IMG/VR virus record: IMGVR_UViG_3300030430_001440
Coordinates: 1 to 61,293 of that record
Length of the DNA stretch: 61,293 nucleotides
Strand: one strand, 5' to 3'
Source of the DNA: a virus
Below the pieces are notes generated by a model that was not told the origin of the DNA, made no database searches, and saw only the letters and a list, made by a program, of their open reading frames with translations. The position numbers and the translations under genes are program-made. Positions 1 through 61,293 of the stretch are shown here, piece by piece. The stretch's first letter is position 1, and the number at the start of each line of letters is the position of its first letter.

Positions 1-136
1 CCAGAGGTGCAGCAAGAAAAAGCTACAAGTTTATTGGCACTATGCCAGAACAAAGTGGTTTTACACCACAAATGTATGCTTTATTACAAACAATTAGTGA
101 AGCTAAAAAGACTGAGCTAGACCCTAACAAGTTTAC
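1..136. repeat. Left copy of terminal overlap (contig circularisation)
   Basis: These bases recur at 61158-61293 with one difference (T at 62, C at 61219). The difference is a third-position change that leaves Phe unchanged. The repeat lies inside one open reading frame that continues across the join, which fits a closed circular assembly of a circularly permuted or circular genome rather than a packaged direct terminal repeat. Confidence 0.95.
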
Positions 137-260
137 TGCTCAAGACTTAGTTGCACTAGCTGTTAAAAGAGGATTCTTGTCTACATGCCAAGACCCTCTT
201 AGAATTTTCAGATTTTACAAAGATAGATTAGTAAGCGAAGGCTTCCTATCTGAAGTATAA
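1..260 (+). CDS. Small wHTH-like family protein, 3' part (gene wraps the window ends)
   Basis: This is the 3' end of a gene that starts at 61049. Joined across the circular overlap it encodes about 122 residues. The first about 50 are Lys/Ala/Thr-rich and basic. The rest is a compact domain ending in RIFRFYKDRLVSEGFLSEV. The same C-terminal pattern (aromatic-Tyr-Lys/Arg-x-Arg-Leu-Val-x-Glu-Gly-Phe/Leu-Ile/Leu) occurs in the proteins at 7993-8292 and 8611-9015, so the phage carries three relatives. The C-terminal part could be a winged helix, but I do not recognise a named family. An internal ATG at 42 lies in frame, but the promoter and ribosome site are at 60967-61044, so 61049 is the preferred start. 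Confidence 0.85.
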   Translation, partial: RGAARKSYKFIGTMPEQSGFTPQMYALLQTISEAKKTELDPNKFTAQDLVALAVKRGFLSTCQDPLRIFRFYKDRLVSEGFLSEV

Positions 261-269
261 TTTGAAAAC

Positions 270-449
270 TGTGAGACTGTGATACCTATTAGATATTATC
301 GCAGTTTCACATGATAAGGTTAGCGGAAAAGTGGATAGCTATTAAAGTATAAATCCAGTTTGACTAGGAATTGATGTTTGTAATCTACAATAGAGGATAT
401 ATACTCTGTAGGTTAGGCTAGGTGACGTCATATGAACAACGCCTTATCA
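270..449 (+). ncRNA. Folded intergenic element (candidate structured RNA)
   Basis: The 214 bases between two genes hold three nested or adjacent stems. A 15-bp hairpin pairs 270-284 with 297-311 (two G-U pairs, 12-nt loop). TGATAAGG (312-319) is complementary to CCTTATCA (442-449) and would close a domain. Inside that domain CTACA (385-389) and GAG (393-395) pair with CTC (404-406) and TGTAG (407-411). No U-run follows the first hairpin, so it is not a simple terminator. No tRNA-like arm is seen. Whether it is a leader of the next gene or a separate RNA is unknown. Confidence 0.45.
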
Positions 450-474
450 CTTATTATTTAAATGGGAGTAAATA

Positions 475-666
475 ATGCAAATCACAATAACTAAAGATGA
501 CGGCACAGTTATCGAAACTAATGCGATAGTTCTCGCACGTAAGCTCAACAGTAATGTAGTATCTAAAATGGAAGATCAATATATGACTGGTTGGGACGAA
601 GCTGAGTTTATAAATTGTATGATTGATACTATTGATGCTATGTATACTGAAAAGGTAATGAAATAA
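475..666 (+). CDS. Small hypothetical protein, 63 aa
   Basis: The product begins MQITITKDDGTVIE and has a beta-rich N-terminal half and an acidic C-terminal half. No family is recognised. GGGAG lies 7-8 bases upstream of the ATG and supports the start. It follows the folded element at 270-449 and precedes a promoter cassette, so it is probably an early accessory gene. Confidence 0.75.
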   Translation: MQITITKDDGTVIETNAIVLARKLNSNVVSKMEDQYMTGWDEAEFINCMIDTIDAMYTEKVMK

Positions 667-672
667 CGTTGC

Positions 673-701
673 TTTACTTTCGGTTTATTGGTAAGTAAAG
701 T
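673..701 (+). promoter_or_regulatory. Promoter cassette TTTACT-N17-TAAAGT
   Basis: TTTACT at 673-678 and TAAAGT at 696-701 are separated by 17 bases, inside the recurring context GCTTTACTTTcg..TTGGTAAGTA. The downstream leader ends in the ribosome site AGAAAGGAGAAAG before the ATG at 734. The same arrangement recurs around the early and replication genes. Confidence 0.75.
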
Positions 702-733
702 ATAAGTATAACTATTTAAGAAAGGAGAAAGTT

Positions 734-1120
734 ATGAAAGCAATATTGATTGATCCGTTCGACCAATCTGTTTCAGAAGTCGATTACAACGGTGATTATA
801 AAGAAATACACAATTTATGTAATTGTAGCACATTCGACGTAGTGCAGTTGCGAGACGGCGAAAACGACATATATATAGATGACGAAGGTTTATTGAAAAC
901 TAATCGTTATTTTAAATATGTAGATGGGGATTATACACATACGCTAGCAGGTAGAGGTTTGATACTAGCCCATGACGATGAGGGTTGTAGTATTGATACT
1001 ACATTGAACTCTGCAGATGTTGCGTGTGTTGTAGAATTTTTACCAGAAGGTCATATAGAAGAGCCTATGATGAATTTCTTTATAACAAAAGACCCAAAAG
1101 ATTTAACACCATACGATTAA
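734..1120 (+). CDS. DUF3846-like phage protein, 128 aa
   Basis: The protein opens with MKAILIDPFDQSVSEVDYNG followed by an acidic stretch with DDEGLLK and a later LAGRGLILAHDD. This order resembles the DUF3846 family, small proteins of unknown function common in phages and plasmids. The assignment is by memory of the motif order only. An AGAAAGGAGAAAG ribosome site precedes the ATG. It starts a two-gene transcript with the Api92-like gene 9 bases downstream. Confidence 0.8.
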   Translation: MKAILIDPFDQSVSEVDYNGDYKEIHNLCNCSTFDVVQLRDGENDIYIDDEGLLKTNRYFKYVDGDYTHTLAGRGLILAHDDEGCSIDTTLNSADVACVVEFLPEGHIEEPMMNFFITKDPKDLTPYD

Positions 1121-1129
1121 GGAGGAATT

Positions 1130-1609
1130 ATGCCAAATCATTGTTTTAATAAAGTAGAAATACATTGTAAGTCGAAAGAACAGGCTAAAGAAATTGCAGA
1201 ATTTTTAGAGTCTGAAGAAACTTGTTTCGATTTAAATAATATTGTTCCAGCACCTAATTGGTTAATAACACCTTTGACAGATAAGAAACTAGGTGAAGTT
1301 GGTGAACTACCTGTAGAAGATGATAGTTTTCCTGAAGAACTAGGTGTTTCTTACATATTTGCCAGCACTGGTAAACAAGACGATAGGTGGTATGACTGGA
1401 ATATCGAAAACTGGGGGACTAAGTGGAATACTTATGACGCTGAGATACTCGATATCAATGAGTCGATAGAATACACTTTTAATACCGCATGGGCTCCACC
1501 AGAAATGGCGATTGCTGCTTTACGTGAGATATATAAAGAAGAACGTGATGGTGTCACTATTACTGCGTTTTATGACGAGCCTGGAGTGCAAATGGCAGGG
1601 TATTACTAG
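1130..1609 (+). CDS. Api92-like ferredoxin-fold domain protein, 159 aa
   Basis: The protein has the marks of the Api92-like (DUF1281-type) family: an N-terminal NHCFNKVEI strand, a central W-x-x-x-x-W-G-T-K-W-N motif (ENWGTKWNTY), then FNTAWAPPEMAI and a C-terminal YDEPGVQMAGYY. Members are widespread in phages and plasmids and their biochemical role is not established. AAGGAGG precedes the ATG by 6 bases. It lies 9 bases after the DUF3846-like gene, so the two are likely co-transcribed. Confidence 0.85.
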   Translation: MPNHCFNKVEIHCKSKEQAKEIAEFLESEETCFDLNNIVPAPNWLITPLTDKKLGEVGELPVEDDSFPEELGVSYIFASTGKQDDRWYDWNIENWGTKWNTYDAEILDINESIEYTFNTAWAPPEMAIAALREIYKEERDGVTITAFYDEPGVQMAGYY

Positions 1610-1612
1610 TGC

Positions 1613-1641
1613 TTTACTTTGGCGTTTATGGTAAGTAAACT
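1613..1641 (+). promoter_or_regulatory. Promoter cassette TTTACT-N17-TAAACT
   Basis: TTTACT at 1613-1618 and TAAACT at 1636-1641 have a 17-base spacer and the shared GCTTTACTTT..TGGTAAGTAAAC context. The predicted start of transcription near 1648 puts the folded element at 1655-1783 at the very 5' end of the RNA. Confidence 0.7.
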
Positions 1642-1654
1642 ATATAGTAAGTTT

Positions 1655-1783
1655 TAGTTGTGGTTATCTGTATTCATAATTGCCACGACTACAACAGAGT
1701 GCGTGGTCAGTCTCTTAAATGAGCATGGGTAGTAGCAGTTGTGTCGACACAAACCACGAAAAAATCCTACGTGGCACGCACTC
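1655..1783 (+). ncRNA. Folded leader or small RNA with multi-stem junction
   Basis: Directly downstream of a promoter, TAGTTGTGG (1655-1663) pairs with CCACGACTA (1683-1691). GAGTGCGTG (1697-1705) then pairs perfectly with CACGCACTC (1775-1783). The second stem encloses TTGTGTCGACACAA (1739-1752, self-complementary) and CCACG/CGTGG (1754-1758 with 1770-1774), which abuts the closing stem like a multi-way junction. A weak CTC/GAG hairpin (1712-1723) may be another arm. It is not a canonical tRNA: there is no T-loop consensus. It could be a structured 5' leader of the next gene or an independent RNA. Confidence 0.5.
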
Positions 1784-1818
1784 GACTTTAGAAAGAAGAA
1801 TTTTTTAGGAGAAATGTT

Positions 1819-2016
1819 ATGGATAATTTTAGAGCGATTATATGTGAGATGGATTACGATGAACTTGTAAACCTACGCAAATGGGCTAAACAACAATGTG
1901 GTAGCACGAGTTATGAAGGTAGCCAACATTGTAAAACTTTAGTAGAAGCTATTGATAGTAACCCGATATATATTAAATATCAGCGTATACAGGAGAATGA
2001 AAACTCATGGGCTTAG
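1819..2016 (+). CDS. Small hypothetical protein, 65 aa
   Basis: The product, beginning MDNFRAIICEMDYDELVNLR, is helical and charged with a few cysteines. No family is recognised. TAGGAGAAATGTT precedes the ATG. It has a structured leader of about 170 bases (1655-1783) and overlaps the next gene by 10 bases, which suggests translational coupling. Confidence 0.75.
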   Translation: MDNFRAIICEMDYDELVNLRKWAKQQCGSTSYEGSQHCKTLVEAIDSNPIYIKYQRIQENENSWA

Positions 2017-2306
2017 AGGAAATTAAAGAACAAACACTACGGCATATCAGTAGTTTAACACGCTATTTAGATATGTCTGATGATGATAGGCTAATAGCCT
2101 ATGATTGGGTTTATACAGTATTGTGGGATTACCACAGGATACATGGACCTTACGAATATTTGTCGATAGGGGATGTAAGCCACTTTTTTGACATCTGGTA
2201 TGACGACTACTATGGGGATGTAGACGAAGATAACAGATGTCTTTGTGGCTTACCATTAGACGCTAACGGCAGAAACTGTTATGAACATATGACAAGGGGG
2301 TGTTGA
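2007..2306 (+). CDS. Hypothetical protein with C-terminal Cys cluster, 99 aa
   Basis: The protein is acidic and rich in Tyr, Trp and Asp (SIGDVSHFFDIWYDDYYGDV). It ends with CLCGLPLDANGRNCYEHMTRGC, which holds five cysteines and a histidine and could bind zinc. No family is recognised. Its start lies inside the previous gene and its TGA overlaps the ATG of the next one at 2306. Confidence 0.7.
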   Translation: MGLEEIKEQTLRHISSLTRYLDMSDDDRLIAYDWVYTVLWDYHRIHGPYEYLSIGDVSHFFDIWYDDYYGDVDEDNRCLCGLPLDANGRNCYEHMTRGC

Positions 2307-2554
2307 TGAAAGCAGAAATAGCATCGTATAAAAAACTAGATCATTTAGAATTAAGTATTAGTATTGAACTAGAAGATGTTCAAACAATACTACCAGAGTT
2401 AGATTTATGGAGTTGCGAACACGTAATAGCTATGGTTGCAAGAAACCATAAGGAGATATTATATGCAGGAATGTTACAAACAATCGAAAAATATGGAAAA
2501 GAACTGTTCCCACGAACAGAAGTCAATTCCCAAACACCTGAGATATCTGAGTAA
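2306..2554 (+). CDS. Small hypothetical protein, 82 aa
   Basis: I choose the ATG at 2306 because AAGGGGG sits about 6 bases upstream and the previous gene stops at the same place. Two upstream codons in frame (GTG, TTG) fall inside the ribosome site. The product, MKAEIASYKKLDHLELSISI, looks alpha/beta. No family is recognised. Confidence 0.7.
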   Translation: MKAEIASYKKLDHLELSISIELEDVQTILPELDLWSCEHVIAMVARNHKEILYAGMLQTIEKYGKELFPRTEVNSQTPEISE

Positions 2555-2607
2555 AGAAAAACTTAATATTTTAGCAAAATTATTTACACCGAGATTTTGA
2601 GGAAAAA

Positions 2608-2997
2608 ATGAAAAATTATGATGAAAAAGACGAAATAGGTTATTTAGATGATAATAGTGGTTATCACTGGCACGGTGGTAAATGGAACTATAGACGAGTA
2701 GAACTATGGGCTGAAGAACGTGGTTTATTAGGAGAGTCTAACTTAGCTTCGATACTAACGCCCAAACCTTCTAACGCTCAAACCTTGAAGCTAATGGAAG
2801 AAGTAGGCGAACTAGCTCACGCTGTTGCCTATCGTGACGAACAAGGATTAAAAGATAGTATAGGTGATTGTGCCGTAGTATTGATTATACTAGCAGCACA
2901 AAACGGCATGAAGTTTGAAGATTGTCTCAACTATGCTTGGGATGAAATAAAAAACCGTCAAGGTAAATTGGAGGATGGATTATTTAAGAAAGATTGA
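2608..2997 (+). CDS. mazG: MazG-like nucleotide pyrophosphohydrolase, 129 aa
   Basis: The core has the MazG signature: EEVGELAHAV followed by DSIGDCAVVLIILA and a helical NYAWDEIKNRQGK end. The Glu pairs and the Asp are the magnesium ligands of the all-alpha NTP pyrophosphatase superfamily, which hydrolyses (d)NTPs. Phage MazG proteins are thought to adjust nucleotide or alarmone pools; the substrate here is unknown. An N-terminal extension of about 50 residues rich in Trp, Tyr and His precedes the core. TTGAGGAAAAA precedes the ATG. A long folded noncoding stretch follows. Confidence 0.9.
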   Translation: MKNYDEKDEIGYLDDNSGYHWHGGKWNYRRVELWAEERGLLGESNLASILTPKPSNAQTLKLMEEVGELAHAVAYRDEQGLKDSIGDCAVVLIILAAQNGMKFEDCLNYAWDEIKNRQGKLEDGLFKKD

Positions 2998-3296
2998 ACA
3001 TTATATGCTACCTACAAAGCAGAGGGATAAGCTCCTCAAATAAGGGTAGGCTAAGATACTAGTTTAAAATACGATGCGTGGCGAGAACTAGATGGCATAT
3101 AAGATAGGTGGTTGGATTGGTAGTATACGACAAGCAGTCCCTGAGGAGCCAACTGCACAACCACCGAACTTTTTTGGGAAAGTAGGTTTCCTCGGGGAGA
3201 AAAAAACTCCCTCATTCATTTTATACCTACTTTTCCTGTGGGCTGTAGTTCCTCCTAACTGTGAAGTTATCATAACAACTACAGTCCACACCTTGT
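2998..3296 (+). ncRNA. Long folded noncoding stretch after mazG
   Basis: No convincing gene lies in this 300-base gap. It holds a run of stems. GGTGGTTG (3107-3114) pairs with CAACCACC (3158-3165), with inner GCAGT (3134-3138)/ACTGC (3152-3156). Bases 3176-3186 pair with 3226-3236 (11 bp, one G-U) around an inner GGGAG/CTCCC hairpin (3195-3211). Bases 3237-3250 pair with 3277-3290 (14 bp, one G-U). The last stem ends 6 bases before the next promoter. It may be a structured 3' end or an independent RNA. Confidence 0.5.
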
Positions 3297-3325
3297 TTTA
3301 CTTTGGGGGTAATGGTAAGTAAACT
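3297..3325 (+). promoter_or_regulatory. Promoter cassette TTTACT-N17-TAAACT
   Basis: TTTACT at 3297-3302 and TAAACT at 3320-3325, with TGGTAAGTAAAC as in the cassettes at 673 and 1613. GAAAGGAG precedes the ATG at 3356. Confidence 0.7.
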
Positions 3326-3355
3326 AGTTATAGTGGTATTTTAGAAAGGAGACTT

Positions 3356-3574
3356 ATGGAAAGATTATACGAAATTAAAGTAAAAGTGACAGAAACTCAT
3401 CGTATTTACAAAAGAGCAAATTGTTATAAAGAAGCTCAACACGCAATAGAAGACAGTTTACATGCACAAGAAGAGGGACGTGATGTACAGGTTGTCTATG
3501 TAAGAGATGTAAGAGCAGATAAAAGAATGCTAGTAGGTGATACTAAAAGTTATCGGCATTTAGACAAAGTATGA
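3356..3574 (+). CDS. Small hypothetical protein, 72 aa
   Basis: The product (MERLYEIKVKVTETHRIYKR) is basic with a beta-strand start followed by a helix, a common shape for small phage proteins. No family is recognised. GAAAGGAGACTT precedes the start. It is the first gene of a four-gene run with 0-4 base spacing (3356-4428). Confidence 0.75.
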   Translation: MERLYEIKVKVTETHRIYKRANCYKEAQHAIEDSLHAQEEGRDVQVVYVRDVRADKRMLVGDTKSYRHLDKV

Positions 3575-3774
3575 GTAAAGATATTACACAATTAGAAGAC
3601 GTCAGGTGTTGTATTTGTAGCAAATATATTGAGCCACTAAAAAACGCTAAAGGCGATATAGTTTGGAAATACGGTCATAACGCCGACCCTGTAAAAGAGG
3701 GCAGGTGTTGCGATCAATGTAACTTTGAAGCCGTGCTACCCGCACGGATGGAACAATTAATAGGAGGAAGATAA
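3571..3774 (+). CDS. Zinc-ribbon-like microprotein, 67 aa
   Basis: The sequence has CCICSKYI, then after about 26 residues GRCCDQCNFEAVLPAR, giving two Cys pairs as in zinc ribbons. Proteins of this shape are very common in phages and unassigned in function; a partner in binding nucleic acid or host protein is only a guess. The ATG overlaps the previous stop (ATGA). Confidence 0.8.
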   Translation: MSKDITQLEDVRCCICSKYIEPLKNAKGDIVWKYGHNADPVKEGRCCDQCNFEAVLPARMEQLIGGR

Positions 3775-3975
3775 ATGGTTACAGGTATTGAGGTGCATAT
3801 GTTTATTTTAATTTGCAGACTGCAAATTGATAAGCATAGATATCATTATAAACATAATTGGGATTATTACTACGAAAATGATCTTGGTTCTGAAATTTGT
3901 AAATTAGAGAGACAAATATCCGCTCATGTTAAAGCGTATATGAATTGTCTGCCAGTTTTTAAACAGGAGGATTAA
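3775..3975 (+). CDS. Small hypothetical protein, 66 aa
   Basis: The product contains many His, Tyr and Asn residues (KHRYHYKHNWDYYYENDLGS) and an N-terminal hydrophobic strand. No family is recognised. GGAGG precedes the ATG, which follows the previous stop directly. Confidence 0.7.
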   Translation: MVTGIEVHMFILICRLQIDKHRYHYKHNWDYYYENDLGSEICKLERQISAHVKAYMNCLPVFKQED

Positions 3976-4428
3976 ATGGGATTAGATTGTTATATGGTAC
4001 ACGCTAGTGACCAAAAGAAAGCTTTTACAAGCGAAGATGATCAGCGTCTAGCAGATATACAACTATGTGCTGGTTTATTCAGTGGCGACGGTAGCGACGG
4101 TTCGTTTAGAGGAAAATACTACGAGCCACTAATTGATCATTTATGCGGTGGCGAATATGTTTGGCATAAAGAAAGTAAAGACCCTACTATTATGCCAATA
4201 GTTAGGAACGATGAACTTGCTGATCAAGCTAAAGGGCTACGTGATCTACTAGAAGCTTCGCAAGAAGTTGCTGAACAAAACGAGGAGATTCTACAAGACG
4301 ATACTATTATTATACAAGTTGAACAACGAGGTTCAATTATTGAATATACCTATAAAGAAGTGCGTGATCTAGAAATATTACTTCGTGCTACTGTCGAAGG
4401 CGGTGGCGTTATGCAAGTATGGTGGTAG
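3976..4428 (+). CDS. Conserved phage protein (MGLDCY type), 150 aa
   Basis: The start MGLDCYMVHA and the glycine-rich loop FSGDGSDGSFRGKYY recall small 'MGLDxY' proteins found in phages and plasmids; function unknown. The C-terminal half is helical and acidic and ends in GGGVMQVWW. AGGAGG precedes the start. It is the last gene of the 3356-4428 run and is followed at once by the next promoter cassette. Confidence 0.75.
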   Translation: MGLDCYMVHASDQKKAFTSEDDQRLADIQLCAGLFSGDGSDGSFRGKYYEPLIDHLCGGEYVWHKESKDPTIMPIVRNDELADQAKGLRDLLEASQEVAEQNEEILQDDTIIIQVEQRGSIIEYTYKEVRDLEILLRATVEGGGVMQVWW

Positions 4429-4431
4429 TAG

Positions 4432-4460
4432 TTTACTTTCGTTATAATGGTTTATATACT
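4432..4460 (+). promoter_or_regulatory. Promoter cassette TTTACT-N17-TATACT
   Basis: TTTACT at 4432-4437 and TATACT at 4455-4460 with a 17-base spacer. The identical AGAAAGGAGAAAGTT leader precedes the ATG at 4503. Confidence 0.75.
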
Positions 4461-4502
4461 ATATATAGGTAGTAATTAACGACAAAAAGAAAGGAGAAAG
4501 TT

Positions 4503-4703
4503 ATGCGATGTTCTTATTGCAAAGACCCAGACTGTGTAGTTCCTGAGCCACGTGCTCGATTAGGTTATACTACATGTATTGATTGCGGCGAGCGAGTCGC
4601 TGCCGACCTTGCGGAGAGACGCAAAAAACAGATTGCACCAGCTTATAACAAAGGTGCATATCAGTATATTACAATTAACGATACTAAGACTATTGGGAGG
4701 TAG
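4503..4703 (+). CDS. Zinc-finger microprotein, 66 aa
   Basis: Residues 3-34 contain CSYC, a further Cys, then CIDCG, followed by a helix (ERVAADLAERRKKQ). This resembles DksA/TraR-type or other C4 zinc ribbons. The C-terminus, APAYNKGAYQYITINDTKTIGR, recalls C-termini of small phage zinc proteins. Role unknown; RNA polymerase binding is possible only by analogy with DksA. AGAAAGGAGAAAG precedes the ATG. Confidence 0.75.
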   Translation: MRCSYCKDPDCVVPEPRARLGYTTCIDCGERVAADLAERRKKQIAPAYNKGAYQYITINDTKTIGR

Positions 4704-4705
4704 TT

Positions 4706-4885
4706 ATGAGTGATAAAACTTTGTGTTGCTCAGTTTGTAAGCGTGATAATATTACTTGGCGAGTATGGGCTGATGAATTTGATAATGTCAAAAATAGTTG
4801 CGATGAAAAATATTGCTACTGTGACGATTGTGAAGAAGAAACTAAGCCTATGTTTAAAGAAGCACTAATTAAGAGGATTAGCTAA
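4706..4885 (+). CDS. Cys-rich microprotein, 59 aa
   Basis: This short frame encodes MSDKTLCCSVCKRDN and later KYCYCDDCEEE, two Cys clusters consistent with a zinc site. GGGAGG lies about 6 bases upstream of the ATG, and the TAA overlaps the ATG of the next gene (4885), as expected of a coupled gene. No family is recognised. Confidence 0.7.
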   Translation: MSDKTLCCSVCKRDNITWRVWADEFDNVKNSCDEKYCYCDDCEEETKPMFKEALIKRIS

Positions 4886-5076
4886 TGAATAGTTATACAG
4901 CAGTAGGTATTGCGGAAGGCTTCATTGAGCCGACTGATGAAGATCAAGTTTTACAAGCGTGGCAATATTTAGTTGATACGGGCTTGGCTTGGCGACTACA
5001 AGGAAGCTTCGGAAGAATCGCAACGGATTTAATAGAAAGAGGTTTGATAAACAAAAAGGTGAATAATGAAAAGTAA
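4885..5076 (+). CDS. Small hypothetical protein, 63 aa
   Basis: The product (MNSYTAVGIAEGFIEPTDED) matches a short acidic pattern frequent in phages: 'aveIAEGF...d.dev..AWqyLidtGlawqLqG.fGR.A..LI..G.i'. These are small helical proteins of unknown function. GAGG lies upstream, and the start overlaps the previous stop by one base (TAATG). Confidence 0.75.
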   Translation: MNSYTAVGIAEGFIEPTDEDQVLQAWQYLVDTGLAWRLQGSFGRIATDLIERGLINKKVNNEK

Positions 5077-5347
5077 TAAAGATTATCAACCTACGCTAGA
5101 GTGTGATACTTGTGGCTATACGCTGTTTGGTGATATGCCACAAATAGTTAGAACTTGTAATGATTGTATACAAGAAAAAGAAATGTTTGAAAACATGAAT
5201 ACTAAAGAACGATTAGAAGAAGTTGTTATGTGGGTTATAGAAGATTTATGGGAAGAACTGTCTCAAAGAAGTAAGTTAAGAGTTATAAGACAATTAAAAT
5301 TTATGGGTTATCCTGTTGAAGATTTAGAGGAGGTAAATGATGAATGA
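5066..5347 (+). CDS. Zinc-ribbon protein, 93 aa
   Basis: LECDTCGYTLFGDMP followed by RTCNDCIQEKEMF gives a CxxC-x(n)-CxxC ribbon near the N-terminus. The rest is a charged helical tail (ELSQRSKLRVIRQLKFMG). It overlaps both neighbours by about 10 bases, so it is translated as part of the 4503-5477 run. No family is recognised. Confidence 0.75.
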   Translation: MKSNKDYQPTLECDTCGYTLFGDMPQIVRTCNDCIQEKEMFENMNTKERLEEVVMWVIEDLWEELSQRSKLRVIRQLKFMGYPVEDLEEVNDE

Positions 5348-5477
5348 ATGTAAAGGTAGACGCATTAGTATCGGCGACTGTTATTTAGTTAACGATATTA
5401 AAATTAATAAAGACGGAGTTCTTGAAAGCTGGGTTTATTGCGAATATTGCGGTAGGCGAGAGTCTAAGATATCTTAA
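5340..5477 (+). CDS. Zinc-binding microprotein, 45 aa
   Basis: A short frame with MNECKGRRISIGDCY at the start and WVYCEYCGRRESKIS at the end; the four Cys could bind one zinc. GAGGAGG ends 6 bases before the ATG at 5340 (another ATG lies one codon earlier). It is the last gene before the promoter at 5496. Confidence 0.65.
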   Translation: MNECKGRRISIGDCYLVNDIKINKDGVLESWVYCEYCGRRESKIS

Positions 5478-5495
5478 AATGGCTTGCCCCCTTGC

Positions 5496-5524
5496 TTTAT
5501 AATGGTTTAAATGGTAGTTATACT
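5496..5524 (+). promoter_or_regulatory. Promoter cassette TTTATA-N17-TATACT
   Basis: TTTATA at 5496-5501 and TATACT at 5519-5524 with a 17-base spacer. The context (CTTGCTTTATaatggttt) is a degenerate copy of the phage promoter cassette. GAAAGGAGAAAGTT precedes the ATG at 5567. Confidence 0.65.
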
Positions 5525-5566
5525 TATATAGTAAAAAAATAATTATTCGAAAGAAAGGAGAAAGTT

Positions 5567-5890
5567 ATGGAGAATAATATATACGATAGGTTTGATCATG
5601 TCAACGCTCCGAGCGAGCCGTTGACAGATTTTGTTTTTATGAAATATTACCCTAAGCGATTGTCGGAAGTATTGAACGGTGGCACTCCTATATGTATGGA
5701 GTTTTATTACCAAGACGGCAATACTTGGATGAAGATAAACGGCAACGACGGAAAGTTTGCAGTTTATCAATATATGATTGCTAGAGGAGAACTACCGAAG
5801 TTTATGTGTGAAGAAATGTATGCACATTGTGTAGCCGTCGATAGACTTTGGGTGGAAGATATGGCGGATAAGTTTGAGGAGAAGTCATGA
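5567..5890 (+). CDS. Hypothetical protein, 107 aa
   Basis: An alpha/beta protein (MENNIYDRFDHVNAPSEPLT) with a strand-rich centre ICMEFYYQDGNTWMKING. No family is recognised. The canonical phage ribosome site precedes it and its stop overlaps the next start (ATGA at 5887). Confidence 0.75.
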   Translation: MENNIYDRFDHVNAPSEPLTDFVFMKYYPKRLSEVLNGGTPICMEFYYQDGNTWMKINGNDGKFAVYQYMIARGELPKFMCEEMYAHCVAVDRLWVEDMADKFEEKS

Positions 5891-6132
5891 GTAATTGTGA
5901 AGAAAAATGGAAAGACCTGAAAAACGGTGGGGAAATATTCGAGGGAGACGATGCTTCTGATTTTCCCGAAGCACCGTTAGGTGATGAGATAGGTAGATAC
6001 GAAAGTGACAAAGAATTTATAGTCACTCATATCACCGAAGACGATAACTATACTTATATCACTCATAGATTCCCTGGAGGTGGGGGTGATACAGGGATAG
6101 TAATTAGATTGGAGAAGATGTTATGTGGATAA
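5887..6132 (+). CDS. Small acidic hypothetical protein, 81 aa
   Basis: An acidic protein with the glycine-rich loop RFPGGGGDTGIVIRLEK. GAGGAG lies just upstream of the start. It overlaps the next gene by 10 bases. No family is recognised. Confidence 0.7.
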   Translation: MSNCEEKWKDLKNGGEIFEGDDASDFPEAPLGDEIGRYESDKEFIVTHITEDDNYTYITHRFPGGGGDTGIVIRLEKMLCG

Positions 6133-6416
6133 GTATTAACTCACAGGTAGACTACGGTGAGGGAAATAATTGGGCTAGTCAACTCTATGTAGGTAGTCCG
6201 AAAGAAGGTAATCCACCGAAAGAACTGCGAGGTGATGACGGCTATATTAATTACGATATATGTAATGAACTACTCAACTCTGTAGAAGGTGTGAGTTTAT
6301 ATACTTGTTCATTAAATGGATGGAAGTATATTATTAACGAGATATGGGCAGGTGATTATCCTGGTCATTATATAGTTTATAGACACGAAGAAAAATGTAG
6401 TCCAGGAAGAACATAG
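6123..6416 (+). CDS. Hypothetical protein, 97 aa
   Basis: A beta-rich, Trp- and Tyr-rich protein (MWISINSQVDYGEGNNWASQ). No family is recognised. It ends the 5567-6416 operon and is followed by a folded stretch with a strong terminator. Confidence 0.7.
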   Translation: MWISINSQVDYGEGNNWASQLYVGSPKEGNPPKELRGDDGYINYDICNELLNSVEGVSLYTCSLNGWKYIINEIWAGDYPGHYIVYRHEEKCSPGRT

Positions 6417-6420
6417 TCAT

Positions 6421-6500
6421 GGTCAGTAACTAGGATAACAAGGAGATGCGACTAGTCTAAGTAACGAAGAGTGCAAGAAAAAGCTGACCGCCTCCAACGA
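6421..6500 (+). ncRNA. Folded spacer ahead of a terminator (possible small RNA)
   Basis: GGTCAG (6421-6426) pairs with CTGACC (6484-6489) around an inner ACTAG/CTAGT stem (6430-6434 with 6451-6455). The closing stem is followed within 12 bases by a rho-independent terminator. This is the usual outline of a processed 3'-end small RNA, but no homology or promoter supports it. Confidence 0.35.
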
Positions 6501-6525
6501 CCCTCGCCTAGTGCGGGGGTTTTTT
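6501..6525 (+). terminator. Rho-independent terminator
   Basis: CCCTCGC (6501-6507) pairs with GCGGGGG (6513-6519, one T-G pair) across a 5-base loop and is followed by six T. It ends the 5567-6416 transcript. Confidence 0.9.
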
Positions 6526-6549
6526 ACGTTCGATATACTCTAAGCTTGC

Positions 6550-6581
6550 TTTACTTTCGCTTGTAAAATCTAAGGTATAAT
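6550..6581 (+). promoter_or_regulatory. Promoter, variant cassette with TATAAT box
   Basis: GCTTTACTTTCG as in the other cassettes, with a perfect TATAAT at 6576-6581. Spacing from TTTACT (6550-6555) is 20; a shifted ACTTTC (6553-6558) would give 17. GAAAGGAGAAATT precedes the ATG at 6633. Confidence 0.6.
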
Positions 6582-6632
6582 ATAAGGGTAAAAAATTACT
6601 TTTACGATTTTATTTAGAAAGGAGAAATTATT

Positions 6633-7010
6633 ATGAACGATAAAATATACGAAAATATACAGCGAGAGTTGGATAAAAACCGAGTGGACGAGTGGCATTC
6701 GGTGATACCTTTGTCGGAAGACGGAGCGTGTTTGTTAGACGAGCTTGATGAAATTACCGAGCCAAATGTATTGAGTGGAGAAAACGGTTTATTCTTACAC
6801 GAGAACGAGCAAGGAAATATCGAGCCTAAGAACGCTTACACTAGTAGAGCGACTACTGGAGTAATGGAAGATAACGATTATATATACTTTATAATTACTG
6901 TAGAGTCGGGCGACCCAAATGCAGGGAGATTGGCTCAGATAACAAGACACGATAAGCAAAAACATATAGTGACTCGTGAAGAATGGGAAAATAGTTACAC
7001 TTGTGGATAG
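6633..7010 (+). CDS. Hypothetical protein, 125 aa
   Basis: An acidic protein (MNDKIYENIQRELDKNRVDE) with NDYIYFIITVESGDPNAG near the C-terminus. No family is recognised. It has its own promoter and its own terminator (7033-7068), so it is a single-gene unit at the end of the early region. Confidence 0.75.
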   Translation: MNDKIYENIQRELDKNRVDEWHSVIPLSEDGACLLDELDEITEPNVLSGENGLFLHENEQGNIEPKNAYTSRATTGVMEDNDYIYFIITVESGDPNAGRLAQITRHDKQKHIVTREEWENSYTCG

Positions 7011-7333
7011 AAAATAAGATTATCTACTAAATACCCTCGTGTCGTTGTCTACGGCTCGGGGGTTTTTTATTATTGAATGTATCGTATTAGTGTTTTTAAA
7101 AATAAAAAATTTTAATGAAAGAAATTTACAAAACTACTAATATCTCTAATATAGTAATAGAATCGTTCTGAAAGTCTCTTTGCTACTGTGTTTCTTTAGT
7201 TTACGAAAGTAATAGATTTGCTATTAGTTATTACAAACTAGTGGTAAGATACCTAGAGGGCACGAGAAAAGTAATTTAGAAATTATCTTTTTCAATAATA
7301 TTGTAATATCATTTGTTACAGCGAGGTATTACA
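7011..7333 (+). other. Intergenic region: terminator and terS leader
   Basis: This 323-base gap holds the terminator at 7033-7068, then AT-rich sequence. A weak promoter candidate is TTTACG-N17-ATTAGT (about 7200-7228), related to the phage consensus. The terS ribosome site (GCGAGGT) is at 7321-7327. I see no gene in it. It marks the border between the early and late blocks. Confidence 0.5.
7033..7068 (+). terminator. Rho-independent terminator
   Basis: ACCCTCG (7033-7039) and GTCGT (7041-7045) pair with ACGGC (7051-7055) and CGGGGGT (7057-7063), giving a 12-bp interrupted stem, followed by a T-run to 7068. Confidence 0.92.
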
Positions 7334-7861
7334 ATGAAAAAACTTACTTATACCAATTTAGTGCCAACCGAAGACGGTAAAGCTTTCGTAGATCAGAACG
7401 GTAAGATATGGCAACCACTCAACTCAAAACAAAAAAGATTCTGTAAAGAGTATATTAAAGGACAAACAGCTACTGAATCAGCTATTAAAGCAGGCTATAC
7501 AAAGGATAGAAAGGGTGCTAAGACGCAAGGCAGCGTATTACTCAATCATAACCCAGTCGTGCGAAACTACCTCATAGACTTGGAAATCGCAGCCTCAGAG
7601 AAGGAAGCAGTTTCCCTAGAGAATCACCTGTCCACTCTACACGACCTGCGAGAAGAAGCCAAGGACCAAGGACAGATATCCGCTGCCATAACCGCCGAAG
7701 TACATCGAGGCAAGGCTGGTGGACTCTACATCGACAGGAGAGAGATATTGACTGCAAAAATCGACCTGATGTCTAAAGACGACATACTCACTCGGCTCAA
7801 AGAATTGATTGCAAAAAAGACCGACAATGTTGTCGAAGGCGAGTTCACCAAGAAACACTGA
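7334..7861 (+). CDS. terS: Terminase small subunit, 175 aa
   Basis: The motif LNSKQKRFCKEYIKGQTATESAIKAGY is the DNA-binding N-terminal helix-turn-helix of the XtmA-type small terminase family, followed by a helical oligomerisation region. This subunit recognises phage DNA and delivers it to the motor encoded at 10975. I start at 7334 (MKKLTYTNL) because GCGAGGT lies 7 bases upstream; a start at 7313 would have no ribosome site. The gene is separated from terL by about 3 kb of small genes, unlike the usual adjacent pair. The second half is visibly richer in G and C than its surroundings. Confidence 0.85.
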   Translation: MKKLTYTNLVPTEDGKAFVDQNGKIWQPLNSKQKRFCKEYIKGQTATESAIKAGYTKDRKGAKTQGSVLLNHNPVVRNYLIDLEIAASEKEAVSLENHLSTLHDLREEAKDQGQISAAITAEVHRGKAGGLYIDRREILTAKIDLMSKDDILTRLKELIAKKTDNVVEGEFTKKH

Positions 7862-7904
7862 GCGACGGAGCGATTGAGCGACTTTCGCACCTATCTTTTA
7901 GTGC

Positions 7905-7933
7905 TTTACTTTGGTACCAATCTCAGGCATAAT
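7905..7933 (+). promoter_or_regulatory. Promoter cassette TTTACT-N17-CATAAT
   Basis: TTTACT at 7905-7910 and CATAAT at 7928-7933 with a 17-base spacer in the GTGCTTTACTTTGG context. The GAAAGGAGAAAGTT ribosome site precedes the ATG at 7993. Confidence 0.75.
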
Positions 7934-7992
7934 TACTTTGTTATTTAGGCGGTTATAGGTTTAACCTCCGATTATCTAGAAAGGAGAAAGTT

Positions 7993-8292
7993 ATGTCAAA
8001 GATAGATAAAAACTTCACCGCAGCGACTCAAAAGGGTTCTGCTAATTTTAACGCAGTTGTTACATTAGTAGCGACGCCTTCGGGTAAATTCCCAGCACAA
8101 GCAGGGAAAATTATCGAGGCTCTGCTTGCCGCTAAAGACTATTCGCTGACCGTTGGCGAGTTAGTTGGTAAAGATGGTTCGACTGAGTCTGCCCTCGAAA
8201 AAGCGGGATTGGTTACAGTCCAAACACCGATGGACATCTGGTCTCACTACAAAGCCAGACTCGTTAAAGAGGGTTTGATAACAATTAGCTAA
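7993..8292 (+). CDS. Small wHTH-like family protein, 99 aa
   Basis: One of three related proteins. Its end, TVQTPMDIWSHYKARLVKEG, lines up with TVQTAVRVFNHYRERLVKEG of the 8611 protein and with the wrap-around gene at 61049/1-260. The upstream part has a shared helix (QAGKIIEALLAAKDYSLTVGEL). The order helix, helix, strand-like end suggests a winged helix, but no named family is recognised. It is a single-gene unit with its own promoter and UUCG-loop terminator. Confidence 0.85.
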   Translation: MSKIDKNFTAATQKGSANFNAVVTLVATPSGKFPAQAGKIIEALLAAKDYSLTVGELVGKDGSTESALEKAGLVTVQTPMDIWSHYKARLVKEGLITIS

Positions 8293-8307
8293 CTGCTGAC
8301 TGTTTCC

Positions 8308-8335
8308 AAAAGGGCGGCTTCGGTCGCCCTTTTTT
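8308..8335 (+). terminator. Rho-independent terminator with UUCG tetraloop
   Basis: AAAAGGGCG (8308-8316) pairs with CGCCCTTTT, with GC-UUCG-GU at the tip; the T-run reaches 8335. It ends the 7993 gene. Confidence 0.93.
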
Positions 8336-8370
8336 GTGCTCTACTCTAGTCTATCGCTCTAGTCTATCCG

Positions 8371-8470
8371 TCGCTCGCTCGCTCGCTCCGCCTCCTCTAC
8401 CTCTACCTTCTACTCTATCGCTCTATCGCTCTATCGCTCTATCGTTGTGTTTTCGTTCGTTCGTTCGCTC
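8371..8470. repeat. Short tandem repeats (CGCT, CTCTATCG, CGTT)
   Basis: A TCGC-type four-base repeat runs from 8371 to 8388. Four perfect copies of CTCTATCG occupy 8413-8444. A CGTT-type run spans about 8454-8469. Such microsatellite-like DNA is rare in compact phage genomes. Confidence 0.9.
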
Positions 8471-8502
8471 CAGGAAGCCAGGAAATTGAAATTGTTGAGA
8501 TA

Positions 8503-8566
8503 TTAACTAACTTAGTTAAGTTAATTAATTTAATATATAACTTAATATATAACTTAAATTAATTAA
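8503..8566. promoter_or_regulatory. Palindrome and iteron cluster (candidate operator or origin)
   Basis: TTAACTAA-C-TTAGTTAA at 8503-8519 is a perfect 17-base palindrome. TTAATTAATTTAA (8521-8533) is repeated inverted at 8554-8566. Between them lie two exact tandem copies of AATATATAACTT (8532-8543 and 8544-8555). The cluster ends 9 bases before the -35 box of the next gene. It could be a repressor operator or an AT-rich origin; the sequence alone does not decide. Confidence 0.6.
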
Positions 8567-8575
8567 TATTAGCTA

Positions 8576-8603
8576 TTGACATTCAGCTAAATATCAGTAT
8601 AGT
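8576..8603 (+). promoter_or_regulatory. Near-consensus sigma-70 promoter, leaderless
   Basis: TTGACA at 8576-8581 and TATAGT at 8598-8603, spacer 16. Transcription would start about 7 bases after the -10 box, at or next to the ATG at 8611, and there is no ribosome site. It differs from the phage's own TTTACT cassettes and lies directly after the palindrome cluster. Confidence 0.75.
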
Positions 8604-8610
8604 TAACATT

Positions 8611-9015
8611 ATGAATACAGAAAAAAAGGTTAGCACGCCTAAAGGTGCTGAGGTTAAAGCAACCAAGAAACAAAATGCTAAAGAAGTAAGAGAAGCTATT
8701 GCTAACATTGATAGTAAAAAAGCTCTTATTGATACTAACTTTGTAGCTAAGTCTGGTTATATACCAAATGCTACTGTGACTTTATTAACCACAGATAAAG
8801 CTTACTTGCTACCACAACAAGCACAATGTTTCATACAAACATTAGCTAGTATAGATGGACATACTGCTACTGTTGATGAGCTATGTGGCGGTGATGTTGC
8901 AGGTGAAAGTTTAGTATATAAACATTCTAATTTTAAAACTGTACAAACAGCTGTTAGAGTGTTTAATCATTATAGAGAAAGATTAGTTAAAGAAGGTTTT
9001 ATAACTGTTAGCTAA
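8611..9015 (+). CDS. Small wHTH-like family protein, 134 aa
   Basis: This is the longest of three relatives: a Lys/Ala-rich basic N-terminus of about 45 residues, as in the wrap-around copy, and the shared C-terminal domain ending in HYRERLVKEGFITVS. The basic tail plus possible winged helix suggests nucleic acid binding, as inference only. The mRNA looks leaderless, with a TTGACA promoter whose start coincides with the ATG. Palindromes upstream make an autoregulator plausible. It has its own terminator at 9042-9068. Confidence 0.85.
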   Translation: MNTEKKVSTPKGAEVKATKKQNAKEVREAIANIDSKKALIDTNFVAKSGYIPNATVTLLTTDKAYLLPQQAQCFIQTLASIDGHTATVDELCGGDVAGESLVYKHSNFKTVQTAVRVFNHYRERLVKEGFITVS

Positions 9016-9041
9016 TTAAATTAACTTACTTATTCATAGTC

Positions 9042-9068
9042 AAGGGCTAGTCTATACTAGCCCTTTTT
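9042..9068 (+). terminator. Rho-independent terminator
   Basis: AAGGGCTAGT (9042-9051) pairs perfectly with ACTAGCCCTT across a 4-base loop and is followed by a T-run. Confidence 0.95.
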
Positions 9069-9192
9069 TTATGCCTATTATTTACTACCCTATACCCCCC
9101 TAGCCTACGCCGCCGTCCGTGCCCTCCGCCGTCCCTTAGTTTCAGCCTCAAAATGCTATCTACTTTACAAATAAGTCCCTAGTGAAAAAATT

Positions 9193-9220
9193 TTGCAAAA
9201 AAATTTTTATGAATTATACT
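9193..9220 (+). promoter_or_regulatory. Promoter for the holin-terminase block
   Basis: TTGCAA at 9193-9198 and TATACT at 9215-9220, spacer 16, inside an A-tract/T-tract region. The AACAGGAGTC ribosome site precedes the ATG at 9257. Confidence 0.55.
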
Positions 9221-9256
9221 TTTGCTATGTCTTTAGTTATTTAACAGGAGTCATAC

Positions 9257-9733
9257 ATGAAAAAATTACTAAATATAGTTGGAGCCGTCGCACCCACACT
9301 TGGTACGGCATTAGGCGGTCCACTTGGTGGTATGGCGTCAGGCGTTATATCTAAAGTTTTAGGTGTTGATAATAATCAACAAGCTATAGAACGTGCAATA
9401 CAATCCGCTACCCCCGAACAACTATTAGAAATCAAAAAAGCAGAAAAAGAGTTTGAAGTTAAAATGCAAGAACTTCAAGTAGACGTTTTTAAATTAGAAA
9501 CACAAGATAAACAAGATGCACGGTCCAAGTTTGGTAAAGATTGGACTGCACGTATTATAGGTATAGCTATGATAGGTGGCTTTCTTGGTTATATATTTTT
9601 AGTCACAATTCAACCACCAGAACAAAACAGTGAAGCACTAATTAATTTAGTGCTCGGTTATTTAGGAGGATTAGCTAGTGCAGTAATAAGTTTTTATTTC
9701 GGTGCGTCGCATAAGGATAAAGATAGCCAGTAG
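9257..9733 (+). CDS. Holin of the three-TM gene-transfer-agent type, 158 aa
   Basis: An N-terminal Gly/Ala-rich hydrophobic segment (about residues 5-33) is followed by a charged helix (PEQLLEIKKAEKEFEVKMQE) and two membrane segments near the C-terminus (about 100-118 and 130-150). The sequence pattern, including KDWTARIIG just before the membrane pair, fits the GTA_holin_3TM family. Holins of this type permit endolysin release through the inner membrane; the lysozyme is at 28803. AGGAG precedes the ATG. A second holin-like gene lies at 31720. Confidence 0.8.
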   Translation: MKKLLNIVGAVAPTLGTALGGPLGGMASGVISKVLGVDNNQQAIERAIQSATPEQLLEIKKAEKEFEVKMQELQVDVFKLETQDKQDARSKFGKDWTARIIGIAMIGGFLGYIFLVTIQPPEQNSEALINLVLGYLGGLASAVISFYFGASHKDKDSQ

Positions 9734-9779
9734 ACCGCCGACAAAGAAACTCATTCAACGTTTAAACTACTTTACTTAA

Positions 9780-10982
9780 ATGAGATACGAAACAACTGTA
9801 ACAAAAGAAACCCCTGCGGCAATAGCAGAAGCTATAACTTCCCCCTATGAGGATTTGTTTAATGAATTTGGTGTTCCTTTAGAAAGTCTTGGACCGTTTC
9901 AAAGATTTATTACCGAGCCTGGACTTGTAGGTGATAAAAAGACCCAACGTGAACGATTAGGTAATATTGCATCATTTATACCTTTTGTAGGTCAAAAAGT
10001 AGCACAAGCTAGAGGTGATACATTAGGAGAATATTTAGGTTACTTAGACGCATTAGGTGGAAAATTAGCCGTATCTCCTTTATTAATCGCTAAACAAAAA
10101 AAGTTAAAACAAACATTAAAAGAATTAGATAATGATCCAATACTTAAAAATGATCCAACAGCTAAAACTACTATAAAAAGACAATTAGACGAAACAGAAG
10201 CAGAAATTAAACAACAAAAAGAAGTAGATAAACGGTACGCAAAAATACAAGAAAAACAACGAGAAAAACAGTCAAGAAAATTTTTAGAAGATTATAATCG
10301 TGACGCCTATGCAAGAAGAGCACGGGAAGGTATGGATATTACAGGTTTTGATTTTGAAACAGGTTTAGGTAGAGTTTATCACGGGGGACCTTCTGGTATA
10401 ACTTCATTAAGAACACCTAAATTTGTACTAGATGATATAAATAATTTAAATAAATCTACAGGCGGTATTTATACAGTAACTAGTAAATTTGATCCACGTT
10501 TAACAATGTTTGGAGCAAATGATAGAGCATTTGAAAGATTCGCAAGGTCTAGACCTAAAGAAAGGGTAGATAAACTTTTAGAAGATTTACCACAAAAATC
10601 TATATATGTAGGAAGACCTAACTTTAGTAATATTGCAGATACTATGGATTTACCACCAGAAGTTATTGATCGACTTACTGATATTAGAAATGCAGCCGTA
10701 ACTACAAAAGGTAATCCTTATGATATTGCTTTAAACTCTAGAACTAAAGGAGCTTTAGATATGATTTTACGAAACCCAGAAAGAGGGGCTCCTGCAATGA
10801 TTAATAAAGCTGTAGGCGATGCATTTAGAGAATTAGGGTATGACGCAATACGTTTTCCAACTAGAAAACCAAAAACAGGCGGACAACCTTTAGAAAGCGA
10901 CACGATACTTTCACTTTACGATGAATTATTAAAAGATTTTGACGAAACAACGTTAGCGGAATTACTACAAACTATTGACTAA
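9780..10982 (+). CDS. Protein with ADP-ribosyltransferase-like C-terminal domain, 400 aa
   Basis: The N-terminal about 100 residues (ESLGPFQRFITEPGLVGD) recall marine-phage proteins; a charged coiled-coil region follows (about 105-180). The C-terminal half has the ART order: a strand RVYHGGPSG (about 200), GGIYTVTSKFDPRL (about 224), then LGYDAIRFP and LSLYDELL near the end. These look like the H-Y-E-class motifs of ART-PolyVal-like toxin domains, but the final Glu and the NAD-binding residues cannot be confirmed by eye. No clear ribosome site precedes the ATG. The 3' end overlaps terL by 8 bases. It could be an injected effector or a virion-associated ART. Confidence 0.55.
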   Translation: MRYETTVTKETPAAIAEAITSPYEDLFNEFGVPLESLGPFQRFITEPGLVGDKKTQRERLGNIASFIPFVGQKVAQARGDTLGEYLGYLDALGGKLAVSPLLIAKQKKLKQTLKELDNDPILKNDPTAKTTIKRQLDETEAEIKQQKEVDKRYAKIQEKQREKQSRKFLEDYNRDAYARRAREGMDITGFDFETGLGRVYHGGPSGITSLRTPKFVLDDINNLNKSTGGIYTVTSKFDPRLTMFGANDRAFERFARSRPKERVDKLLEDLPQKSIYVGRPNFSNIADTMDLPPEVIDRLTDIRNAAVTTKGNPYDIALNSRTKGALDMILRNPERGAPAMINKAVGDAFRELGYDAIRFPTRKPKTGGQPLESDTILSLYDELLKDFDETTLAELLQTID

Positions 10983-12489
10983 ATTAACAGATTTAAAAAA
11001 GATAGATGTATCTCATCTAACTACCCAAGAAGCTAAAGAGTTTACGCTTTTACTAGAAGAACTAGAAAAACGTGAACATCAAATAAAAGCTACTAGTACT
11101 TTTATGGATTTTGTAAAAGGTATATGGGCAGAATTTATAAACGGCGACCATCATGAAAAAATGGCAAAAGCTTTTGATGATATCGCTAGCGGTAAATTAA
11201 AACGTTTAATAATTAATATGCCGCCCAGACATACAAAATCAGAATTTGCATCACATCTGTTTCCTGCCTACTTGTTAGGTAAAAACCCAAAACTAAAAAT
11301 TATCGAGGCGACTCACACCGCAGACCTTGCAATTAATTTTGGTAGAAAAGTAAGGGATTTAATTGATAGCGACGAGTATAAAGACTTGTTTCCTGAAACA
11401 GAACTAAAAGCAGATAGCAGAAGTGCGGGAAAATGGTTAACAAATAAAGGCGGGGAATACTACGCTGCAGGTACGGGAGGTGCTTTAGCGGGTAGAGGTG
11501 CCGATTTGTTTATTATCGATGACCCGCACTCCGAACAAGACGCTATGTCTGATAAAGCATTAGACGAAGCTTACGAATGGTTTATGACAGGACCTCGACA
11601 AAGACTACAACCTGGAGGTGCAATAGTAATAGTTATGACCCGTTGGTCTAAAAAAGACCTTACAGGTAGGTTAATTAAGAAAATGGCACAAGAAAAAGGT
11701 GCAGATCAATGGGAAGTTATTGAATTTCCTGCAATTTTACCTAGTGGAAACCCACTTTGGTCTAATTTTTGGTCAAAAGATGAGCTAGAAAGTATAAAAG
11801 CGTCGGTAAGTCCATCAAAATGGGCGGCACAATACATGCAAAGACCTACAGGAGAGGGTATTTCTATCATACCTAAAGACTGGTTTATGGTTTGGGACCA
11901 AGAAAAACCACCAACTTGCGATTATTTAATACAAAGTTACGATACTGCGTTCTTAAAAAGTGAAAGAGCTGACTTTACAGCTATTACAACGTGGGGTGTT
12001 TTCTATCCAGAGGGTAAAATAGGCGATGAAATCTATAATGGCGACGAAGCCCACCTGATTTTAATAGACTGTATCAAAGAAAGATTCGATTTTCCTGAAT
12101 TAAAAGCAGAAGCGTTACGGTTATACGAATATTGGGCTCCTGATAGCGTAATTATTGAAGCAAAAGGGTCAGGATTGCCACTTATCCAAGAATTAAGACG
12201 TATTGGTATACCTGTAAACACATTTAGTCCAGGAAAAGGGCAAGATAAAATAGCAAGACTAAATTCTGTGTCACCAATTTTCCAAGATGGACGTGTTTGG
12301 GTACCTGATAACCGTTTTGGTGAAGAACTTATGGAAGAAGTTAGTGATTTTCCTGGAGGTGAACACGATGACCTTGTCGATGCTACAACTTTAGCGTTAG
12401 CACGGTTTAGACAAGGTGGATTTTTACAACTTTCGACAGATATGGGAGATACACCTAGTTACTATCCACCTCAAAGGGTTTATTATTAA
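10975..12489 (+). CDS. terL: Terminase large subunit, 504 aa
   Basis: The ATPase domain has an adenine-binding/Walker A motif NMPPRHTKSE (81-90), Walker B LFIIDDPHSE with Asp182 and Asp183, and motif III VIVMTRWS. The RNase H-like nuclease domain has SYDTAF (Asp323), IIEAKGSG (Glu395) and HDDLVDA (Asp465/466/469), the three metal-binding clusters. It is therefore an intact DNA-packaging motor and nuclease. The start is a TTG overlapping the previous gene by 8 bases; the first in-frame ATG is at residue 44, so TTG with translational coupling is likely. The small subunit is 3 kb upstream. Confidence 0.95.
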   Translation: MTKLTDLKKIDVSHLTTQEAKEFTLLLEELEKREHQIKATSTFMDFVKGIWAEFINGDHHEKMAKAFDDIASGKLKRLIINMPPRHTKSEFASHLFPAYLLGKNPKLKIIEATHTADLAINFGRKVRDLIDSDEYKDLFPETELKADSRSAGKWLTNKGGEYYAAGTGGALAGRGADLFIIDDPHSEQDAMSDKALDEAYEWFMTGPRQRLQPGGAIVIVMTRWSKKDLTGRLIKKMAQEKGADQWEVIEFPAILPSGNPLWSNFWSKDELESIKASVSPSKWAAQYMQRPTGEGISIIPKDWFMVWDQEKPPTCDYLIQSYDTAFLKSERADFTAITTWGVFYPEGKIGDEIYNGDEAHLILIDCIKERFDFPELKAEALRLYEYWAPDSVIIEAKGSGLPLIQELRRIGIPVNTFSPGKGQDKIARLNSVSPIFQDGRVWVPDNRFGEELMEEVSDFPGGEHDDLVDATTLALARFRQGGFLQLSTDMGDTPSYYPPQRVYY

Positions 12490-12507
12490 TAAAATAAAGG
12501 GTATACT
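12479..12507 (+). promoter_or_regulatory. Possible promoter before the portal gene
   Basis: TTTATT at 12479-12484 and TATACT at 12502-12507 with a 17-base spacer, overlapping the terL stop. The start point would be near 12514, leaving a leader of about 3 bases before the ATG at 12517. Confidence 0.4.
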
Positions 12508-12516
12508 GCTGAAATT

Positions 12517-14919
12517 ATGGCTATAGAAAAACAAGCGATACCCCAACCACTTCAACCTGAAGAAGAATTAGAACTAGAAGTACTTCCTGAAGAAAATTTA
12601 GAAGAAACCGAACTTACAATTAACCCAGACGGTAGTGTTAGTCTAGGTGCAGTCGAAGAAAACCTAAATGTTGGTAAATTTGGAGAAAATTTAGCTGAAG
12701 TTATAGACGATAACGAATTAAATACCATAGCACAAGAATTAATACATAGTTACGAAGAAGATTTAGATTCTCGTAACGATTGGTTTAGAACTTATAGTGA
12801 GGGTTTAGATTTATTAGGTATTAACAGCGACAATAGATCAGAACCATTTATTGGTGCATCAGGAGTACACCATCCGATACTTGCAGAAGCAGTAACCCAG
12901 TTCCAAGCACAAGCATACAAAGAAATGTTGCCTGCAGGCGGACCTGTCGATACAGAAGTTTTAGGTGTAACAGATAATGCTAAGTTAGAAAAAGCGAATA
13001 GAGTAAAAAACTTTATGAACTATCAAATAACTTACAAAATGGAAGAATATGACCCAGAAATGGATCAATTACTTTTTTATCTTCCATTATCAGGTTCAGC
13101 ATTTAAAAAAGTTTATTACGACCCTGCCGTAGGACGTGCAGTAGCAAGATTTGTAAAATCTGAAGATTTAGTAGTCCCTTATTACGCTGTAGACCTTCTT
13201 ACATCCCCTAGAATTACACACGTAATACATATGTCGCCGAATGACCTGAAAAAGTTACAAATATCAGGTTTATATAAAGATATGGATATGATGGACCCTG
13301 AAGGTGGTTACGATAATACTGATGTTGATTCAAAAATAGATGAATTACAAGGATTATCAAGAACAGCGAACGACGAAGAATATACTTTACTAGAAATGCA
13401 CGTAAATTTAGATTTAGAAGGCTATGAAGATGTAAATGATGCTGGAGAAGAAACAGGACTAGCATTACCGTATATCGTAACGATTTGTAAAGATAACAGC
13501 AAAATTTTAGCTATAAGACCAAACTACAGTGAAACTGATCCTATGCGTAAAAAGATAGAATATTTTACACATTATAAATTTCTTCCAGGATTAGGTTTTT
13601 ATGGTTTTGGTTTAATACATATGATGGGTGGTTTAACTAAATCTGTAACAGCTATACTTAGACAACTTATTGACGCAGGCACACTAAGTAATTTACCCGC
13701 AGGATTTAAATCAAGAGGTTTAAATATACAAAGACACGATGATCCCCTACAGCCTGGAGAATGGAGAGATGTTGACGCTCCTGGAGGAAGATTACAAGAT
13801 GCATTTTTACCATTACCATATAAAGAACCAAGTGGAACATTAAACGCTTTGTTAGGTGGTTTAGTTGATGCAGGAAAAAGGTTTGCTTCTACTGTAGAAA
13901 ATCCAACAGGAGACGGTAATAGTGAAGCACCCGTAGGTACAACAGTAGCTCTTATGGAAAAAGGACAAAGAATTATGTCTGCTATCCATAAAAGACTGCA
14001 TTACGCACAACGTAATGAATTTAAAATACTTAAAAGGGTTTTTGGTGAATTTTTACCACCCGAGTACCCTTATCAAGTTCAAGGTAATAATGAAAATGTT
14101 TTTAAAGAAGATTTTGATAATAGCGTAGATGTAATTCCTGTTAGCGACCCTAACATATTCAGTATGACACAAAGAATTACTTTAGCACAAACACAACTAC
14201 AAATGGCACAAGCGGCTCCTGATATACATAATTTAAAAGAAGCTTATCGTAAAATGTATATTGCACTTAACGTTAAAGATATAGACGCTATATTACCGCC
14301 CGATGAGGAAATACCACCACGTGATCCTATATCCGAACAACAGTCTGCGATGAAAGGTGAACCTATAAAAGCGTATGATTTTCAAAATCAAGAAGCATAT
14401 ATTGCAGCACATAGTGCATTTTTACAAAATCCTATGATTCAACAAAACCCTGTAGCAACACAAACCATAGGAGCTAATATACAAGAAAGACAAGCAATAC
14501 TTTATAAACAACAAATAGAACAAGCTATGGGTCAACCGTTACCGTCAATGGATGGACCTATGCCACCAGAAGTTATGAATCAAATAGCGATGATGGCAGC
14601 CCAAGCAACACAACAAGTTACAGGTCAAGCACAAGCTATGGCACAGGCACAAGCTATAGCACAACAAAACCCACAAATGGAGATGTTCCAACAACAATTA
14701 CAATTAGAAAAAGAACAATTAGCACAAAAAGAACAAGAAGATTTACGTGATAAAGAAATAGACATGCAACGTATAAATGCTCAAAGAGAAGCAACACAAA
14801 TAAAAGCTGCTGTAGACTTACAAGAATTAGAGGCTAAGACTAAATCTGACGCCGATAAGAACTTTACCGAACTTGTCAAAACAGTTCGAGAGAGTAATAA
14901 TAATCCAAACGGAGAATAA
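12517..14919 (+). CDS. Portal protein, P22-like, 800 aa
   Basis: The length, the position after terL, an N-terminal acidic segment, a central MSPNDLKKLQISG and GLGFYGFGLIHMMGGLTKSV region, and the long helix VALMEKGQRIMSAIHKRLHY all fit podoviral P22-type portal proteins. The portal forms the dodecameric DNA channel at one capsid vertex and docks the terminase. The C-terminal about 150 residues are rich in Gln, Met and Ala (QAQAMAQAQAIAQQ) with coiled-coil character, like the barrel extension of large portals. The TATACT-like box upstream suggests its own transcript. Confidence 0.9.
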   Translation: MAIEKQAIPQPLQPEEELELEVLPEENLEETELTINPDGSVSLGAVEENLNVGKFGENLAEVIDDNELNTIAQELIHSYEEDLDSRNDWFRTYSEGLDLLGINSDNRSEPFIGASGVHHPILAEAVTQFQAQAYKEMLPAGGPVDTEVLGVTDNAKLEKANRVKNFMNYQITYKMEEYDPEMDQLLFYLPLSGSAFKKVYYDPAVGRAVARFVKSEDLVVPYYAVDLLTSPRITHVIHMSPNDLKKLQISGLYKDMDMMDPEGGYDNTDVDSKIDELQGLSRTANDEEYTLLEMHVNLDLEGYEDVNDAGEETGLALPYIVTICKDNSKILAIRPNYSETDPMRKKIEYFTHYKFLPGLGFYGFGLIHMMGGLTKSVTAILRQLIDAGTLSNLPAGFKSRGLNIQRHDDPLQPGEWRDVDAPGGRLQDAFLPLPYKEPSGTLNALLGGLVDAGKRFASTVENPTGDGNSEAPVGTTVALMEKGQRIMSAIHKRLHYAQRNEFKILKRVFGEFLPPEYPYQVQGNNENVFKEDFDNSVDVIPVSDPNIFSMTQRITLAQTQLQMAQAAPDIHNLKEAYRKMYIALNVKDIDAILPPDEEIPPRDPISEQQSAMKGEPIKAYDFQNQEAYIAAHSAFLQNPMIQQNPVATQTIGANIQERQAILYKQQIEQAMGQPLPSMDGPMPPEVMNQIAMMAAQATQQVTGQAQAMAQAQAIAQQNPQMEMFQQQLQLEKEQLAQKEQEDLRDKEIDMQRINAQREATQIKAAVDLQELEAKTKSDADKNFTELVKTVRESNNNPNGE

Positions 14920-14921
14920 TT

Positions 14922-15137
14922 ATGCATAGAAATAAAGACTATCCAAATCCTAAAGCACAAGGAGCAAAACAAAAAATGTCTGTTCCTTCTGCGTTTGAGG
15001 ATACATCAAAGTCTCAAGACGTTAAAGCTGGCGAACTTATAACAGATAATGACGGCAAAGTTGTTGGTCAAGAATCTAAAGTAAAAGCTGCTTACGGACA
15101 GACAAAAGGCTTACTTTGGTACAACTATATTAAATAG
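14922..15137 (+). CDS. Small hypothetical protein, 71 aa
   Basis: A basic, Lys- and Gln-rich protein (MHRNKDYPNPKAQGAKQKM) ending in GQTKGLLWYNYIK. It sits 2 bases after the portal gene, GGAGAA precedes the start, and its TAG overlaps the next GTG. It is probably a minor head component; no family is recognised. Confidence 0.75.
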   Translation: MHRNKDYPNPKAQGAKQKMSVPSAFEDTSKSQDVKAGELITDNDGKVVGQESKVKAAYGQTKGLLWYNYIK

Positions 15138-15334
15138 TGGATCATATAAGACTATTGGAGCATTTGCTCCAAAAATATCGTGCGAGAATAGACTCTCTCA
15201 CGCAAACGCTTGCAGCAGGTGGTATTGAAAACTTTGAACAATACCAACGGATTGTAGGTGAAATAAACGGTTTGAGTTTTGCAATAGCAGAACTACAAAC
15301 TATTCATTCTAATATGGAGGATGCAGATGAGTAA
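15137..15334 (+). CDS. Small coiled-coil protein, 65 aa
   Basis: A helical protein starting at GTG (reads MDHIRLLEHLLQKYRARIDS). It has two heptad-like stretches and an acidic end. The start overlaps the previous stop by one base. It overlaps the GroES-like gene by a few bases. No family is recognised. Confidence 0.7.
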   Translation: MDHIRLLEHLLQKYRARIDSLTQTLAAGGIENFEQYQRIVGEINGLSFAIAELQTIHSNMEDADE

Positions 15335-15770
15335 CAAAAATGTTATTCCAAACACAGTAGATAATTTTGGCAGTAAAGGTAAGGTCAGGGATTTAGAGCC
15401 TGATGAAAACACGATAACGCCAGAAAACTACGAATCTCATGCAGATAAGTTACCACGTCCTACGGGGTATCGTATCTTAATTTTACCATTCACACTGCCT
15501 AGTACAACTAAAGGTGGAATACAACTTGCTAGACAAACTATTGATAAAGAAAGGCTGTCAACAGTTGTAGGACACGTTGTTGCATTAGGTCCAGACGCAT
15601 ACGGAGATACAATTAAATTTCCAGAAGGTCCATGGTGTAAGAAAGGTGATTGGGTCATATTTGGCAGATATGCTGGTGCACGTTTTCAAATAGAAGGTGG
15701 CGATATGCGACTTTTAAACGATGACGAAATACTAGCCGTTGTTGATGATCCAGAAGCAATAATATCATAA
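15327..15770 (+). CDS. GroES-like co-chaperonin, 147 aa
   Basis: From about residue 40 the sequence follows GroES: RPTGYRILILPFTLPSTTKG (strand and roof region), GIQLARQTIDKERLSTVVGH (position of the mobile loop), VVALGPDAYGD, then CKKGDWVIFGRYAGARFQIE and DDEILAVV at the end. A roughly 40-residue N-terminal extension is extra. The likely role is helping GroEL fold the phage capsid protein, as phage T4 gp31 does. I start at 15327 because GGAGG is 6 bases upstream; the ATG at 15321 abuts it. It is the gene before the scaffold. Confidence 0.85.
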   Translation: MSNKNVIPNTVDNFGSKGKVRDLEPDENTITPENYESHADKLPRPTGYRILILPFTLPSTTKGGIQLARQTIDKERLSTVVGHVVALGPDAYGDTIKFPEGPWCKKGDWVIFGRYAGARFQIEGGDMRLLNDDEILAVVDDPEAIIS

Positions 15771-15785
15771 TTAACAGGAGAAATT

Positions 15786-16655
15786 ATGCAAAATAATGAA
15801 GCAGAAAATATAGAACTGGTTTTACCAGAAGAAGAACAAGAAACAACAACAGAAGTTGTTGAAGAAGTTGTTGAAGAAAACGTTCAAACAAAAGATGAAC
15901 TAGATGAAGTAAGTGATAACGTCAAAAAACGTATAGACAAACTTACTTATAAAATGCGTGAAGCTGAACGTCAAAGAGACGAAGCGTTAAACTATGCAAA
16001 ATCAATTAACCACACTAATACAGAATTACAAGAAAAATTAAAAAATTCTGACTCTTCTCTTTTCAAAGAGTACGATAGTAGGGTACAATCAGACATTGAA
16101 AGGGCTAAAATTCATTTGAAAGAAGCCCAAGATGCTGGAGATGCAGAAAACATAGCAAATGCTACTGAAGCATTATCTCGTGCAAGTGCTGAAGCAGAAA
16201 ATTTAAAAAGGCTGCAAGCACAACAAGCGATTAGAGATAAAAAAGCAGAGCAATCTGTGCAATCACATCAAGAACAAGTACAGCTACAGGCAGATACGCC
16301 ACCTGCTCCTGATCCAAAAGCAGAAGCATGGGCTAAGAACAATACTTGGTTTGGTGAGGATACTGTGATGACTTTTGCAGCTTTCGGTATACATAGACAA
16401 TTAGTTGAAGAACAAGGATATGACCCAACCTCAGATGAATATTATAAGGAAGTAGATAAACAGATGAGAAAAAACTTCCCAACAAAGTTTTCGCAAGAGC
16501 AACAAGCCCCCGTGCAACAAGTTGCTGCCTCGACTCCTGGAGTCGCAGGTAAGAAAGGTGCACGCAAAGTAAAACTGACACCTAGTCAAGTAGCTATTGC
16601 TAAAAGACTCGGCGTTCCATTAACAGAATATGCAAAGCATATTGAAGGAGTATAA
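15786..16655 (+). CDS. Capsid scaffolding protein, 289 aa
   Basis: An acidic N-terminus rich in Glu and Val, long coiled coils (DNVKKRIDKLTYKMREAERQ onward to about 170) and a basic C-terminal end (KKGARKVKLTPSQ) are typical of podoviral scaffolds, whose basic tail binds the coat protein. Position between portal and major capsid genes supports this. AACAGGAG precedes the ATG. Confidence 0.8.
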   Translation: MQNNEAENIELVLPEEEQETTTEVVEEVVEENVQTKDELDEVSDNVKKRIDKLTYKMREAERQRDEALNYAKSINHTNTELQEKLKNSDSSLFKEYDSRVQSDIERAKIHLKEAQDAGDAENIANATEALSRASAEAENLKRLQAQQAIRDKKAEQSVQSHQEQVQLQADTPPAPDPKAEAWAKNNTWFGEDTVMTFAAFGIHRQLVEEQGYDPTSDEYYKEVDKQMRKNFPTKFSQEQQAPVQQVAASTPGVAGKKGARKVKLTPSQVAIAKRLGVPLTEYAKHIEGV

Positions 16656-16656
16656 A

Positions 16657-17157
16657 ATGACAGATGATATTATAAAAACTGAAGTCGTCACAGACAGAAA
16701 CTCTAGGTCTGCAGAGACACGAGACTCTCAAACTCGCAGTAAACCTTGGACACCCCCATCTATGTTAGATGCACCCGAAGCACCTCCTGGATATCAATTC
16801 AGGTGGATACGTGAATCAACTAGAGGCAACGATGATAAATCTAATATGTCTAAACGTATTAGAGAAGGATATGAGCCTGTAAGAGCAGAAGATTATCCTG
16901 ATTTCGAAGCACCTAGTATTGACCACGGAAGAAACAAAGGGGTTATTGGTGTTGGAGGACTAATACTTGCAAAAGTTCCTGTAGAAACCGCAAAATCAAG
17001 AAATGATTATTTTACGCAGCAGGCGAAGTCTGCAATCGACGGTGTTGACCAGAATCTTATGCGAGAAAGTGACCCTAGAATGCCTTTGAAACCAAGTGAT
17101 ATTCAAAGAAGTACTAAGGTCGAATTTGGTAGTAGGAATAATTCTGACAAGGGTTAG
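16657..17157 (+). CDS. Conserved head-region protein, 166 aa
   Basis: A Pro-, Arg- and Asp-rich protein (SMLDAPEAPPGYQFRWIRES, later GVIGVGGLILAKVPVETAKS). This type recurs beside capsid genes of marine podoviruses; function unknown. I start at MTDDIIK (16657) because AAGGAG sits about 6 bases upstream, directly after the scaffold stop. It may be a minor capsid component. Confidence 0.75.
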   Translation: MTDDIIKTEVVTDRNSRSAETRDSQTRSKPWTPPSMLDAPEAPPGYQFRWIRESTRGNDDKSNMSKRIREGYEPVRAEDYPDFEAPSIDHGRNKGVIGVGGLILAKVPVETAKSRNDYFTQQAKSAIDGVDQNLMRESDPRMPLKPSDIQRSTKVEFGSRNNSDKG

Positions 17158-17208
17158 GATAATTTCGACGATTAATATTAACTATAATAAAACTTAGGAG
17201 AAATCAAC

Positions 17209-17748
17209 ATGGCAAATACAAACGCCCCTGATGGTTTTACCCCTGCGTATCATATTTATGGTGGTGTTATTCGTCCTGCAAAGATGAGAATCGCAAGTGG
17301 TTATGGCACTTCCATATTTAGTGGAGATGTTGTTACTCTTTCAAGCGGTTATGTACAACAAGCAGGAGCGACTGATACACCTGTAGGTGTGTTTTACGGG
17401 GTATTTTTCACAGCGTCTGATGGTGAACCTACGTTTTCTAAAGTGTGGACAGGAAGTACCGCAACACTAGGTAGTGCTGACGCCGAAGCTTTAGTATACA
17501 ATGACCCTGGAATTGTATACGAAGCACAATTTACAGCTGGAACTCCAGCAGTAAGTTTTATCGGTAACAAATACACTCTTTCTACAACTGCTGGTAGTAC
17601 AGTTACTGGTAGGTCTAAAGAGGGTGTTACAGCAACTACATCAAGTGGTGTGGCATTATGTGTAGGCTTTGCGTCAAACCCAAGCAATTCGATTGGTGCT
17701 AACGCAAGAGCTCTATTCACGTTCCCAACAAACACTTTTGCAGTCTAA
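17209..17748 (+). CDS. Beta-rich virion protein, 179 aa
   Basis: Small, Gly/Thr/Ser-rich and cysteine-poor, beginning MANTNAPDGFTPAYHIYGG; such sequences with a beta-barrel look are often head decoration or stabilisation proteins. It lies directly before the major capsid gene (14-base gap) with TTAGGAG upstream. Confidence 0.75.
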   Translation: MANTNAPDGFTPAYHIYGGVIRPAKMRIASGYGTSIFSGDVVTLSSGYVQQAGATDTPVGVFYGVFFTASDGEPTFSKVWTGSTATLGSADAEALVYNDPGIVYEAQFTAGTPAVSFIGNKYTLSTTAGSTVTGRSKEGVTATTSSGVALCVGFASNPSNSIGANARALFTFPTNTFAV

Positions 17749-17762
17749 TATAGGAGAATAAC

Positions 17763-18671
17763 ATGGCAATTAACAGAGCACAACTAGTCAAAGAGCTAGT
17801 TCCTGGCTTGCACGCTCTCTTTGGATTAGAATACGACAGTTATGAAAACCAACATGAAGAAATCTTCGACACAGAAAGTTCAGAAAGAGCTTTTGAAGAA
17901 GAAGTTATGCTTTCAGGTTTTGGCGAGGCACCGACTAAAGGTGAGGGAGCTGCTGTTGTTTATGATACTGCACAGGAATCGTTTACATCTAGGTACTCAC
18001 ATGAGACTATAGCCTTAGCTTTTGCATTGACAGAAGAAGCGATAGAGGATAATCTTTACGATACTCTTTCTTCAAGATATACAAGAGCACTAGCAAGGTC
18101 GATGAATACTACAAAGCAAGTTAAAGCAGCTAATGTTTTAAACAACGCTTTTAATTCATCTTTTGTTGGAGGCGATGGTAAAGAGTTGTGTGCAACTGAT
18201 CACCCAACTGTAGGTAACATTGATTTAAGAAATGAATTATCTACAGCTGCGGATTTAAACGAAACTTCTTTAGAACAAGCATTAATTGATATTGCTGACT
18301 TTAAAGATGAAAGAGGTTTAAAAATCAATGCACAAGCAACTAAACTTATAATTCCACCAGCACTACAATTTGTTGCTGATAGACTTATGGAGTCTCCTGG
18401 ACGTGTTTCAACATCAGATAACGATATCAACGCAATCAGAAATATGGGTATGGTCCCACAAGGTTACGTTGTTAACAACTATTTGACTGACACAGACGCA
18501 TTCTTCCTAAAAACAGATGTCCCTAATGGCTTAAAACATTTTGTAAGAACACCAGTACAAACAAGTATGGAAGGTGATTTCGAAACAGGTAATGTTAGAT
18601 ATAAAGCTAGAGAAAGATATAGTTTTGGGTTTAGTGATTGGAGAGGTATTTTCGGCTCTCCTGGAGCGTAA
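17763..18671 (+). CDS. Major capsid protein, 302 aa
   Basis: The length, position and helix-rich centre (ALTEEAIEDNLYDTLSSRYT, ALARSMNTTKQVKAANVLNN) fit an HK97-fold coat protein; these motifs recall the Mu gpT-like major head family. The C-terminus has the strand KHFVRTPVQTSMEGDFETGN of the P-domain. TATAGGAG precedes the ATG and a strong terminator follows, so it ends a transcript, as usual for a highly expressed coat protein. Confidence 0.9.
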   Translation: MAINRAQLVKELVPGLHALFGLEYDSYENQHEEIFDTESSERAFEEEVMLSGFGEAPTKGEGAAVVYDTAQESFTSRYSHETIALAFALTEEAIEDNLYDTLSSRYTRALARSMNTTKQVKAANVLNNAFNSSFVGGDGKELCATDHPTVGNIDLRNELSTAADLNETSLEQALIDIADFKDERGLKINAQATKLIIPPALQFVADRLMESPGRVSTSDNDINAIRNMGMVPQGYVVNNYLTDTDAFFLKTDVPNGLKHFVRTPVQTSMEGDFETGNVRYKARERYSFGFSDWRGIFGSPGA

Positions 18672-18690
18672 ACAAGCTTATTTGTTTAAT

Positions 18691-18719
18691 AAGGGGGCTT
18701 CGGTCCCCTTTCTTTTTTG
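18691..18719 (+). terminator. Rho-independent terminator with UUCG tetraloop
   Basis: AAGGGG (18691-18696) pairs with CCCCTT around GC-UUCG-GU and is followed by a T-rich run. Confidence 0.93.
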
Positions 18720-18748
18720 TATTTAATAATATAAAATGTAGACAGAAC

Positions 18749-18812
18749 TAGGGATATATATTAATTATCTATCGACTGCCCTAGCAGACAAGCCAAGACG
18801 ATAGATTTATTA
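18749..18812 (+). promoter_or_regulatory. Folded leader of the 18825 gene
   Basis: CTAGGG (18749-18754) can pair with CCCTAG (18779-18784), while ATCTATCG (18768-18775) is complementary to CGATAGAT (18799-18806). The two stems are mutually interlaced, so they could be alternatives or a pseudoknot. AAGGAG for the next gene follows. Confidence 0.35.
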
Positions 18813-18824
18813 AGGAGACTTAAT

Positions 18825-19331
18825 ATGGCAAAAAGTACATTTTCAGGTCCCGTACAATCATTAGCGGGATTTATTTCAGCAGGTAATGCTAACGTAGTTA
18901 GCTTGACAGCAGATACTTCACTTACTGTTGCAGCACACGCAGGAAAAGTATTAACGTGTAATGATGCAGATGGTAAATTTACTTTACCTAGTATTGTAGC
19001 AACTGCTCCAGGAAGAGACGATGATCCTAATCAATTAAATAATTTAGGTGCTTCCTTCTTCTTTGTAGTAGAAACTGCAGCCACAGATATGGATATTTTA
19101 ACAGATGGAACTGATAAGTTCGTTGGTGGGCTTTACACTGGTAAAGATGACGCTACAGGTAAAACATTTATATCTGGTGCTAGTAACGATGTTATTACTT
19201 TAAATGGTTCTACTAAAGGTGGTCTTGCAGGTAGTATTATAAAAGTAACTGCCATAGCATCTGCAAAATACGCAGTAGAAGGAATAATTTTAGGCTCAGG
19301 TACTATAGTTACACCATTTGCTGACGCATAA
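18825..19331 (+). CDS. Beta-rich virion protein, 168 aa
   Basis: Ala/Gly/Thr-rich with regular strands (MAKSTFSGPVQSLAGFISAG). It resembles small head fibre or decoration proteins found after capsid genes. TTAAGGAG precedes the start. No named family is recognised. Confidence 0.75.
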   Translation: MAKSTFSGPVQSLAGFISAGNANVVSLTADTSLTVAAHAGKVLTCNDADGKFTLPSIVATAPGRDDDPNQLNNLGASFFFVVETAATDMDILTDGTDKFVGGLYTGKDDATGKTFISGASNDVITLNGSTKGGLAGSIIKVTAIASAKYAVEGIILGSGTIVTPFADA

Positions 19332-19343
19332 TAGGAGATCACT

Positions 19344-19670
19344 ATGAGTTCATCAGATGTAAAAGCGTCTAAGGCTTTGACTGCAACTGGTCAATTACAA
19401 GGTTTTATTGGTAGTGGTGCAGGCACTGCAACTAATTTAGGACCTATTAGAATCCAATCAATACAAGCACAATCTAGTGCAGCTGATGGTGAAATTAAAA
19501 TCTATGACGGCACTGGTGCTTCAGGCACTAAACTGTTAATACATTTTAAATTTGGTTCAGCAGCAAATGAAAGTTTCGACCACTATATACCTAATGACGG
19601 TGTAAAGTTTGGAACTGGTGCTTATGTTGTTTTAGCTAACTGTGATTTCTTTGTAGCCTATTACAACTAA
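19344..19670 (+). CDS. Small virion protein, 108 aa
   Basis: The sequence (SSSDVKASKALTATGQLQGF) has the Gly/Ser/Ala-rich beta pattern of minor structural proteins common in marine phages. TAGGAG precedes it. Its stop overlaps the start of the neck gene. Confidence 0.75.
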   Translation: MSSSDVKASKALTATGQLQGFIGSGAGTATNLGPIRIQSIQAQSSAADGEIKIYDGTGASGTKLLIHFKFGSAANESFDHYIPNDGVKFGTGAYVVLANCDFFVAYYN

Positions 19671-20341
19671 TGGCGACATCGGGCACAAGAGCTTTTTCAG
19701 TTAATGTTGCAAACGCAATCGAAGAGGCGTATGAGCTTGCAGGTTTAGAAGCTCGTACGTCTTATGATGCAATAACTGCAAGACGTTCATTAAATATTAT
19801 GTTTGCCGACTGGAATAACAGAGGCATACAAATGTGGGAAGTCGCTAAAGTAGAATTATCTTTAGTCGAAGGTACTAACGAATATAATTTAAATAGTTTC
19901 GATATAGATATTCTTGACGCATATATATCTAAAACTGTAAACGACGTAGTTACAGACCTTAGTGTCAGCAGAATAGACAGAAACGAATATGTTGGTATAC
20001 CAAATAAATCAACAAAAGCAAGACCTACCCAATATTGGTTAGAAAGAAAAACCACACCGATTTTACATCTTTATCCAACACCAGAGAACTCAACGGACAA
20101 ACTCATTTACTATGTTTGGAGAACTATAGAAGATATAGACGCTTCAGACCAAGACATAGACGTACCTAATAGGTTTTTACCTTGTCTAACATCAGGGTTA
20201 GCTTATTATTTATGTCTTAAGAAAAATACACAAAAACTGCCTATTTTAAAACAGCAGTATGAACAAGATTTATTAAACGCTATTAAGTACGACGAAGACA
20301 GGTCGCCACTTAAAATAGTACCAAAAAGGCAATATATTTAA
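19670..20341 (+). CDS. Head-tail connector, P22 gp4-like, 223 aa
   Basis: The opening VANAIEEAYELAGLEARTSYDA, the ARRSLNIMFADWNNRGIQMW helix and the later YWLERKTTPILHLYPTPENS match P22 gp4-type tail accessory factors. Gp4 forms a dodecamer under the portal and closes the head after packaging. The start overlaps the previous stop by one base, so it is translated as part of the neck operon (19344-22061). Confidence 0.85.
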   Translation: MATSGTRAFSVNVANAIEEAYELAGLEARTSYDAITARRSLNIMFADWNNRGIQMWEVAKVELSLVEGTNEYNLNSFDIDILDAYISKTVNDVVTDLSVSRIDRNEYVGIPNKSTKARPTQYWLERKTTPILHLYPTPENSTDKLIYYVWRTIEDIDASDQDIDVPNRFLPCLTSGLAYYLCLKKNTQKLPILKQQYEQDLLNAIKYDEDRSPLKIVPKRQYI

Positions 20342-20682
20342 TGGCTTACGCTTCTGGTAAATATGCTTACTTTATTTGCGATACTTGTGGTTTTAGATAC
20401 AAATATACGCAAGCTAGACAAGAGTGGAATAATTCAAAAGTATGTCGGGAGTGTTATGAGCCTAAACACCCACAATTAGACCCACCACCAATATCAGCAG
20501 ACGCAGAAGCTTTACATCAACCTAGACCAGAAGTCACTTTACCGCAATCACAACTAGGTTTAGTAAAAACAACTAATGCATCAGCAGGTGGTATGACTTT
20601 TCAAAGTGATCCAATCGGTAGTAAACTAGAAGGACTACAAACAAGCGGTAACGTTGGTAGCGTAACAGTGAGTATAACATAA
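20341..20682 (+). CDS. Virion-region protein with zinc motif, 113 aa
   Basis: Residues 12-40 contain CDTCGFRYKYTQARQEWNNS followed by CREC, a four-Cys zinc ribbon. The rest is Pro-rich and disordered, then beta-like. This type is common beside gp4 homologues in marine phages; role unknown. The ATG overlaps the previous stop by one base. Confidence 0.8.
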   Translation: MAYASGKYAYFICDTCGFRYKYTQARQEWNNSKVCRECYEPKHPQLDPPPISADAEALHQPRPEVTLPQSQLGLVKTTNASAGGMTFQSDPIGSKLEGLQTSGNVGSVTVSIT

Positions 20683-21347
20683 TGGCAGGATTTACCTATA
20701 GTACTTTGAAAACAGCTATTCAAGATTATTTAGATAGCTCTGAAACAACTTTTGTTAATAATTTAAACAATTTCATTACAACAACCGAAGAAAGGATACT
20801 TAAAAACGTACAACTTCCTGTATTTCGTAAAAATGTTACAGGAACATTAAGCCAAACAAACACATATTTAAGTACACCTGATGATTATTTATCATCATTT
20901 AGTTTAGCTGTAATAGACGGCAGTAATAATTATTCTTATCTTTTACTAAAACAAGTTTCATTTATAAGAGATTTCACACCACAAGCCGCAACAACAGGCA
21001 AACCCCTTTACTATGCACAGTTTGATGAAGATAGTTTTATCGTTGCACCTACACCAGATACAGATTATAGTGTAGAACTACATTATTACTACAGACCTGC
21101 TTCTTTAACTACTTTAGCAGATAGTGGTCAAAGTTGGTTATCTAAAAACGCACCTAACGCAATGCTTTATGGTTCTTTAGTAGAAGGAGCTTATTTTCTT
21201 AAACTTGATCCCCAAAGTATATCGCTTTATGAAAATAAATTTCAAGAAGCATTAAGTACATTAAAATTACTGGGTGAATTTAAGAATGTTAGAGATGAAG
21301 CTAGAAATGATCAAATAAAATTAAATCCTGGAGGAGCTAATGTTTAG
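20682..21347 (+). CDS. Tail adaptor or neck protein, 221 aa
   Basis: The features ERILKNVQLPVFRKNVTGTL, LSTPDDYLSSFSLAV and VELHYYYRPASL are shared with podoviral proteins annotated as adaptor or tail tube A-like. It sits in the neck operon, overlaps its neighbours by 1 and 8 bases, and would attach the tail hub to the gp4 ring. The family assignment is by pattern only. Confidence 0.75.
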   Translation: MAGFTYSTLKTAIQDYLDSSETTFVNNLNNFITTTEERILKNVQLPVFRKNVTGTLSQTNTYLSTPDDYLSSFSLAVIDGSNNYSYLLLKQVSFIRDFTPQAATTGKPLYYAQFDEDSFIVAPTPDTDYSVELHYYYRPASLTTLADSGQSWLSKNAPNAMLYGSLVEGAYFLKLDPQSISLYENKFQEALSTLKLLGEFKNVRDEARNDQIKLNPGGANV

Positions 21348-21630
21348 TGTTGAAGTAACACCTAAAATTGGAAATGTTAGTGTAAAAACTACACAAAACG
21401 AAGGTTTAAGTCCAGAATACTGGACTGAAAGAATAATGGAAAGACTTATTAGTATTAGTGATAATGCTGACCCAATGGTAAAAGCACAAGCTAATGCTTT
21501 TGCAAATAATATGGCACAAGTCGTTTTATTATATTTAAAACAAGCTATAGCTAGCGATAGAGCAACAGTAGCAGGTTTATTAGAAAAACAAGGTCATAAA
21601 GATATGGCTGAAATTATAAGGAGACTATAA
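21340..21630 (+). CDS. Small neck-region protein, 96 aa
   Basis: A helical protein (SPEYWTERIMERLISISDNA) with Ala-rich helices. This type often follows the adaptor gene in marine podoviruses; function unknown. CTGGAGG lies upstream, and the start overlaps the adaptor gene. Confidence 0.75.
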   Translation: MFSVEVTPKIGNVSVKTTQNEGLSPEYWTERIMERLISISDNADPMVKAQANAFANNMAQVVLLYLKQAIASDRATVAGLLEKQGHKDMAEIIRRL

Positions 21631-22061
21631 TGGCAATTTCACAAGCGATGTGTACATCTTTTAAAAAAGAATTATTAGAAGGCGTACATAATTTTAAAAA
21701 CTCAGGTGGCAGCACTTTTAATTTAGCACTTTACACAAGTTCAGCTAGTCTTGATGCTTCTACAACTGCGTACACCACTTCTAATGAAGTATCTGGTACA
21801 AACTATACTGCAAAAGGTGCCTCATTAACTAGGGTAGACCCATCTACATCAGGAACTACTGCATTAACAGATTTTGCAGATTTAACATTTAGTACGGCTA
21901 CTGTTACTGCTAGAGGTGCTTTAATATTTAATGATAGTGCTTCAGGTGATCCTGCTGTATGTGTATTAGATTTTGGTGGAGATAAAACCTCAACAGCAGG
22001 TGATTTTACAATTCAATTTCCAACAGCAGACGCATCAAACGCTATTATAAGAATAGCTTAA
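21630..22061 (+). CDS. Beta-rich virion protein, 143 aa
   Basis: The pattern TSFKKELLEGVHNFKNSGGS followed by FNLALYTSSASLDASTTAY and a C-terminal DFTIQFPTADASNAIIRIA is frequent among tail-region proteins of environmental phages. Function unknown, probably structural. AAGGAG precedes the start. Confidence 0.8.
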   Translation: MAISQAMCTSFKKELLEGVHNFKNSGGSTFNLALYTSSASLDASTTAYTTSNEVSGTNYTAKGASLTRVDPSTSGTTALTDFADLTFSTATVTARGALIFNDSASGDPAVCVLDFGGDKTSTAGDFTIQFPTADASNAIIRIA

Positions 22062-22065
22062 ATAA

Positions 22066-22890
22066 ATGTCCGTAGGTTGGGGGCGAGGTACATGGGGCTC
22101 TGATGTATGGGGAGGAACCTCTGTATCCGTATCAGTAACAGGACTTAGTGCAACATCTGCTCTTGGTGATGAAACTGTAATAGCCAAAGCTTTAGTATCA
22201 GTTACTGGAGTTGCAGGAACTACTGCACTTGGTAGCGAAACAGTAATAGCTAAAGCTTTAGTATCAGTTACTGGAGTAAGTGCTACATCAGCTTTAGGAA
22301 GTGAAACTGTAACAGGAATAGCTAATATCTCTGTTACGGGTAATGTAGGTACATCAGTATTAGGATCAGAAACAGTTGCTGCAGCAGCTAATACTTCAGT
22401 AACAGGAAATACTGGAACTTCAGCTTTAGGTGATGCTATTACCATGGGGGCTGCTGTTACAGGAGTTTCTGGTTCAGCATCAGTAGGAACTCTTGGTGAT
22501 GAATCTGTATCTGCAGCAGCTAATGTAGCAGTAACAGGTATTTCTGCTACAAGTTCTCTAGGAAGTATATCTTTAGTTACTAACAATATACTTACAGTAA
22601 CAGGTTTTTCAGGAACTTCAGCTTTAGGTTCTGTTACAAATATAGCTACTGCTGTAGTCACGCCTACGGGAGTATTAGCCACTGGTGAAACAGAAAAAGT
22701 AAATGTTTGGAGTCTCGTTAATGATAGTCAAACACCAAACTATTCTAATGTGAGTAATACACAAACACCAAACTACTCTAATGTTTCAGAAAACCAAACA
22801 CCAAACTACTCTAATATAAGCACTACACAAACACCAAGTTTTTCTAATGTTTCAGAAAACCAAACACCTAATTGGAAAGAAGTTGCTTAA
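22066..22890 (+). CDS. Double-repeat virion protein, 274 aa
   Basis: The N-terminal three quarters consists of about eight imperfect copies of a 22-residue unit (consensus VSVTGVSATSALGSETV plus a short linker), probably a beta structure. The C-terminal end has five copies of an 11-residue unit, QTPNYSNVSEN. The 11-residue copies are visible in DNA as 33-base repeats at 22729-22880. It lies before the tail fibre gene and may be a fibre or adhesin. No enzyme motif is seen. Confidence 0.8.
   Translation: MSVGWGRGTWGSDVWGGTSVSVSVTGLSATSALGDETVIAKALVSVTGVAGTTALGSETVIAKALVSVTGVSATSALGSETVTGIANISVTGNVGTSVLGSETVAAAANTSVTGNTGTSALGDAITMGAAVTGVSGSASVGTLGDESVSAAANVAVTGISATSSLGSISLVTNNILTVTGFSGTSALGSVTNIATAVVTPTGVLATGETEKVNVWSLVNDSQTPNYSNVSNTQTPNYSNVSENQTPNYSNISTTQTPSFSNVSENQTPNWKEVA
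22729..22880 (+). repeat. 33-base tandem repeats inside the 22066 gene
   Basis: CAAACACC starts at 22729, 22762 and at further 33-base steps, giving five copies (the last two are diverged). Each encodes QTPNYSN plus a variable four residues. Copy number could change by recombination. Confidence 0.9.
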
Positions 22891-22935
22891 AATTTCGGTA
22901 AATATAGTGTACAATCAAAATAGTCGGAGGCACAA

Positions 22936-25383
22936 ATGGCTACATATGTAAATGATTTAAGATTAAAAGAAATAGCAACAGGTGATGAGTCAGGTACTTG
23001 GGGGACTTCAACTAACACTAATTTAGAGCTGATTGCTGAGGCGTTTAGTTTCGGTACAGAGGCTATAACAACCAATGCAGATACCCACACTACTACTATT
23101 GCAGACGGTTCTACTGATCCTGGAAGGTCTTTGTATCTTAAATATACAGGTACACTTGATTCAGCTTGTACCATAACCATAGGACCTAATACTGTATCTA
23201 AACTATGGTTGATTGAAAACGGTACATCAGGATCACAAAACATTATTATTTCACAAGGCAGTGGTGCTAATGTAACAATTCCAGCAGGTCATGTAAAAGC
23301 AATATATTCGGACGGTGCAGGCTCTAGTGCTGCTATGGTTGATGCTTTTACTAACTTAAATCTAGGTGGAACTACAACAGTAGATGATTTAACTATCTCA
23401 GATGATCTTACAGTCACAGATGATTTAATTGTTAATGGCGATATTGATTTAGAAGGCAATATGGATATTAACGGATCACTAGAAACAGATGCTTTGTCAT
23501 TAAACGGCACTACTGTTTCGTCAACCGCAGCTGAACTTAATATTCTTGATGGAGTTACTTCAACCACTGCAGAGCTTAATATCCTTGATGGTGTTACAAG
23601 CACTGCAACAGAATTAAATTTATTAGATGGCTCTACAGCTAACACAGTTGTAAATAGCAAAGCAGTTATTTATGGGTCTAGCGGAGAGTTAGCAGGAACT
23701 TTATCAACAGCAGCACAAACTAATATTACAAGTCTTGGAACACTTACCACTCTTACAGTAGATGATATAACAATTGATGGTTCTACTATTTCAGATAGTG
23801 GAGATTTTACACTAGATATTGGTGGAGATATTAGTCTTGATGCAGCTGGAGACCAAATAAGATTTAAAGATAATGGTACAGAAGTTGGTCATATTAATAT
23901 GGATTCTTCAAATCTAACAATAAGGTCAACTATATCAGATAAAGATATTATATTTACAGGAAATGATGACGGTGTTTCGGTAACTGCCCTTACCCTTGAT
24001 ATGTCAGCTTCTGGTGCTGCAACTTTTAATGCAGGTGCAACTTTTGGAAGTCATACAAGAGTTAATGGAGACTTTTCTGTAAGTGCTACATCAGGAGAAG
24101 ATAGATTTGCAATACTTCCACAATCAGCAGGTTCAGGAACTATTTTCTTTTCAGGTAATGAGGGCTTAACAGGTTATGAGCCACTTACAATAGATTTTGA
24201 AGATTTAAGATTACGAACTTCAGGCACAGAAAGAATGCGTATAACTTCAGGTGGTGCAGTTGGCATAGGGCTTACAAGTCCACAAGGCAACCTTCATGTT
24301 GAAGGAGCAGCAGGTGCATCAGGTGGTGGTATTATATATGTTACTGATGCCGATAATGGTAGTACAGCAAGTGATGCTTTACATATTTCAAAATCTGGTG
24401 ATACAGCTTTTGTTTATAATAGAGAATCATCAGGTGACTTACAACTAGGTGCTGGAAATACAGCAAGTCATATTGTAATTAAATCAGATGGGAAAGTAGG
24501 ATTAGGAACTACAAGTCCAACAACTGTACTAGAAGTAGTTAATGCTTCTGCAGGTGATACAGTTGCTACATTTGTAGGACAATTTAGTAGTAGTGGGGAT
24601 GTAAAATTAGCAAATTTTGAAAGATATGGTAGTGCAGTTGCAGCAGCTATTGAATACAACGATGCTACAACAGACATGGAGTTTGGGACAACAACAAGCC
24701 ACGCCTTTAGCTTAAAAACTGCTGATACAAGAAGATTAACTATTGATACTTCAGGTAATATTACTCAAACTGGTGGCGATTATATATATTCTGCTGGTAT
24801 TAATTTTAATATAAAACATACTGGAGGTGGTCAAAATATAACTTTTGATACAACTCCTAGTGGTGGTTCTACAACAGAAAGGATGCGTGTTAATACTGAT
24901 GGTCATGTTCTTATAGGAACCACAACCAATCAAGGTGTAGGTGGTATATCTTTTCAACATACATCTACTGGAGTAAACATTCAACAAAATATGGATGGCA
25001 CTTCTGGAGGAGCTGAATTATATGTATTTAGAAGAAACAGTACACAGATTGGCTCAATCAACCAAAGCTCAACAAATGCCGTAACTTATAACACATCTTC
25101 AGATTCAAGACTAAAAGATGTTACAGGATCATCAAGAGGATTAGATGTAATCAATAACCTTAATCCTGTTGCCTATAATTGGAAAGCTGACAACCATGCA
25201 GATGAAGGATTAATAGCACAAGAGGTTGAGGAACTTGTGCCGAATGCAGTAAACAAAGATGAAGATGGTTATTACTCAATGGATTATAGTAAACTTGTTA
25301 CGCATCTTGTAAAAGGTATGCAAGAGCAACAAGAACAAATAGAATCACTGAAAAGTGAAATTGCGAGTTTAAAGGAGAAATAA
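22936..25383 (+). CDS. Tail fibre with S74 chaperone domain, 815 aa
   Basis: The N-terminus (about 1-140) is the marine-phage attachment type (GDESGTWGTSTNTNLELIAE). The centre has repeated TAELNILDGVTST units (about 195-235) and triple-beta-like repeats including ERMRITSGGAVGIG and ERMRVNTDGHVLIG. The C-terminus has the S74 intramolecular chaperone: SDSRLKDVTGSSRGLDVINN, NPVAYNWK, GLIAQEVEELVPNAV, then a coiled coil. In that family the chaperone helps trimerisation and cleaves itself off. It is probably the receptor-binding fibre. CGGAGGC precedes the ATG. Confidence 0.93.
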   Translation: MATYVNDLRLKEIATGDESGTWGTSTNTNLELIAEAFSFGTEAITTNADTHTTTIADGSTDPGRSLYLKYTGTLDSACTITIGPNTVSKLWLIENGTSGSQNIIISQGSGANVTIPAGHVKAIYSDGAGSSAAMVDAFTNLNLGGTTTVDDLTISDDLTVTDDLIVNGDIDLEGNMDINGSLETDALSLNGTTVSSTAAELNILDGVTSTTAELNILDGVTSTATELNLLDGSTANTVVNSKAVIYGSSGELAGTLSTAAQTNITSLGTLTTLTVDDITIDGSTISDSGDFTLDIGGDISLDAAGDQIRFKDNGTEVGHINMDSSNLTIRSTISDKDIIFTGNDDGVSVTALTLDMSASGAATFNAGATFGSHTRVNGDFSVSATSGEDRFAILPQSAGSGTIFFSGNEGLTGYEPLTIDFEDLRLRTSGTERMRITSGGAVGIGLTSPQGNLHVEGAAGASGGGIIYVTDADNGSTASDALHISKSGDTAFVYNRESSGDLQLGAGNTASHIVIKSDGKVGLGTTSPTTVLEVVNASAGDTVATFVGQFSSSGDVKLANFERYGSAVAAAIEYNDATTDMEFGTTTSHAFSLKTADTRRLTIDTSGNITQTGGDYIYSAGINFNIKHTGGGQNITFDTTPSGGSTTERMRVNTDGHVLIGTTTNQGVGGISFQHTSTGVNIQQNMDGTSGGAELYVFRRNSTQIGSINQSSTNAVTYNTSSDSRLKDVTGSSRGLDVINNLNPVAYNWKADNHADEGLIAQEVEELVPNAVNKDEDGYYSMDYSKLVTHLVKGMQEQQEQIESLKSEIASLKEK

Positions 25384-25384
25384 T

Positions 25385-25729
25385 ATGGCAATATCTTATA
25401 CATGGAATGTAAACACCTGTGATACATACCCATCAAAAAGTGGTAAATCAAATGTGGTGCATACTGTTCACTGGAGACTTACTGGCACTGATGATAGCAA
25501 TAATGATGCAGATGGCAATCCACAAGCTTCATCTGTTTATGGATCACAAGCTTTAGATACGAGTGATTTATCAAGTTTTATTAATTGGTCAAATCTCAAA
25601 GCTAGCGATGTACAAGGTTGGGTAGAAGCTGCTTTAGGTAGTGATGAGGTTACTGCACTAAAAGCAAGCATTGATGCAAGTATAGCTGAAAAGGTATCAC
25701 CAACATCAGTTACAAAAATATTAAGTTAA
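25385..25729 (+). CDS. Small protein after the tail fibre, 114 aa
   Basis: The sequence (MAISYTWNVNTCDTYPSKSG, then VHTVHWRLTGTDDSNND) resembles short proteins regularly found just downstream of tail fibres in marine phages. Function unknown; a fibre assembly or capping role is a guess from position. AAGGAG precedes it within the fibre gene end. Confidence 0.8.
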   Translation: MAISYTWNVNTCDTYPSKSGKSNVVHTVHWRLTGTDDSNNDADGNPQASSVYGSQALDTSDLSSFINWSNLKASDVQGWVEAALGSDEVTALKASIDASIAEKVSPTSVTKILS

Positions 25730-25748
25730 TTTAAATAAGGGGATTAGG

Positions 25749-25991
25749 ATGAAAAATACTTTAAAAATAGATACTTTAGTGCAAGAAGACGGCACTGAAA
25801 TTAAAATAGAAGATTTAGCTCCAGAGCAAAAATATCTTCATTCACAAATATTAGATTTATCTAATAAACAAAGGAGAGCACAGTTTGAACTTGATCAAGT
25901 TAATGCAAGTTTATCTGTTTTCCAAAAAGCTTTTGTTGATTCTTTAGAACAAGAAGAAACAGAAGAAAACACAAAAAAGGAGAGTGACTAA
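25749..25991 (+). CDS. Small helical coiled-coil protein, 80 aa
   Basis: The pattern APEQKYLHSQILDLSNKQRR followed by AQFELDQVNASLSVFQKAF resembles DUF6447-type phage proteins, small helical hairpins next to tail fibres. The name is from memory. The stop overlaps the ATG of the lipoprotein gene. Confidence 0.75.
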   Translation: MKNTLKIDTLVQEDGTEIKIEDLAPEQKYLHSQILDLSNKQRRAQFELDQVNASLSVFQKAFVDSLEQEETEENTKKESD

Positions 25992-26260
25992 TGAAAAACA
26001 TATCATTAATATTAATACCTTTATTTATAACTTCTTGTGCCAGTATTGGGGCGGTTATAGATGGCGGTCAAGATTTAGTAACCAGTGTTGTTGACTCATC
26101 TGTTGAAACAGCAGGTAATATAACTAATGCGGTGCTAGATGATGTTAGTTCTGTTGTTGATACAGTTGGAGATTCCGTATCCGATGTAGTTGATACTGTT
26201 GTTGAAGAAGTAGACGAACAAACTAACGAATTACAAAACGAAGAAGAACAGGAGGAATAA
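25991..26260 (+). CDS. Small lipoprotein, 89 aa
   Basis: A short signal peptide ends in a lipobox (LFITSC), so Cys17 would be lipidated and the protein held in a membrane. The mature part is acidic with repeated VVDTVGDSVSDVVDTVVEEV-like helices. Position among small membrane proteins suggests an Rz1-like or other envelope role in lysis, but no Pro-rich Rz1 signature is present. AAGGAG lies upstream, and the stop overlaps the next ATG. Confidence 0.75.
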   Translation: MKNISLILIPLFITSCASIGAVIDGGQDLVTSVVDSSVETAGNITNAVLDDVSSVVDTVGDSVSDVVDTVVEEVDEQTNELQNEEEQEE

Positions 26261-26421
26261 TGGTCTGGTTAAACGTATTAGTATGGATTACTGCAATTAT
26301 AGCTGTAGCTTCGGTAATAGCAGCTATCACACCAACACCTAAAGACGATGTCTGGTTTGGTAAACTATATAAAATTATAGATTGGTGTGCTTTAAATGTA
26401 GGTAAAGCTAAAGATAAGTAA
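26260..26421 (+). CDS. Small membrane protein, 53 aa
   Basis: This short frame encodes MVWLNVLVWITAIIAVASVI, a single membrane segment, then a polar tail TPTPKDDVWFGKLYKIIDWC. GGAGGA directly precedes the ATG, which overlaps the lipoprotein stop; its own TAA overlaps the next ATG. This type recurs in marine phages without known function. Confidence 0.75.
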   Translation: MVWLNVLVWITAIIAVASVIAAITPTPKDDVWFGKLYKIIDWCALNVGKAKDK

Positions 26422-26603
26422 TGCCAACAGTCAAAGACGCTTTAGCAGAGTTAAATGCACACGAAAGAGAGTGTGCTATTCGCTATGAATATATAGAAAA
26501 AAGATTAGATGAAGGCTCTGCTAAATTTAAACGATTAGAAATGTTACTTTGGGGGGTTTATCCGTTTATACTAGGCTCTATAGTGTTTGCTAGTTTTATA
26601 TAG
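26421..26603 (+). CDS. Haemolysin XhlA-like membrane protein, 60 aa
   Basis: A charged helix (ALAELNAHERECAIRYEYIE, KRLDEGSAKFKRLE) followed by one C-terminal membrane segment (LLWGVYPFILGSIVFASFI). This is the XhlA layout, in which such proteins assist phage lysis. The start overlaps the previous stop by one base. Confidence 0.75.
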   Translation: MPTVKDALAELNAHERECAIRYEYIEKRLDEGSAKFKRLEMLLWGVYPFILGSIVFASFI

Positions 26604-26611
26604 GAGATTAA

Positions 26612-28480
26612 GTGCCTTTACAAAAATTTTTATTCAAACCAGGAATTAATAAAGAACTTACAGCATATTCTAACGAAGGTGGTTGGTTCGATAGTAATTT
26701 AATAAGATTTAGAAAAGGGCTCCCCGAAAAAATAGGTGGTTGGGCGAGAAGAAGCGATAATAATTTCATATCTCGTGGTAGAGCTTTACATGCATGGCAA
26801 TCACTCGCTGGCACACAGTTTATAGGAATAGGTGCCACACAAAAGTATTATATTGTAGAGGGTGTTAATTATTACGATATAACGCCTATAAGGAAAACAT
26901 CTACAAACAGTATTACCTTTTCTGCTACTAACGGAAGTGCTGATATAACTGCAACTGATAGTGGTCATGGTGCGGTTATAGGAGATTTTGTTACTATAAG
27001 TGGTGCTGTTAGTTTAGGCGGAAATATAACAGCAACTGTTTTAAACCAAGAGCACCAAATTACAGCTGTACCAAGTTCTAACACTTATACTTTTACTGCT
27101 TCAGCAACAGCTAATTCTAGCGATACAGGAAATGGTGGTTCAGGAGTTGATGGTGCATATCAACTAAATGTTGGATTGGATGTTTTCATAGCATCAACAG
27201 GCTGGAGTGCTGGTGCTTGGGGAGAAGGAACTTTCGGTTCAGTTTCTCCATTATCTTTTGCTACACAATTACGATTATGGTCGCACGATAACTTTGGTGA
27301 AGATTTAATTATAAATGCTAGAGGTGGTGGCGTTTTCTATTGGGATACAAGCACTGGAACATCTACTAGAGCAGTAGCATTACCAGATTTATCAGGAGCA
27401 AATTTAGCACCTACGGTAGCACTTCAAGTTTTGGTAAGTGATATTGATAGACACGTTATTTGTTTCGGAGCTGACCCTATAGAAGGTGGAGCAAGGTCAG
27501 GAACATCTGATCCATTACTTATAGCTTTTAGCGACCAAGAAGATGTAACACAATGGGAACCTTTACCGACTAATACTGCAGGTTCATTACGTTTATCTTC
27601 AGGTTCTCTAATTATAGGTGCAATTAGAGCAAGACAAGAAACATTAGTTTGGACAGATACTGCTCTTTATTCTTTAAGTTTTATAGGACAGCCTTTTACG
27701 TTCGGTGTTAATCTAATAAATGAAGGTATAAGTATGATAAGTCCAAACGCAGCTGTTAACACCACTAAAGGTATTTTTTGGATGGATAAAAAAGGGTTTT
27801 ACGTTTATACAGGTAGAGTTGCTACAGTTCCTTGTTCTGTTTTAGATTATGTTTTTAGTGATATGAACATATCGCAATCATTTCAAGTTTTTGGATTTTC
27901 TAATAAGGCTTTTGATGAAGTAGGGTGGTTTTATTGCTCATCAGGTGTAACTAATATAGATAGGTATGTTGTTTATAATTACGAAGAAAACGTTTGGTCA
28001 ATAGGACAACTATCTAGAAATGCATGGTTAGACGAAGGCACTTTAGACAACCCTATAGCGACACATGAAATATCAACTAATAGTAGTTGTGTTTTTAATC
28101 ACGAAGTAGGTCATGACGATAATGGTTCAGCTATGCAAAATGTTTTTATTGAATCTAGTGATTTTGATATAGGAGAGGGAGATTTTTTCCAATATGTTAA
28201 TAGAATTATTCCTGATATAAAATTTATAGGTAGTGGCTCCTTAGGTTCGTCAGGACAAAAAGTTGATTTTGTTTTGAAAAAAAGAAATTTTCCAGGAGAA
28301 GATTTAACGACAGTAACTACAGCCTCTTGTTTTTCTAACACTACAAAATTAGATACACGATTACGAGGTAGACAAGCAGTAATACGTGTGCAATCTAACG
28401 ACGATAACACAAACGATACTGGTATGAGTTTTAGATTAGGAGCTACTCGTTTAGATTTAAAACCTGACGGTCAAAGGTAA
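26612..28480 (+). CDS. Tail hub or stabilisation protein, P22 gp10-like, 622 aa
   Basis: The N-terminus FLFKPGINKELTAYSNEGGW, FDSNLIRFRKGLPEKIGGW is a hallmark of a large family in marine podoviruses, related by layout to P22 gp10-type stabilisation proteins of the tail hub. The rest is beta-rich with many Gly, Thr and Trp (propeller-like). The start is GTG with TAGGAG 6 bases upstream. It lies 3 kb after the other neck genes, separated by the fibre and small membrane genes. Confidence 0.75.
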   Translation: MPLQKFLFKPGINKELTAYSNEGGWFDSNLIRFRKGLPEKIGGWARRSDNNFISRGRALHAWQSLAGTQFIGIGATQKYYIVEGVNYYDITPIRKTSTNSITFSATNGSADITATDSGHGAVIGDFVTISGAVSLGGNITATVLNQEHQITAVPSSNTYTFTASATANSSDTGNGGSGVDGAYQLNVGLDVFIASTGWSAGAWGEGTFGSVSPLSFATQLRLWSHDNFGEDLIINARGGGVFYWDTSTGTSTRAVALPDLSGANLAPTVALQVLVSDIDRHVICFGADPIEGGARSGTSDPLLIAFSDQEDVTQWEPLPTNTAGSLRLSSGSLIIGAIRARQETLVWTDTALYSLSFIGQPFTFGVNLINEGISMISPNAAVNTTKGIFWMDKKGFYVYTGRVATVPCSVLDYVFSDMNISQSFQVFGFSNKAFDEVGWFYCSSGVTNIDRYVVYNYEENVWSIGQLSRNAWLDEGTLDNPIATHEISTNSSCVFNHEVGHDDNGSAMQNVFIESSDFDIGEGDFFQYVNRIIPDIKFIGSGSLGSSGQKVDFVLKKRNFPGEDLTTVTTASCFSNTTKLDTRLRGRQAVIRVQSNDDNTNDTGMSFRLGATRLDLKPDGQR

Positions 28481-28806
28481 TGTCTAAACTGTTAGAAACA
28501 AAATTACCTGTCGCAGTAGGACCTCTTGATCCTGCAATATTTAATAGATTAGTAAGAGTATTAGAATTATCTTTAGGTAGTAAAGATATAGACGCAACGC
28601 AAACTGTAAATGAAAACCAAAGAAATTTAAATTTGTTTAATAAAGGAGATATAATTTATAATTTAAGTACGGATCAATTACAACTATGGACTGGAACACA
28701 ATGGATAGATTTATACGTTGGGGAAGAAAAAGGAGTACAAGGCAATATGGCTTTGGGAAAAGTAAGCATAAAAACCAATGGAGCAACAACGGTGCCAATA
28801 TTATGA
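28480..28806 (+). CDS. Small virion-region protein, 108 aa
   Basis: The product (LPVAVGPLDPAIFNRLVRVL, then NLNLFNKGDIIYNLSTDQLQ LWTG) resembles short proteins after the gp10-like gene in related phages. Function unknown; possibly a tail component. Its ATG overlaps the previous stop, and its TGA overlaps the lysozyme ATG. Confidence 0.75.
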   Translation: MSKLLETKLPVAVGPLDPAIFNRLVRVLELSLGSKDIDATQTVNENQRNLNLFNKGDIIYNLSTDQLQLWTGTQWIDLYVGEEKGVQGNMALGKVSIKTNGATTVPIL

Positions 28807-29252
28807 ACATTGATAAATTAAGAGAAGAACTTACTTTTGATGAGGGGTGTATTGATAAAATATACTTAGATCATTTAGGCTATCCAACTTTTGGTATAGG
28901 TCATCTTATTCTAGAAACAGACCCAGAACACGGAAAAGAAGTGGGTACGCCTGTTTCTAACGAAAGAATTAAAGAATGTTTTGAAAACGATATCAATACA
29001 GTAACAAAAGAATTAGATAGAAATCTTTCATGGTGGATACATCTGCCAGAAGATATTAAAAGAGTTTTAGCAAACATGGGTTTTAATTTAGGTATAACTA
29101 GATTATTAAAATTCAAAAAGTTTTTAACTGCATTAGAAGAACATAATTGGGAAACTGCTGCGGTTGAGATGATGGATAGTCGTTGGGCTACACAAGTAGG
29201 ACCAAGAGCGACTAGACTTAGAGATAGGGTTCTCTTAGGAGGGCAAGGTTAA
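28803..29252 (+). CDS. Endolysin: T4-type lysozyme (GH24), 149 aa
   Basis: Glu14, Asp23 and Thr29 (FDEGCIDKIYLDHLGYPTFG) have exactly the spacing of the Glu11-Asp20-Thr26 triad of T4 lysozyme, and GIGHL follows. The C-terminal DSRWATQVGPRATRLRDRVL is the family's conserved end. It cleaves the glycan of peptidoglycan at lysis. I start at MNIDKLREEL (28803): the upstream part of the open frame is out-of-frame with the previous gene, and ATGA overlap couples the two. There is no signal peptide, so it needs a holin (9257 or 31720). Confidence 0.95.
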   Translation: MNIDKLREELTFDEGCIDKIYLDHLGYPTFGIGHLILETDPEHGKEVGTPVSNERIKECFENDINTVTKELDRNLSWWIHLPEDIKRVLANMGFNLGITRLLKFKKFLTALEEHNWETAAVEMMDSRWATQVGPRATRLRDRVLLGGQG

Positions 29253-29332
29253 ACAAAAATTATTAGCATGGATTGATAGACTTATAGAAAAGTCATGGCA
29301 AAACTACGCTAATAAATTACATAGGAAAAATA

Positions 29333-29440
29333 ATGAAAAAATCTAAATACATGAGAAGAGGCGGAGCTTTAAAGAGTTCTAAGTATAAGAAACGTGGTGG
29401 GGCTAAAAAGAAAGTAATGAGAAGAAAAAGAAGGAAGTAG
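29333..29440 (+). CDS. Tiny highly basic protein, 35 aa
   Basis: The short frame encodes MKKSKYMRRGGALKSSKYKK and ends KKKVMRRKRRK; over half of the residues are Lys or Arg. AGGAA lies 6-8 bases upstream. It is the first of a series of basic proteins (30117-31339). A DNA-binding or protamine-like virion role is inferred from composition only. The 80 bases before it hold a strong AGGAGGG but no usual start codon in frame. Confidence 0.65.
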   Translation: MKKSKYMRRGGALKSSKYKKRGGAKKKVMRRKRRK

Positions 29441-30114
29441 TGCCTCATCTCATAAGTAATATCCCGCACTTTAAATGTTGGGTGCGAAGGGAATTCACAG
29501 CTAATCACACAAGATATCACGGCGAGTTTTTACACGCAATAGCTTTCGCCGTTAACACAATACCAGATAGGTCTTTGAGTTTTCAGGTAGTTTTCACAGG
29601 TTGCGAAAACGAATACGATGACTGGGACGAGGGTAATATACATGGTGGTGCAATGTGGGCACGTATGCCTATACAGGGTCTTATAGCAGATATACCTGTA
29701 GAGGATTGGGCGGTGCCTATGGAAGACCATCTATGTCAGCCTTGGGATTGTGAATCAAGAGACCATTCGGTTATAGTTATGGATAGAGTAAGTTCTTCTC
29801 CATGGCTTTGCAAAATAGACGGAAAGTTTTATACTGGTAAGTATATGTTTACAGTAGATTATACAAATAACGCTATTGCCGATTGTCCTGCACAGCACAA
29901 ACAGTCGCACGTGCTTTATATAACAGAAGATTGTGAGTGGAAAGGAAACTTGGTTGCTTTACCTAATAATAGGGTTAGAGCCACAAGTCCTGCCTTATGG
30001 GTAACAGGTGAGGGTGCACCAGACTTTACACCATCACAACACTTACATTCTGCAGAGGGTCATGAAAGTTATCTTGACCCATCTATAACTTTTAATAATT
30101 TATACGAGGATTAA
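29440..30114 (+). CDS. Hypothetical protein, 224 aa
   Basis: The product (MPHLISNIPHFKCWVRREFT) contains FTGCENEYDDWDEGNIHGGA, then MWARMPIQGLIADIP and SRDHSVIVMDRVSS. Trp- and His-rich, and probably a globular virion or enzyme-like protein of marine cyanophage/pelagiphage type; I do not recognise the family. It starts as GTG-like (reads M) overlapping the previous stop by one base. Confidence 0.7.
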   Translation: MPHLISNIPHFKCWVRREFTANHTRYHGEFLHAIAFAVNTIPDRSLSFQVVFTGCENEYDDWDEGNIHGGAMWARMPIQGLIADIPVEDWAVPMEDHLCQPWDCESRDHSVIVMDRVSSSPWLCKIDGKFYTGKYMFTVDYTNNAIADCPAQHKQSHVLYITEDCEWKGNLVALPNNRVRATSPALWVTGEGAPDFTPSQHLHSAEGHESYLDPSITFNNLYED

Positions 30115-30116
30115 AT

Positions 30117-30314
30117 ATGCCTAGAAAACCTACTAAAGCAAAAAAGAAAACTACTAAGAAAAAGAAGAAGAAAAAAGGAGCAACACCTACAAACCCTAGT
30201 TTATACGCTAGAGTGAAGGCTGAGGCTAAACGTAAATTTAAAGTGTATCCAAGTGCTTATGCGAATGGGTGGTTGGTACGTGAATATAAAAAACGTGGTG
30301 GAGGGTATAGATAA
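30117..30314 (+). CDS. Lys-rich basic protein, 65 aa
   Basis: The N-terminus is almost a poly-Lys tract (AKKKTTKKKKKKKGATPTNP). The C-terminal part SLYARVKAEAKRKFKVYPSA, YANGWLVREYKKRG is a conserved segment seen in many marine phage proteins of this sort. It is likely a virion or DNA-binding protein. The stop overlaps the next ATG (TAATG). Confidence 0.8.
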   Translation: MPRKPTKAKKKTTKKKKKKKGATPTNPSLYARVKAEAKRKFKVYPSAYANGWLVREYKKRGGGYR

Positions 30315-30472
30315 TGGCAAGAAAAGGTTTATGGGCTAATATACACGCTAAACGTAAAAGAATAAAAGCAGGCTCTGGTGAGCGTATGCGTAAAAAAGGT
30401 GCAAAAGGTGCACCTACAGCAGCACAGATGAGACGTGCTAGAAAAGGAACTAAAAAACGTGGCAAAAAGTAG
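30314..30472 (+). CDS. Basic protein, 52 aa
   Basis: The short frame encodes MARKGLWANIHAKRKRIKAG then PTAAQMRRARKGTKKRGKK. The 'GLWANIHAKRxRIkaGSGErMRkkG' segment is recurrent in marine phage genomes with unknown function. It overlaps both neighbours by a few bases. Confidence 0.8.
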   Translation: MARKGLWANIHAKRKRIKAGSGERMRKKGAKGAPTAAQMRRARKGTKKRGKK

Positions 30473-30761
30473 ACGTAAAAAAGACCCTAAAAAGGGAACT
30501 GGTAAAAAACCTAAAGGTAGTGGAAGAAGATTATACACAGATGAAAATCCGAAAGACACAGTACGTATTAAATTCGCTACTCCTGCAGACGCAAGGGCAA
30601 CAGTTGCAAAAGTTAAAAAAGTTAACAAACCTTTTGCAAGAAAAATACAAATTCTTACTGTCGGTGAACAGAGAGCGAAAGTGATGGGTAAAACGCAAGT
30701 AGTAAGTATATTTAAAAAGGGTAAAGAAGCTATAAGAAAAGCGAGGAAAAAACGTGGCTAA
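30459..30761 (+). CDS. Basic protein, 100 aa
   Basis: I choose the GTG at 30459 (reads MAKSRRKKDPKKG), because AAAAGGAA lies upstream and the next gene uses the same GTG-GC start style. A poly-basic N-terminus is followed by a compact alpha/beta part (TVRIKFATPADARATVAKVK) and a basic tail. The gene overlaps both neighbours. Confidence 0.75.
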   Translation: MAKSRRKKDPKKGTGKKPKGSGRRLYTDENPKDTVRIKFATPADARATVAKVKKVNKPFARKIQILTVGEQRAKVMGKTQVVSIFKKGKEAIRKARKKRG

Positions 30762-31062
30762 ACCAAAAGGAGGTCTTACTGCATGGTTTGGTAAAGGCAA
30801 AAAAGGAGACTGGGTAGATATAGGTGCTCCTAAGAAAAAAGGCAAGTTCCAAAAATGCGGTAGAAAGTCTGCTAAAGGTAAAAGCAAACGTAAATACCCT
30901 AAATGTGTTCCACGCAGTAAAGCTAGAAGTATGACGGCGGCACAACGTAGAAGTGCTGTAAGAAGAAAAAGAGCTGCTGGTAATCCTGGAGGTAAACCAA
31001 GAAACGTAAGAACATTCGTTAGGAAGAAAAGGAGAGCAAATGGCAAAAAGAAAAAAAGCTAA
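30754..31062 (+). CDS. Basic protein, DUF5872-like, 102 aa
   Basis: The sequence GGLTAWFGKGKKGDWVDIGA, PKKKGKFQKCGRKSAKG, then YPKCVPRSKA and RSAVRRKRAAGNPGGKPRNV is a conserved phage family that I recall as DUF5872. Two Cys may bind zinc. GAGGAAA precedes a GTG start. Function unknown; abundance of Lys/Arg and Gly suggests nucleic acid or virion association. Confidence 0.85.
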   Translation: MAKPKGGLTAWFGKGKKGDWVDIGAPKKKGKFQKCGRKSAKGKSKRKYPKCVPRSKARSMTAAQRRSAVRRKRAAGNPGGKPRNVRTFVRKKRRANGKKKKS

Positions 31063-31339
31063 AGCCATAAGAAGAACAACAGGTAAGGGAGGTAATTATC
31101 GACCCACTAAAAAAGGGGCGGGAATGACCAAGAAGGGAATTAGGGCTTACAGAAAAGCTAATCCTGGAAGTAAACTAAAAGGAGCTGTTACAGGTAAAGT
31201 AAAGAAAGGTAGTAAAGCAGCCAAAAGACGTAAGTCATATTGTGCTAGGTCTTTAGGACAATTAAAAAGAAGCTCTGCTAAAACTAGAAATGATCCTAAT
31301 TCAAGAATACGTCAAGCAAGACGAAGGTGGAAATGTTAA
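31040..31339 (+). CDS. Basic protein, DUF6321-like, 99 aa
   Basis: The segment AGMTKKGIRAYRKANPGSKL, KGAVTGKVKKGSKAAKRRKS, YCARSLGQLKRSSAKTRNDP and the terminal RQARRRWKC match a family widespread in phages, recalled as DUF6321. Function is unknown. AGGAGAG precedes the ATG. It is the last of the tandem basic genes. Confidence 0.85.
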   Translation: MAKRKKAKAIRRTTGKGGNYRPTKKGAGMTKKGIRAYRKANPGSKLKGAVTGKVKKGSKAAKRRKSYCARSLGQLKRSSAKTRNDPNSRIRQARRRWKC

Positions 31340-31720
31340 ATGGCTAAAGCACCAGAATCATTTGTATATAATGCTACTTTAGATAGAGTAATAGATGGAG
31401 ACACATTTGATTGTGTTTTAGATTTAGGTTTTGATGTAAAACTTCATAAACAACGTGTAAGACTTGCAGGTATTGATACGCCAGAATCTAGAACACGAGA
31501 TAAAGCTGAAAAAGTTTTAGGCTTGGCTGCTAAAGAAAGACTTAAAGAACTATGTGTAGGAACTTTTCAGGTTAAATCTCTAGGCAAAGGTAAGTATGGT
31601 AGAATACTAGGAATACCTTATACAGAAGATGGTAAAGATATTTGTCAAATACTTATTAAAGAAGGTCATGCGGTTGAATATGACGGCGGTAAGAAAACTA
31701 AAGTTTGGGGCGATTATTAG
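31340..31720 (+). CDS. nuc: Thermonuclease-like (SNase) nuclease, 126 aa
   Basis: The staphylococcal-nuclease OB-fold motifs are complete: RVIDGDTFDCVLDLGF, VRLAGIDTPESRT with the catalytic Arg and metal Asp, then GKYGRILG and a C-terminal ICQILIKEGHAVEY. The family cuts DNA and RNA with calcium. No signal peptide is present, so it would act in the host cytoplasm, probably degrading host nucleic acid or processing phage DNA. It starts directly after the previous stop. Confidence 0.93.
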   Translation: MAKAPESFVYNATLDRVIDGDTFDCVLDLGFDVKLHKQRVRLAGIDTPESRTRDKAEKVLGLAAKERLKELCVGTFQVKSLGKGKYGRILGIPYTEDGKDICQILIKEGHAVEYDGGKKTKVWGDY

Positions 31721-32070
31721 TGGAAAGTGCTGTAACTCTTATTCAGGAAGTTGGTTTTCCAATAGCTGCTGCTATAGGTTTAGGTTGGTTTATTTATAAA
31801 CTTGTAATTCGTATAGTAGATGGTATGGAAACAAAATTAGATATCGTAGATGAAAAAGTAGCACAACAAATTAGTGCGATAGAAGAAAGGTTAGGAACTA
31901 AATTAGATTCACAACATGGTATTTTAGTAGCTCTTATAGATAGAGTGCGTAGTTTAGATAATGAAATTATTAGACAAGATACTTTAATTAAAACAATATT
32001 AGGTGTACCAAACTTAATAGATAGTAATAAAATTGCAAAGGCGGATAGAGATGATCAAAGAAAAGATTAA
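31720..32070 (+). CDS. Holin-like membrane protein, 116 aa
   Basis: I start at GTG 31720 (reads MESAVTLIQEVGFPIAAAIG), which overlaps the nuclease stop by one base. One strong N-terminal membrane segment (about 10-28) is followed by a long coiled coil. The N-terminal pattern 'TLIQEVGFPIAAAIGLGxFIYK' is common in phages and often labelled holin-like. It could alternatively serve the adjacent curli-like secretion cassette. Confidence 0.75.
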   Translation: MESAVTLIQEVGFPIAAAIGLGWFIYKLVIRIVDGMETKLDIVDEKVAQQISAIEERLGTKLDSQHGILVALIDRVRSLDNEIIRQDTLIKTILGVPNLIDSNKIAKADRDDQRKD

Positions 32071-32548
32071 AGAAGAAGCAGAAAAACAGTTCTTATTAAG
32101 AATAATAGCGTTATTAGGTGTGATCCTGTTTTTAGGTATTTTTATAACTAATGTAAAAGCAGATACTATAACTTTTAAATTTAAAAATCCTAGTTTCAGT
32201 GGTGTTAATACGTCATCACATTATTTAACAATTGAAAACCAAGAGTTTAATAGAAAAATGACTATTAAAGCAGAGATTAAAGCTTTACAAGATGAAATAG
32301 AAAGAGATAAAGAAAATACAACACTTGCTAGATTTATTAGGAATCTAGAGAGCCGTATCTATGCACAGTTATCTAGACAACTTGTAGAAAATTTATTCGG
32401 TGAAACTCCAAGTGATAGTGGTACATTAGAATTAGAAGGTAATACTATTGAATACAGTATAGTAGATGGAATTATAACGTTAACAATAACAGACCCAGAT
32501 GGAAATATTACAACGATACAGTTGCCTGTTGGTGATTTTTCTTTCTAG
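32051..32548 (+). CDS. csgF: CsgF-like curli secretion accessory protein, 165 aa
   Basis: A long positively charged N-terminus and hydrophobic segment end in a signal peptidase site (NVKA|D, cut after Ala37). The mature N-terminus DTITFKFKNPSFSGVN matches the conserved start of CsgF (in E. coli TMTFQFRNPNFGG), the part that inserts into the CsgG channel. The C-terminal strands (IEYSIVDGIITLTITDPDG) also fit. The ATG at 32051 is preferred to a TTG at 32033 because AGGCGG lies upstream. CsgF in E. coli sits at the cell surface and links secretion to fibre nucleation. The 3' end overlaps csgG out of frame by 50 bases. Confidence 0.87.
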   Translation: MIKEKIKEEAEKQFLLRIIALLGVILFLGIFITNVKADTITFKFKNPSFSGVNTSSHYLTIENQEFNRKMTIKAEIKALQDEIERDKENTTLARFIRNLESRIYAQLSRQLVENLFGETPSDSGTLELEGNTIEYSIVDGIITLTITDPDGNITTIQLPVGDFSF

Positions 32549-33371
32549 CTGTAGCGTAGCTCCCGTACTACAACAGTTTGAACAAAAAGGCGAATGTATA
32601 AAATATAAAGTTAGTTTAGAAGGCACCGTTGTTAGAAGGTGCGTAGAAAGGGAACCCTATGTAGAAAACTTACCTAAAGTTTTAGAAATACAATCGCAAG
32701 AATTATTAGAAGTAGAGGTTCCTAAAATCCCCATAGTTGTTGCTGTTTACCCAACAGCATTTACTGATCAAACAGGTCAACGTAAAAGTAATAGTGAGTT
32801 TGCTTTATTTAGTAGTGCTATAACGCAAGCACCAAGTCATCTTCTTATTCGTGCATTAAAACATACAGCGAATGGAAACTTTTTTAGAGTAGCGGAAAGA
32901 GTTGGTTTAGATAACCTAACTAAAGAAAGACAATTAATACGTTCTGCTAGACAAGATGAAGATGATGCAAAACCTTTAATGCCTTTATTATTCGCAGGAG
33001 TTCTTATGGAAGGAGCCGTAGTTGGTTATGATACTAATATTAAAAGCGGTGGTGTTGGAGCTAGATATCTAGGTTTAGGAGCAAGTAAACAATACAGGAT
33101 AGATAGCGTAACTTTATCTTTGCGTATGGTTAGCGTGGCTACAGGAGAAGTATTAATAGATGTTTTAGTTAGTAAACAAATATACAGCTACGGAAAATCA
33201 CAAGACGTTTTTAAATTTATAGAAGCAGGAACAGAATTAGTAGAATTAGAGGGCGGTGATGTAGAAAATGATTCAGTAACAATAGCTTTACAAAGAGCGA
33301 TTGAAGATGCTGTTTTGCAAATAATAAAAATAGGGTATGATAGAAAATATTGGGAGAAAAAATATGAATAG
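32499..33371 (+). CDS. csgG: CsgG-like outer-membrane curli secretion pore, 290 aa
   Basis: A type II signal peptide ends in the lipobox IFLSSC (Cys18). The mature sequence follows E. coli CsgG closely: KIPIVVAVYPTAFTDQTGQR, NLTKERQLIRSARQ, ILMEGAVVGYDTNIKSGGVG-type segment (about 168-190), ARYLGLGASKQYRIDSVTLS and LRMVSVATGEVL. The length is near that of E. coli CsgG (277). CsgG forms a nonameric lipoprotein channel in the outer membrane that exports curlin subunits. The signal peptide is encoded within the end of csgF, so the overlap is unavoidable and suggests coupled synthesis. Confidence 0.95.
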   Translation: MEILQRYSCLLVIFLSSCSVAPVLQQFEQKGECIKYKVSLEGTVVRRCVEREPYVENLPKVLEIQSQELLEVEVPKIPIVVAVYPTAFTDQTGQRKSNSEFALFSSAITQAPSHLLIRALKHTANGNFFRVAERVGLDNLTKERQLIRSARQDEDDAKPLMPLLFAGVLMEGAVVGYDTNIKSGGVGARYLGLGASKQYRIDSVTLSLRMVSVATGEVLIDVLVSKQIYSYGKSQDVFKFIEAGTELVELEGGDVENDSVTIALQRAIEDAVLQIIKIGYDRKYWEKKYE

Positions 33372-34068
33372 ATTAATTAGTTTTATTTTAGTATTACCTT
33401 TTCTGATTACAGCAGACAATGAAATATATGTTGATCAATCAGGAGCAACTGCTAACATAGATTTAGAACAACTTGGTTCATCTAATATCATTGGTGGTCT
33501 AAATTCTGTAGCTGGAACTTTAACAGCTTTAGATTTAGATGGCGATTCTTTAACTTTAGATATTAACCAAATAGGTGATAGCAACAAATTTCTAGGTGAT
33601 ATTTTAGCAGGTAGTTTAACAGGCTTTTTTGAGTTTGATGGTGATAGCAATACTTTTACTATACAAGTTGATCCTACGAATACCTACGGTGCAGATAATT
33701 CTGATCTAAACGTAGATGTAACAGGTAGTTCTAATACATTTACTTTAGATTTAGCTACTACAGCGTTAGCAAGTACTACAGACCTAGATTGGATTATTCA
33801 AGGCGATAGTAACGTTTTTGATTTTGATATTAATTACGATACAGGTACAAGTTATGTTGACGTAGATGGAGATAGCAACACAGTAAATTTTGAAGGAAGT
33901 GGTTATGCGGGAGGTTATTTCTATCTTGACCAAACAGGTAATAGTAGAACATTCGATATTACGCAATCTTCAACTTTGGCACTTGATTGGCTTAAAATCA
34001 CATCTACTGGTTCTAATGGTACTGTCTGCGTGGTTCAAGACGACAGCGGTACAAGCGTCAGTTGTTGA
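33364..34068 (+). CDS. Secreted curlin-repeat (CsgA/CsgB-like) protein, 234 aa
   Basis: The signal peptide (MNRLISFILVLPFLITA, cut after residue 17) is followed by about eight repeats with the core Q/D-x-x-G-D/S-S-N-x-F/I, such as LEQLGSSNIIG, INQIGDSNKF, FDGDSNTF, VTGSSNTF, IQGDSNVF and VDGDSNTV. Some keep the curlin spacing Gln-x4-Asn. It ends in a short region with two Cys (CVVQDDSGTSVSC). Curlin repeats fold as stacked beta hairpins that polymerise into amyloid. I start at 33364 because GGGAGAAAAA lies upstream. Its 3' 164 bases overlap the FecR-domain gene in another frame. Confidence 0.82.
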   Translation: MNRLISFILVLPFLITADNEIYVDQSGATANIDLEQLGSSNIIGGLNSVAGTLTALDLDGDSLTLDINQIGDSNKFLGDILAGSLTGFFEFDGDSNTFTIQVDPTNTYGADNSDLNVDVTGSSNTFTLDLATTALASTTDLDWIIQGDSNVFDFDINYDTGTSYVDVDGDSNTVNFEGSGYAGGYFYLDQTGNSRTFDITQSSTLALDWLKITSTGSNGTVCVVQDDSGTSVSC

Positions 34069-35098
34069 TATAGGCGATATTGCTGAATTATCGGGTAACG
34101 CTCAAATAGTTCGTGATCAGCCGTATACTGCAGAGTTAGATTTTGCAATACAAAGTAATGATCAAGCCATAACGAATAATGGTCGTTTAGGTATAAAATT
34201 CCTTGATGACTCTGTTGTAAGGCTTACAGAACATTCACAACTTGTAATAGACGAATATATATACGACCCTGATCCTAGTAAATCTAAAATGTCCCTTAAT
34301 TTTGCTTTAGGTACAGCTAGATTTATAACGGGTAATTTAAGCCGCATAGATAAACAAAACATAAAACTTAGTACTCCTACTGCAAACATTGCGATTCGTG
34401 GTACTGATTTTACTGCGACAGTAGACGAACTAGGTCGTTCTTTAATAATCTTGTTACCTGATGCATTTGGTCTTTCTAGTGGTGAAATAGAAGTAGTAAC
34501 GGCTATGGGCTCTGTTTTACTTAATAGACCTTATCAAGCTACAACAGTGAGTGTTTTTGAAGCAGCACCAACAAAACCAGTAATTTTAGATTTATCTTTA
34601 GATATTATAGATAATATGTTAATAGTTACACCGCCTAAAGAAGAAACTTTACAAGAAGAACAAACAAGTACAACACAAAACGATAGTGTTTTAGATTTTA
34701 ATGATTTAGATATTGATTATTTAGCTGAAGATTTTCTAGAAGAAAGTAATTTAGAATTTACAGAACTAGATATCAACTATCTAGATGTAAATTTTCTAGA
34801 AGATTTACTTGATGTTATAGACGCTTTAGAAGTAGAGGAAGAAGAAGAACAGCTAGGTTTAGCAACTAGTGTAAATCTTACAGGCACTAATTTTGGACAA
34901 GATACTCAAACACAAATAACAACAATAATCGCAGGTCAAGTAATTAGTTTACAAAGAAAAGTAAACCAAAATTTACAACTTGATTTAAATTCTGGTAATG
35001 CTTATACGCTTATTTTAATACAAGACGGAGTATCTAATATAATTAAAATAAACGGCGGTAGCGACTCTGTTATCACTATTACACAAGGTAGTGGATGA
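33905..35098 (+). CDS. Secreted FecR-domain protein with C-terminal curlin-like repeat, 397 aa
   Basis: A Sec-type hydrophobic segment (LKSHLLVLMVLSAW) ends near VQAS. It is followed by a FecR domain: ELSGNAQIVRD, GRLGIKFLDDSVVRLTEHSQ, FALGTARFITG, TPTANIAIRGTDFTATVDE and GEIEVVTAMGSVLL. The middle has acidic repeats (LDIDYLAEDFLEE, LDINYLDVNFLED). The C-terminus has LIQDGVSNIIKINGGSDS then ITITQGSG, which match the curlin core of the neighbour (Gln-x4-Asn). The start is uncertain: ATG 33905 has AAGGAAG upstream; TTG 33983 or ATG 34016 would shorten the N-terminus. The stop overlaps the cyclase ATG. Confidence 0.87.
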   Translation: MREVISILTKQVIVEHSILRNLQLWHLIGLKSHLLVLMVLSAWFKTTAVQASVVDIGDIAELSGNAQIVRDQPYTAELDFAIQSNDQAITNNGRLGIKFLDDSVVRLTEHSQLVIDEYIYDPDPSKSKMSLNFALGTARFITGNLSRIDKQNIKLSTPTANIAIRGTDFTATVDELGRSLIILLPDAFGLSSGEIEVVTAMGSVLLNRPYQATTVSVFEAAPTKPVILDLSLDIIDNMLIVTPPKEETLQEEQTSTTQNDSVLDFNDLDIDYLAEDFLEESNLEFTELDINYLDVNFLEDLLDVIDALEVEEEEEQLGLATSVNLTGTNFGQDTQTQITTIIAGQVISLQRKVNQNLQLDLNSGNAYTLILIQDGVSNIIKINGGSDSVITITQGSG

Positions 35099-36831
35099 AA
35101 AAAATATATTTAATACTTACTGTTTTATTAACACTACCTCTAATATTCCAAACCACACCGCTTGAAATACTTAAATTAAAAACCTATGATGCGTTTATAC
35201 AAACACCAGAACCCAGTGGTAATTTTGTAATCCTAAATATTACCGAAGAAGATGTAGAGCGTGAAGGTGGTTATCCTTTTCCTCGTAAACGTTTAGCTGA
35301 TATAAACATAGAGCTTCTAAGTAAAGGTGCAATAGGCGTAGGTTGGGCTATATCTTTTCCACAAGCCGATAGGTTTGGCGGTGATAATGATCTAGCTAGG
35401 TCGTTAGGTTATGCCCCTTCTGTTATTGCGATGTTCGAAGATGGAAAAGGTCTTTATCCTGCCTCTCCTGGAACAGTTGTTATAGGCAACAGTGTAGGCG
35501 GTATTAGTAGTTCAGGAGTTAAGGCTAACCATTCATCTTACGACGAAGTTCTGCAGGGTTTAGCCATAGCTCCTACTGATGTTGATCAGCTAGTAAGAAG
35601 AATGCCTTTATTAGTTAAAACACCTAATAACGAATGGATACCTAGTTTTGGTACACAAATATATAAATCATTGTTTGGTATAAAAACTTATATTATAAAA
35701 ACTAATGAAAACGGTATACAAGAAATATCAATACAAGGTATACCACCGATTAAAACAGATAGTTTTGGTCGTAAATGGATTAGTTGGGTAGATACACCAC
35801 AAACAGATTTACAAGAAATGGATGTTAACGGTAAATTCGTTATTGTTGGTGTTACAGCTAATGGTGTAATGCCACAAATCGCTACGCCTGTTGGACTTGT
35901 TGAGCCACATAAGATACAAGCAGCACTTGCAGAAAGTATTTTAATACAAGATAGCCCTTATATACCTGATTACGCTTTAATTGTAGAGCTTAGTATAGTT
36001 TTAGTTTTAATAAGCCTTATATGGGTCGCTATAGTGCGTTTAGGTATTTATTTAGGGTTAGGTATTACTTTAGTTTTACTAACGGCTACGGGTGTTTACG
36101 GCGTTTATACGATAGGTCAAGGTTTTTTAATAGACGTTACATGGGCTTTAGTAAGTGGTTTTATAACTGCAAGTGTAGCGTTTTATTTAAGATTTAGAGA
36201 ACAATATAAATTACGGTTACAAATTAAAAAACAATTCGAACATTACTTAGACCCAAGACAAGTAAAACAATTACAAAATAATCCTGATTTATTAAAACTA
36301 GGCGGTGAAAAAAGAGAGTGTACTTTTTTATTTACCGATGTCAGAGGTTTTACTGCACTATCAGAAACATTAGAGCCAGAGGAAGTAACACATATAATGA
36401 ATAGAGCTTTAACTATACAGTCTGATGCAGTGAAAGAATACGGTGGAATGGTAGATAAGTATATAGGTGATGCAATGATGGCTATATACAACGCTCCTAT
36501 TGATCTAGTAGATCACGCAGATAGAGCTATAAAAACAGCTGTAAAGATAATGCAAGATATGGAAAAAGCTAATATAGGTGTAACAATAGGTATCGGTATT
36601 AATACAGGGGAAGCTGTAGTAGGTAATATGGGAAGCGAAACAAGGTTCGATTATAGTGCTATTGGAGACGCTGTAAATACTGCTGCTAGACTAGAATCAG
36701 CTACAAAAGAAGTAGGCGTAGATGTAATAATAGGGCACAACAGTAAAAAACAAACTAGTTTTAAACTCAAATTGTTAAAACCAATCAAAGTAAAAGGTAA
36801 AGAAAAAAGTTTAACAATATATACACTTTGA
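35095..36831 (+). CDS. CHASE2-sensor class III adenylate cyclase, 578 aa
   Basis: One N-terminal membrane segment (1-20), an extracytoplasmic CHASE2 domain (about 25-285; DAFIQTPEPSGNFVILNITE, RKRLADINIELLSKGA), three membrane helices (about 293-368) and a C-terminal class III cyclase. Metal-binding Asp415 (FTDVRGFT) and Asp459 (DKYIGDAMMA), adenine-selecting Lys455 and Asp525 (AIGDAVN), and Asn528 and Arg532 (NTAARLE) are present, so it should make cyclic AMP. CHASE2-cyclases beside FecR-domain genes are a bacterial theme. The ATG overlaps the FecR stop, placing it in the curli-like operon. Such a gene is unexpected in a phage. Confidence 0.95.
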   Translation: MKKIYLILTVLLTLPLIFQTTPLEILKLKTYDAFIQTPEPSGNFVILNITEEDVEREGGYPFPRKRLADINIELLSKGAIGVGWAISFPQADRFGGDNDLARSLGYAPSVIAMFEDGKGLYPASPGTVVIGNSVGGISSSGVKANHSSYDEVLQGLAIAPTDVDQLVRRMPLLVKTPNNEWIPSFGTQIYKSLFGIKTYIIKTNENGIQEISIQGIPPIKTDSFGRKWISWVDTPQTDLQEMDVNGKFVIVGVTANGVMPQIATPVGLVEPHKIQAALAESILIQDSPYIPDYALIVELSIVLVLISLIWVAIVRLGIYLGLGITLVLLTATGVYGVYTIGQGFLIDVTWALVSGFITASVAFYLRFREQYKLRLQIKKQFEHYLDPRQVKQLQNNPDLLKLGGEKRECTFLFTDVRGFTALSETLEPEEVTHIMNRALTIQSDAVKEYGGMVDKYIGDAMMAIYNAPIDLVDHADRAIKTAVKIMQDMEKANIGVTIGIGINTGEAVVGNMGSETRFDYSAIGDAVNTAARLESATKEVGVDVIIGHNSKKQTSFKLKLLKPIKVKGKEKSLTIYTL

Positions 36832-36839
36832 TATATAAT
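36810..36839 (+). promoter_or_regulatory. Promoter for the ejection-protein genes
   Basis: TTTAAC at 36810-36815 and a perfect TATAAT at 36834-36839 with an 18-base spacer, overlapping the cyclase stop. CGGAG follows before the ATG at 36860. It would separate the cassette from the structural genes downstream. Confidence 0.5.
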
Positions 36840-36859
36840 CAAACAAACGGAGAAATTCA

Positions 36860-37630
36860 ATGCTGGGGACATTACTAGCTACAATACTTGGTGGAGCAAT
36901 AGTCGGAGAAATTAACCGACGTAGAGCACCTGAACCTAAAGGAGTTATTGGCTCTGGTACTGCACCTTCATTAGACTCAGGTATACCATTAGAATTAACA
37001 GATATAGCGGGTAGTGTAGTTACTGATCCCGAAGATAATGTGTCAGATGAATCAGGCAAAACTATATCAGATTTAGATGAAGAAAAACTACTAGAGCTTC
37101 TTAAAAATAATCCTGATGGTATTATGGGATTATATCATGGGGGAAAAATACCAAATTACGCCGATGGCGGAGGTATTTTAGGGTTAGGTCTTTTTGATAA
37201 TTTAGATACGGTAGTAGATTTAGAAAATTTTTATAATTCACAATCAGAAGAAGTTCAAGATATAATAGATAGTAGTCTTGCAGAAGGTATTCTTGCAATG
37301 ATTAAACAATATGATGAACCACAAGGTAGTTTAGTATCTACACGAACGCTACCTGTAGCAGGTAATGCAAATAGAAGAAGATTACAATTTAAACCTATAG
37401 GGATGGATGATGGTGGTGTTTTAGATAGAAAAATGTTCAAACCTATGTTAAGCGGTGGTGAGCTTGACGGTCCAGGAGGACCTAAAGATGATTTAATTCC
37501 TGTAATGGCTAGCGATGGTGAGTTTATGTTATCTAAAGCTACGGTAGATTTAGTAGGTGGTGGTAATCATAATAAAGGTATAGCTGCACTAGAAAAGTTA
37601 AATAATAGAGGCAACAGAGTATATGGCTAG
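36860..37630 (+). CDS. Gly-rich virion protein, 256 aa
   Basis: A hydrophobic N-terminus (MLGTLLATILGGAIVGEI) is followed by low-complexity acidic sequence. Then come YHGGKIPNYADGGGILGLG and a C-terminal MLSGGELDGPGGPKDDLIPV, MASDGEFMLSKATVDLVGGG. This last motif is typical of internal virion proteins in marine podoviruses. It overlaps the next gene by 8 bases. Likely an ejected or internal protein. Confidence 0.75.
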   Translation: MLGTLLATILGGAIVGEINRRRAPEPKGVIGSGTAPSLDSGIPLELTDIAGSVVTDPEDNVSDESGKTISDLDEEKLLELLKNNPDGIMGLYHGGKIPNYADGGGILGLGLFDNLDTVVDLENFYNSQSEEVQDIIDSSLAEGILAMIKQYDEPQGSLVSTRTLPVAGNANRRRLQFKPIGMDDGGVLDRKMFKPMLSGGELDGPGGPKDDLIPVMASDGEFMLSKATVDLVGGGNHNKGIAALEKLNNRGNRVYG

Positions 37631-38714
37631 TAGAGAAGAACAAGAATATTCCAGTCAAGCCCCCGCAGGGTATATAGGAAGTTTATTATCGGGAACAATA
37701 TTCCCTTACGCACAATCTTATTTTAAAGACCAGTTTGCTAATTTAGGTAGAGAAGATTCTAGTCCGTTTACCTATACAGGACAAAGGGTAGCTGATTTTG
37801 ACCCTAGAGAATTAGCTGCTATGCAAATGTCTGATGCTGCTATCGGTAGTTATAGACCTTATTTAGATAGATCAGCTCAACTTTTTGATAGAGCTGATTT
37901 ACAAACACGTGCAAGCACACGTGAGTTCGACCCTAGTAGAATCGATAGGTTTTATAATCCATTTGAAGAAGACGTTGTTCAACAAACATTAGCAGATATA
38001 GATAGAAACTATGCTACACAAGATAAAAGTTTACGTGATAGAGCTGTAAGTCAAGGAGCTTTTGGTGGTTCTAGAGGTAGAATCGCACAAGAAGAACTAG
38101 CTAGACAAACAGGTAGAGGTGCAGCAGAAGCCGTTGGTAAAATTAGAAGTGGTGGTTTCGGTCAAGCTTCGCAACTTGCATCGAATGCTTTTGAACAAGC
38201 ACAGCGTAGAGGATTACAAGGTGCGGGACAAATAGCAGGTATAGGGTCTAATTTTCAAGGGTTAGGTCAACTATTCCCACAACTACAATCACAAGATATA
38301 CAAAGAACTATGGGTTTTGGTGGGTTAGGTAGAGGTCGACAACAATCTCTAATGGATTTAGCGTATCAAAACTTTACAGGTCAATACAACTTACCTATGC
38401 AATTAATACAAAACTTAGGTTCACTTACCGCTTCGCTTGGTCCTTTAGCAGGTGGTTTCGGTTATGCTGGTGCTGAGCCTGCAACACAGTCAAGTTACCT
38501 TCCAAGAACTACTATGGGTATGCTTCCGAATCAAAACTTTTTACCATTCCAACAAGGAACTAACACACAAACAGCAGGTATGCAGGGCGGTGGATTACCA
38601 AGTATAGGTGGTGGTATGATGTTTGCAGGTGGTAGTCCTGGATTTAATTTTAGAGGACCATCGTTTGGAGCAGGTATTACAGGTGGAATGATGCCTTACG
38701 GACCAGTTTATTAA
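37623..38714 (+). CDS. Internal virion or DNA transfer protein, 363 aa
   Basis: Gln-, Gly- and Arg-rich with helical repeats such as LRDRAVSQGAFGGSRGRIAQ. The end is Gly/Met-rich (GGGLPSIGGGMMFAGGSPGF). This type lies beside large ejection proteins of marine podoviruses. It is probably delivered with the DNA; function unproved. Confidence 0.75.
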   Translation: MASREEQEYSSQAPAGYIGSLLSGTIFPYAQSYFKDQFANLGREDSSPFTYTGQRVADFDPRELAAMQMSDAAIGSYRPYLDRSAQLFDRADLQTRASTREFDPSRIDRFYNPFEEDVVQQTLADIDRNYATQDKSLRDRAVSQGAFGGSRGRIAQEELARQTGRGAAEAVGKIRSGGFGQASQLASNAFEQAQRRGLQGAGQIAGIGSNFQGLGQLFPQLQSQDIQRTMGFGGLGRGRQQSLMDLAYQNFTGQYNLPMQLIQNLGSLTASLGPLAGGFGYAGAEPATQSSYLPRTTMGMLPNQNFLPFQQGTNTQTAGMQGGGLPSIGGGMMFAGGSPGFNFRGPSFGAGITGGMMPYGPVY

Positions 38715-38722
38715 AAATATTT

Positions 38723-40375
38723 ATGAAATTTACACCTTTTCCAACATTTACTAATAAACAAGGAATTACGGGTATACAACCTATACAACTTCCACAGGCA
38801 AGACCATCGTTTCCAACAGCACGTAGACAAGCTCCAAGACGTGCACCTGAGCCTTCTACTAAAGAAGCAATAGCAGGTCTTTTACCACTTATACCAGAGT
38901 TTTTTGCGAAACGTAGGCGGGGTAAACAACCCTTGATGAATATGGCTGATTTTTATACAAGTATAGGTGCTAATCCTCTAGCACCAAGTAGAGAAGAAGA
39001 AGCTCAATATAGAGCATATTTATCATATGGACCGCAACGAGATACAAACAGGTTAGGCGGAACAGAATTATTTAATCTAGTTGCTGCTTCTCAAATGGGT
39101 AGAGGTGCACCTGCTTTCGTACAATCAGCTCTTGCTCTTAAAAAAGGTCGTGATGCACAAGCTGCCGCTATAAACCAACAAAGAGGGCAACTAATAAAAG
39201 AGGCTACTAAACCTGATACTTACGACTATGTAAATTTAATAGATACAGAAGCTGCTGCACTAGGTATGAATGCAACTGTATCGGGTAGAAGAAATACAAG
39301 AACAGGTAGTTTACAAGTACAATTACCTGAACAAGACGCTAGAGGTAACTATTTGTATAGAAATGCAGGTCCGAACTATTTAGTACAAACATCAACCACT
39401 GCAGACATAACACCTCCCGAGGACCCAACAGTCAAAGAATTTAAAAACGAATTTAAGTTAATCGACGAAAAAGAGAATGCTCTTGTTGGTTTTAATAATG
39501 TTGTTCAAAACACTATAAAGACACTAGATAGTATAGGTGAGGGTGATTTAACACCTAATACATTAACTTCTGCTTTAGTAGGCTTAGGTGATAGAGCTAG
39601 AATTGAATTTAATAATGTTTCTCAACTAATCGGTCGAGAAGGTAGATTATTCGGTAACGTTGACGATTTTGCTGCTGGTAAATCAGGAGCAGTAGGTAGA
39701 GAAGGCACAGGTATGGTAGCAGAAAAACTATATAAGGCTACGCAAGTTTTATTACAAGACCCAACTAATGAAGAAGCAATTAGAATGCAAGAAGAAGCAT
39801 TACAAGAATTAGATGGAATAACACAAACTTCTTATGGATATACGTTACGTGATAAAATGGATAAAACTGTTTTTAACGATGTTAGATTAAGGTCGCAATT
39901 TTTACAACTAGGTTATACTGCTGCTGCTATTAACGGACAAACAGGTAGAACACTTTCTGATAAAGACTTAGCTTATCACTTAGAAATAGTAGGTTTAGGT
40001 CAAACAACTAACCCTAGAGTTCTAAAGAAAAATCTGTTTGATTATATGAGACAAAGTTTAGATGGTGTTGATGCTGAGATTAATCTTAAGTTACAACAAC
40101 TTTATCCAAGATATAAAGACGAAATACTGAGAAATCCAATACTACAAAGTTATATAAACCCATATTACATAGTTCCTAAAGACGGTGAAAGATATCTTTA
40201 TCCTGAAAATATAGGAACACTTGATTATAGAAACTTTGCTACAAGACGTCCAGGATTTGGTTTCGAATTGTATTACGATGATATCGACTACAATAATTCA
40301 GCTTCATCAGGTGGTAGCTCAGATTTATTAGATTTGAACACTTCTTTAGACAATATTCTTGGCGTAGATAAATGA
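38723..40375 (+). CDS. Internal virion protein, 550 aa
   Basis: The N-terminus is Pro-, Gln- and Arg-rich (QARPSFPTARRQAPRRAPEP). A helical central region (EYRAYLSYGPQ-like, then GRGAPAFVQSALALKKGRDA) and a globular C-terminal half follow. No enzyme motif is seen. The size and order match the second of three internal core proteins in podoviruses (T7 gp14-16 analogues by position only). It overlaps the next gene by 4 bases. Confidence 0.75.
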   Translation: MKFTPFPTFTNKQGITGIQPIQLPQARPSFPTARRQAPRRAPEPSTKEAIAGLLPLIPEFFAKRRRGKQPLMNMADFYTSIGANPLAPSREEEAQYRAYLSYGPQRDTNRLGGTELFNLVAASQMGRGAPAFVQSALALKKGRDAQAAAINQQRGQLIKEATKPDTYDYVNLIDTEAAALGMNATVSGRRNTRTGSLQVQLPEQDARGNYLYRNAGPNYLVQTSTTADITPPEDPTVKEFKNEFKLIDEKENALVGFNNVVQNTIKTLDSIGEGDLTPNTLTSALVGLGDRARIEFNNVSQLIGREGRLFGNVDDFAAGKSGAVGREGTGMVAEKLYKATQVLLQDPTNEEAIRMQEEALQELDGITQTSYGYTLRDKMDKTVFNDVRLRSQFLQLGYTAAAINGQTGRTLSDKDLAYHLEIVGLGQTTNPRVLKKNLFDYMRQSLDGVDAEINLKLQQLYPRYKDEILRNPILQSYINPYYIVPKDGERYLYPENIGTLDYRNFATRRPGFGFELYYDDIDYNNSASSGGSSDLLDLNTSLDNILGVDK

Positions 40376-43300
40376 GCCAACAAGCAACACAACAAGTTAT
40401 AGATGCAGTTTATAGTTCACCTTTAAATAATAATCCTAATTTAACTTATGGCAGTGTGTTGTCGCCAATGGAAGTTAAAATACTAGCTATAGCTAGAGAT
40501 GAAAATACAAGAAATAGAGAAATACAAGCAGGCAATCTTGATACAGAAACTTATAATAGAATATTACAAGCTGTTCCCGTAATAGAAGAAAAACTAAAAG
40601 TATACAATATAGCCCCTATTTCGTATACTTTAGAAGAACGTGAACCTGAAACATTTGCAGCGATGCAAAGAGATCAAGAAGCAAGTCAACAACGACGAAT
40701 AATGGCAGGAGTACGTGGTAATTATCCGCAAGGCTATACACCTTTTGAAATTAAACCACCCATAGGTTTTGAAAAAAGACAAAGAATAGCAAGTTATGGT
40801 ATAGACCCTGATAACCCATATGAATTCGAAGATAGAACAAAAGAAAAAGCATTTTATAATGCATTAGCTTTTGGACCTAGAAGGTTATCAAAAGAAAACG
40901 TTCAATATGTTTTAGATAAATCAGATATAAAAGGTGATTTATTATACGTAGACCCAACAAAGCCTAATTTAGGTTTTAGATTTAAACCAGAAGGTAGCGA
41001 TCAATATCAAATATTACGAAACCCTAGATTAACAAGAGATGATATAAGAAAATTTGTATTACAAGAATCTCCTGCAATAGTAGGTGATATCTTAGGAATC
41101 GCTACTGCTGCTGCATTTACCAGAGGTCCTGTAGGCTCTGCAAATATACCTAATGCTTTTAAAAATATTTTAAAAACAACAGCAGGTTCTACTGCAGGTG
41201 CTGTAGGTGGTGATGTAGCTAGGTTAGTTTATGGTCAACAACAAGGTTATAACGACCTTACTCCAGAAGAAATAGTAGACGAAGCACAATTAATGGGTCT
41301 TTATGCAGGATTAGGGACAGGTGCTGTAAACATTGCTATGAAAGTTGTACCTGCTTTTTATAGAGCATTATCAGGCGAATTAATTCCTGCAGATGTATTA
41401 GCTAAAATACAAGGAGTAATAGATAGACAAGGTGCTATTTTACAACGTAAAGGTACAGAACAAACTATATACGGCGTAGACGTTGCAACCGTAGACGAAA
41501 TAAACGACCAAATACGTTATTTTGTAAAAAAAGCAGGTGAAGAATATAAAGGTTATAACCCTTCCCTAGCAGGAGCTAATCCATTAGATCAAGACGCAGC
41601 AGATTTAGAATTTATATGGCTGAAATTAGCAAAAGACCCAAACCTAACGAATTTATATGGGGAAATGAAAAGCCGTAATCAAAGTGTTATAAATTTATTA
41701 ATGAGAGAATTAGGTCAAGAATTCGAAGGTAAAGCATTAAAAGATATACCTGTAGGCACCGATGTTGACGAAGCAGTTCGTGCTAGTGCCCAAGAACAAA
41801 TAGATCGATATGTTACAGAAGGGTCAGCAGCTATTAACCGTATTCTTAAAGAAGCTGATGAAAGTATACCTACATCAAATACAACTTTATTCGATAAAAC
41901 TGTAAAAGGTGATGCAGATATTTTACCGAAAACGACCTCTAACTTAGCAGCCGTTAGAGATTTTTATTTAAAAGACTATCAAGACAATTTTAATAAAATA
42001 CTTAATGACCCACGTTATGCAGAATTTTCTACAGGTGCAGGTTTTACTAAAAATATTGCTAAAGAATTTAAATTGTTGCGTGACAATACAACAAGACAAT
42101 TTAAAAGACCAGAAGCTGTTAAAGAAATAGAACAAACATTAGGATTAGGTAATAAAGAAAAAACATTATTATATAGATTAGCAGGTCAATCCCCCGATGG
42201 TAGTGCTGTGTTTAAAAGTCCAGATTTTACGTTAAGAGAGTTATTTGAATTACAAATTGTTTTAAATGAATTAAGGGTAAATTCTAAAATTCAAAAATCA
42301 AGAGCTTTTGCTCGTACAGCTATAGAAGATATAAATAAACAAATAGATAAAAGTTTTAATGATGAAGTAGCTAAACGTTTAGGTATAACTGTAAGAACTA
42401 ACTATGGTAAAAAAGATTTAGATAAAATACAAGAATATAGGAGAGAAAACAACTTTGGTAATGATTTAACATTAGCTTATAGAGAAATGGATCAAGCGTA
42501 TACCGACGTTAATAATCAAGTTTTAAAACAATTAATAGCTAATGAAAGACCAGAAGAATTAATTCCTGCACTATTAAACAGTAATGTTCCTAATGCTAGA
42601 ATTAATACACCTGTTACTAATTTTATTAAAGTTTTAGAAAGCGGTGGTAATGATGGCGTTTTTTACGTTCAAAAACAGATGTTTGATTATATACAAAATA
42701 CAGTAATAAAACCTGATAATACTCCCTTACAAAATAATAAAGCCGTAAAGGATTTTATAAATAAAAACAAAGGCACGTTAGATGCAATATTTAAAGATGA
42801 TTTTGGAACAGTCATAAATAAAAATCAACTAGATAAAGTTGGTAGAAAAATAGCAGAACAAGACCGTCAAATAAATGTTTTAAGAAATACTTTTGGAGTA
42901 GATGCAGATTCTGTTAATCCTGTTTACGATATAGTAAATAATATTATTAGAGCAGGGTCTGATGTTAGAAGTAGCGGACAACTACAAAATGATATAGATT
43001 TTTTAATGACCACTATAGGTGATAATCCTATTTTAGAAGAACAAGTTGCAGCACTAACAAGAAATATTTTATTAAGAGATTTTTTAGGTTTACGTAAAGG
43101 AGCAGGAGGTCAGTTTGAAATAAACCCACAAGCCCTAAACAGTATTTTAAATGAAGGTTTTGGACCAGACGAACTAGCAGGTAGATTAACTTTTGAAGAA
43201 TCTTTTGGTAAATTATTAGGAAAAGATTCTGCAGATAATATAAAAGCTTTTAAATTATTAAATGATTTAGTACAAAGAGAAGTTGGGCTTGACCCTTCTG

Positions 43301-43743
43301 AAGGGTTAAGTTTAGCAATGATGAATGTAGATCAAACCTCAGCAGTGCCTGGATTTAAATTATTACAAAGAATGTTAATACCACCGCTTACGCAAACAGG
43401 TAGAAGGGTTACTGCCATTGATTTACTTATGAACACTCGTTCTGAAAATTTTATTAGACAAATGATAGCTGACCCAAAACTTGCTAGACAAGTAGTTAGA
43501 GCAGCAGAAGGCAGGATGTCAATACAACAATTAGCTAATTTCCTAGCTGCTTATAATATTACAGCAGGTAATGTAAAGATTGATAAATTTAATTTTCATA
43601 TCGAAGATATGGCAGATGAGTTACAGTATTATGATACAAAACTAAAAGAACTAAAAATAAATCAAAAAGAAGAACTTACATTAGAAGATGAACAAGCGAT
43701 ACTCGATGTAGTTACAGAGTATATGAACAATAGAAGAAAATGA
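40372..43743 (+). CDS. Large internal virion protein, 1123 aa
   Basis: The largest protein of the phage: a helical, charged polypeptide with a Gly/Ala-rich hydrophobic stretch near 245-295 (AAAFTRGPVGSANIPNAFKN, GSTAGAVGGDVARLV) that might insert in a membrane during ejection. No transglycosylase motif is evident. By size and position it is the main DNA ejection protein. Both ends overlap neighbours by 4 bases. Confidence 0.8.
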   Translation: MSQQATQQVIDAVYSSPLNNNPNLTYGSVLSPMEVKILAIARDENTRNREIQAGNLDTETYNRILQAVPVIEEKLKVYNIAPISYTLEEREPETFAAMQRDQEASQQRRIMAGVRGNYPQGYTPFEIKPPIGFEKRQRIASYGIDPDNPYEFEDRTKEKAFYNALAFGPRRLSKENVQYVLDKSDIKGDLLYVDPTKPNLGFRFKPEGSDQYQILRNPRLTRDDIRKFVLQESPAIVGDILGIATAAAFTRGPVGSANIPNAFKNILKTTAGSTAGAVGGDVARLVYGQQQGYNDLTPEEIVDEAQLMGLYAGLGTGAVNIAMKVVPAFYRALSGELIPADVLAKIQGVIDRQGAILQRKGTEQTIYGVDVATVDEINDQIRYFVKKAGEEYKGYNPSLAGANPLDQDAADLEFIWLKLAKDPNLTNLYGEMKSRNQSVINLLMRELGQEFEGKALKDIPVGTDVDEAVRASAQEQIDRYVTEGSAAINRILKEADESIPTSNTTLFDKTVKGDADILPKTTSNLAAVRDFYLKDYQDNFNKILNDPRYAEFSTGAGFTKNIAKEFKLLRDNTTRQFKRPEAVKEIEQTLGLGNKEKTLLYRLAGQSPDGSAVFKSPDFTLRELFELQIVLNELRVNSKIQKSRAFARTAIEDINKQIDKSFNDEVAKRLGITVRTNYGKKDLDKIQEYRRENNFGNDLTLAYREMDQAYTDVNNQVLKQLIANERPEELIPALLNSNVPNARINTPVTNFIKVLESGGNDGVFYVQKQMFDYIQNTVIKPDNTPLQNNKAVKDFINKNKGTLDAIFKDDFGTVINKNQLDKVGRKIAEQDRQINVLRNTFGVDADSVNPVYDIVNNIIRAGSDVRSSGQLQNDIDFLMTTIGDNPILEEQVAALTRNILLRDFLGLRKGAGGQFEINPQALNSILNEGFGPDELAGRLTFEESFGKLLGKDSADNIKAFKLLNDLVQREVGLDPSEGLSLAMMNVDQTSAVPGFKLLQRMLIPPLTQTGRRVTAIDLLMNTRSENFIRQMIADPKLARQVVRAAEGRMSIQQLANFLAAYNITAGNVKIDKFNFHIEDMADELQYYDTKLKELKINQKEELTLEDEQAILDVVTEYMNNRRK

Positions 43744-45059
43744 TATTATTAAATAATAGAAACGGCATTATTTCGTTAGCCAACGCTAGGCGAGACGCTA
43801 ATATATCTAGGAATAGAGCAAGAGATCAGTACGAATCAGACGTAGCTGATTTTAAAGATGCCCGTGTTAGAGAAATAGAAAACGATTTTATGTCTACTGG
43901 GGGTTTTTCTGATAACCCTGTATTTATGCAATCCCCTTTAGTTGAAGAACTCCCAAGCGACATGATAGTACCTCCTATGCCTGATGAATTTAGTATACCT
44001 TTTAATCCGATAGATGATCTAGGACCTATAGAAAACCCATATGTCCCTATTTTTGAACAACCTGTATCAGGTAAACCCGAGCCACCACCTTCTATTGGTG
44101 GTCCAGGTCCAGGTCCAGGAGACCCATTTGATCCAATAAATCAACCACCTATAAAACCACCTGTTGAACCTTCTCCAATACGACCTCCAGATGATCCACC
44201 TTTTTACGGAGGACCTGTGCCACCACCTCCAGGAGTTGAGCCACCAGTTTTTATACCACCTGATCTAACACCACCTCCAGAAGGCTTTCCTATCATAGTC
44301 AGAGATAAAAGACCTTTTTACGAGCCACCAACATCTTTTGAAAGTGGTGTGCCTGCATTTAAACTTCCGTCAGGACTTTCTATCGACAGGTTTGGAAGAG
44401 CTCCAGGAGACTATGGAAGACCAGAGCCAACTCCTTTGCCTCCGAAACCAATAAAACCAATACCAAAACCAGAGCCACCGATTTTTTGTTTTGTAAGAGG
44501 AACAAAAGTTGATATGGCTAATGGTACGCAAAAACCTATTGAAAATATAAAAGTTGGTGATATAGTTTTAGCACAAGATAATGCTTCTGATGTAGTTTCT
44601 TACGTACATGATATACCAAAAGATAATAGAAACTTATGGACTATAAATGATAGAATAACAGCTACAGATGCACATGCATTTTTAACAGAAGACGGTTGGA
44701 AATCTAATAATTCTAAATTATCAAATACCGTGTACAATGCTTATGGGATTGAAGTAAAAGATTTACAAGTAGGGGATAAATTAATTACTAAAGAAGGTGT
44801 AGAAGAAGTAACTAAATTAGAAAATTCAGAAGCTTTTGTAAAAGTATATAACTTTACTACCTCATCAACACATACGTATTTGGTTGATGGTGTTGTATCA
44901 CATAATAAACAACCACCAATTATACCTCGTCCTCTTGAGCCTGTAGAGAAAAAATTCGGTGGGCGTTTAAATAAAGGGATTATGCGGTTGCCGCAAAGTC
45001 AACAAGGGGATATAATGACAACAAGAATATTCCAAAATGCATTTAAGCCAAGGAGATAA
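43740..45059 (+). CDS. Virion-region protein with intein-like Hint domain, 439 aa
   Basis: Residues 1-249 include a long Pro-rich region (PPPGVEPPVFIPPDLTPPPE). At Cys250 a Hint domain begins: CFVRGTKVDMANG, KPIENIKVGDIVLAQD, then TDAHAFLTEDGW (block B-like His) and VYNFTTSSTHTYLVDGVVSHN, which ends at His388-Asn389. Residue 390 is Lys, not the Cys, Ser or Thr needed for splicing. The order fits bacterial intein-like (BIL) domains, which can cleave or cross-link proteins. The 50 residues after it resume Pro-rich sequence. Its gene ends the ejection-protein run before 45063. Confidence 0.82.
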   Translation: MILLNNRNGIISLANARRDANISRNRARDQYESDVADFKDARVREIENDFMSTGGFSDNPVFMQSPLVEELPSDMIVPPMPDEFSIPFNPIDDLGPIENPYVPIFEQPVSGKPEPPPSIGGPGPGPGDPFDPINQPPIKPPVEPSPIRPPDDPPFYGGPVPPPPGVEPPVFIPPDLTPPPEGFPIIVRDKRPFYEPPTSFESGVPAFKLPSGLSIDRFGRAPGDYGRPEPTPLPPKPIKPIPKPEPPIFCFVRGTKVDMANGTQKPIENIKVGDIVLAQDNASDVVSYVHDIPKDNRNLWTINDRITATDAHAFLTEDGWKSNNSKLSNTVYNAYGIEVKDLQVGDKLITKEGVEEVTKLENSEAFVKVYNFTTSSTHTYLVDGVVSHNKQPPIIPRPLEPVEKKFGGRLNKGIMRLPQSQQGDIMTTRIFQNAFKPRR

Positions 45060-45062
45060 ACT

Positions 45063-45536
45063 ATGATGCAACAAGGTATAATGAGCAAACTAGATCAACT
45101 TAGACAAGGTAGCGGAGCAGCACCTATGGCAGGTCCAGCACCTATGGCAGGTCCAGCACCTATGCCACCAACAGCACCTTCTCCAGAACTAATGCAAGAT
45201 CAAGCACCTGAAATGGTAGCAGAAAGACCTGAGCCTGTAGATGCAGGACAAGATGCACAAAACTTGGCTTCAGCTGTTATACAAAGATCACAAGGTGATC
45301 CTCAACTAGCTTTAAATATTATAGAAGGAGCCAAAGGCATAATAATACAAAGTATAGAGGGTAGTCAACGTGAACCACAGATGATGGAAGATGGTGGTCC
45401 ACTAAAACCAATACCAGAAGATAATAAAGGTTTAGCAAAACTACCAGAAAAGGTTAGAAACAAAATGGGTTTTATGGCTGAAGGTGGTGATGTACAAAGT
45501 GCATTAAACAGATTAAATTATTTAAGAGATAATTAA
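45063..45536 (+). CDS. Small structural protein, 157 aa
   Basis: An Ala/Pro/Met-rich region has the perfect repeat APMAGPAPMAGPAPMP. It is followed by helices and a C-terminal QMMEDGGPLKPIPEDNKGLA, KLPEKVRNKMGFMAEGGDVQ motif, like the other Gly-rich virion proteins here. AAGGAG precedes the ATG. Its stop codon overlaps the stop of the minus-strand helicase gene. Confidence 0.75.
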   Translation: MMQQGIMSKLDQLRQGSGAAPMAGPAPMAGPAPMPPTAPSPELMQDQAPEMVAERPEPVDAGQDAQNLASAVIQRSQGDPQLALNIIEGAKGIIIQSIEGSQREPQMMEDGGPLKPIPEDNKGLAKLPEKVRNKMGFMAEGGDVQSALNRLNYLRDN

Positions 45537-46981
45537 TTAATCCAATCTTTCCATTTTTCGTCGCCTAATACTTCTTGTGCTAAATTAAGTTTACTTCTAA
45601 GTGCTTTTACAATTTTTTCATCAACTGTTCCTTTAGCGACTAAATCTATATAGGTAACTTTATTACTTTGTCCTATACGATGAGCACGGTCTTCAGATTG
45701 TAAACGTTTTTCTAAATCGTAATTATTACTATAATAAATTACATTTTTAGCTTCTGTTAATGTAATACCGTAACCACCTGTTTGTACATTACTAATTAAA
45801 TACTGTAGTTGTGAATTAGGGTCTTGAAACCTACGTATAATTTCTTGTCTTTCTTCATCAGGTGTTTCACCATAATAAGTAGCTACACTATCTGTTCCTG
45901 TAAATTCTTGTAAAGTTTTTAATATTCTTTTTATATCGTATTGATAGTTCGCCCATATAATAGTTTTACCTTGCGTTTCTTGTAAAATATTTATAAGTTC
46001 ATCTAACCTATTATTTTTAATTTCAACTTCTTCCCCTTGATCGTGTTTTACGAAACCGCAAACAACTTGATGTAATCTAAGTATTTGTGTAAGTATTGAA
46101 GTTACACTTACTGTTTCATTCGATTCTAATTCAGCTATGGCATACTTTGCAATATCTTTATAAACTTTCTTTTGTTCAGGTGTTAGTTCTACTTCACGAG
46201 TTGTATAGATTTTATCAGGTAAATCTAAACATTCTTTCTTTAAAACTCTATAAGAAAAACTATCTAAAGATGAAGTTAGTTCCTCTAAATTTTGATAACC
46301 CACGACTTGTCTAAAACTATGTGTTCCTAATTTTCTATTCAAAACTTGTGCATATCTATTTTGAAAAGAATAAAAAGAACCGTATCCGAGCAGGTGTGTA
46401 TTAAGAAAAGCACATTGACTATATAAATCAAGTGGTGAGCGTGTAACAGGAAAGCCTGTAAGTATTCTACGATACTTTGTATTTACCGCTAGTTTAATTA
46501 AATTTTTAGTTCTTTGTGCTTTCGGGTTTTTTATTGTTGTAGATTCATCTACCGCCATTAAACATAAATTACCCATAATAAACTTATCAACATAAGCTAC
46601 ACCTTTTTTAGTGCTAAACGCTTCTACATTAATAATAAGTATTTTGAGTTCGTAACACGGGTCAAACAGTTCTACTAAATCTTTCTTTTGTTTTTTATTA
46701 GGTGCGGGATTCCAAATAGCCGTTTTATATTCTACGTGGTCAGGCATATGTGCAGGTATTTCTTTTTCTAACCAGTTCCTATAAACTCCTTTAGGGGCGA
46801 TTATAATAGCAGAATTAATAACACCTTTATTATAAAGAATAGCAATATTATCTATTAATACTTTAGATTTACCTGTGCCCATTTCCATAAAATAAGCGTA
46901 TTCGTGTTTCTTCCACGATTTCTTTAACGCTTGTAATTGGTGTGCGTATGGCTTAGTTTTAAACTTATAATTTATTTCCAT
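45533..46981 (-). CDS. SNF2-type superfamily 2 helicase, 482 aa
   Basis: The sequence has motif I MEMGTGKSKV, motif II as MAVDESTTIKNP (DEST instead of DEAH), motif III LTGFPVTRSP, then in the second lobe TIIWANYQYDIKRIL, VQTGGYGITLTEAKNVIYYS and EDRAHRIGQSNKVTYIDLVA. This is the SWI2/SNF2 helicase-like ATPase family that moves along double-stranded DNA. Phage members are thought to act in replication or recombination. It is the only minus-strand gene and faces the late block tail to tail. An intergenic region of 247 bases separates it from the forward replication genes. Confidence 0.93.
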   Translation of the reverse strand: MEINYKFKTKPYAHQLQALKKSWKKHEYAYFMEMGTGKSKVLIDNIAILYNKGVINSAIIIAPKGVYRNWLEKEIPAHMPDHVEYKTAIWNPAPNKKQKKDLVELFDPCYELKILIINVEAFSTKKGVAYVDKFIMGNLCLMAVDESTTIKNPKAQRTKNLIKLAVNTKYRRILTGFPVTRSPLDLYSQCAFLNTHLLGYGSFYSFQNRYAQVLNRKLGTHSFRQVVGYQNLEELTSSLDSFSYRVLKKECLDLPDKIYTTREVELTPEQKKVYKDIAKYAIAELESNETVSVTSILTQILRLHQVVCGFVKHDQGEEVEIKNNRLDELINILQETQGKTIIWANYQYDIKRILKTLQEFTGTDSVATYYGETPDEERQEIIRRFQDPNSQLQYLISNVQTGGYGITLTEAKNVIYYSNNYDLEKRLQSEDRAHRIGQSNKVTYIDLVAKGTVDEKIVKALRSKLNLAQEVLGDEKWKDWIN

Positions 46982-47228
46982 CTATACTTTCTAATTTCTA
47001 AGTAATAATATAATCTATATCTAATAGAAAATATAGCCCAAAATAATAATCCTCTTATCCGATTAGTAGAGGATAATCTATAGAATCTATTAAAATATTA
47101 ACGATATTAGTAAATCTCTAAAATTTTTTATATAAAATAAAATATTTTTAAAATAAATAATACTAATAACTTTACTTTGGTATTAGTCGCCTATATATTA
47201 ATAGCCTAGAAATAAGAAAGGAGAAAAA
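46982..47228. other. Divergent AT-rich intergenic region
   Basis: This 247-base gap lies between the minus-strand helicase and the forward replication genes. It holds a hairpin ATCCTCT (47049-47055)/AGAGGAT (47068-47074), with an overlapping alternative TTATCC/GGATAA, then almost pure A/T to 47160, then the TTTACT promoter (47171-47199). It could hold promoters for both strands or an origin; the sequence does not decide. Confidence 0.5.
47171..47199 (+). promoter_or_regulatory. Promoter cassette TTTACT-N17-TATATT
   Basis: TTTACT at 47171-47176 and TATATT at 47194-47199, spacer 17. GAAAGGAGAAA precedes the ATG at 47229. It heads the replication operon. Confidence 0.75.
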
Positions 47229-47555
47229 ATGACAGTATATGTTGTTCAAGAAGTTCCAGGACGAAACATCGCAGGTGCTAGACAGTATGGCGATTTTGAA
47301 GTTTTGTTACCTTCTAATACACAAATCATGTTAAGCTCTGGACCTTCTGTTCGTAGAATGAAAAAACTACTACAAGACTATAAAGAGGGCGATTACTTAT
47401 TGTTGATAGGAGACCCTGCGGCTATTGGCGTAGCGTGTTCTTTAGCTGCATTTTTTAATCGAGGTAAATATAGTATATTAAAGTGGGATAAACAAGAAGG
47501 CTTGTATTATCCTGTAGAAATAGATATACATCAGAAAGGAGAATTAAATGAGTGA
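47229..47555 (+). CDS. Conserved phage protein at the head of the replication operon, 108 aa
   Basis: The sequence (MTVYVVQEVPGRNIAGARQY, then GDYLLLIGDPAAIGVACSLA) is a recurrent small protein before replication genes in marine podoviruses; function unknown. The phage ribosome site precedes it. It overlaps the next gene by 8 bases. Confidence 0.8.
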   Translation: MTVYVVQEVPGRNIAGARQYGDFEVLLPSNTQIMLSSGPSVRRMKKLLQDYKEGDYLLLIGDPAAIGVACSLAAFFNRGKYSILKWDKQEGLYYPVEIDIHQKGELNE

Positions 47556-48117
47556 AAAACCTACTTTTGAAGAACTTGTTGGTAATACTAAACCAGATTC
47601 ATGGGATAGTGAAGTTACTGACAATGAATTAGCTACAGTTTCTAGTTTAGCTCAAAAACAATTAGCCCTTGCGAACGAAGTTTCAGGGTTAGAAGATATG
47701 TTAAAAGCTAAAAAAGAAGAGTTGCGTTTAACCCAAGAACAAGAGCTACCTGACGCTATGTCAGCAGCAGGACTTACGCAGATAACTTTATCTACAGGAG
47801 AAAAGATATCTATTAATGAGTTCTATAGTGCTCATATTTCTAAGGCAAACCAACAACAAGCTTACCAATGGCTTTTAGATAACGGTCATGAGGGAATTAT
47901 AAAGAATGAAGTTTCTTTAAAATTTGGTCGTGGTGAGAGTGCTATTGTTGATGAAACAGTATTAGCTCTTAAATCTAGAGGTCTATCGCCAGAGGTAAAA
48001 CAGAGTATTCATCCGTCTACGTTAAAAGCTTTTGTAAAAGAACAGTTAACGACGGGGAATGATATACCAACTGAGCCTTTCGGAGTCTATATAGGCACGA
48101 AGGCTATCATCAAATAG
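47548..48117 (+). CDS. Replication-region coiled-coil protein, 189 aa
   Basis: A central coiled coil (ANEVSGLEDMLKAKKEELRL) is followed by a globular end: LKFGRGESAIVDETVLALKS, then HPSTLKAFVKEQL. Such proteins recur between replication genes of marine phages; the family name is unknown to me. AAAGGAG precedes the ATG. Confidence 0.75.
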   Translation: MSEKPTFEELVGNTKPDSWDSEVTDNELATVSSLAQKQLALANEVSGLEDMLKAKKEELRLTQEQELPDAMSAAGLTQITLSTGEKISINEFYSAHISKANQQQAYQWLLDNGHEGIIKNEVSLKFGRGESAIVDETVLALKSRGLSPEVKQSIHPSTLKAFVKEQLTTGNDIPTEPFGVYIGTKAIIK

Positions 48118-48126
48118 GAGTAGAAC

Positions 48127-48891
48127 ATGATTGATGAAAATAAAGAAGTAGCTCCAAAAGCTACAACCGATGTAGTAACTTTCGATGATACTTTGTTATC
48201 GGAAGGAACTGGATTAGAAGAAACTACGGTAGAGGATTTTGCGATTCCTTTTATCAGAGTTTTACAACCCATGTCGCCACAACTTAATAAAGCTAGTGGC
48301 TCATATGTAGAAGGTGCAAGTGCAGGTGATCTTTATAACACAGTTACTAACAGTGTTTATTCAGGTGATAAAGGAATTGTTTTAGTTCCTAGTGCTTATA
48401 TCAAAAAATATATTGAATGGGTGCCAAGAGAGAAAGGTGGTGGTTTAGTTAACGCTAACCACGATATTTCTATTTTAAGTGAGTGTAGAAAAGACCCAGA
48501 GTCTAGAAAATACTATACTAAAGATGGTAATGAGATTGTAGAAACTGCACAGTTTTATGTGTTAGTTCTTGATCCAGAACCACAACAAGCTGTTATAGCA
48601 TTTACTTCTACACAACTAAGTGTAGCACGTAAATGGTTAACTATGATGAGAATGGCTAGAGTACAAAACTCACAAGGTCAACACGTAGAAGCACCTATGT
48701 TTGCTTATACTTATAGACTTACTACTACTTCGCAATCTAATGATAAAGGCACATGGAATAGCTTTAGCGTAAGCCAAGAAGGTCAGACTTCTTTAGCAGA
48801 TGCACAAATTGCTAAAACTTTTATGACTGCCGCTAGATCAGGAGAGGTTGAAGTTAAAGAAGAACAGTTAGACGACACAGTTACACTGTAG
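48127..48891 (+). CDS. Replication-region protein, possibly ssDNA-binding, 254 aa
   Basis: The acidic N-terminus and acidic C-terminus (KEEQLDDTVTL) flank a beta-rich centre with FAIPFIRVLQPMSPQLNKAS and GIVLVPSAYIKKYIEWVPRE. Position before the primase and an acidic tail are like phage single-strand-binding proteins such as T7 gp2.5, but there is no decisive motif. TAGGAG precedes the ATG. Confidence 0.7.
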   Translation: MIDENKEVAPKATTDVVTFDDTLLSEGTGLEETTVEDFAIPFIRVLQPMSPQLNKASGSYVEGASAGDLYNTVTNSVYSGDKGIVLVPSAYIKKYIEWVPREKGGGLVNANHDISILSECRKDPESRKYYTKDGNEIVETAQFYVLVLDPEPQQAVIAFTSTQLSVARKWLTMMRMARVQNSQGQHVEAPMFAYTYRLTTTSQSNDKGTWNSFSVSQEGQTSLADAQIAKTFMTAARSGEVEVKEEQLDDTVTL

Positions 48892-48893
48892 CC

Positions 48894-50417
48894 ATGTCGT
48901 TAGCTGAAGCGTTCGCAAAACGGTATGCAGGACTACGTTCTGCATACGGAACGTTTACATCTACTAATGAAACACGAGAAGACGGTAAAGCCAGTGGTAG
49001 AAACATTACCATTTCTAAAAATTTAGAAGAAAAAGATGTTATAGATTTATGGACTAAACATCTTAACGGACAACAAAGTTTAGGGATAGTACCTATAAAT
49101 GAAAATAATGAGTGTGTGTGGGGAGCCATCGATGTTGATGAGTATCAATTAGATTTAAAAAGTCTTGCTATCCGACTTGCTCAACAAAAACTCCCACTTG
49201 TGCTTTGTAGAAGCAAAAGCGGTGGTGCTCATATATTTATTTTCTTACTAGAGCCTATCCCTGCCTCTATGTTACAAAGAAAACTTAGACAAGTAGCAGC
49301 ATCCATAGGGTATGGTCAAGCAGAAATATTTCCTAAACAAACAAAACTATTATTAGATAGGGGCGATAGGGGCAGCACATTAAATATGCCTTATTTCGGC
49401 GGAGAAAACTCAACAAGATACGCTTATGGTGAAGAAGGGCAAGCACTTACGCCTAACGAGTTTATAGAGTATATAGATAAAATACAGATAGCACCAAAAC
49501 TTTTAGAACAACTAGAAGCTAGTCCCCTTAATGAAAAACAAGAATGGTTAGATCAGGCACCTCCGTGTATACAACATTTAATAGTACAAGGTTTTCCAAA
49601 AGGCACACGTAATTCAGGCTTGTTTAATGTAGGTGTGTTTTTACGAAAGAAGTTTGCAGACGATTGGGAAAAAAGGTTAGAAGATATAAATATACAATAT
49701 ATGCAACCACCTCTAGGTGCACAAGAAGTTTTAACAGTTATTAAACAACTTAAACGCAAAGATTATTTTTATAAATGTAACGACCAACCCATAGCTAGTC
49801 ATTGCAATAGTCCCTTATGTAGAACTAGAAAATATGGTATCGGTGCTAACGGTGGTACACCTTTATTTAGTAATTTAACAAAACAAGATAGTGATCCACC
49901 CATATGGTTTTTAGATGTTGAAGGTGGTAGACTAGAACTAGAAACAGATGACTTATTAAACCAAAATAGATTTCAACGTAAATGTATGGAAGCCCTTAAT
50001 AAAATACCACCTAAAGTTAAAGATAATGTGTGGAGACAAATAATACAACAATTATTAGATGTTATTACCATAGTAGAAGTTCCTGCCGAAAGTTCTACTG
50101 AAGGACACTTCATGGAATTACTAGAAGCTTTTTGTACTGAACGACCTGCTAGAGAAAGAGATGAGTTATTATTACATAAACCTTGGACTAATAAAGGTAA
50201 AACATATTTTAGACTAGCTGATTTGATGGACTATTTACATAGAAATAATTTTAAAGAATATCAAAGAAATAAACTTACATCTAAACTAAAACAATTAGAA
50301 GGAGAGCCATACTTTTTTAATATAAAAGGCAAAGGTGTAAACGTATGGCATATAAACGAATTTACTACTCAAAGTGAGCCCCACGACTTACCAGAGTTTA
50401 ATGATATGAAAATATGA
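48894..50417 (+). CDS. Archaeo-eukaryotic-type primase, 507 aa
   Basis: Residues about 60-190 have the primase motifs: WGAIDVDEYQLDLKSL (metal-binding Asp-x-Asp), CRSKSGGAHIFIFLLEPIPA (Ser-x-x-His-like motif 2) and a further LLLDRGDRGSTLNMPYF with an Asp. This order is shared with the TOTE-type/AEP primase family. The C-terminal half has Cys-His residues (QPIASHCNSPLCRTRKYG) that may bind zinc, followed by helical parts. It probably makes primers for the polymerase at 56119. It lies between the presumed SSB and the AlkB-like gene with 2-4 base spacing. Confidence 0.85.
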   Translation: MSLAEAFAKRYAGLRSAYGTFTSTNETREDGKASGRNITISKNLEEKDVIDLWTKHLNGQQSLGIVPINENNECVWGAIDVDEYQLDLKSLAIRLAQQKLPLVLCRSKSGGAHIFIFLLEPIPASMLQRKLRQVAASIGYGQAEIFPKQTKLLLDRGDRGSTLNMPYFGGENSTRYAYGEEGQALTPNEFIEYIDKIQIAPKLLEQLEASPLNEKQEWLDQAPPCIQHLIVQGFPKGTRNSGLFNVGVFLRKKFADDWEKRLEDINIQYMQPPLGAQEVLTVIKQLKRKDYFYKCNDQPIASHCNSPLCRTRKYGIGANGGTPLFSNLTKQDSDPPIWFLDVEGGRLELETDDLLNQNRFQRKCMEALNKIPPKVKDNVWRQIIQQLLDVITIVEVPAESSTEGHFMELLEAFCTERPARERDELLLHKPWTNKGKTYFRLADLMDYLHRNNFKEYQRNKLTSKLKQLEGEPYFFNIKGKGVNVWHINEFTTQSEPHDLPEFNDMKI

Positions 50418-51001
50418 TAGATTATAAACCAGAGTATTTTAAAAACCAAAACCCAATAATTACTGAATGGGACGAGCCAACTATAAGAGAGTTTAAAGGT
50501 CATAAAGTTTTAGGCAGAAAAACAGCAGGATACGGCAATACATTCGCATACGCAGGTAAAAATTATAAAGGACGTCCATGGTCAGATAATCACCGTATTT
50601 TTAGAATAAAAACTTTAACAGAGCATATGTTGTCAAAAGAATATAACATGGACGTTGAATTTTCTTTTTGTTTATGTGGCTACTACGGCACAAACGGCAA
50701 AGGTATACCACATCACTCAGATACTGTTCCAACACTAGACGATTTAGTTGTTTCTATATCTTTTGGAGCACCTAGAGTTTTTACATGGAGACATTATCAA
50801 AACGCAGTTAAAGTAAAAACAAATACAAGTGAGATAGATACAGTATCAGAAAATTTTATAAAGACAGAAGATACTTATATTTTAAATCATGGCGATGTGT
50901 TAATTTTTGATGGTCATAGCCAAATGAAATCTACTCACGCAGTTCCTGATATGATCGGTGCAGGAGAGAGAATAAATTTAACGTTTAGAACAGGTATATG
51001 A
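50414..51001 (+). CDS. AlkB-like 2-oxoglutarate/iron oxygenase, 195 aa
   Basis: The conserved iron ligands appear in order: HHSD (His-x-Asp within GKGIPHHSDTVPTLD), a distal His in STHAVPDM, then Arg in GERINLTFR for 2-oxoglutarate. ISFGAPRVFTWRH fits the family's substrate strand. AlkB enzymes repair alkylated bases; phage members may protect DNA or RNA. The gene overlaps its neighbours by 4 bases on both sides. Confidence 0.88.
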   Translation: MIDYKPEYFKNQNPIITEWDEPTIREFKGHKVLGRKTAGYGNTFAYAGKNYKGRPWSDNHRIFRIKTLTEHMLSKEYNMDVEFSFCLCGYYGTNGKGIPHHSDTVPTLDDLVVSISFGAPRVFTWRHYQNAVKVKTNTSEIDTVSENFIKTEDTYILNHGDVLIFDGHSQMKSTHAVPDMIGAGERINLTFRTGI

Positions 51002-52494
51002 CTTTACCAAACCATACACAAGTTATTCTTGGACCTCCTGGAACGGGAAAAACTACAACACTATTAGAGCTTATAGAAAAAGAATTAGAATCAGGCACGG
51101 AGCCTACAAACATAGGTTTTTTTACTTTTACACGTAAAGCAGTAAATGAAGGTAAAGAAAGAGCTATGACAAAATTTGGTATAACTAATAAAGAATTACC
51201 TTATTTTAGAACACTACACTCATTAGCGTTTAGACAACTAGGATTAACTAGAGAAAATGTAATGGGCAGAGAAGATATAGCAGAACTAAACGAGAAACTA
51301 AATTTAAAACTAACAGGTAGAACACAGTCAGAAGAAGGTCATTTATTTGCTATGACTCACGATGACAGGTTAGCGTTTATAGAAAACTTAGCAAGGATGA
51401 GGTATGTGTCGCTAGAAGAACAATGGCACGATGTAGACGAAGCTGTAGGGTGGTTTGAATTAGAACGTTATGCAAGAGGATTAAAGTTATTTAAAGAAGA
51501 TAAATTATTAGTTGACTATACTGATATGTTACATAAGTTTTTACACGAAGGAACTATACCAAAACTAGATGTTATGTTTGTTGATGAGGCACAAGATTTA
51601 TCACCGATACAGTGGGCGGTGGTGCGTAAACTAGCAGAAAGAGCAAAACGTATTTATGTTGCAGGAGACGATGATCAAGCTATCTATAAATGGGCGGGTG
51701 CTGACGTTGACTACCTTATAAGTAATTCTAAAAACGCTATGGTGCTAGAGCAATCTTATAGAATACCCGCAAGCGTACATGAGTATGCTAAGAAATGTAT
51801 ATCACAAGTTAGTTCACGAATACATAAAACGTGGCACCCAAGAAAACAACAAGGTCTTGTAAGATGGGAGCCAAGTATAACATTGTTAAATATGGAACAA
51901 GGTGACTGGTTAGTATTAGCTAGAACAAATTATTTATTAGAAGAAGTAGATGAGTATTGTAGAAACGAGGGATGGTTTTTTGAAGTTAAAGGTAAAACAA
52001 GTCTACCAGAAAGCAAAGTAAGAGCTGTTATAAATTGGGAGAAATTAAGAAAAGGATTACAAATATCTTTAGCAGAGTGTGCGAATATATTGAAATATAT
52101 AAAGGTTAAAGATTATAAAAAGTTAGATTTATTAGAAGCGTCTATAAAACCCAGCTTAGATACATTACAAGAACAGTTTCCAGATTTACCAACTGGTCAT
52201 TGGTATGACGTATTTACATTACTTAGACCAAAAGAAATAAGTTATATACGGGCTATGTTACGTAGAGGAGAAAAAATTACAAAACAGCCTAGAATACGGC
52301 TATCTACTATACATGCAGCAAAAGGTGGTGAAGCAACTAACGTTGTATTACTTACCGATATAACTACAAGAGTTTATAAAAATTATCAGAAAAATCCTGA
52401 TGATGAAAATAGGGTGTTCTATGTCGGTATGACTAGAGCTAAAGAAAACTTATATCTAATAGAGCCAAAAACAACACGCTGTTTTCAGATATAA
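50998..52494 (+). CDS. UvrD/Rep-type superfamily 1 helicase, 498 aa
   Basis: Walker A VILGPPGTGKTTTLLELIE (about 9-27), motif II MFVDEAQDLSPIQW (DEAQD), motif III YVAGDDDQAIYKWAGA, motif IV region LEQSYRIP, motif V TIHAAKGGEATNVVLLTD and motif VI RVFYVGMTRAKENLYLI are all present. This is a small 3'-5' SF1A helicase, able to unwind DNA in replication or repair. It overlaps the AlkB-like gene by 4 bases and ends the first replication transcript before a new promoter. Confidence 0.95.
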   Translation: MTLPNHTQVILGPPGTGKTTTLLELIEKELESGTEPTNIGFFTFTRKAVNEGKERAMTKFGITNKELPYFRTLHSLAFRQLGLTRENVMGREDIAELNEKLNLKLTGRTQSEEGHLFAMTHDDRLAFIENLARMRYVSLEEQWHDVDEAVGWFELERYARGLKLFKEDKLLVDYTDMLHKFLHEGTIPKLDVMFVDEAQDLSPIQWAVVRKLAERAKRIYVAGDDDQAIYKWAGADVDYLISNSKNAMVLEQSYRIPASVHEYAKKCISQVSSRIHKTWHPRKQQGLVRWEPSITLLNMEQGDWLVLARTNYLLEEVDEYCRNEGWFFEVKGKTSLPESKVRAVINWEKLRKGLQISLAECANILKYIKVKDYKKLDLLEASIKPSLDTLQEQFPDLPTGHWYDVFTLLRPKEISYIRAMLRRGEKITKQPRIRLSTIHAAKGGEATNVVLLTDITTRVYKNYQKNPDDENRVFYVGMTRAKENLYLIEPKTTRCFQI

Positions 52495-52499
52495 AGTTC

Positions 52500-52529
52500 T
52501 TTACTTTGCAATAAAAAGTAAAGTATATT
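52500..52529 (+). promoter_or_regulatory. Promoter cassette TTTACT-N18-TATATT
   Basis: TTTACT at 52500-52505 and TATATT at 52524-52529, spacer 18. GAAAGGAGGGAC precedes the ATG at 52553. It drives the modification-polymerase operon. Confidence 0.7.
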
Positions 52530-52552
52530 ATTAATAAAGAAAGGAGGGACGT

Positions 52553-53392
52553 ATGTCTTCGATTAGAAAGAAACTACTCGTTAATGAAAACGATAGTAAA
52601 AATACAAGAATGGATATAGCTAGTGCGGGTGTATTAGCTAATTGGCGACCAGATGAGATAGCTCATATGAGTCGTTTCGACAAGATTGCTTCTATGTGTA
52701 TAGAGGAGTCTAGAAAACTAGGTAGACCACTAGATACTTTTGAAGTTGGTTGTGGGGAGTGTTGGGCTCTTAGAAACTTATACAAGGCTTATGTAATTAA
52801 AAAGTCTGATGTTATACGGTCGTTCTATGGAACAGATATAGACCCTGCTTGTGAAAAAGAATTACCTTATTGGTCGAACGCAGGTGGTAATCTTATGGAC
52901 TCTACATGGTTTAAGAACTTTAATCCACAAATAGTAATACAAGATTTAACAGTTGACCCTGTGTTTAAACTAGAGGACGAAAGTATAGATTTCTTTTGGT
53001 CTACGGAAGTTATTGAACACATGGGTAGAGAGTTTATTCCTGCATGGTTAGATGATGTAGCTAGGGTTATGAGACCTAATGCACTTGGATTCGTGTCTAC
53101 ACCTAACCATGACGGGTCTAACGATAAACTACCTGAAGACCACGTATACGAGTGGGGCTTTCAGGAACTAAAAGAAGAACTAGAAAGAAACTTCGATATA
53201 GTTGCCGTCACAGGAACGTTTATACAGCTACCTAATTTAAAGAAAGCTATGAAAGAGCCCAGTCTAGGGTGGACGCCTGAACAGTTTCAGATGTTACAAA
53301 ATAGATACGGTAAACAGTTTTTAAGAGTAGTTGCTGCTACGTTTTATCCAGAGTATGCAAATAACTGTTCATGGGTGTTACGTAAAAAGTAA
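52553..53392 (+). CDS. Class I SAM-dependent methyltransferase, 279 aa
   Basis: The AdoMet-binding motif is TFEVGCGECWALRNLYKA (about 63-80), followed by the acidic strand end YGTDIDPACEKEL and SIDFFWSTEVIEHMGREFIP, then ARVMRPNALGFVSTPNHDGS. This is the Methyltransf_11/23-type fold used on small molecules, RNA or sugars; there is no DNA-specific catalytic NPPY motif. The substrate is unknown. It is one base next to the thymine-modification-family gene. Confidence 0.85.
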   Translation: MSSIRKKLLVNENDSKNTRMDIASAGVLANWRPDEIAHMSRFDKIASMCIEESRKLGRPLDTFEVGCGECWALRNLYKAYVIKKSDVIRSFYGTDIDPACEKELPYWSNAGGNLMDSTWFKNFNPQIVIQDLTVDPVFKLEDESIDFFWSTEVIEHMGREFIPAWLDDVARVMRPNALGFVSTPNHDGSNDKLPEDHVYEWGFQELKEELERNFDIVAVTGTFIQLPNLKKAMKEPSLGWTPEQFQMLQNRYGKQFLRVVAATFYPEYANNCSWVLRKK

Positions 53393-54291
53393 TGTTTATT
53401 CAAGAAGAACTTGATAGATACTTGTATTGGCAAGTAGAAAGAGAAAACATCAGACTACAGAAGGAAGTCTCTAACCTTCCCGCTCCTTGGACTGATGATC
53501 GGATACTACAACAATATAAGTTCTGTCAAGTTTTTCGTGAAGAAGATAGGACTACTAGGTGGTTTAAAAAACATATTAGAGAGCCTATGCGAGAAAATAC
53601 AGATGTTCTTATGGCTACTGTAATTTTTAGATGGTTTAATTGGATACCTACAGGAAGAACTCTTATAGAACATAATTTACTTACAAATTGGGATAGGAAG
53701 AAAGCTATAAAAGAAATAAGTAAACAAGATAAGTGGGTAACAGGAGCATATATAGTAAAGTCTCCTAATGGTATGGATAAAGTTACAGGAGTAGCAGAGT
53801 GTATTACTCATATGTGGGAACGTAAAAATTATATGCTAGAAAAACTAGAGGAAGCAGTAATGAATAATACAAGCACATTAAAGTATTGTTGGGATTTATT
53901 GAGAGAATACCCATACATGGGACCATTTATGGCGTATGAAGTTGTAACAGATTTACGATTTACTTATTTATTAGATGAAGCTAAAGATAAACTAACATGG
54001 GCTAATGCAGGTCCAGGAGCAATGCGAGGGCTAAATAGATTAACAGGTAGACCATTAGATTTTTGTCAACGTAGTCATGATTGGTGTAGTGAGATGACAG
54101 CTCTATACGATATAGCTAAAGAACGATTACCCGCACACATAACAAAAAGGAACGATTTACCTTATGAACTTAGAGAGATAGAAGGCGGTCTATGTGAGTT
54201 TGATAAATACTCACGTATATATAAAGGGGAAGGTAGAACGAGGTCAATTTATAAACACGATGATACATTACCATTAATAGAGGGTTTATGA
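53392..54291 (+). CDS. Hypermodified-thymine biosynthesis family protein, 299 aa
   Basis: The N-terminal pattern LDRYLYWQVERENIRLQKEV, APWTDDRILQQYKFCQVFRE, EDRTTRWFKKHIREP matches the helical domain shared by 5-hmdU DNA kinases and alpha-glutamyl/putrescinyl thymine pyrophosphorylases (their conserved 'PW..D.iL..yrFcNvfRE.DrvTrW'). Those enzymes act on 5-hydroxymethyluracil in DNA on the way to hypermodified thymidines. No P-loop kinase domain is visible. The later WANAGPGAMRGLNRLTGR helps the match. Substrate and activity are inferred; the ThyA homologue is its near neighbour. Confidence 0.75.
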   Translation: MFIQEELDRYLYWQVERENIRLQKEVSNLPAPWTDDRILQQYKFCQVFREEDRTTRWFKKHIREPMRENTDVLMATVIFRWFNWIPTGRTLIEHNLLTNWDRKKAIKEISKQDKWVTGAYIVKSPNGMDKVTGVAECITHMWERKNYMLEKLEEAVMNNTSTLKYCWDLLREYPYMGPFMAYEVVTDLRFTYLLDEAKDKLTWANAGPGAMRGLNRLTGRPLDFCQRSHDWCSEMTALYDIAKERLPAHITKRNDLPYELREIEGGLCEFDKYSRIYKGEGRTRSIYKHDDTLPLIEGL

Positions 54292-54437
54292 ATTGTTGGC
54301 ATTGTAATACAGAATTAATATGGGGTGCAGACCATGATATAGAACAAGAAGATTCAGAATATATGATGGAAACCAATTTAAGTTGTCCGAGCTGTGGCTC
54401 TTTTGTCATGGTTTATTTACCAAAGGAGAAAGTATGA
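54288..54437 (+). CDS. Zinc-ribbon microprotein, 49 aa
   Basis: This short frame encodes MNCWHCNTELIWGADHDIEQ and later NLSCPSCGSFVMVYLPKEKV, a CxxC pair twice, i.e. a zinc ribbon. The ATGA overlaps at both ends show that it is coupled to the preceding and following genes. No homology is recognised. It may be a partner in nucleotide modification. Confidence 0.75.
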   Translation: MNCWHCNTELIWGADHDIEQEDSEYMMETNLSCPSCGSFVMVYLPKEKV

Positions 54438-55468
54438 AAATTATAACAGCAAGAAATGTAAATGGTGCTATACTTAGAGGCATTGATTTATTTAAAGATG
54501 AAATAAATTATAGAGAACAAGAAAGTAGAAACGGTAAAACTTTAGAGGCAGTAGAGCCTGTTACAACGACATACCTTAGACCTACAGAAAGAGTTTGTTT
54601 AATACCTGAAAGAGACGCTAATCCTTTTTTCCATTTTATAGAAAGTATGTGGATGTTAGCAGGTAGAAACGATTTAGAATCATTGACTTATTATGTAGCA
54701 AGTATGTCTAATTTTTCAGATGATGGTGAAACTCTATGGGGTGCTTATGGTTATAGGTGGCGACAGTATTTTCATAAAGACCAACTAGATATGATTGTAA
54801 AACTATTAAAAGAAAATCCTGATGATAGACGTGCAGTATTACAAATGTGGGACGCTAATAAAGATTTAGCTAGAGTAAGTAAAGACGTGCCATGTAATAC
54901 GAATATATATTTTAAAATAAGAGACGGTGTCTTAAATATGACAGTATGTAATAGGTCTAACGATATGTTATGGGGTGCGTATGGTGCTAACGTGGTACAT
55001 ATGTCAGTTTTGCAAGAACTTATAGCACACAGACTTGGTGTGCCTGTTGGTGTTTATAGACAAGTAAGTGATAGCTTTCATGTCTACCTTAATGAGGTAT
55101 GGGATAGAGTAAAAGATTTATCTTTAGATGCATACGCTATTAGATCAGCAGCAAACCCATATGATACGCTTTATAATTACAAACCCAGTGATTTATTTAT
55201 AGAACATGATTGTTTAGATTTTGAGCATGAAAGGTTTTTTAATTATCATCCTGCTGATATCGTAGCTGCTGATAATTGGGTAAATCCATGTTATAGAGAT
55301 ATTGCAGTTCCTATGGCTCATACATACTACTTATATAAAACAGGTAAGTATACAGAGGCTTACGAACATTGTAACAAAATAGTTCCAGAAGATTGGAAAG
55401 ACGCTTGTCTTAGTTGGCTCCGCACACGAGAAGAGCGTAGAAATAAACTAGCGGAAAAAGGAGAATAA
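54434..55468 (+). CDS. thyA: Thymidylate synthase-family protein, 344 aa
   Basis: The motifs NPFFHFIESMWMLAGRNDLE, DDRRAVLQMWD, VPCNTNIYFKIRDGVLNMTV (catalytic Cys154), GAYGANVVHMSVLQELIAHR (dUMP-selecting Asn186) and YRQVSDSFHVYL are those of ThyA. The segment that in E. coli has the two Trp (IWDEWAD) lines up by eye with ASMSNFSDD (89-97), without Trp. Such loss is compatible with a hydroxymethylase, as discussed in findings. The product would be dTMP or 5-hydroxymethyl-dUMP. I start at MKIITARNVNG because AAAGGAGAAAGT precedes it. Confidence 0.9.
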   Translation: MKIITARNVNGAILRGIDLFKDEINYREQESRNGKTLEAVEPVTTTYLRPTERVCLIPERDANPFFHFIESMWMLAGRNDLESLTYYVASMSNFSDDGETLWGAYGYRWRQYFHKDQLDMIVKLLKENPDDRRAVLQMWDANKDLARVSKDVPCNTNIYFKIRDGVLNMTVCNRSNDMLWGAYGANVVHMSVLQELIAHRLGVPVGVYRQVSDSFHVYLNEVWDRVKDLSLDAYAIRSAANPYDTLYNYKPSDLFIEHDCLDFEHERFFNYHPADIVAADNWVNPCYRDIAVPMAHTYYLYKTGKYTEAYEHCNKIVPEDWKDACLSWLRTREERRNKLAEKGE

Positions 55469-55469
55469 T

Positions 55470-55820
55470 ATGAGTGCAGATTTTAATCTTATGAAAGAGG
55501 TCGCACAACAAGATTTACAAGCTCTACAACGAGCTGAACAATCTTACGGCGATTCTTGGAAAAGACGTGGCGGTGTCGGTGCTTTTATGATGTTAGCCCG
55601 TAAGTTCGATAGGATAGAACACCAGTCGAAAAAACACGGGTGGGACGTCTTCGAAGCTGGTGCTGTCTATAGTGGCGAAGCAGGTCTACTAGACGATATA
55701 CGAGACTTGCGTAGATACTTATTACTTGTAGAACAAGAAATACTAGCACAAGAAATAGAAGAAAATATTCCTTACGAAAACGAAGGAGACAATACTAACG
55801 AACAGGAGGAAACATCATGA
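55470..55820 (+). CDS. Hypothetical protein, possibly DUF1599-like, 116 aa
   Basis: The sequence SYGDSWKRRGGVGAFMMLAR, KFDRIEHQSKKHGWDVFEAG and then DDIRDLRRYLLLVEQEI resembles the small helical 'Y-G-x-S-W...R...RYxxL' nucleotide-modification associated family (DUF1599 type), itself related to the MazG helical fold. The match is weak. Its place next to ThyA would fit. GGAG precedes the ATG by 6 bases. Confidence 0.65.
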   Translation: MSADFNLMKEVAQQDLQALQRAEQSYGDSWKRRGGVGAFMMLARKFDRIEHQSKKHGWDVFEAGAVYSGEAGLLDDIRDLRRYLLLVEQEILAQEIEENIPYENEGDNTNEQEETS

Positions 55821-56122
55821 GTTGGTTTAAAAAGATAATAGACTTTTTCACACCTAAAATGGAAGGTGAAGCAGAAGTAGCGAAAGCAAAAAAACTTTTA
55901 AAAGAGGCAGAAGTCTTAGATGCAGCAATTGAAGAGGCTACGATAGAACTAGAGCCTATTACAAAAGCAGCAGGTAAGGTAGAAAAAATAGTACCTGTAA
56001 AACCTAAACGTGCAAGAACTAAAAAAGGCAGATATAAAGCAGACGATAAGTCTACTCCAGATTTTAATGAAGCATGGGAAGGCGGTAAAGCACCTAAGAA
56101 AAAGACTAAAAAGAAAAAGTGA
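55817..56122 (+). CDS. Basic hypothetical protein, 101 aa
   Basis: An amphipathic N-terminus (MSWFKKIIDFFTPKMEGEAE), a helical centre and a Lys/Pro-rich tail ending KKKTKKKK. The C-terminus also has RTKKGRYKADDKSTPDFNEA. No family is recognised. It overlaps the previous gene by 4 bases; the GTG of the polymerase overlaps its stop. Confidence 0.75.
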   Translation: MSWFKKIIDFFTPKMEGEAEVAKAKKLLKEAEVLDAAIEEATIELEPITKAAGKVEKIVPVKPKRARTKKGRYKADDKSTPDFNEAWEGGKAPKKKTKKKK

Positions 56123-57990
56123 TTTTACAGACGCCTATGCCTTTATTTACACCTAAAAGTTCTTGGTCAGTTCCTGATGTATTTCCTCAATTTACTCCTG
56201 ATGAAACAATAGCAATCGACCTTGAAACATATGATCCTGACCTCACTATTAATGGTCCAGGATGGGCTACAGGAAAAGGTTATATTGTCGGTGTAGGTGT
56301 AGCTACTCAAGACTGGGTGGGTTATTTTCCTATCAGACACGAGGGTGGTGGTAATTTAGATGAGGGTATGGTTTTACGGTGGCTCAAAAACGTTTTATCT
56401 ACTCAACGTAAAGTAATTTTCCACAATGCTTTATATGATGTTGGGTGGTTAAAAAGGGAGGGCATTGATATTCACGGACGAGTTCTGGACACTATCATTG
56501 CCGCTCCTCTTTTAGACGAAAATAGATTTTCATATTCATTAGACAATCTTGGTAAAGATTGGTGTGATGAAACTAAAGACGAGAGTTTATTACAAGACGC
56601 TGCACTAGCTTATGGTTGTAATCCTAAAAGTGAGATGTATCGTTTACCTGCAAAATTTGTTGGACCGTATGGAGAACAAGACGCTAAACTTACGTATAAG
56701 CTATGGCATACTTTAGAACAACAAATTAAAGAACAAAGTTTAGAAAAAGTTCTAGAAATGGAACTTAATCTTATACCTCTACTTATCGAAATGAGATGGA
56801 GAGGAGTGAGGGTAGATACTAATAAAGCAGATGAAATAAGTGATCGTCTATCTAAAGAAGAACAATTAATACAGGTAGAAATAAAAAGAAAGTATGGCAC
56901 AGATGTAAATCTATGGGCTAACGCTTCTTTACAAAATATTTTCGACAACAACGATTTATGGTATCCACGAACAGAAAAAGGTACGCCTAGTTTTCAAAGG
57001 CAGTGGTTAGAAGGACACGAACATGAGTTGCCTAAATTAATTGTTAGAGCTAGAAAACTTAATAAAGCAAGGACAACGTTTATAGATAAAATGATAGGAG
57101 ATCATATATTTAACGGTCGTATACACGCTGAAGCTCACCCTATGCGTAATGATAGAGGTGGCACAGTAAGTGGTAGATTTAGTTATAGCAATCCTAATCT
57201 ACAACAAGTTCCTGCTCGTGATCCAGAAATAGGTAATTTAATTAGGTCGTTGTTTATACCAGAAGATGGTTGTCAGTGGGGAGCTTTCGATTATTCTCAA
57301 CAAGAGCCAAGACTGACAGTGCATTACGCTAACGAAATGAGTTTAGTAGGGGCGAAAGAAGCCGTACAACAATATACAGAAGAAAGTGCAGACTTTCATC
57401 AAATAGTTGCAGATATGGCTAATATACCACGTAAACAGGCAAAGACGATTAACTTAGGATTAAGTTACGGAATGGGAAAAGAAAAACTAATTAATGAATT
57501 AGGACTAGACGAGTTCGAAGCAGAGAAGCTATTTCAACAGTATCACGAAAAGGTGCCGTTTATCAAAGCTCTACAAGATCAATGCACTCGGATAGCTAAT
57601 CTAAAAGGATTTATAAAAACTATTGGTGGACGTAGATGTCGTTTCGATTTATGGGAGAGTAAATTTGAAAGAACTACACCACTAGCAAAAGAAGAAGCAA
57701 TTAATAAATATGGCGATGAACTTAAACGTTCATTTACTTATAAAGCACTCAATCGTTTGATACAAGGCTCTGCGGCAGACATGACTAAACTAGCTATGAT
57801 AGAACTATGGAAGGAAGGCATTGTCCCACACTTGCAAATACATGACGAGGTAGATATATCTATTGAAAATCATGCTCAGGCTAAAAAAGTCGTAGAGGTT
57901 ATGGAGAACTGTGTAAAAATCGCAGTACCTCTATTAGTCGACGCAGAGCTTGGTCAATCGTGGGGGGAAGTTAAGGAGATAACTCTATGA
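56119..57990 (+). CDS. Family A DNA polymerase with 3'-5' exonuclease, 623 aa
   Basis: The exonuclease motifs are AIDLETYDPD (Asp34, Glu36), FHNALYDVGWL and EQDAKLTYKLW. The polymerase has RGGTVSGRFSYSNPNLQQVP, motif A WGAFDYSQQEPRL (Asp391), the O-helix RKQAKTINLGLSYGM and motif C HDEVDIS (575-579). It lacks a 5'-nuclease, as in T7. The residue equivalent to E. coli Phe762 is Leu446, at exactly the same spacing from the O-helix Arg. The start is GTG overlapping the previous stop (GTGA); an ATG at residue 7 is the alternative. Confidence 0.96.
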   Translation: MILQTPMPLFTPKSSWSVPDVFPQFTPDETIAIDLETYDPDLTINGPGWATGKGYIVGVGVATQDWVGYFPIRHEGGGNLDEGMVLRWLKNVLSTQRKVIFHNALYDVGWLKREGIDIHGRVLDTIIAAPLLDENRFSYSLDNLGKDWCDETKDESLLQDAALAYGCNPKSEMYRLPAKFVGPYGEQDAKLTYKLWHTLEQQIKEQSLEKVLEMELNLIPLLIEMRWRGVRVDTNKADEISDRLSKEEQLIQVEIKRKYGTDVNLWANASLQNIFDNNDLWYPRTEKGTPSFQRQWLEGHEHELPKLIVRARKLNKARTTFIDKMIGDHIFNGRIHAEAHPMRNDRGGTVSGRFSYSNPNLQQVPARDPEIGNLIRSLFIPEDGCQWGAFDYSQQEPRLTVHYANEMSLVGAKEAVQQYTEESADFHQIVADMANIPRKQAKTINLGLSYGMGKEKLINELGLDEFEAEKLFQQYHEKVPFIKALQDQCTRIANLKGFIKTIGGRRCRFDLWESKFERTTPLAKEEAINKYGDELKRSFTYKALNRLIQGSAADMTKLAMIELWKEGIVPHLQIHDEVDISIENHAQAKKVVEVMENCVKIAVPLLVDAELGQSWGEVKEITL

Positions 57991-58331
57991 GAGGTATAAC
58001 ACCACAAAAGAAAGCAGAAAGTCAAGAAAAATATACAAAAATATTTGAGCAATGGAAACTTCAAGATACTACTCTACTCGAATTAGCAATAGAATATGAT
58101 TTGACTAAACAACGTATATGGCAAATTATAACAAGATGTAAACTCGGTGATGGTGATTACTATGTTGGTGTTCAAGTTGCACGTAATAAATGGAACGAGT
58201 TAAATAAAACGTACGATGATTTTGAGGAAGTATCTACTAAATATAATACATGGTTAAAGACTAAAGGTGTAAAAACTAGTGTAAATAACCAATCAGTTGT
58301 TCCACATAGCGGATGGGACTGGAAATACTAA
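57987..58331 (+). CDS. HTH-domain protein, 114 aa
   Basis: Residues about 20-52 (FEQWKLQDTTLLELAIEYDL, TKQRIWQIITRC) form a helix-turn-helix of the sigma-region-4 or Fis/Hin-like type with 'LAxxydlTkqRIwQI'. It may be a small transcription regulator or DNA-binding replication partner. The start overlaps the polymerase stop (ATGA). A folded 3' region follows. Confidence 0.8.
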   Translation: MRGITPQKKAESQEKYTKIFEQWKLQDTTLLELAIEYDLTKQRIWQIITRCKLGDGDYYVGVQVARNKWNELNKTYDDFEEVSTKYNTWLKTKGVKTSVNNQSVVPHSGWDWKY

Positions 58332-58477
58332 ATTTAGGGCTAAATCGAAAAAATCGGTCTCTTAAAACGCCACGTAGTGCGTTTTGACGAGGTGGTTAAG
58401 GTAATCGCCTCAGATTATAAAGTAGAGCCTTATATGCGATCCTAATAAGTTTAAAGCTTGTTTTTACGTTTTACTCC
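58332..58477 (+). other. Folded noncoding spacer after the HTH gene
   Basis: AAAACGC (58364-58370) pairs perfectly with GCGTTTT (58379-58385) around an 8-base loop, and GAGG pairs with CCTC just downstream. ATTTA-GGGC-TAAAT lies near the start. It may be a terminator-like 3' end that works in both directions, or a small structured RNA. The rest is AT-rich up to the promoter at 58478. Confidence 0.4.
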
Positions 58478-58506
58478 TTTACTATGTCTAAAATGAGGTG
58501 TATATT
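58478..58506 (+). promoter_or_regulatory. Promoter TTTACT-N17-TATATT, leaderless
   Basis: TTTACT at 58478-58483 and TATATT at 58501-58506. The expected transcription start at about 58513 is the A of the next gene's ATG, and no ribosome site lies between. The -10 box covers any earlier start codon (GTG 58498). Confidence 0.65.
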
Positions 58507-58512
58507 ATATAT

Positions 58513-59022
58513 ATGGCTAAAAAAGAACCATACTCAGCACAGTATAAAGGAGTTCATAAAGAATACGGTTCATTCAGAAGGATGGTGAGCCCTAGCTCTA
58601 TTAAAAAAGATGAAGTATTAGCTGCAGGAGACGGTAGGTTTGCTCTCGATGACATACCACTCGATCATCAAATTTGGGAAGCAGTTGAGTTTCAAGATGA
58701 ATTACATAGGCAAGCGTGTGTAGAACATGAAAGTCGAGTAGTTTTTGATGCTCTTATGGAAATGACAAAAGCATACGATGAAAACCACGATGTGCTCTAC
58801 ACCACAGATAGACAACATAGAATGATAAAACAAGGTCGTTTTGATCGTGAAGCACATAACAGACGAATGAGAAAATATTATTCAGAACATAAAGAAGAAC
58901 GCAGAGCTTATAGTAGAAAATATAGACAACTTAAAAAGGCGGAGTTAAAAAATGGCAAAAGAAAAGGGATTGTGGCTGTTGCTAAGGGAAAACCTAGAGG
59001 GAGTTCACCTACAGAGGATTGA
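58513..59022 (+). CDS. Hypothetical protein, 169 aa
   Basis: Acidic, helical N-terminal two thirds (SPSSIKKDEVLAAGDGRFAL, then a coiled segment) and a basic C-terminal third (RMRKYYSEHKEERRAYSRKY, RQLKKAELKNGKRKG). No family is recognised. The promoter puts the start at ATG 58513, probably leaderless. The 3' end overlaps the VRR-NUC gene by 71 bases in another frame. Confidence 0.7.
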   Translation: MAKKEPYSAQYKGVHKEYGSFRRMVSPSSIKKDEVLAAGDGRFALDDIPLDHQIWEAVEFQDELHRQACVEHESRVVFDALMEMTKAYDENHDVLYTTDRQHRMIKQGRFDREAHNRRMRKYYSEHKEERRAYSRKYRQLKKAELKNGKRKGIVAVAKGKPRGSSPTED

Positions 59023-59341
59023 AACAGGTATGACTGGTTCAGGTGTTCCTGACGTTAATGGTTGTGGTTGGGGTAAAGAATTTTGGATAGAATTAAAAGA
59101 AATACACAGTGGTAATCAACTTACTCTACGACCAATGCAAGTTTCTTGGTTAGCAAAAAGGGCTATGCACGGCGGTCAAGTATTCGTTCTTGCACGTAAG
59201 AACGATGAACTTAAACTTTTTCATATAGATAGTCTATCAGGAATAAAAGAACTTGTTAGTGAGGGTTTTAAACATAAAGCTCTCGTTACGCTCACAAAAC
59301 CTTACGAATGGGAGCGTCTTACTGGTGCTTTACTATCGTAG
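58952..59341 (+). CDS. VRR-NUC-type nuclease, 129 aa
   Basis: The motifs ETGMTGSGVPDVNGCGWGKE, FWIELKEIHSGNQLTLRPMQ, VSWLAKRAMHGGQVFVLAR form the VRR-NUC (PD-(D/E)xK) core: an N-terminal Glu, Asp in VPDV, then Glu-x-Lys, then the Gln-x-x-W helix. This family cuts branched or structured DNA. Starts with GGCGGAG upstream of the ATG and long overlap with the preceding gene. It might resolve replication or recombination intermediates. Confidence 0.87.
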   Translation: MAKEKGLWLLLRENLEGVHLQRIETGMTGSGVPDVNGCGWGKEFWIELKEIHSGNQLTLRPMQVSWLAKRAMHGGQVFVLARKNDELKLFHIDSLSGIKELVSEGFKHKALVTLTKPYEWERLTGALLS

Positions 59342-59357
59342 GTTTGCTAAGTACTAT
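59329..59357 (+). promoter_or_regulatory. Promoter cassette overlapping the nuclease stop
   Basis: TTTACT at 59329-59334 (in GGTGCTTTACT) and TACTAT at 59352-59357 with a 17-base spacer; TATATA lies 3 bases further. GAAAGGAGAAATT precedes the ATG at 59414. Confidence 0.5.
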
Positions 59358-59413
59358 ATATAAGGTAAGCGTGGGGCTTACGACCATATGAACTATCAGA
59401 AAGGAGAAATTAT

Positions 59414-60439
59414 ATGGCACATAATATAGAAACAATGGCGTGGGCTAACGATGTACCTTGGCACGGATTAGGTGTTAAGGTTGAAGATAGTCTTACTCCA
59501 TTGCAGATGTTGGAGGCGGCAGAGTTAGACTGGACTGTAAGTAAACGTCCAAGCTACACTATCGACTCTCCAAACTGGAGCGACGACGTAGGCTTAATGC
59601 AAGCTGAGGATACTTTCCATATCGTTCGTGACAGTGACAATACAATACTATCCCATTGTGGTAAAGGTTATATACCTATACAGAATGAGAAAGTATTTGA
59701 GTTTTTCAAACGCTTTACAGAAGCTGGTCATATGACCATGGAAACTGCAGGTAGTTTGAGAGACGGCAAAGAAATTTGGGGTTTAGCTAAAATCTCAAAC
59801 GACTTTGAACTTGCTGGTGGTGATGAGATTAAGGGTTATCTCTTAATTAATCAACCACACGTAGCAGGTAAATCGATGACGATAAAACTTACACCTATTC
59901 GTGTAGTATGTAATAACACACTTACGATGGCTTTAGAGGCAGGAGGACCACAGTTCAGAATGCCTCATATACGAGCTTTCGATGACGATGTTGTGCAGAA
60001 AGCCGAAGAAGCGTTAGGTCTATCGGATTCTAAAATGCAAGAGTTTCAGCAATACGCTACAACTCTATCGAAGGCTAAAGCCAAGCATTCTGACGTAATT
60101 GACTATGTTTCAGAAATATATCAACCCGATATGTTAATGCAATATAAGTTAGAAGAAAAATTACGTGCAGAGGGTAAAGCTGTCGGCATACAAGAACCAC
60201 TAGCTGAGAAACTTAATAAGTTTCCTACATTAGCTATGGAAGGGTATTACAACTCTCCAGGTGCAAACCTTAAATCAGCTAAAGATACGTGGTGGGGAGC
60301 CTTCAATGCAGTGACTTACGTAGAAGACCATCTAAGAACTTCGCAAGTTAAAGGTAATGCTTTACATAGTGCGTGGTTTGGTGCAGGAGCTAATAGAAAA
60401 GCTAAAGCACTAGAGATGGCTCTATCGAGGGCAGCCTAA
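59414..60439 (+). CDS. DUF932 phage/plasmid-like protein, 341 aa
   Basis: The N-terminal MAHNIETMAWANDVPWHGLG, the middle KGYIPIQNEKVFEFFKRFTE and LTPIRVVCNNTLTMAL match DUF932 (TIGR03299 phage/plasmid-like protein). The biochemical role is unestablished; members are common among mobile elements and early genes. The phage ribosome site precedes the start, and the operon continues with two small genes. Confidence 0.88.
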   Translation: MAHNIETMAWANDVPWHGLGVKVEDSLTPLQMLEAAELDWTVSKRPSYTIDSPNWSDDVGLMQAEDTFHIVRDSDNTILSHCGKGYIPIQNEKVFEFFKRFTEAGHMTMETAGSLRDGKEIWGLAKISNDFELAGGDEIKGYLLINQPHVAGKSMTIKLTPIRVVCNNTLTMALEAGGPQFRMPHIRAFDDDVVQKAEEALGLSDSKMQEFQQYATTLSKAKAKHSDVIDYVSEIYQPDMLMQYKLEEKLRAEGKAVGIQEPLAEKLNKFPTLAMEGYYNSPGANLKSAKDTWWGAFNAVTYVEDHLRTSQVKGNALHSAWFGAGANRKAKALEMALSRAA

Positions 60440-60660
60440 TGCCAGAAGATTACAAGATTCCCGCAGAGCTGCTAGGCAGACTGTGGGAAGCTGTATTTAG
60501 TAAAGCTCATGAGAGTGAACTAGCTCAAGAGTTAGCTGACCACATGATATCGCAAGGCTGTGAAAGACTAGAGGGGGTCAATGATCCCGCTCTAGTTTTT
60601 ATGTTTTGGAAAAAATACTTAGAAGATGAAAAAATAATTAAAATAGAGGACATACACTAA
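60439..60660 (+). CDS. Small hypothetical protein, 73 aa
   Basis: A helical, acidic protein (MPEDYKIPAELLGRLWEAVF). No family is recognised. Its start overlaps the DUF932 stop by one base, and its stop overlaps the next start, so the three genes are coupled. Confidence 0.75.
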   Translation: MPEDYKIPAELLGRLWEAVFSKAHESELAQELADHMISQGCERLEGVNDPALVFMFWKKYLEDEKIIKIEDIH

Positions 60661-60953
60661 TGACTGATTTTATTATACAAAAAGGCTATCCTATTCCTGA
60701 AGATATCAGGGGTAGAACGTCGCAATATAAATGGGGCGATATGGAAGTTGGAGACTCAGTGTTTATACCATTGAGAGATAACGACAACGCTAATCGTGCT
60801 AGAAATAGATTACAACAATCTACTCGGACTTTCTGTAAAAAGAATCAGCCCGATTGGAAATTTGTATTACGTTATAGACTTGAAGAATATGAAGACCCTG
60901 CTAAACCTACTTTGTTAGAGGTTTCTGGTATTCGTGTTTGGCGAGTCGCTTAA
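60660..60953 (+). CDS. Small hypothetical protein, 97 aa
   Basis: The sequence IIQKGYPIPEDIRGRTSQYK, WGDMEVGDSVFIPL, RARNRLQQSTRTFCKKNQPD matches a small phage pattern ('kgvpiP...R.g..yPwdeMevGdSF..p....a.ar.aa..fgkk...kfk.R...e...', variant) often seen as a conserved phage protein of unknown function. The start overlaps the previous stop. Confidence 0.75.
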   Translation: MTDFIIQKGYPIPEDIRGRTSQYKWGDMEVGDSVFIPLRDNDNANRARNRLQQSTRTFCKKNQPDWKFVLRYRLEEYEDPAKPTLLEVSGIRVWRVA

Positions 60954-60966
60954 TGAAACTTGCTGC

Positions 60967-60995
60967 TTTACATTCGTAAGTATGGTAAGTATAGT
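60967..60995 (+). promoter_or_regulatory. Promoter cassette TTTACA-N17-TATAGT
   Basis: TTTACA at 60967-60972 and TATAGT at 60990-60995 with TGGTAAGTATAG as in the cassettes at 673-3325. GAAAGGAGAAAG precedes the ATG at 61049. Confidence 0.75.
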
Positions 60996-61048
60996 TAAGG
61001 CTGGTGTCTGCTATTAGCAGATAGAACTAAAATAGAAAGGAGAAAGAT

Positions 61049-61293
61049 ATGCGAACAGCAACTACTTCTAAAACGAAAAAAATGCCACCAAAGGTTGTTG
61101 CAGACAAACCTTTAAGTAAGGCTTCAGTGACGAAAGTCCCAAAGCCTGTTGCAAAAACCAGAGGTGCAGCAAGAAAAAGCTACAAGTTTATTGGCACTAT
61201 GCCAGAACAAAGTGGTTTCACACCACAAATGTATGCTTTATTACAAACAATTAGTGAAGCTAAAAAGACTGAGCTAGACCCTAACAAGTTTAC
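61049..61293 (+). CDS. Small wHTH-like family protein, 5' part (continues at position 1)
   Basis: The frame opens at ATG 61049 (MRTATTSKTKKMPPKVVADK) and runs off the window. Through the overlap (61158-61293 equals 1-136) it continues to a stop at 258-260, giving about 122 residues in all. The Lys/Ala/Pro-rich N-terminus resembles that of the 8611 relative. The 3' part is described at 1-260. Confidence 0.85.
   Translation, partial: MRTATTSKTKKMPPKVVADKPLSKASVTKVPKPVAKTRGAARKSYKFIGTMPEQSGFTPQMYALLQTISEAKKTELDPNKF
61158..61293. repeat. Right copy of terminal overlap
   Basis: Identical to 1-136 except C at 61219 in place of T at 62. Confidence 0.95.

Follow-up and report, generated by a model that had tools for sequence, protein, structure and literature searches.

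The window analysed here, a 61,293-nucleotide stretch of viral DNA, carries a cassette of six overlapping plus-strand genes that we interpret, with moderate confidence, as a phage module, probably expressed late, for building a type VIII export system and a curlin-like surface fibre together with a FecR/CHASE2 envelope-sensing pair. Five of these genes form a unit that is already known: contrary to the sequence-only reading, which did not recall it as described, it was published in 2022 (PMC9599517), and HTVC008M and Melnitz carry it as well. Added here are a sixth gene, evidence of selection on all six genes, and a nearly invariant set of cyclase catalytic residues without an evident receiver for the product. 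Phages of very abundant ocean bacteria appear to supply a secretion system that is absent from their hosts.

The five genes noticed initially occupy positions 32051–36831 and, as claimed, lie in order and overlap on the plus strand. A CsgF homologue (32051–32548; Pfam CsgF, E = 5.3e-20) is followed by a homologue of the outer-membrane pore subunit CsgG (32499–33371; Pfam CsgG, E = 3.2e-48), a curlin-like protein modelled as a beta-solenoid of strand-turn-strand units (33364–34068; sub-cut-off Curlin_rpt and an AlphaFold2 model), a FecR-domain protein with a TTG start and an 86-nt overlap with the curlin gene (about 33983–35098; Pfam FecR, E = 7.8e-10), and a CHASE2 sensor joined to a class III nucleotide cyclase domain (35095–36831; Pfam CHASE2, E = 3.1e-26; Guanylate_cyc, E = 3.8e-21). 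HMM searches bore out the proposed families other than the curlin one, with the CsgF, CsgG, FecR, CHASE2 and Guanylate_cyc matches all exceeding the curated Pfam cut-offs and Curlin_rpt falling below its own. In line with the absence of an obvious internal promoter, promoter-like sites showed no excess, 29 being counted in 28400–38700 where shuffled sequences averaged 36.6; the window contained no tRNA or Rfam match.

The phage origin of the cassette is also supported. Across 77% of its length, a portal-type protein is 51–54% identical to those of HTVC023P, HTVC027P and 023Pt_psg01. This marks the source as an HTVC023P-type phage, and from this kinship we infer a SAR11 host. Three separate IMG/VR contigs (L004, L005 and L007) share the cassette genes, the upstream lysozyme, K-rich and nuclease genes and the downstream genes at 36860 and 37623, with about 0.6 kb extra after the cyclase, and a chimeric join is therefore unlikely. 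Given these shared flanks and the occurrence of the cassette in cultured phages, we regard an assembly artefact or bacterial contamination, for which we found no supporting point, as a practically negligible explanation.

The initial list of cassette genes missed one, a plus-strand gene for 116 aa at 31720–32070 with a GTG start and a 20-nt overlap with csgF; its product, here given the working name YGFP, has one membrane segment near the N-terminus and a charged C-terminal part. Both YGFP and CsgF, with YGFP preceding csgF, were held by 76/76 CsgG-seeded loci with upstream room, in a set made up of the 80 best CsgG matches among 583 confirmed stretches, HMM seeds included. We quote this count over the merged one (90/90) because the latter includes YGFP-seeded loci and is partly circular. 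In YGFP-seeded searches, CsgF came next in all 67 unmerged loci with room and in 49/49 clusters once near-identical loci were merged, a step that reduced 179 loci to 121 clusters and was called for by contigs on which several loci from both viral scans fell together. YGFP corresponds to phrog_18771, whose function is not annotated in PHROG, and among 50,697 phage records it matched six, all of them cassette records.

At this position upstream of csgF, PMC9599517 (Wittmers 2022) places a “histidine kinase”, as part of a scheme in which FecR is an iron-dependent regulator and the kinase, together with cAMP, controls the secretion system. With E values up to 5 allowed, none of six YGFP members matched a kinase family in Pfam, and an alignment of 188 ORFs held no invariant histidine, the best column reaching 68%. 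Judged by its sequence and matched to YGFP by position, the published label looks wrong, and a cassette part devoid of kinase features changes what should be tested.

YGFP relatives do match a holin family, phrog_4898, although weakly (best E = 1.1e-4, 3/6 members), which would suit a role in lysis timing whereby CsgG and CsgF would breach the outer membrane at a late stage of infection alongside a holin-like small membrane protein; a lysis role was proposed for Melnitz CsgGF in PMC9004378 (Buchholz 2022). Yet YGFP was never seen without the cassette where room allowed, and because of this tie we rejected holin as its main reading. The cassette comes after a lysozyme–TM3 gene pair in L012, L014, L016–L021 and L023, and a lysozyme or TM3 gene is near in 31/39 loci with room on both sides. 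TM3, however, is phrog_1544, with a function unassigned in PHROG and no Pfam holin match, so that the latter count, which also includes near-identical unmerged loci, depends in part on a gene of no established lytic role; a lysozyme alone lies within 5 kb upstream in 16/67 loci, or 10/49 clusters. Lysis would have no need of the curlin and FecR genes, yet these are conserved and under selection, and we consider this explanation unlikely.

Gene content downstream of CsgG is nearly constant as well. The curlin, FecR and cyclase genes were present in 72 of the 73 CsgG-seeded loci with downstream room, confirming that the five genes co-occur in related phages, and in 87/88 clusters when both viral scans were merged. 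All six cassette genes are under purifying selection: comparison of the window with nine relatives gave dN/dS values of 0.05–0.26 bar two YGFP values (0.36 and 0.56), calculated on stop-to-stop frames that include overlapping gene ends and with several dS near saturation. Values for the curlin gene (0.07–0.21) indicate that the fibre gene is kept rather than decaying. Selection across the whole cassette counts against a pore-only role, and any such idea must account for the curlin gene.

CsgG, with a lipoprotein-type N-terminus (LSSC, by eye), matched solved CsgG across residues 67–287 (phmmer, E = 8.9e-42). CsgF, which has a hydrophobic N-terminal segment at 10–40, matched no PDB sequence at E ≤ 0.1 by phmmer. 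CsgE was found in 0/24 virus records including the window (the control match was in E. coli only, of 14). PMC9599517 likewise reports its absence from the pelagiphage module and from alphaproteobacterial modules, and we treat CsgE as an accessory, non-defining part of type VIII secretion. The lack of this gate would fit an uptake pore, suggested in PMC7029224 and PMC9599517, in which an ungated CsgG channel admits cofactors or nutrients to the infected cell. Such a pore leaves unexplained csgF, the curlin gene or genes, and the second curlin gene of HTVC008M, where a PA14 domain is fused to curlin repeats (both above cut-off) in what looks like an adhesin-like make-up, and we deem it very unlikely. 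The “complete module” of the sequence-only reading is borne out only in part: CsgE is missing, and calling the substrate a curlin rests on repeats below threshold plus a solenoid model.

Curlin_rpt scored 17.5 bits in the window protein and 18.8 in its mature part, against a cut-off of 20.7. Among 50 relatives, 17 matched Curlin_rpt at E ≤ 0.1 (best 3.3e-5) and 24, a larger number, matched DUF3060 (best 2.1e-4). AlphaFold2 predicted eight strand-turn-strand units by our own count (mean pLDDT 89.7). VIA-align superposed 110/111 residues of the model on the CsgA fibril 8enq (Z = 11.3, rmsd 8.9), but other solenoids scored higher, up to Z = 17.3. A Foldseek search of the PDB gave nothing at E ≤ 0.001, the best match being tapirin (E = 0.022) and the CsgA fibril ranking 19th (E = 1.9); a PDB profile search returned a single match, to an antibody chain (E = 0.32). 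Together, the Foldseek and VIA-align scores point to a solenoid without singling out a likeness to CsgA.

The TTG start of the FecR gene aligns with an ATG start in L016. The encoded protein comprises a signal-peptide-like start (by eye), a FecR domain, an acidic linker and a C-terminal beta domain. Its AlphaFold2 model (mean pLDDT 64.9) resembles the FecR-family anti-sigma structures 4m0h and 6ovk in Foldseek and VIA searches, the FecR domain reaching VIA Z scores of 12.0 with 6ovk and 11.1 with 4m0n. FecR anti-sigma regulators possess an N-terminal cytoplasmic anti-sigma part and a partner sigma factor. That N-terminal part was not found here: in the 402-aa frame Pfam detects no domain other than FecR, and the protein opens with a short hydrophobic stretch. 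The lone FecR domain speaks against FecR as an iron-dependent regulator. A “cell surface anchoring domain” (5ix9) aligned with the opening portion of that domain over 72/76 residues (Foldseek E = 7.2e-3), but was not built upon because its Z of 7.3 lies under 8. Structure searches with Foldseek and VIA singled out no match for the C-terminal domain. All 72 distinct complete tails, from 98 ORFs of which 93 are complete, fit a loose terminal pattern and end in a motif like YTVILIQDGVSNxxKINGGxDSxITITQ, looser in L002, L003, L105 and L106. By eye the tail resembles a curlin hairpin, a resemblance only: profile comparison with the curlin family gave 7% probability, Pfam found Curlin_rpt in 0/18 tails, and we rejected the tail as a curlin repeat.

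The CHASE2-cyclase has hydrophobic segments at 4–23, 288–332 and 344–363, and all six catalytic residues, which we take to be two metal-binding Asp, a substrate Lys and Asp, an Asn and an Arg, are present in the window protein. Across 82 sequences, the Me1 Asp, the Lys and the Me2 Asp were each retained in 82, the substrate Asp in 74, the Asn in 79 and the Arg in 81; the Melnitz cyclase carries Ser in place of the conserved Asn and the substrate Asp. A cyclase product needs a receiver, and cNMP-binding domains were found in 0/24 cassette-bearing virus records and in 9/147 genomes of the Pelagibacter family, the presumed host family (the family of G298). To judge from these sequences, the hosts in which the cyclase appears to act have hardly any known receiver for what it makes. 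This scarcity also weighs against control of the secretion system by cAMP, and we view the regulatory scheme of Wittmers 2022 as highly improbable.

In the surface-fibre model that we favour, CsgG would form the outer-membrane pore and CsgF its outer cap, YGFP would serve as a cassette-specific inner-membrane part, and the curlin gene product would be the exported subunit of a fibre on the infected cell. The FecR protein may be periplasmic or surface-located and be read by CHASE2, with the cyclase then making a cyclic nucleotide inside the cell; this sensing role is proposed by analogy with bacterial FecR/CHASE2 partners. The fibre would most likely alter the infected-cell surface, so that sibling cells are held near or other phages kept off. 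PMC9599517 proposed roles in aggregation and superinfection defence, and PMC9004378 reports that Melnitz-infected cultures showed no clumping; we found no experiment in the literature showing export or a fibre. The model is favoured by the family matches, the fixed gene order, the purifying selection, the PA14–curlin fusion of HTVC008M, the nearly invariant cyclase residues and the FecR/CHASE2 neighbourhood in bacteria; the sub-cut-off curlin repeats, the larger number of relatives matching DUF3060, the missing CsgE and a cyclase output with no evident receiver count against it. In a bolder version, which we think distinctly unlikely, YGFP would be a new obligatory part of a phage-specific type VIII system, and the CHASE2-cyclase, in hosts that themselves possess hardly any cyclase or cNMP receptor, would read fibre assembly via FecR and, instead of regulating genes, directly set when infection ends, by ATP drain or through a signal to an unrecognised receiver.

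CsgF, CsgG and a putative curlin-type substrate are common to the cassette and bacterial curli operons, whereas CsgE is missing from the phages checked. Among 40 bacterial csgG loci, with flanks of at most 10 kb and some contigs short, YGFP occurred in none and FecR or CHASE2 in one (L148, 7 kb away). FecR and CHASE2 genes are, as the sequence-only reading held, neighbours in bacteria: at least 34 of 150 FecR matches listed have a listed CHASE2 within 6 kb, and such pairs occur in at least 32 of 64 genomes of a bacterial class sample, among the matches listed. The biofilm-linked BiofilmReg operon of Burkholderia (PMC5192318) similarly sets an extracytoplasmic LysM-FecR protein beside a CHASE2 sensor; its output is a histidine kinase and the accessible part of the source names no csg genes, while the output in the window is a cyclase. 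HTVC008M and Melnitz keep the window's order of csgF, csgG, curlin, FecR and cyclase, but are large Kyanoviridae phages (141–147 kb) with two YGFP copies, and their FecR and cyclase genes flank a second curlin gene. The pelagiphage module CsgF-CsgG-CsgA/B-FecR-(CsgA/B)-AC, described in nine HTVC023P-type genomes and also in pelagimyophages (PMC9599517), resembles the window in phage group, genes and order. It differs in its optional second CsgA/B, where the window has one curlin gene, and in the upstream “HK”, where the window encodes a small protein without a kinase domain.

The sequence-only reading had assigned five overlapping forward-strand genes at 32051-36831 to CsgF, CsgG, curlin-like, FecR-domain and CHASE2/class III cyclase proteins. 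These family calls were right: four of the five proteins passed their Pfam cut-offs, while the curlin-like protein fell below. Successive genes from csgF to the cyclase overlap by 50, 8, 86 and 4 bases, the third value being obtained with a TTG start at 33983. The cassette is a real, selected and widespread module. The virus record has the same length as the window (61,293 bases), and its portal-type protein shares 51-54% identity, over 77% of the length, with those of HTVC023P, HTVC027P and 023Pt_psg01, the last carrying an accession that is claimed, in part of the HTVC023P-type study, as that study's own (PMC9599517).

Four successive small lysine/arginine-rich ORFs (65, 108, 102 and 99 aa) at 30117-31339 precede a nuclease gene in the window; they match only PHROGs of unknown function, and the 108-aa ORF matches none. 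The protein at 29440-30114 matches phrog_3704 (2.6e-26), a group bearing the label 'ferredoxin', and nothing in Pfam at E ≤ 1; the 439-aa protein at 43740-45059 carries a Hint-type domain in residues 250-387 (Hom_end_hint 1.6e-10, PT-HINT 2.4e-9).

A viral scan with a CsgG alignment returned at least 583 confirmed stretches, the best 80 of which were used together with 20 from the first scan. These loci, the window, two isolates and five genome-bin contigs were searched with profiles of our own. In this set, which takes in the loci that seeded the profiles as well as numerous near-identical ones (best 80 of at least 583, plus others), all 76 loci with room upstream carried the small upstream gene and CsgF, and curlin, FecR and cyclase were all found in 72 of the 73 with downstream room, the exception being contig L104. 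When near-identical loci of both viral scans were merged, the three downstream genes were present in 87 of 88 clusters with room. Before merging, the FecR and cyclase frames lay within about 200 bases of each other in 122 of the 144 loci holding both. Three loci (L081, L283 and L233) contain large ORFs between the two that by eye resemble cytosine DNA methyltransferases, and two ORFs stand in place of a single cyclase gene in L076, L090 and L105, through either sequencing error or decay. The genome scan found FecR or CHASE2 at one of 40 bacterial csgG loci (L148, about 7 kb off csgG) and the small upstream gene at none of the 40; the flanking sequence covered at most 10 kb, and some of the contigs are short. 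Cassette genes also occur on L104-L107 and L143, contigs of bins titled Maricaulis, Flavobacteriaceae, Rhodobacteraceae and Pelagibacter, which are probably phage contigs despite these titles. OR851715.1 (1,499 bases, named Salmonella phage S.Kent 1-2-1) has a CsgG match at 38% identity and is perhaps bacterial DNA.

The small upstream gene, the sixth of the unit (31720-32070, forward strand), overlaps csgF. A viral scan seeded with it gave 71 new loci, with CsgF next in all 67 that had room; after merging, CsgF followed in 49/49 clusters, 11 of them common to the CsgG scans. Among 50,697 phage records it had six matches, all to HTVC008M and Melnitz records. The gene occurs in one or two copies (two in 23 of 76 loci), and its PHROG, 18771, has no function assigned. 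One membrane segment was predicted in 168 of 188 ORFs. Pfam found no kinase domain in six members, and no histidine is invariant across the 188 ORFs, the maximum in any column being 68%. The published 'histidine kinase' label (PMC9599517), equated with this gene by position and copy number, is probably a mislabel.

The curlin-like protein of the window (33364-34068) scored 17.5 bits against the Pfam repeat cut-off of 20.7, and its model is a confident β-solenoid (pLDDT 89.7). Among 50 relatives, the repeat was matched by 17 (E ≤ 0.1) and DUF3060 by 24, and because of the latter our confidence is slightly lower. A C-terminal cysteine pair, C206 and C218 in mature-part numbering, is nearly invariant (at least 90%). 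In HTVC008M, a second curlin gene (L002:10501-11826) encodes a PA14 domain (2.7e-6) fused with curlin repeats (5.2e-8), a coupling that may be likened to the make-up of an adhesin. The second curlin gene of Melnitz exceeds the Curlin_rpt cut-off, and the phage's record lists two curlin-repeat proteins among its annotations, contrary to the statement in part of the authors' article that csgA and csgB are absent (PMC9004378).

The FecR protein comprises a signal-like start, a FecR domain aligning structurally with 6ovk (Z 12.0) and 4m0n (Z 11.1), an acidic linker for which the model is poor, and a β domain at the C-terminus; Pfam detected no anti-sigma part. In 64 genomes from the class of G001, a bacterial genome, CHASE2 lay within 6 kb of 34 of 150 FecR matches, in 32 genomes, as counted among the matches listed with no chance baseline. 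These 34 pairs comprised 11 same-strand FecR-to-CHASE2 arrangements, 7 reversed and 16 on opposite strands. A section of PMC5192318 describes a biofilm-linked Burkholderia operon in which a CHASE2 kinase is encoded along with a FecR protein. From this proximity and the Burkholderia operon, FecR/CHASE2 therefore looks like a bacterial pair, linked with curli genes in phages.

The cyclase retains both metal-binding aspartates and the lysine in 82/82 sequences, the arginine in 81, the asparagine in 79 and the substrate aspartate in 74; serine replaces the last two in Melnitz and L106, one of the bin contigs. On the host side, the family searched was that of the genome from which L107 comes, whose title is Pelagibacter; it comprises 147 genomes. 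Nine encode a cNMP-binding domain, none a class I cyclase, and three a class III cyclase, two sharing a contig with CsgG and one weak and below cut-off. CsgG occurs in three, the two cyclase contigs among them, and we read these as phage contigs. In the genome bin G342, a class III cyclase and CsgG share one contig. The cNMP-binding domain was found in none of 24 virus records, some possibly fragments; the sole match in the 25 records searched was the bacterial bin G297. With this domain scarce in the family and not found in the virus records searched, a conventional cAMP pathway is therefore hard to place, a judgement that presupposes a SAR11 host, which we infer.

Comparison of the six cassette genes with nine relatives gave dN/dS values of 0.05-0.26, apart from two small-gene values (0.36 and 0.56, against the two-copy loci L008 and L066); all are well below 1, with several dS values near saturation. 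Because the curlin gene is kept under purifying-type dN/dS, these sequence comparisons favour fibre export rather than a pore alone. Against fibre export stand the account, in part of PMC9004378, of Melnitz infection without clumping and the finding of CsgE in 0/24 records. The cassette may alternatively serve lysis, because lysis genes lie near it in part of the loci: lysozyme is upstream in 16 of 67, or 10 of 49 clusters after merging. A phrog_1544 membrane protein of unknown function (window 9257-9733; 6613-7086 in the locus L016) is encoded within 800 bases past the cyclase in 39 of 82 loci. Its gene follows the cyclase in 30 of 62 clusters and elsewhere precedes the cassette; in the window it lies far from it.

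Cassette order is identical in the isolates HTVC008M and Melnitz, where csgF and csgG are annotated. Passages of Zaragoza-Solas 2020 (PMC7029224) and Buchholz 2022 (PMC9004378) describe the module, and the fullest account, in portions of Wittmers 2022 (PMC9599517), names CsgF, CsgG, CsgA/B, FecR and adenylate cyclase. The same portions report a T8SS in nine HTVC023P-type genomes with homologues in myophages, transfer of the module between the two phage families, and its expression in metatranscriptomes. Title-level searches found no further work that extends these three accounts. The five-gene unit, which the sequence-only reading did not know as described, was thus already published (PMC9599517, in part; HTVC008M, Melnitz). 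What this analysis adds to the published module is a cyclase without an evident receiver, the sixth gene and selection on the fibre gene.
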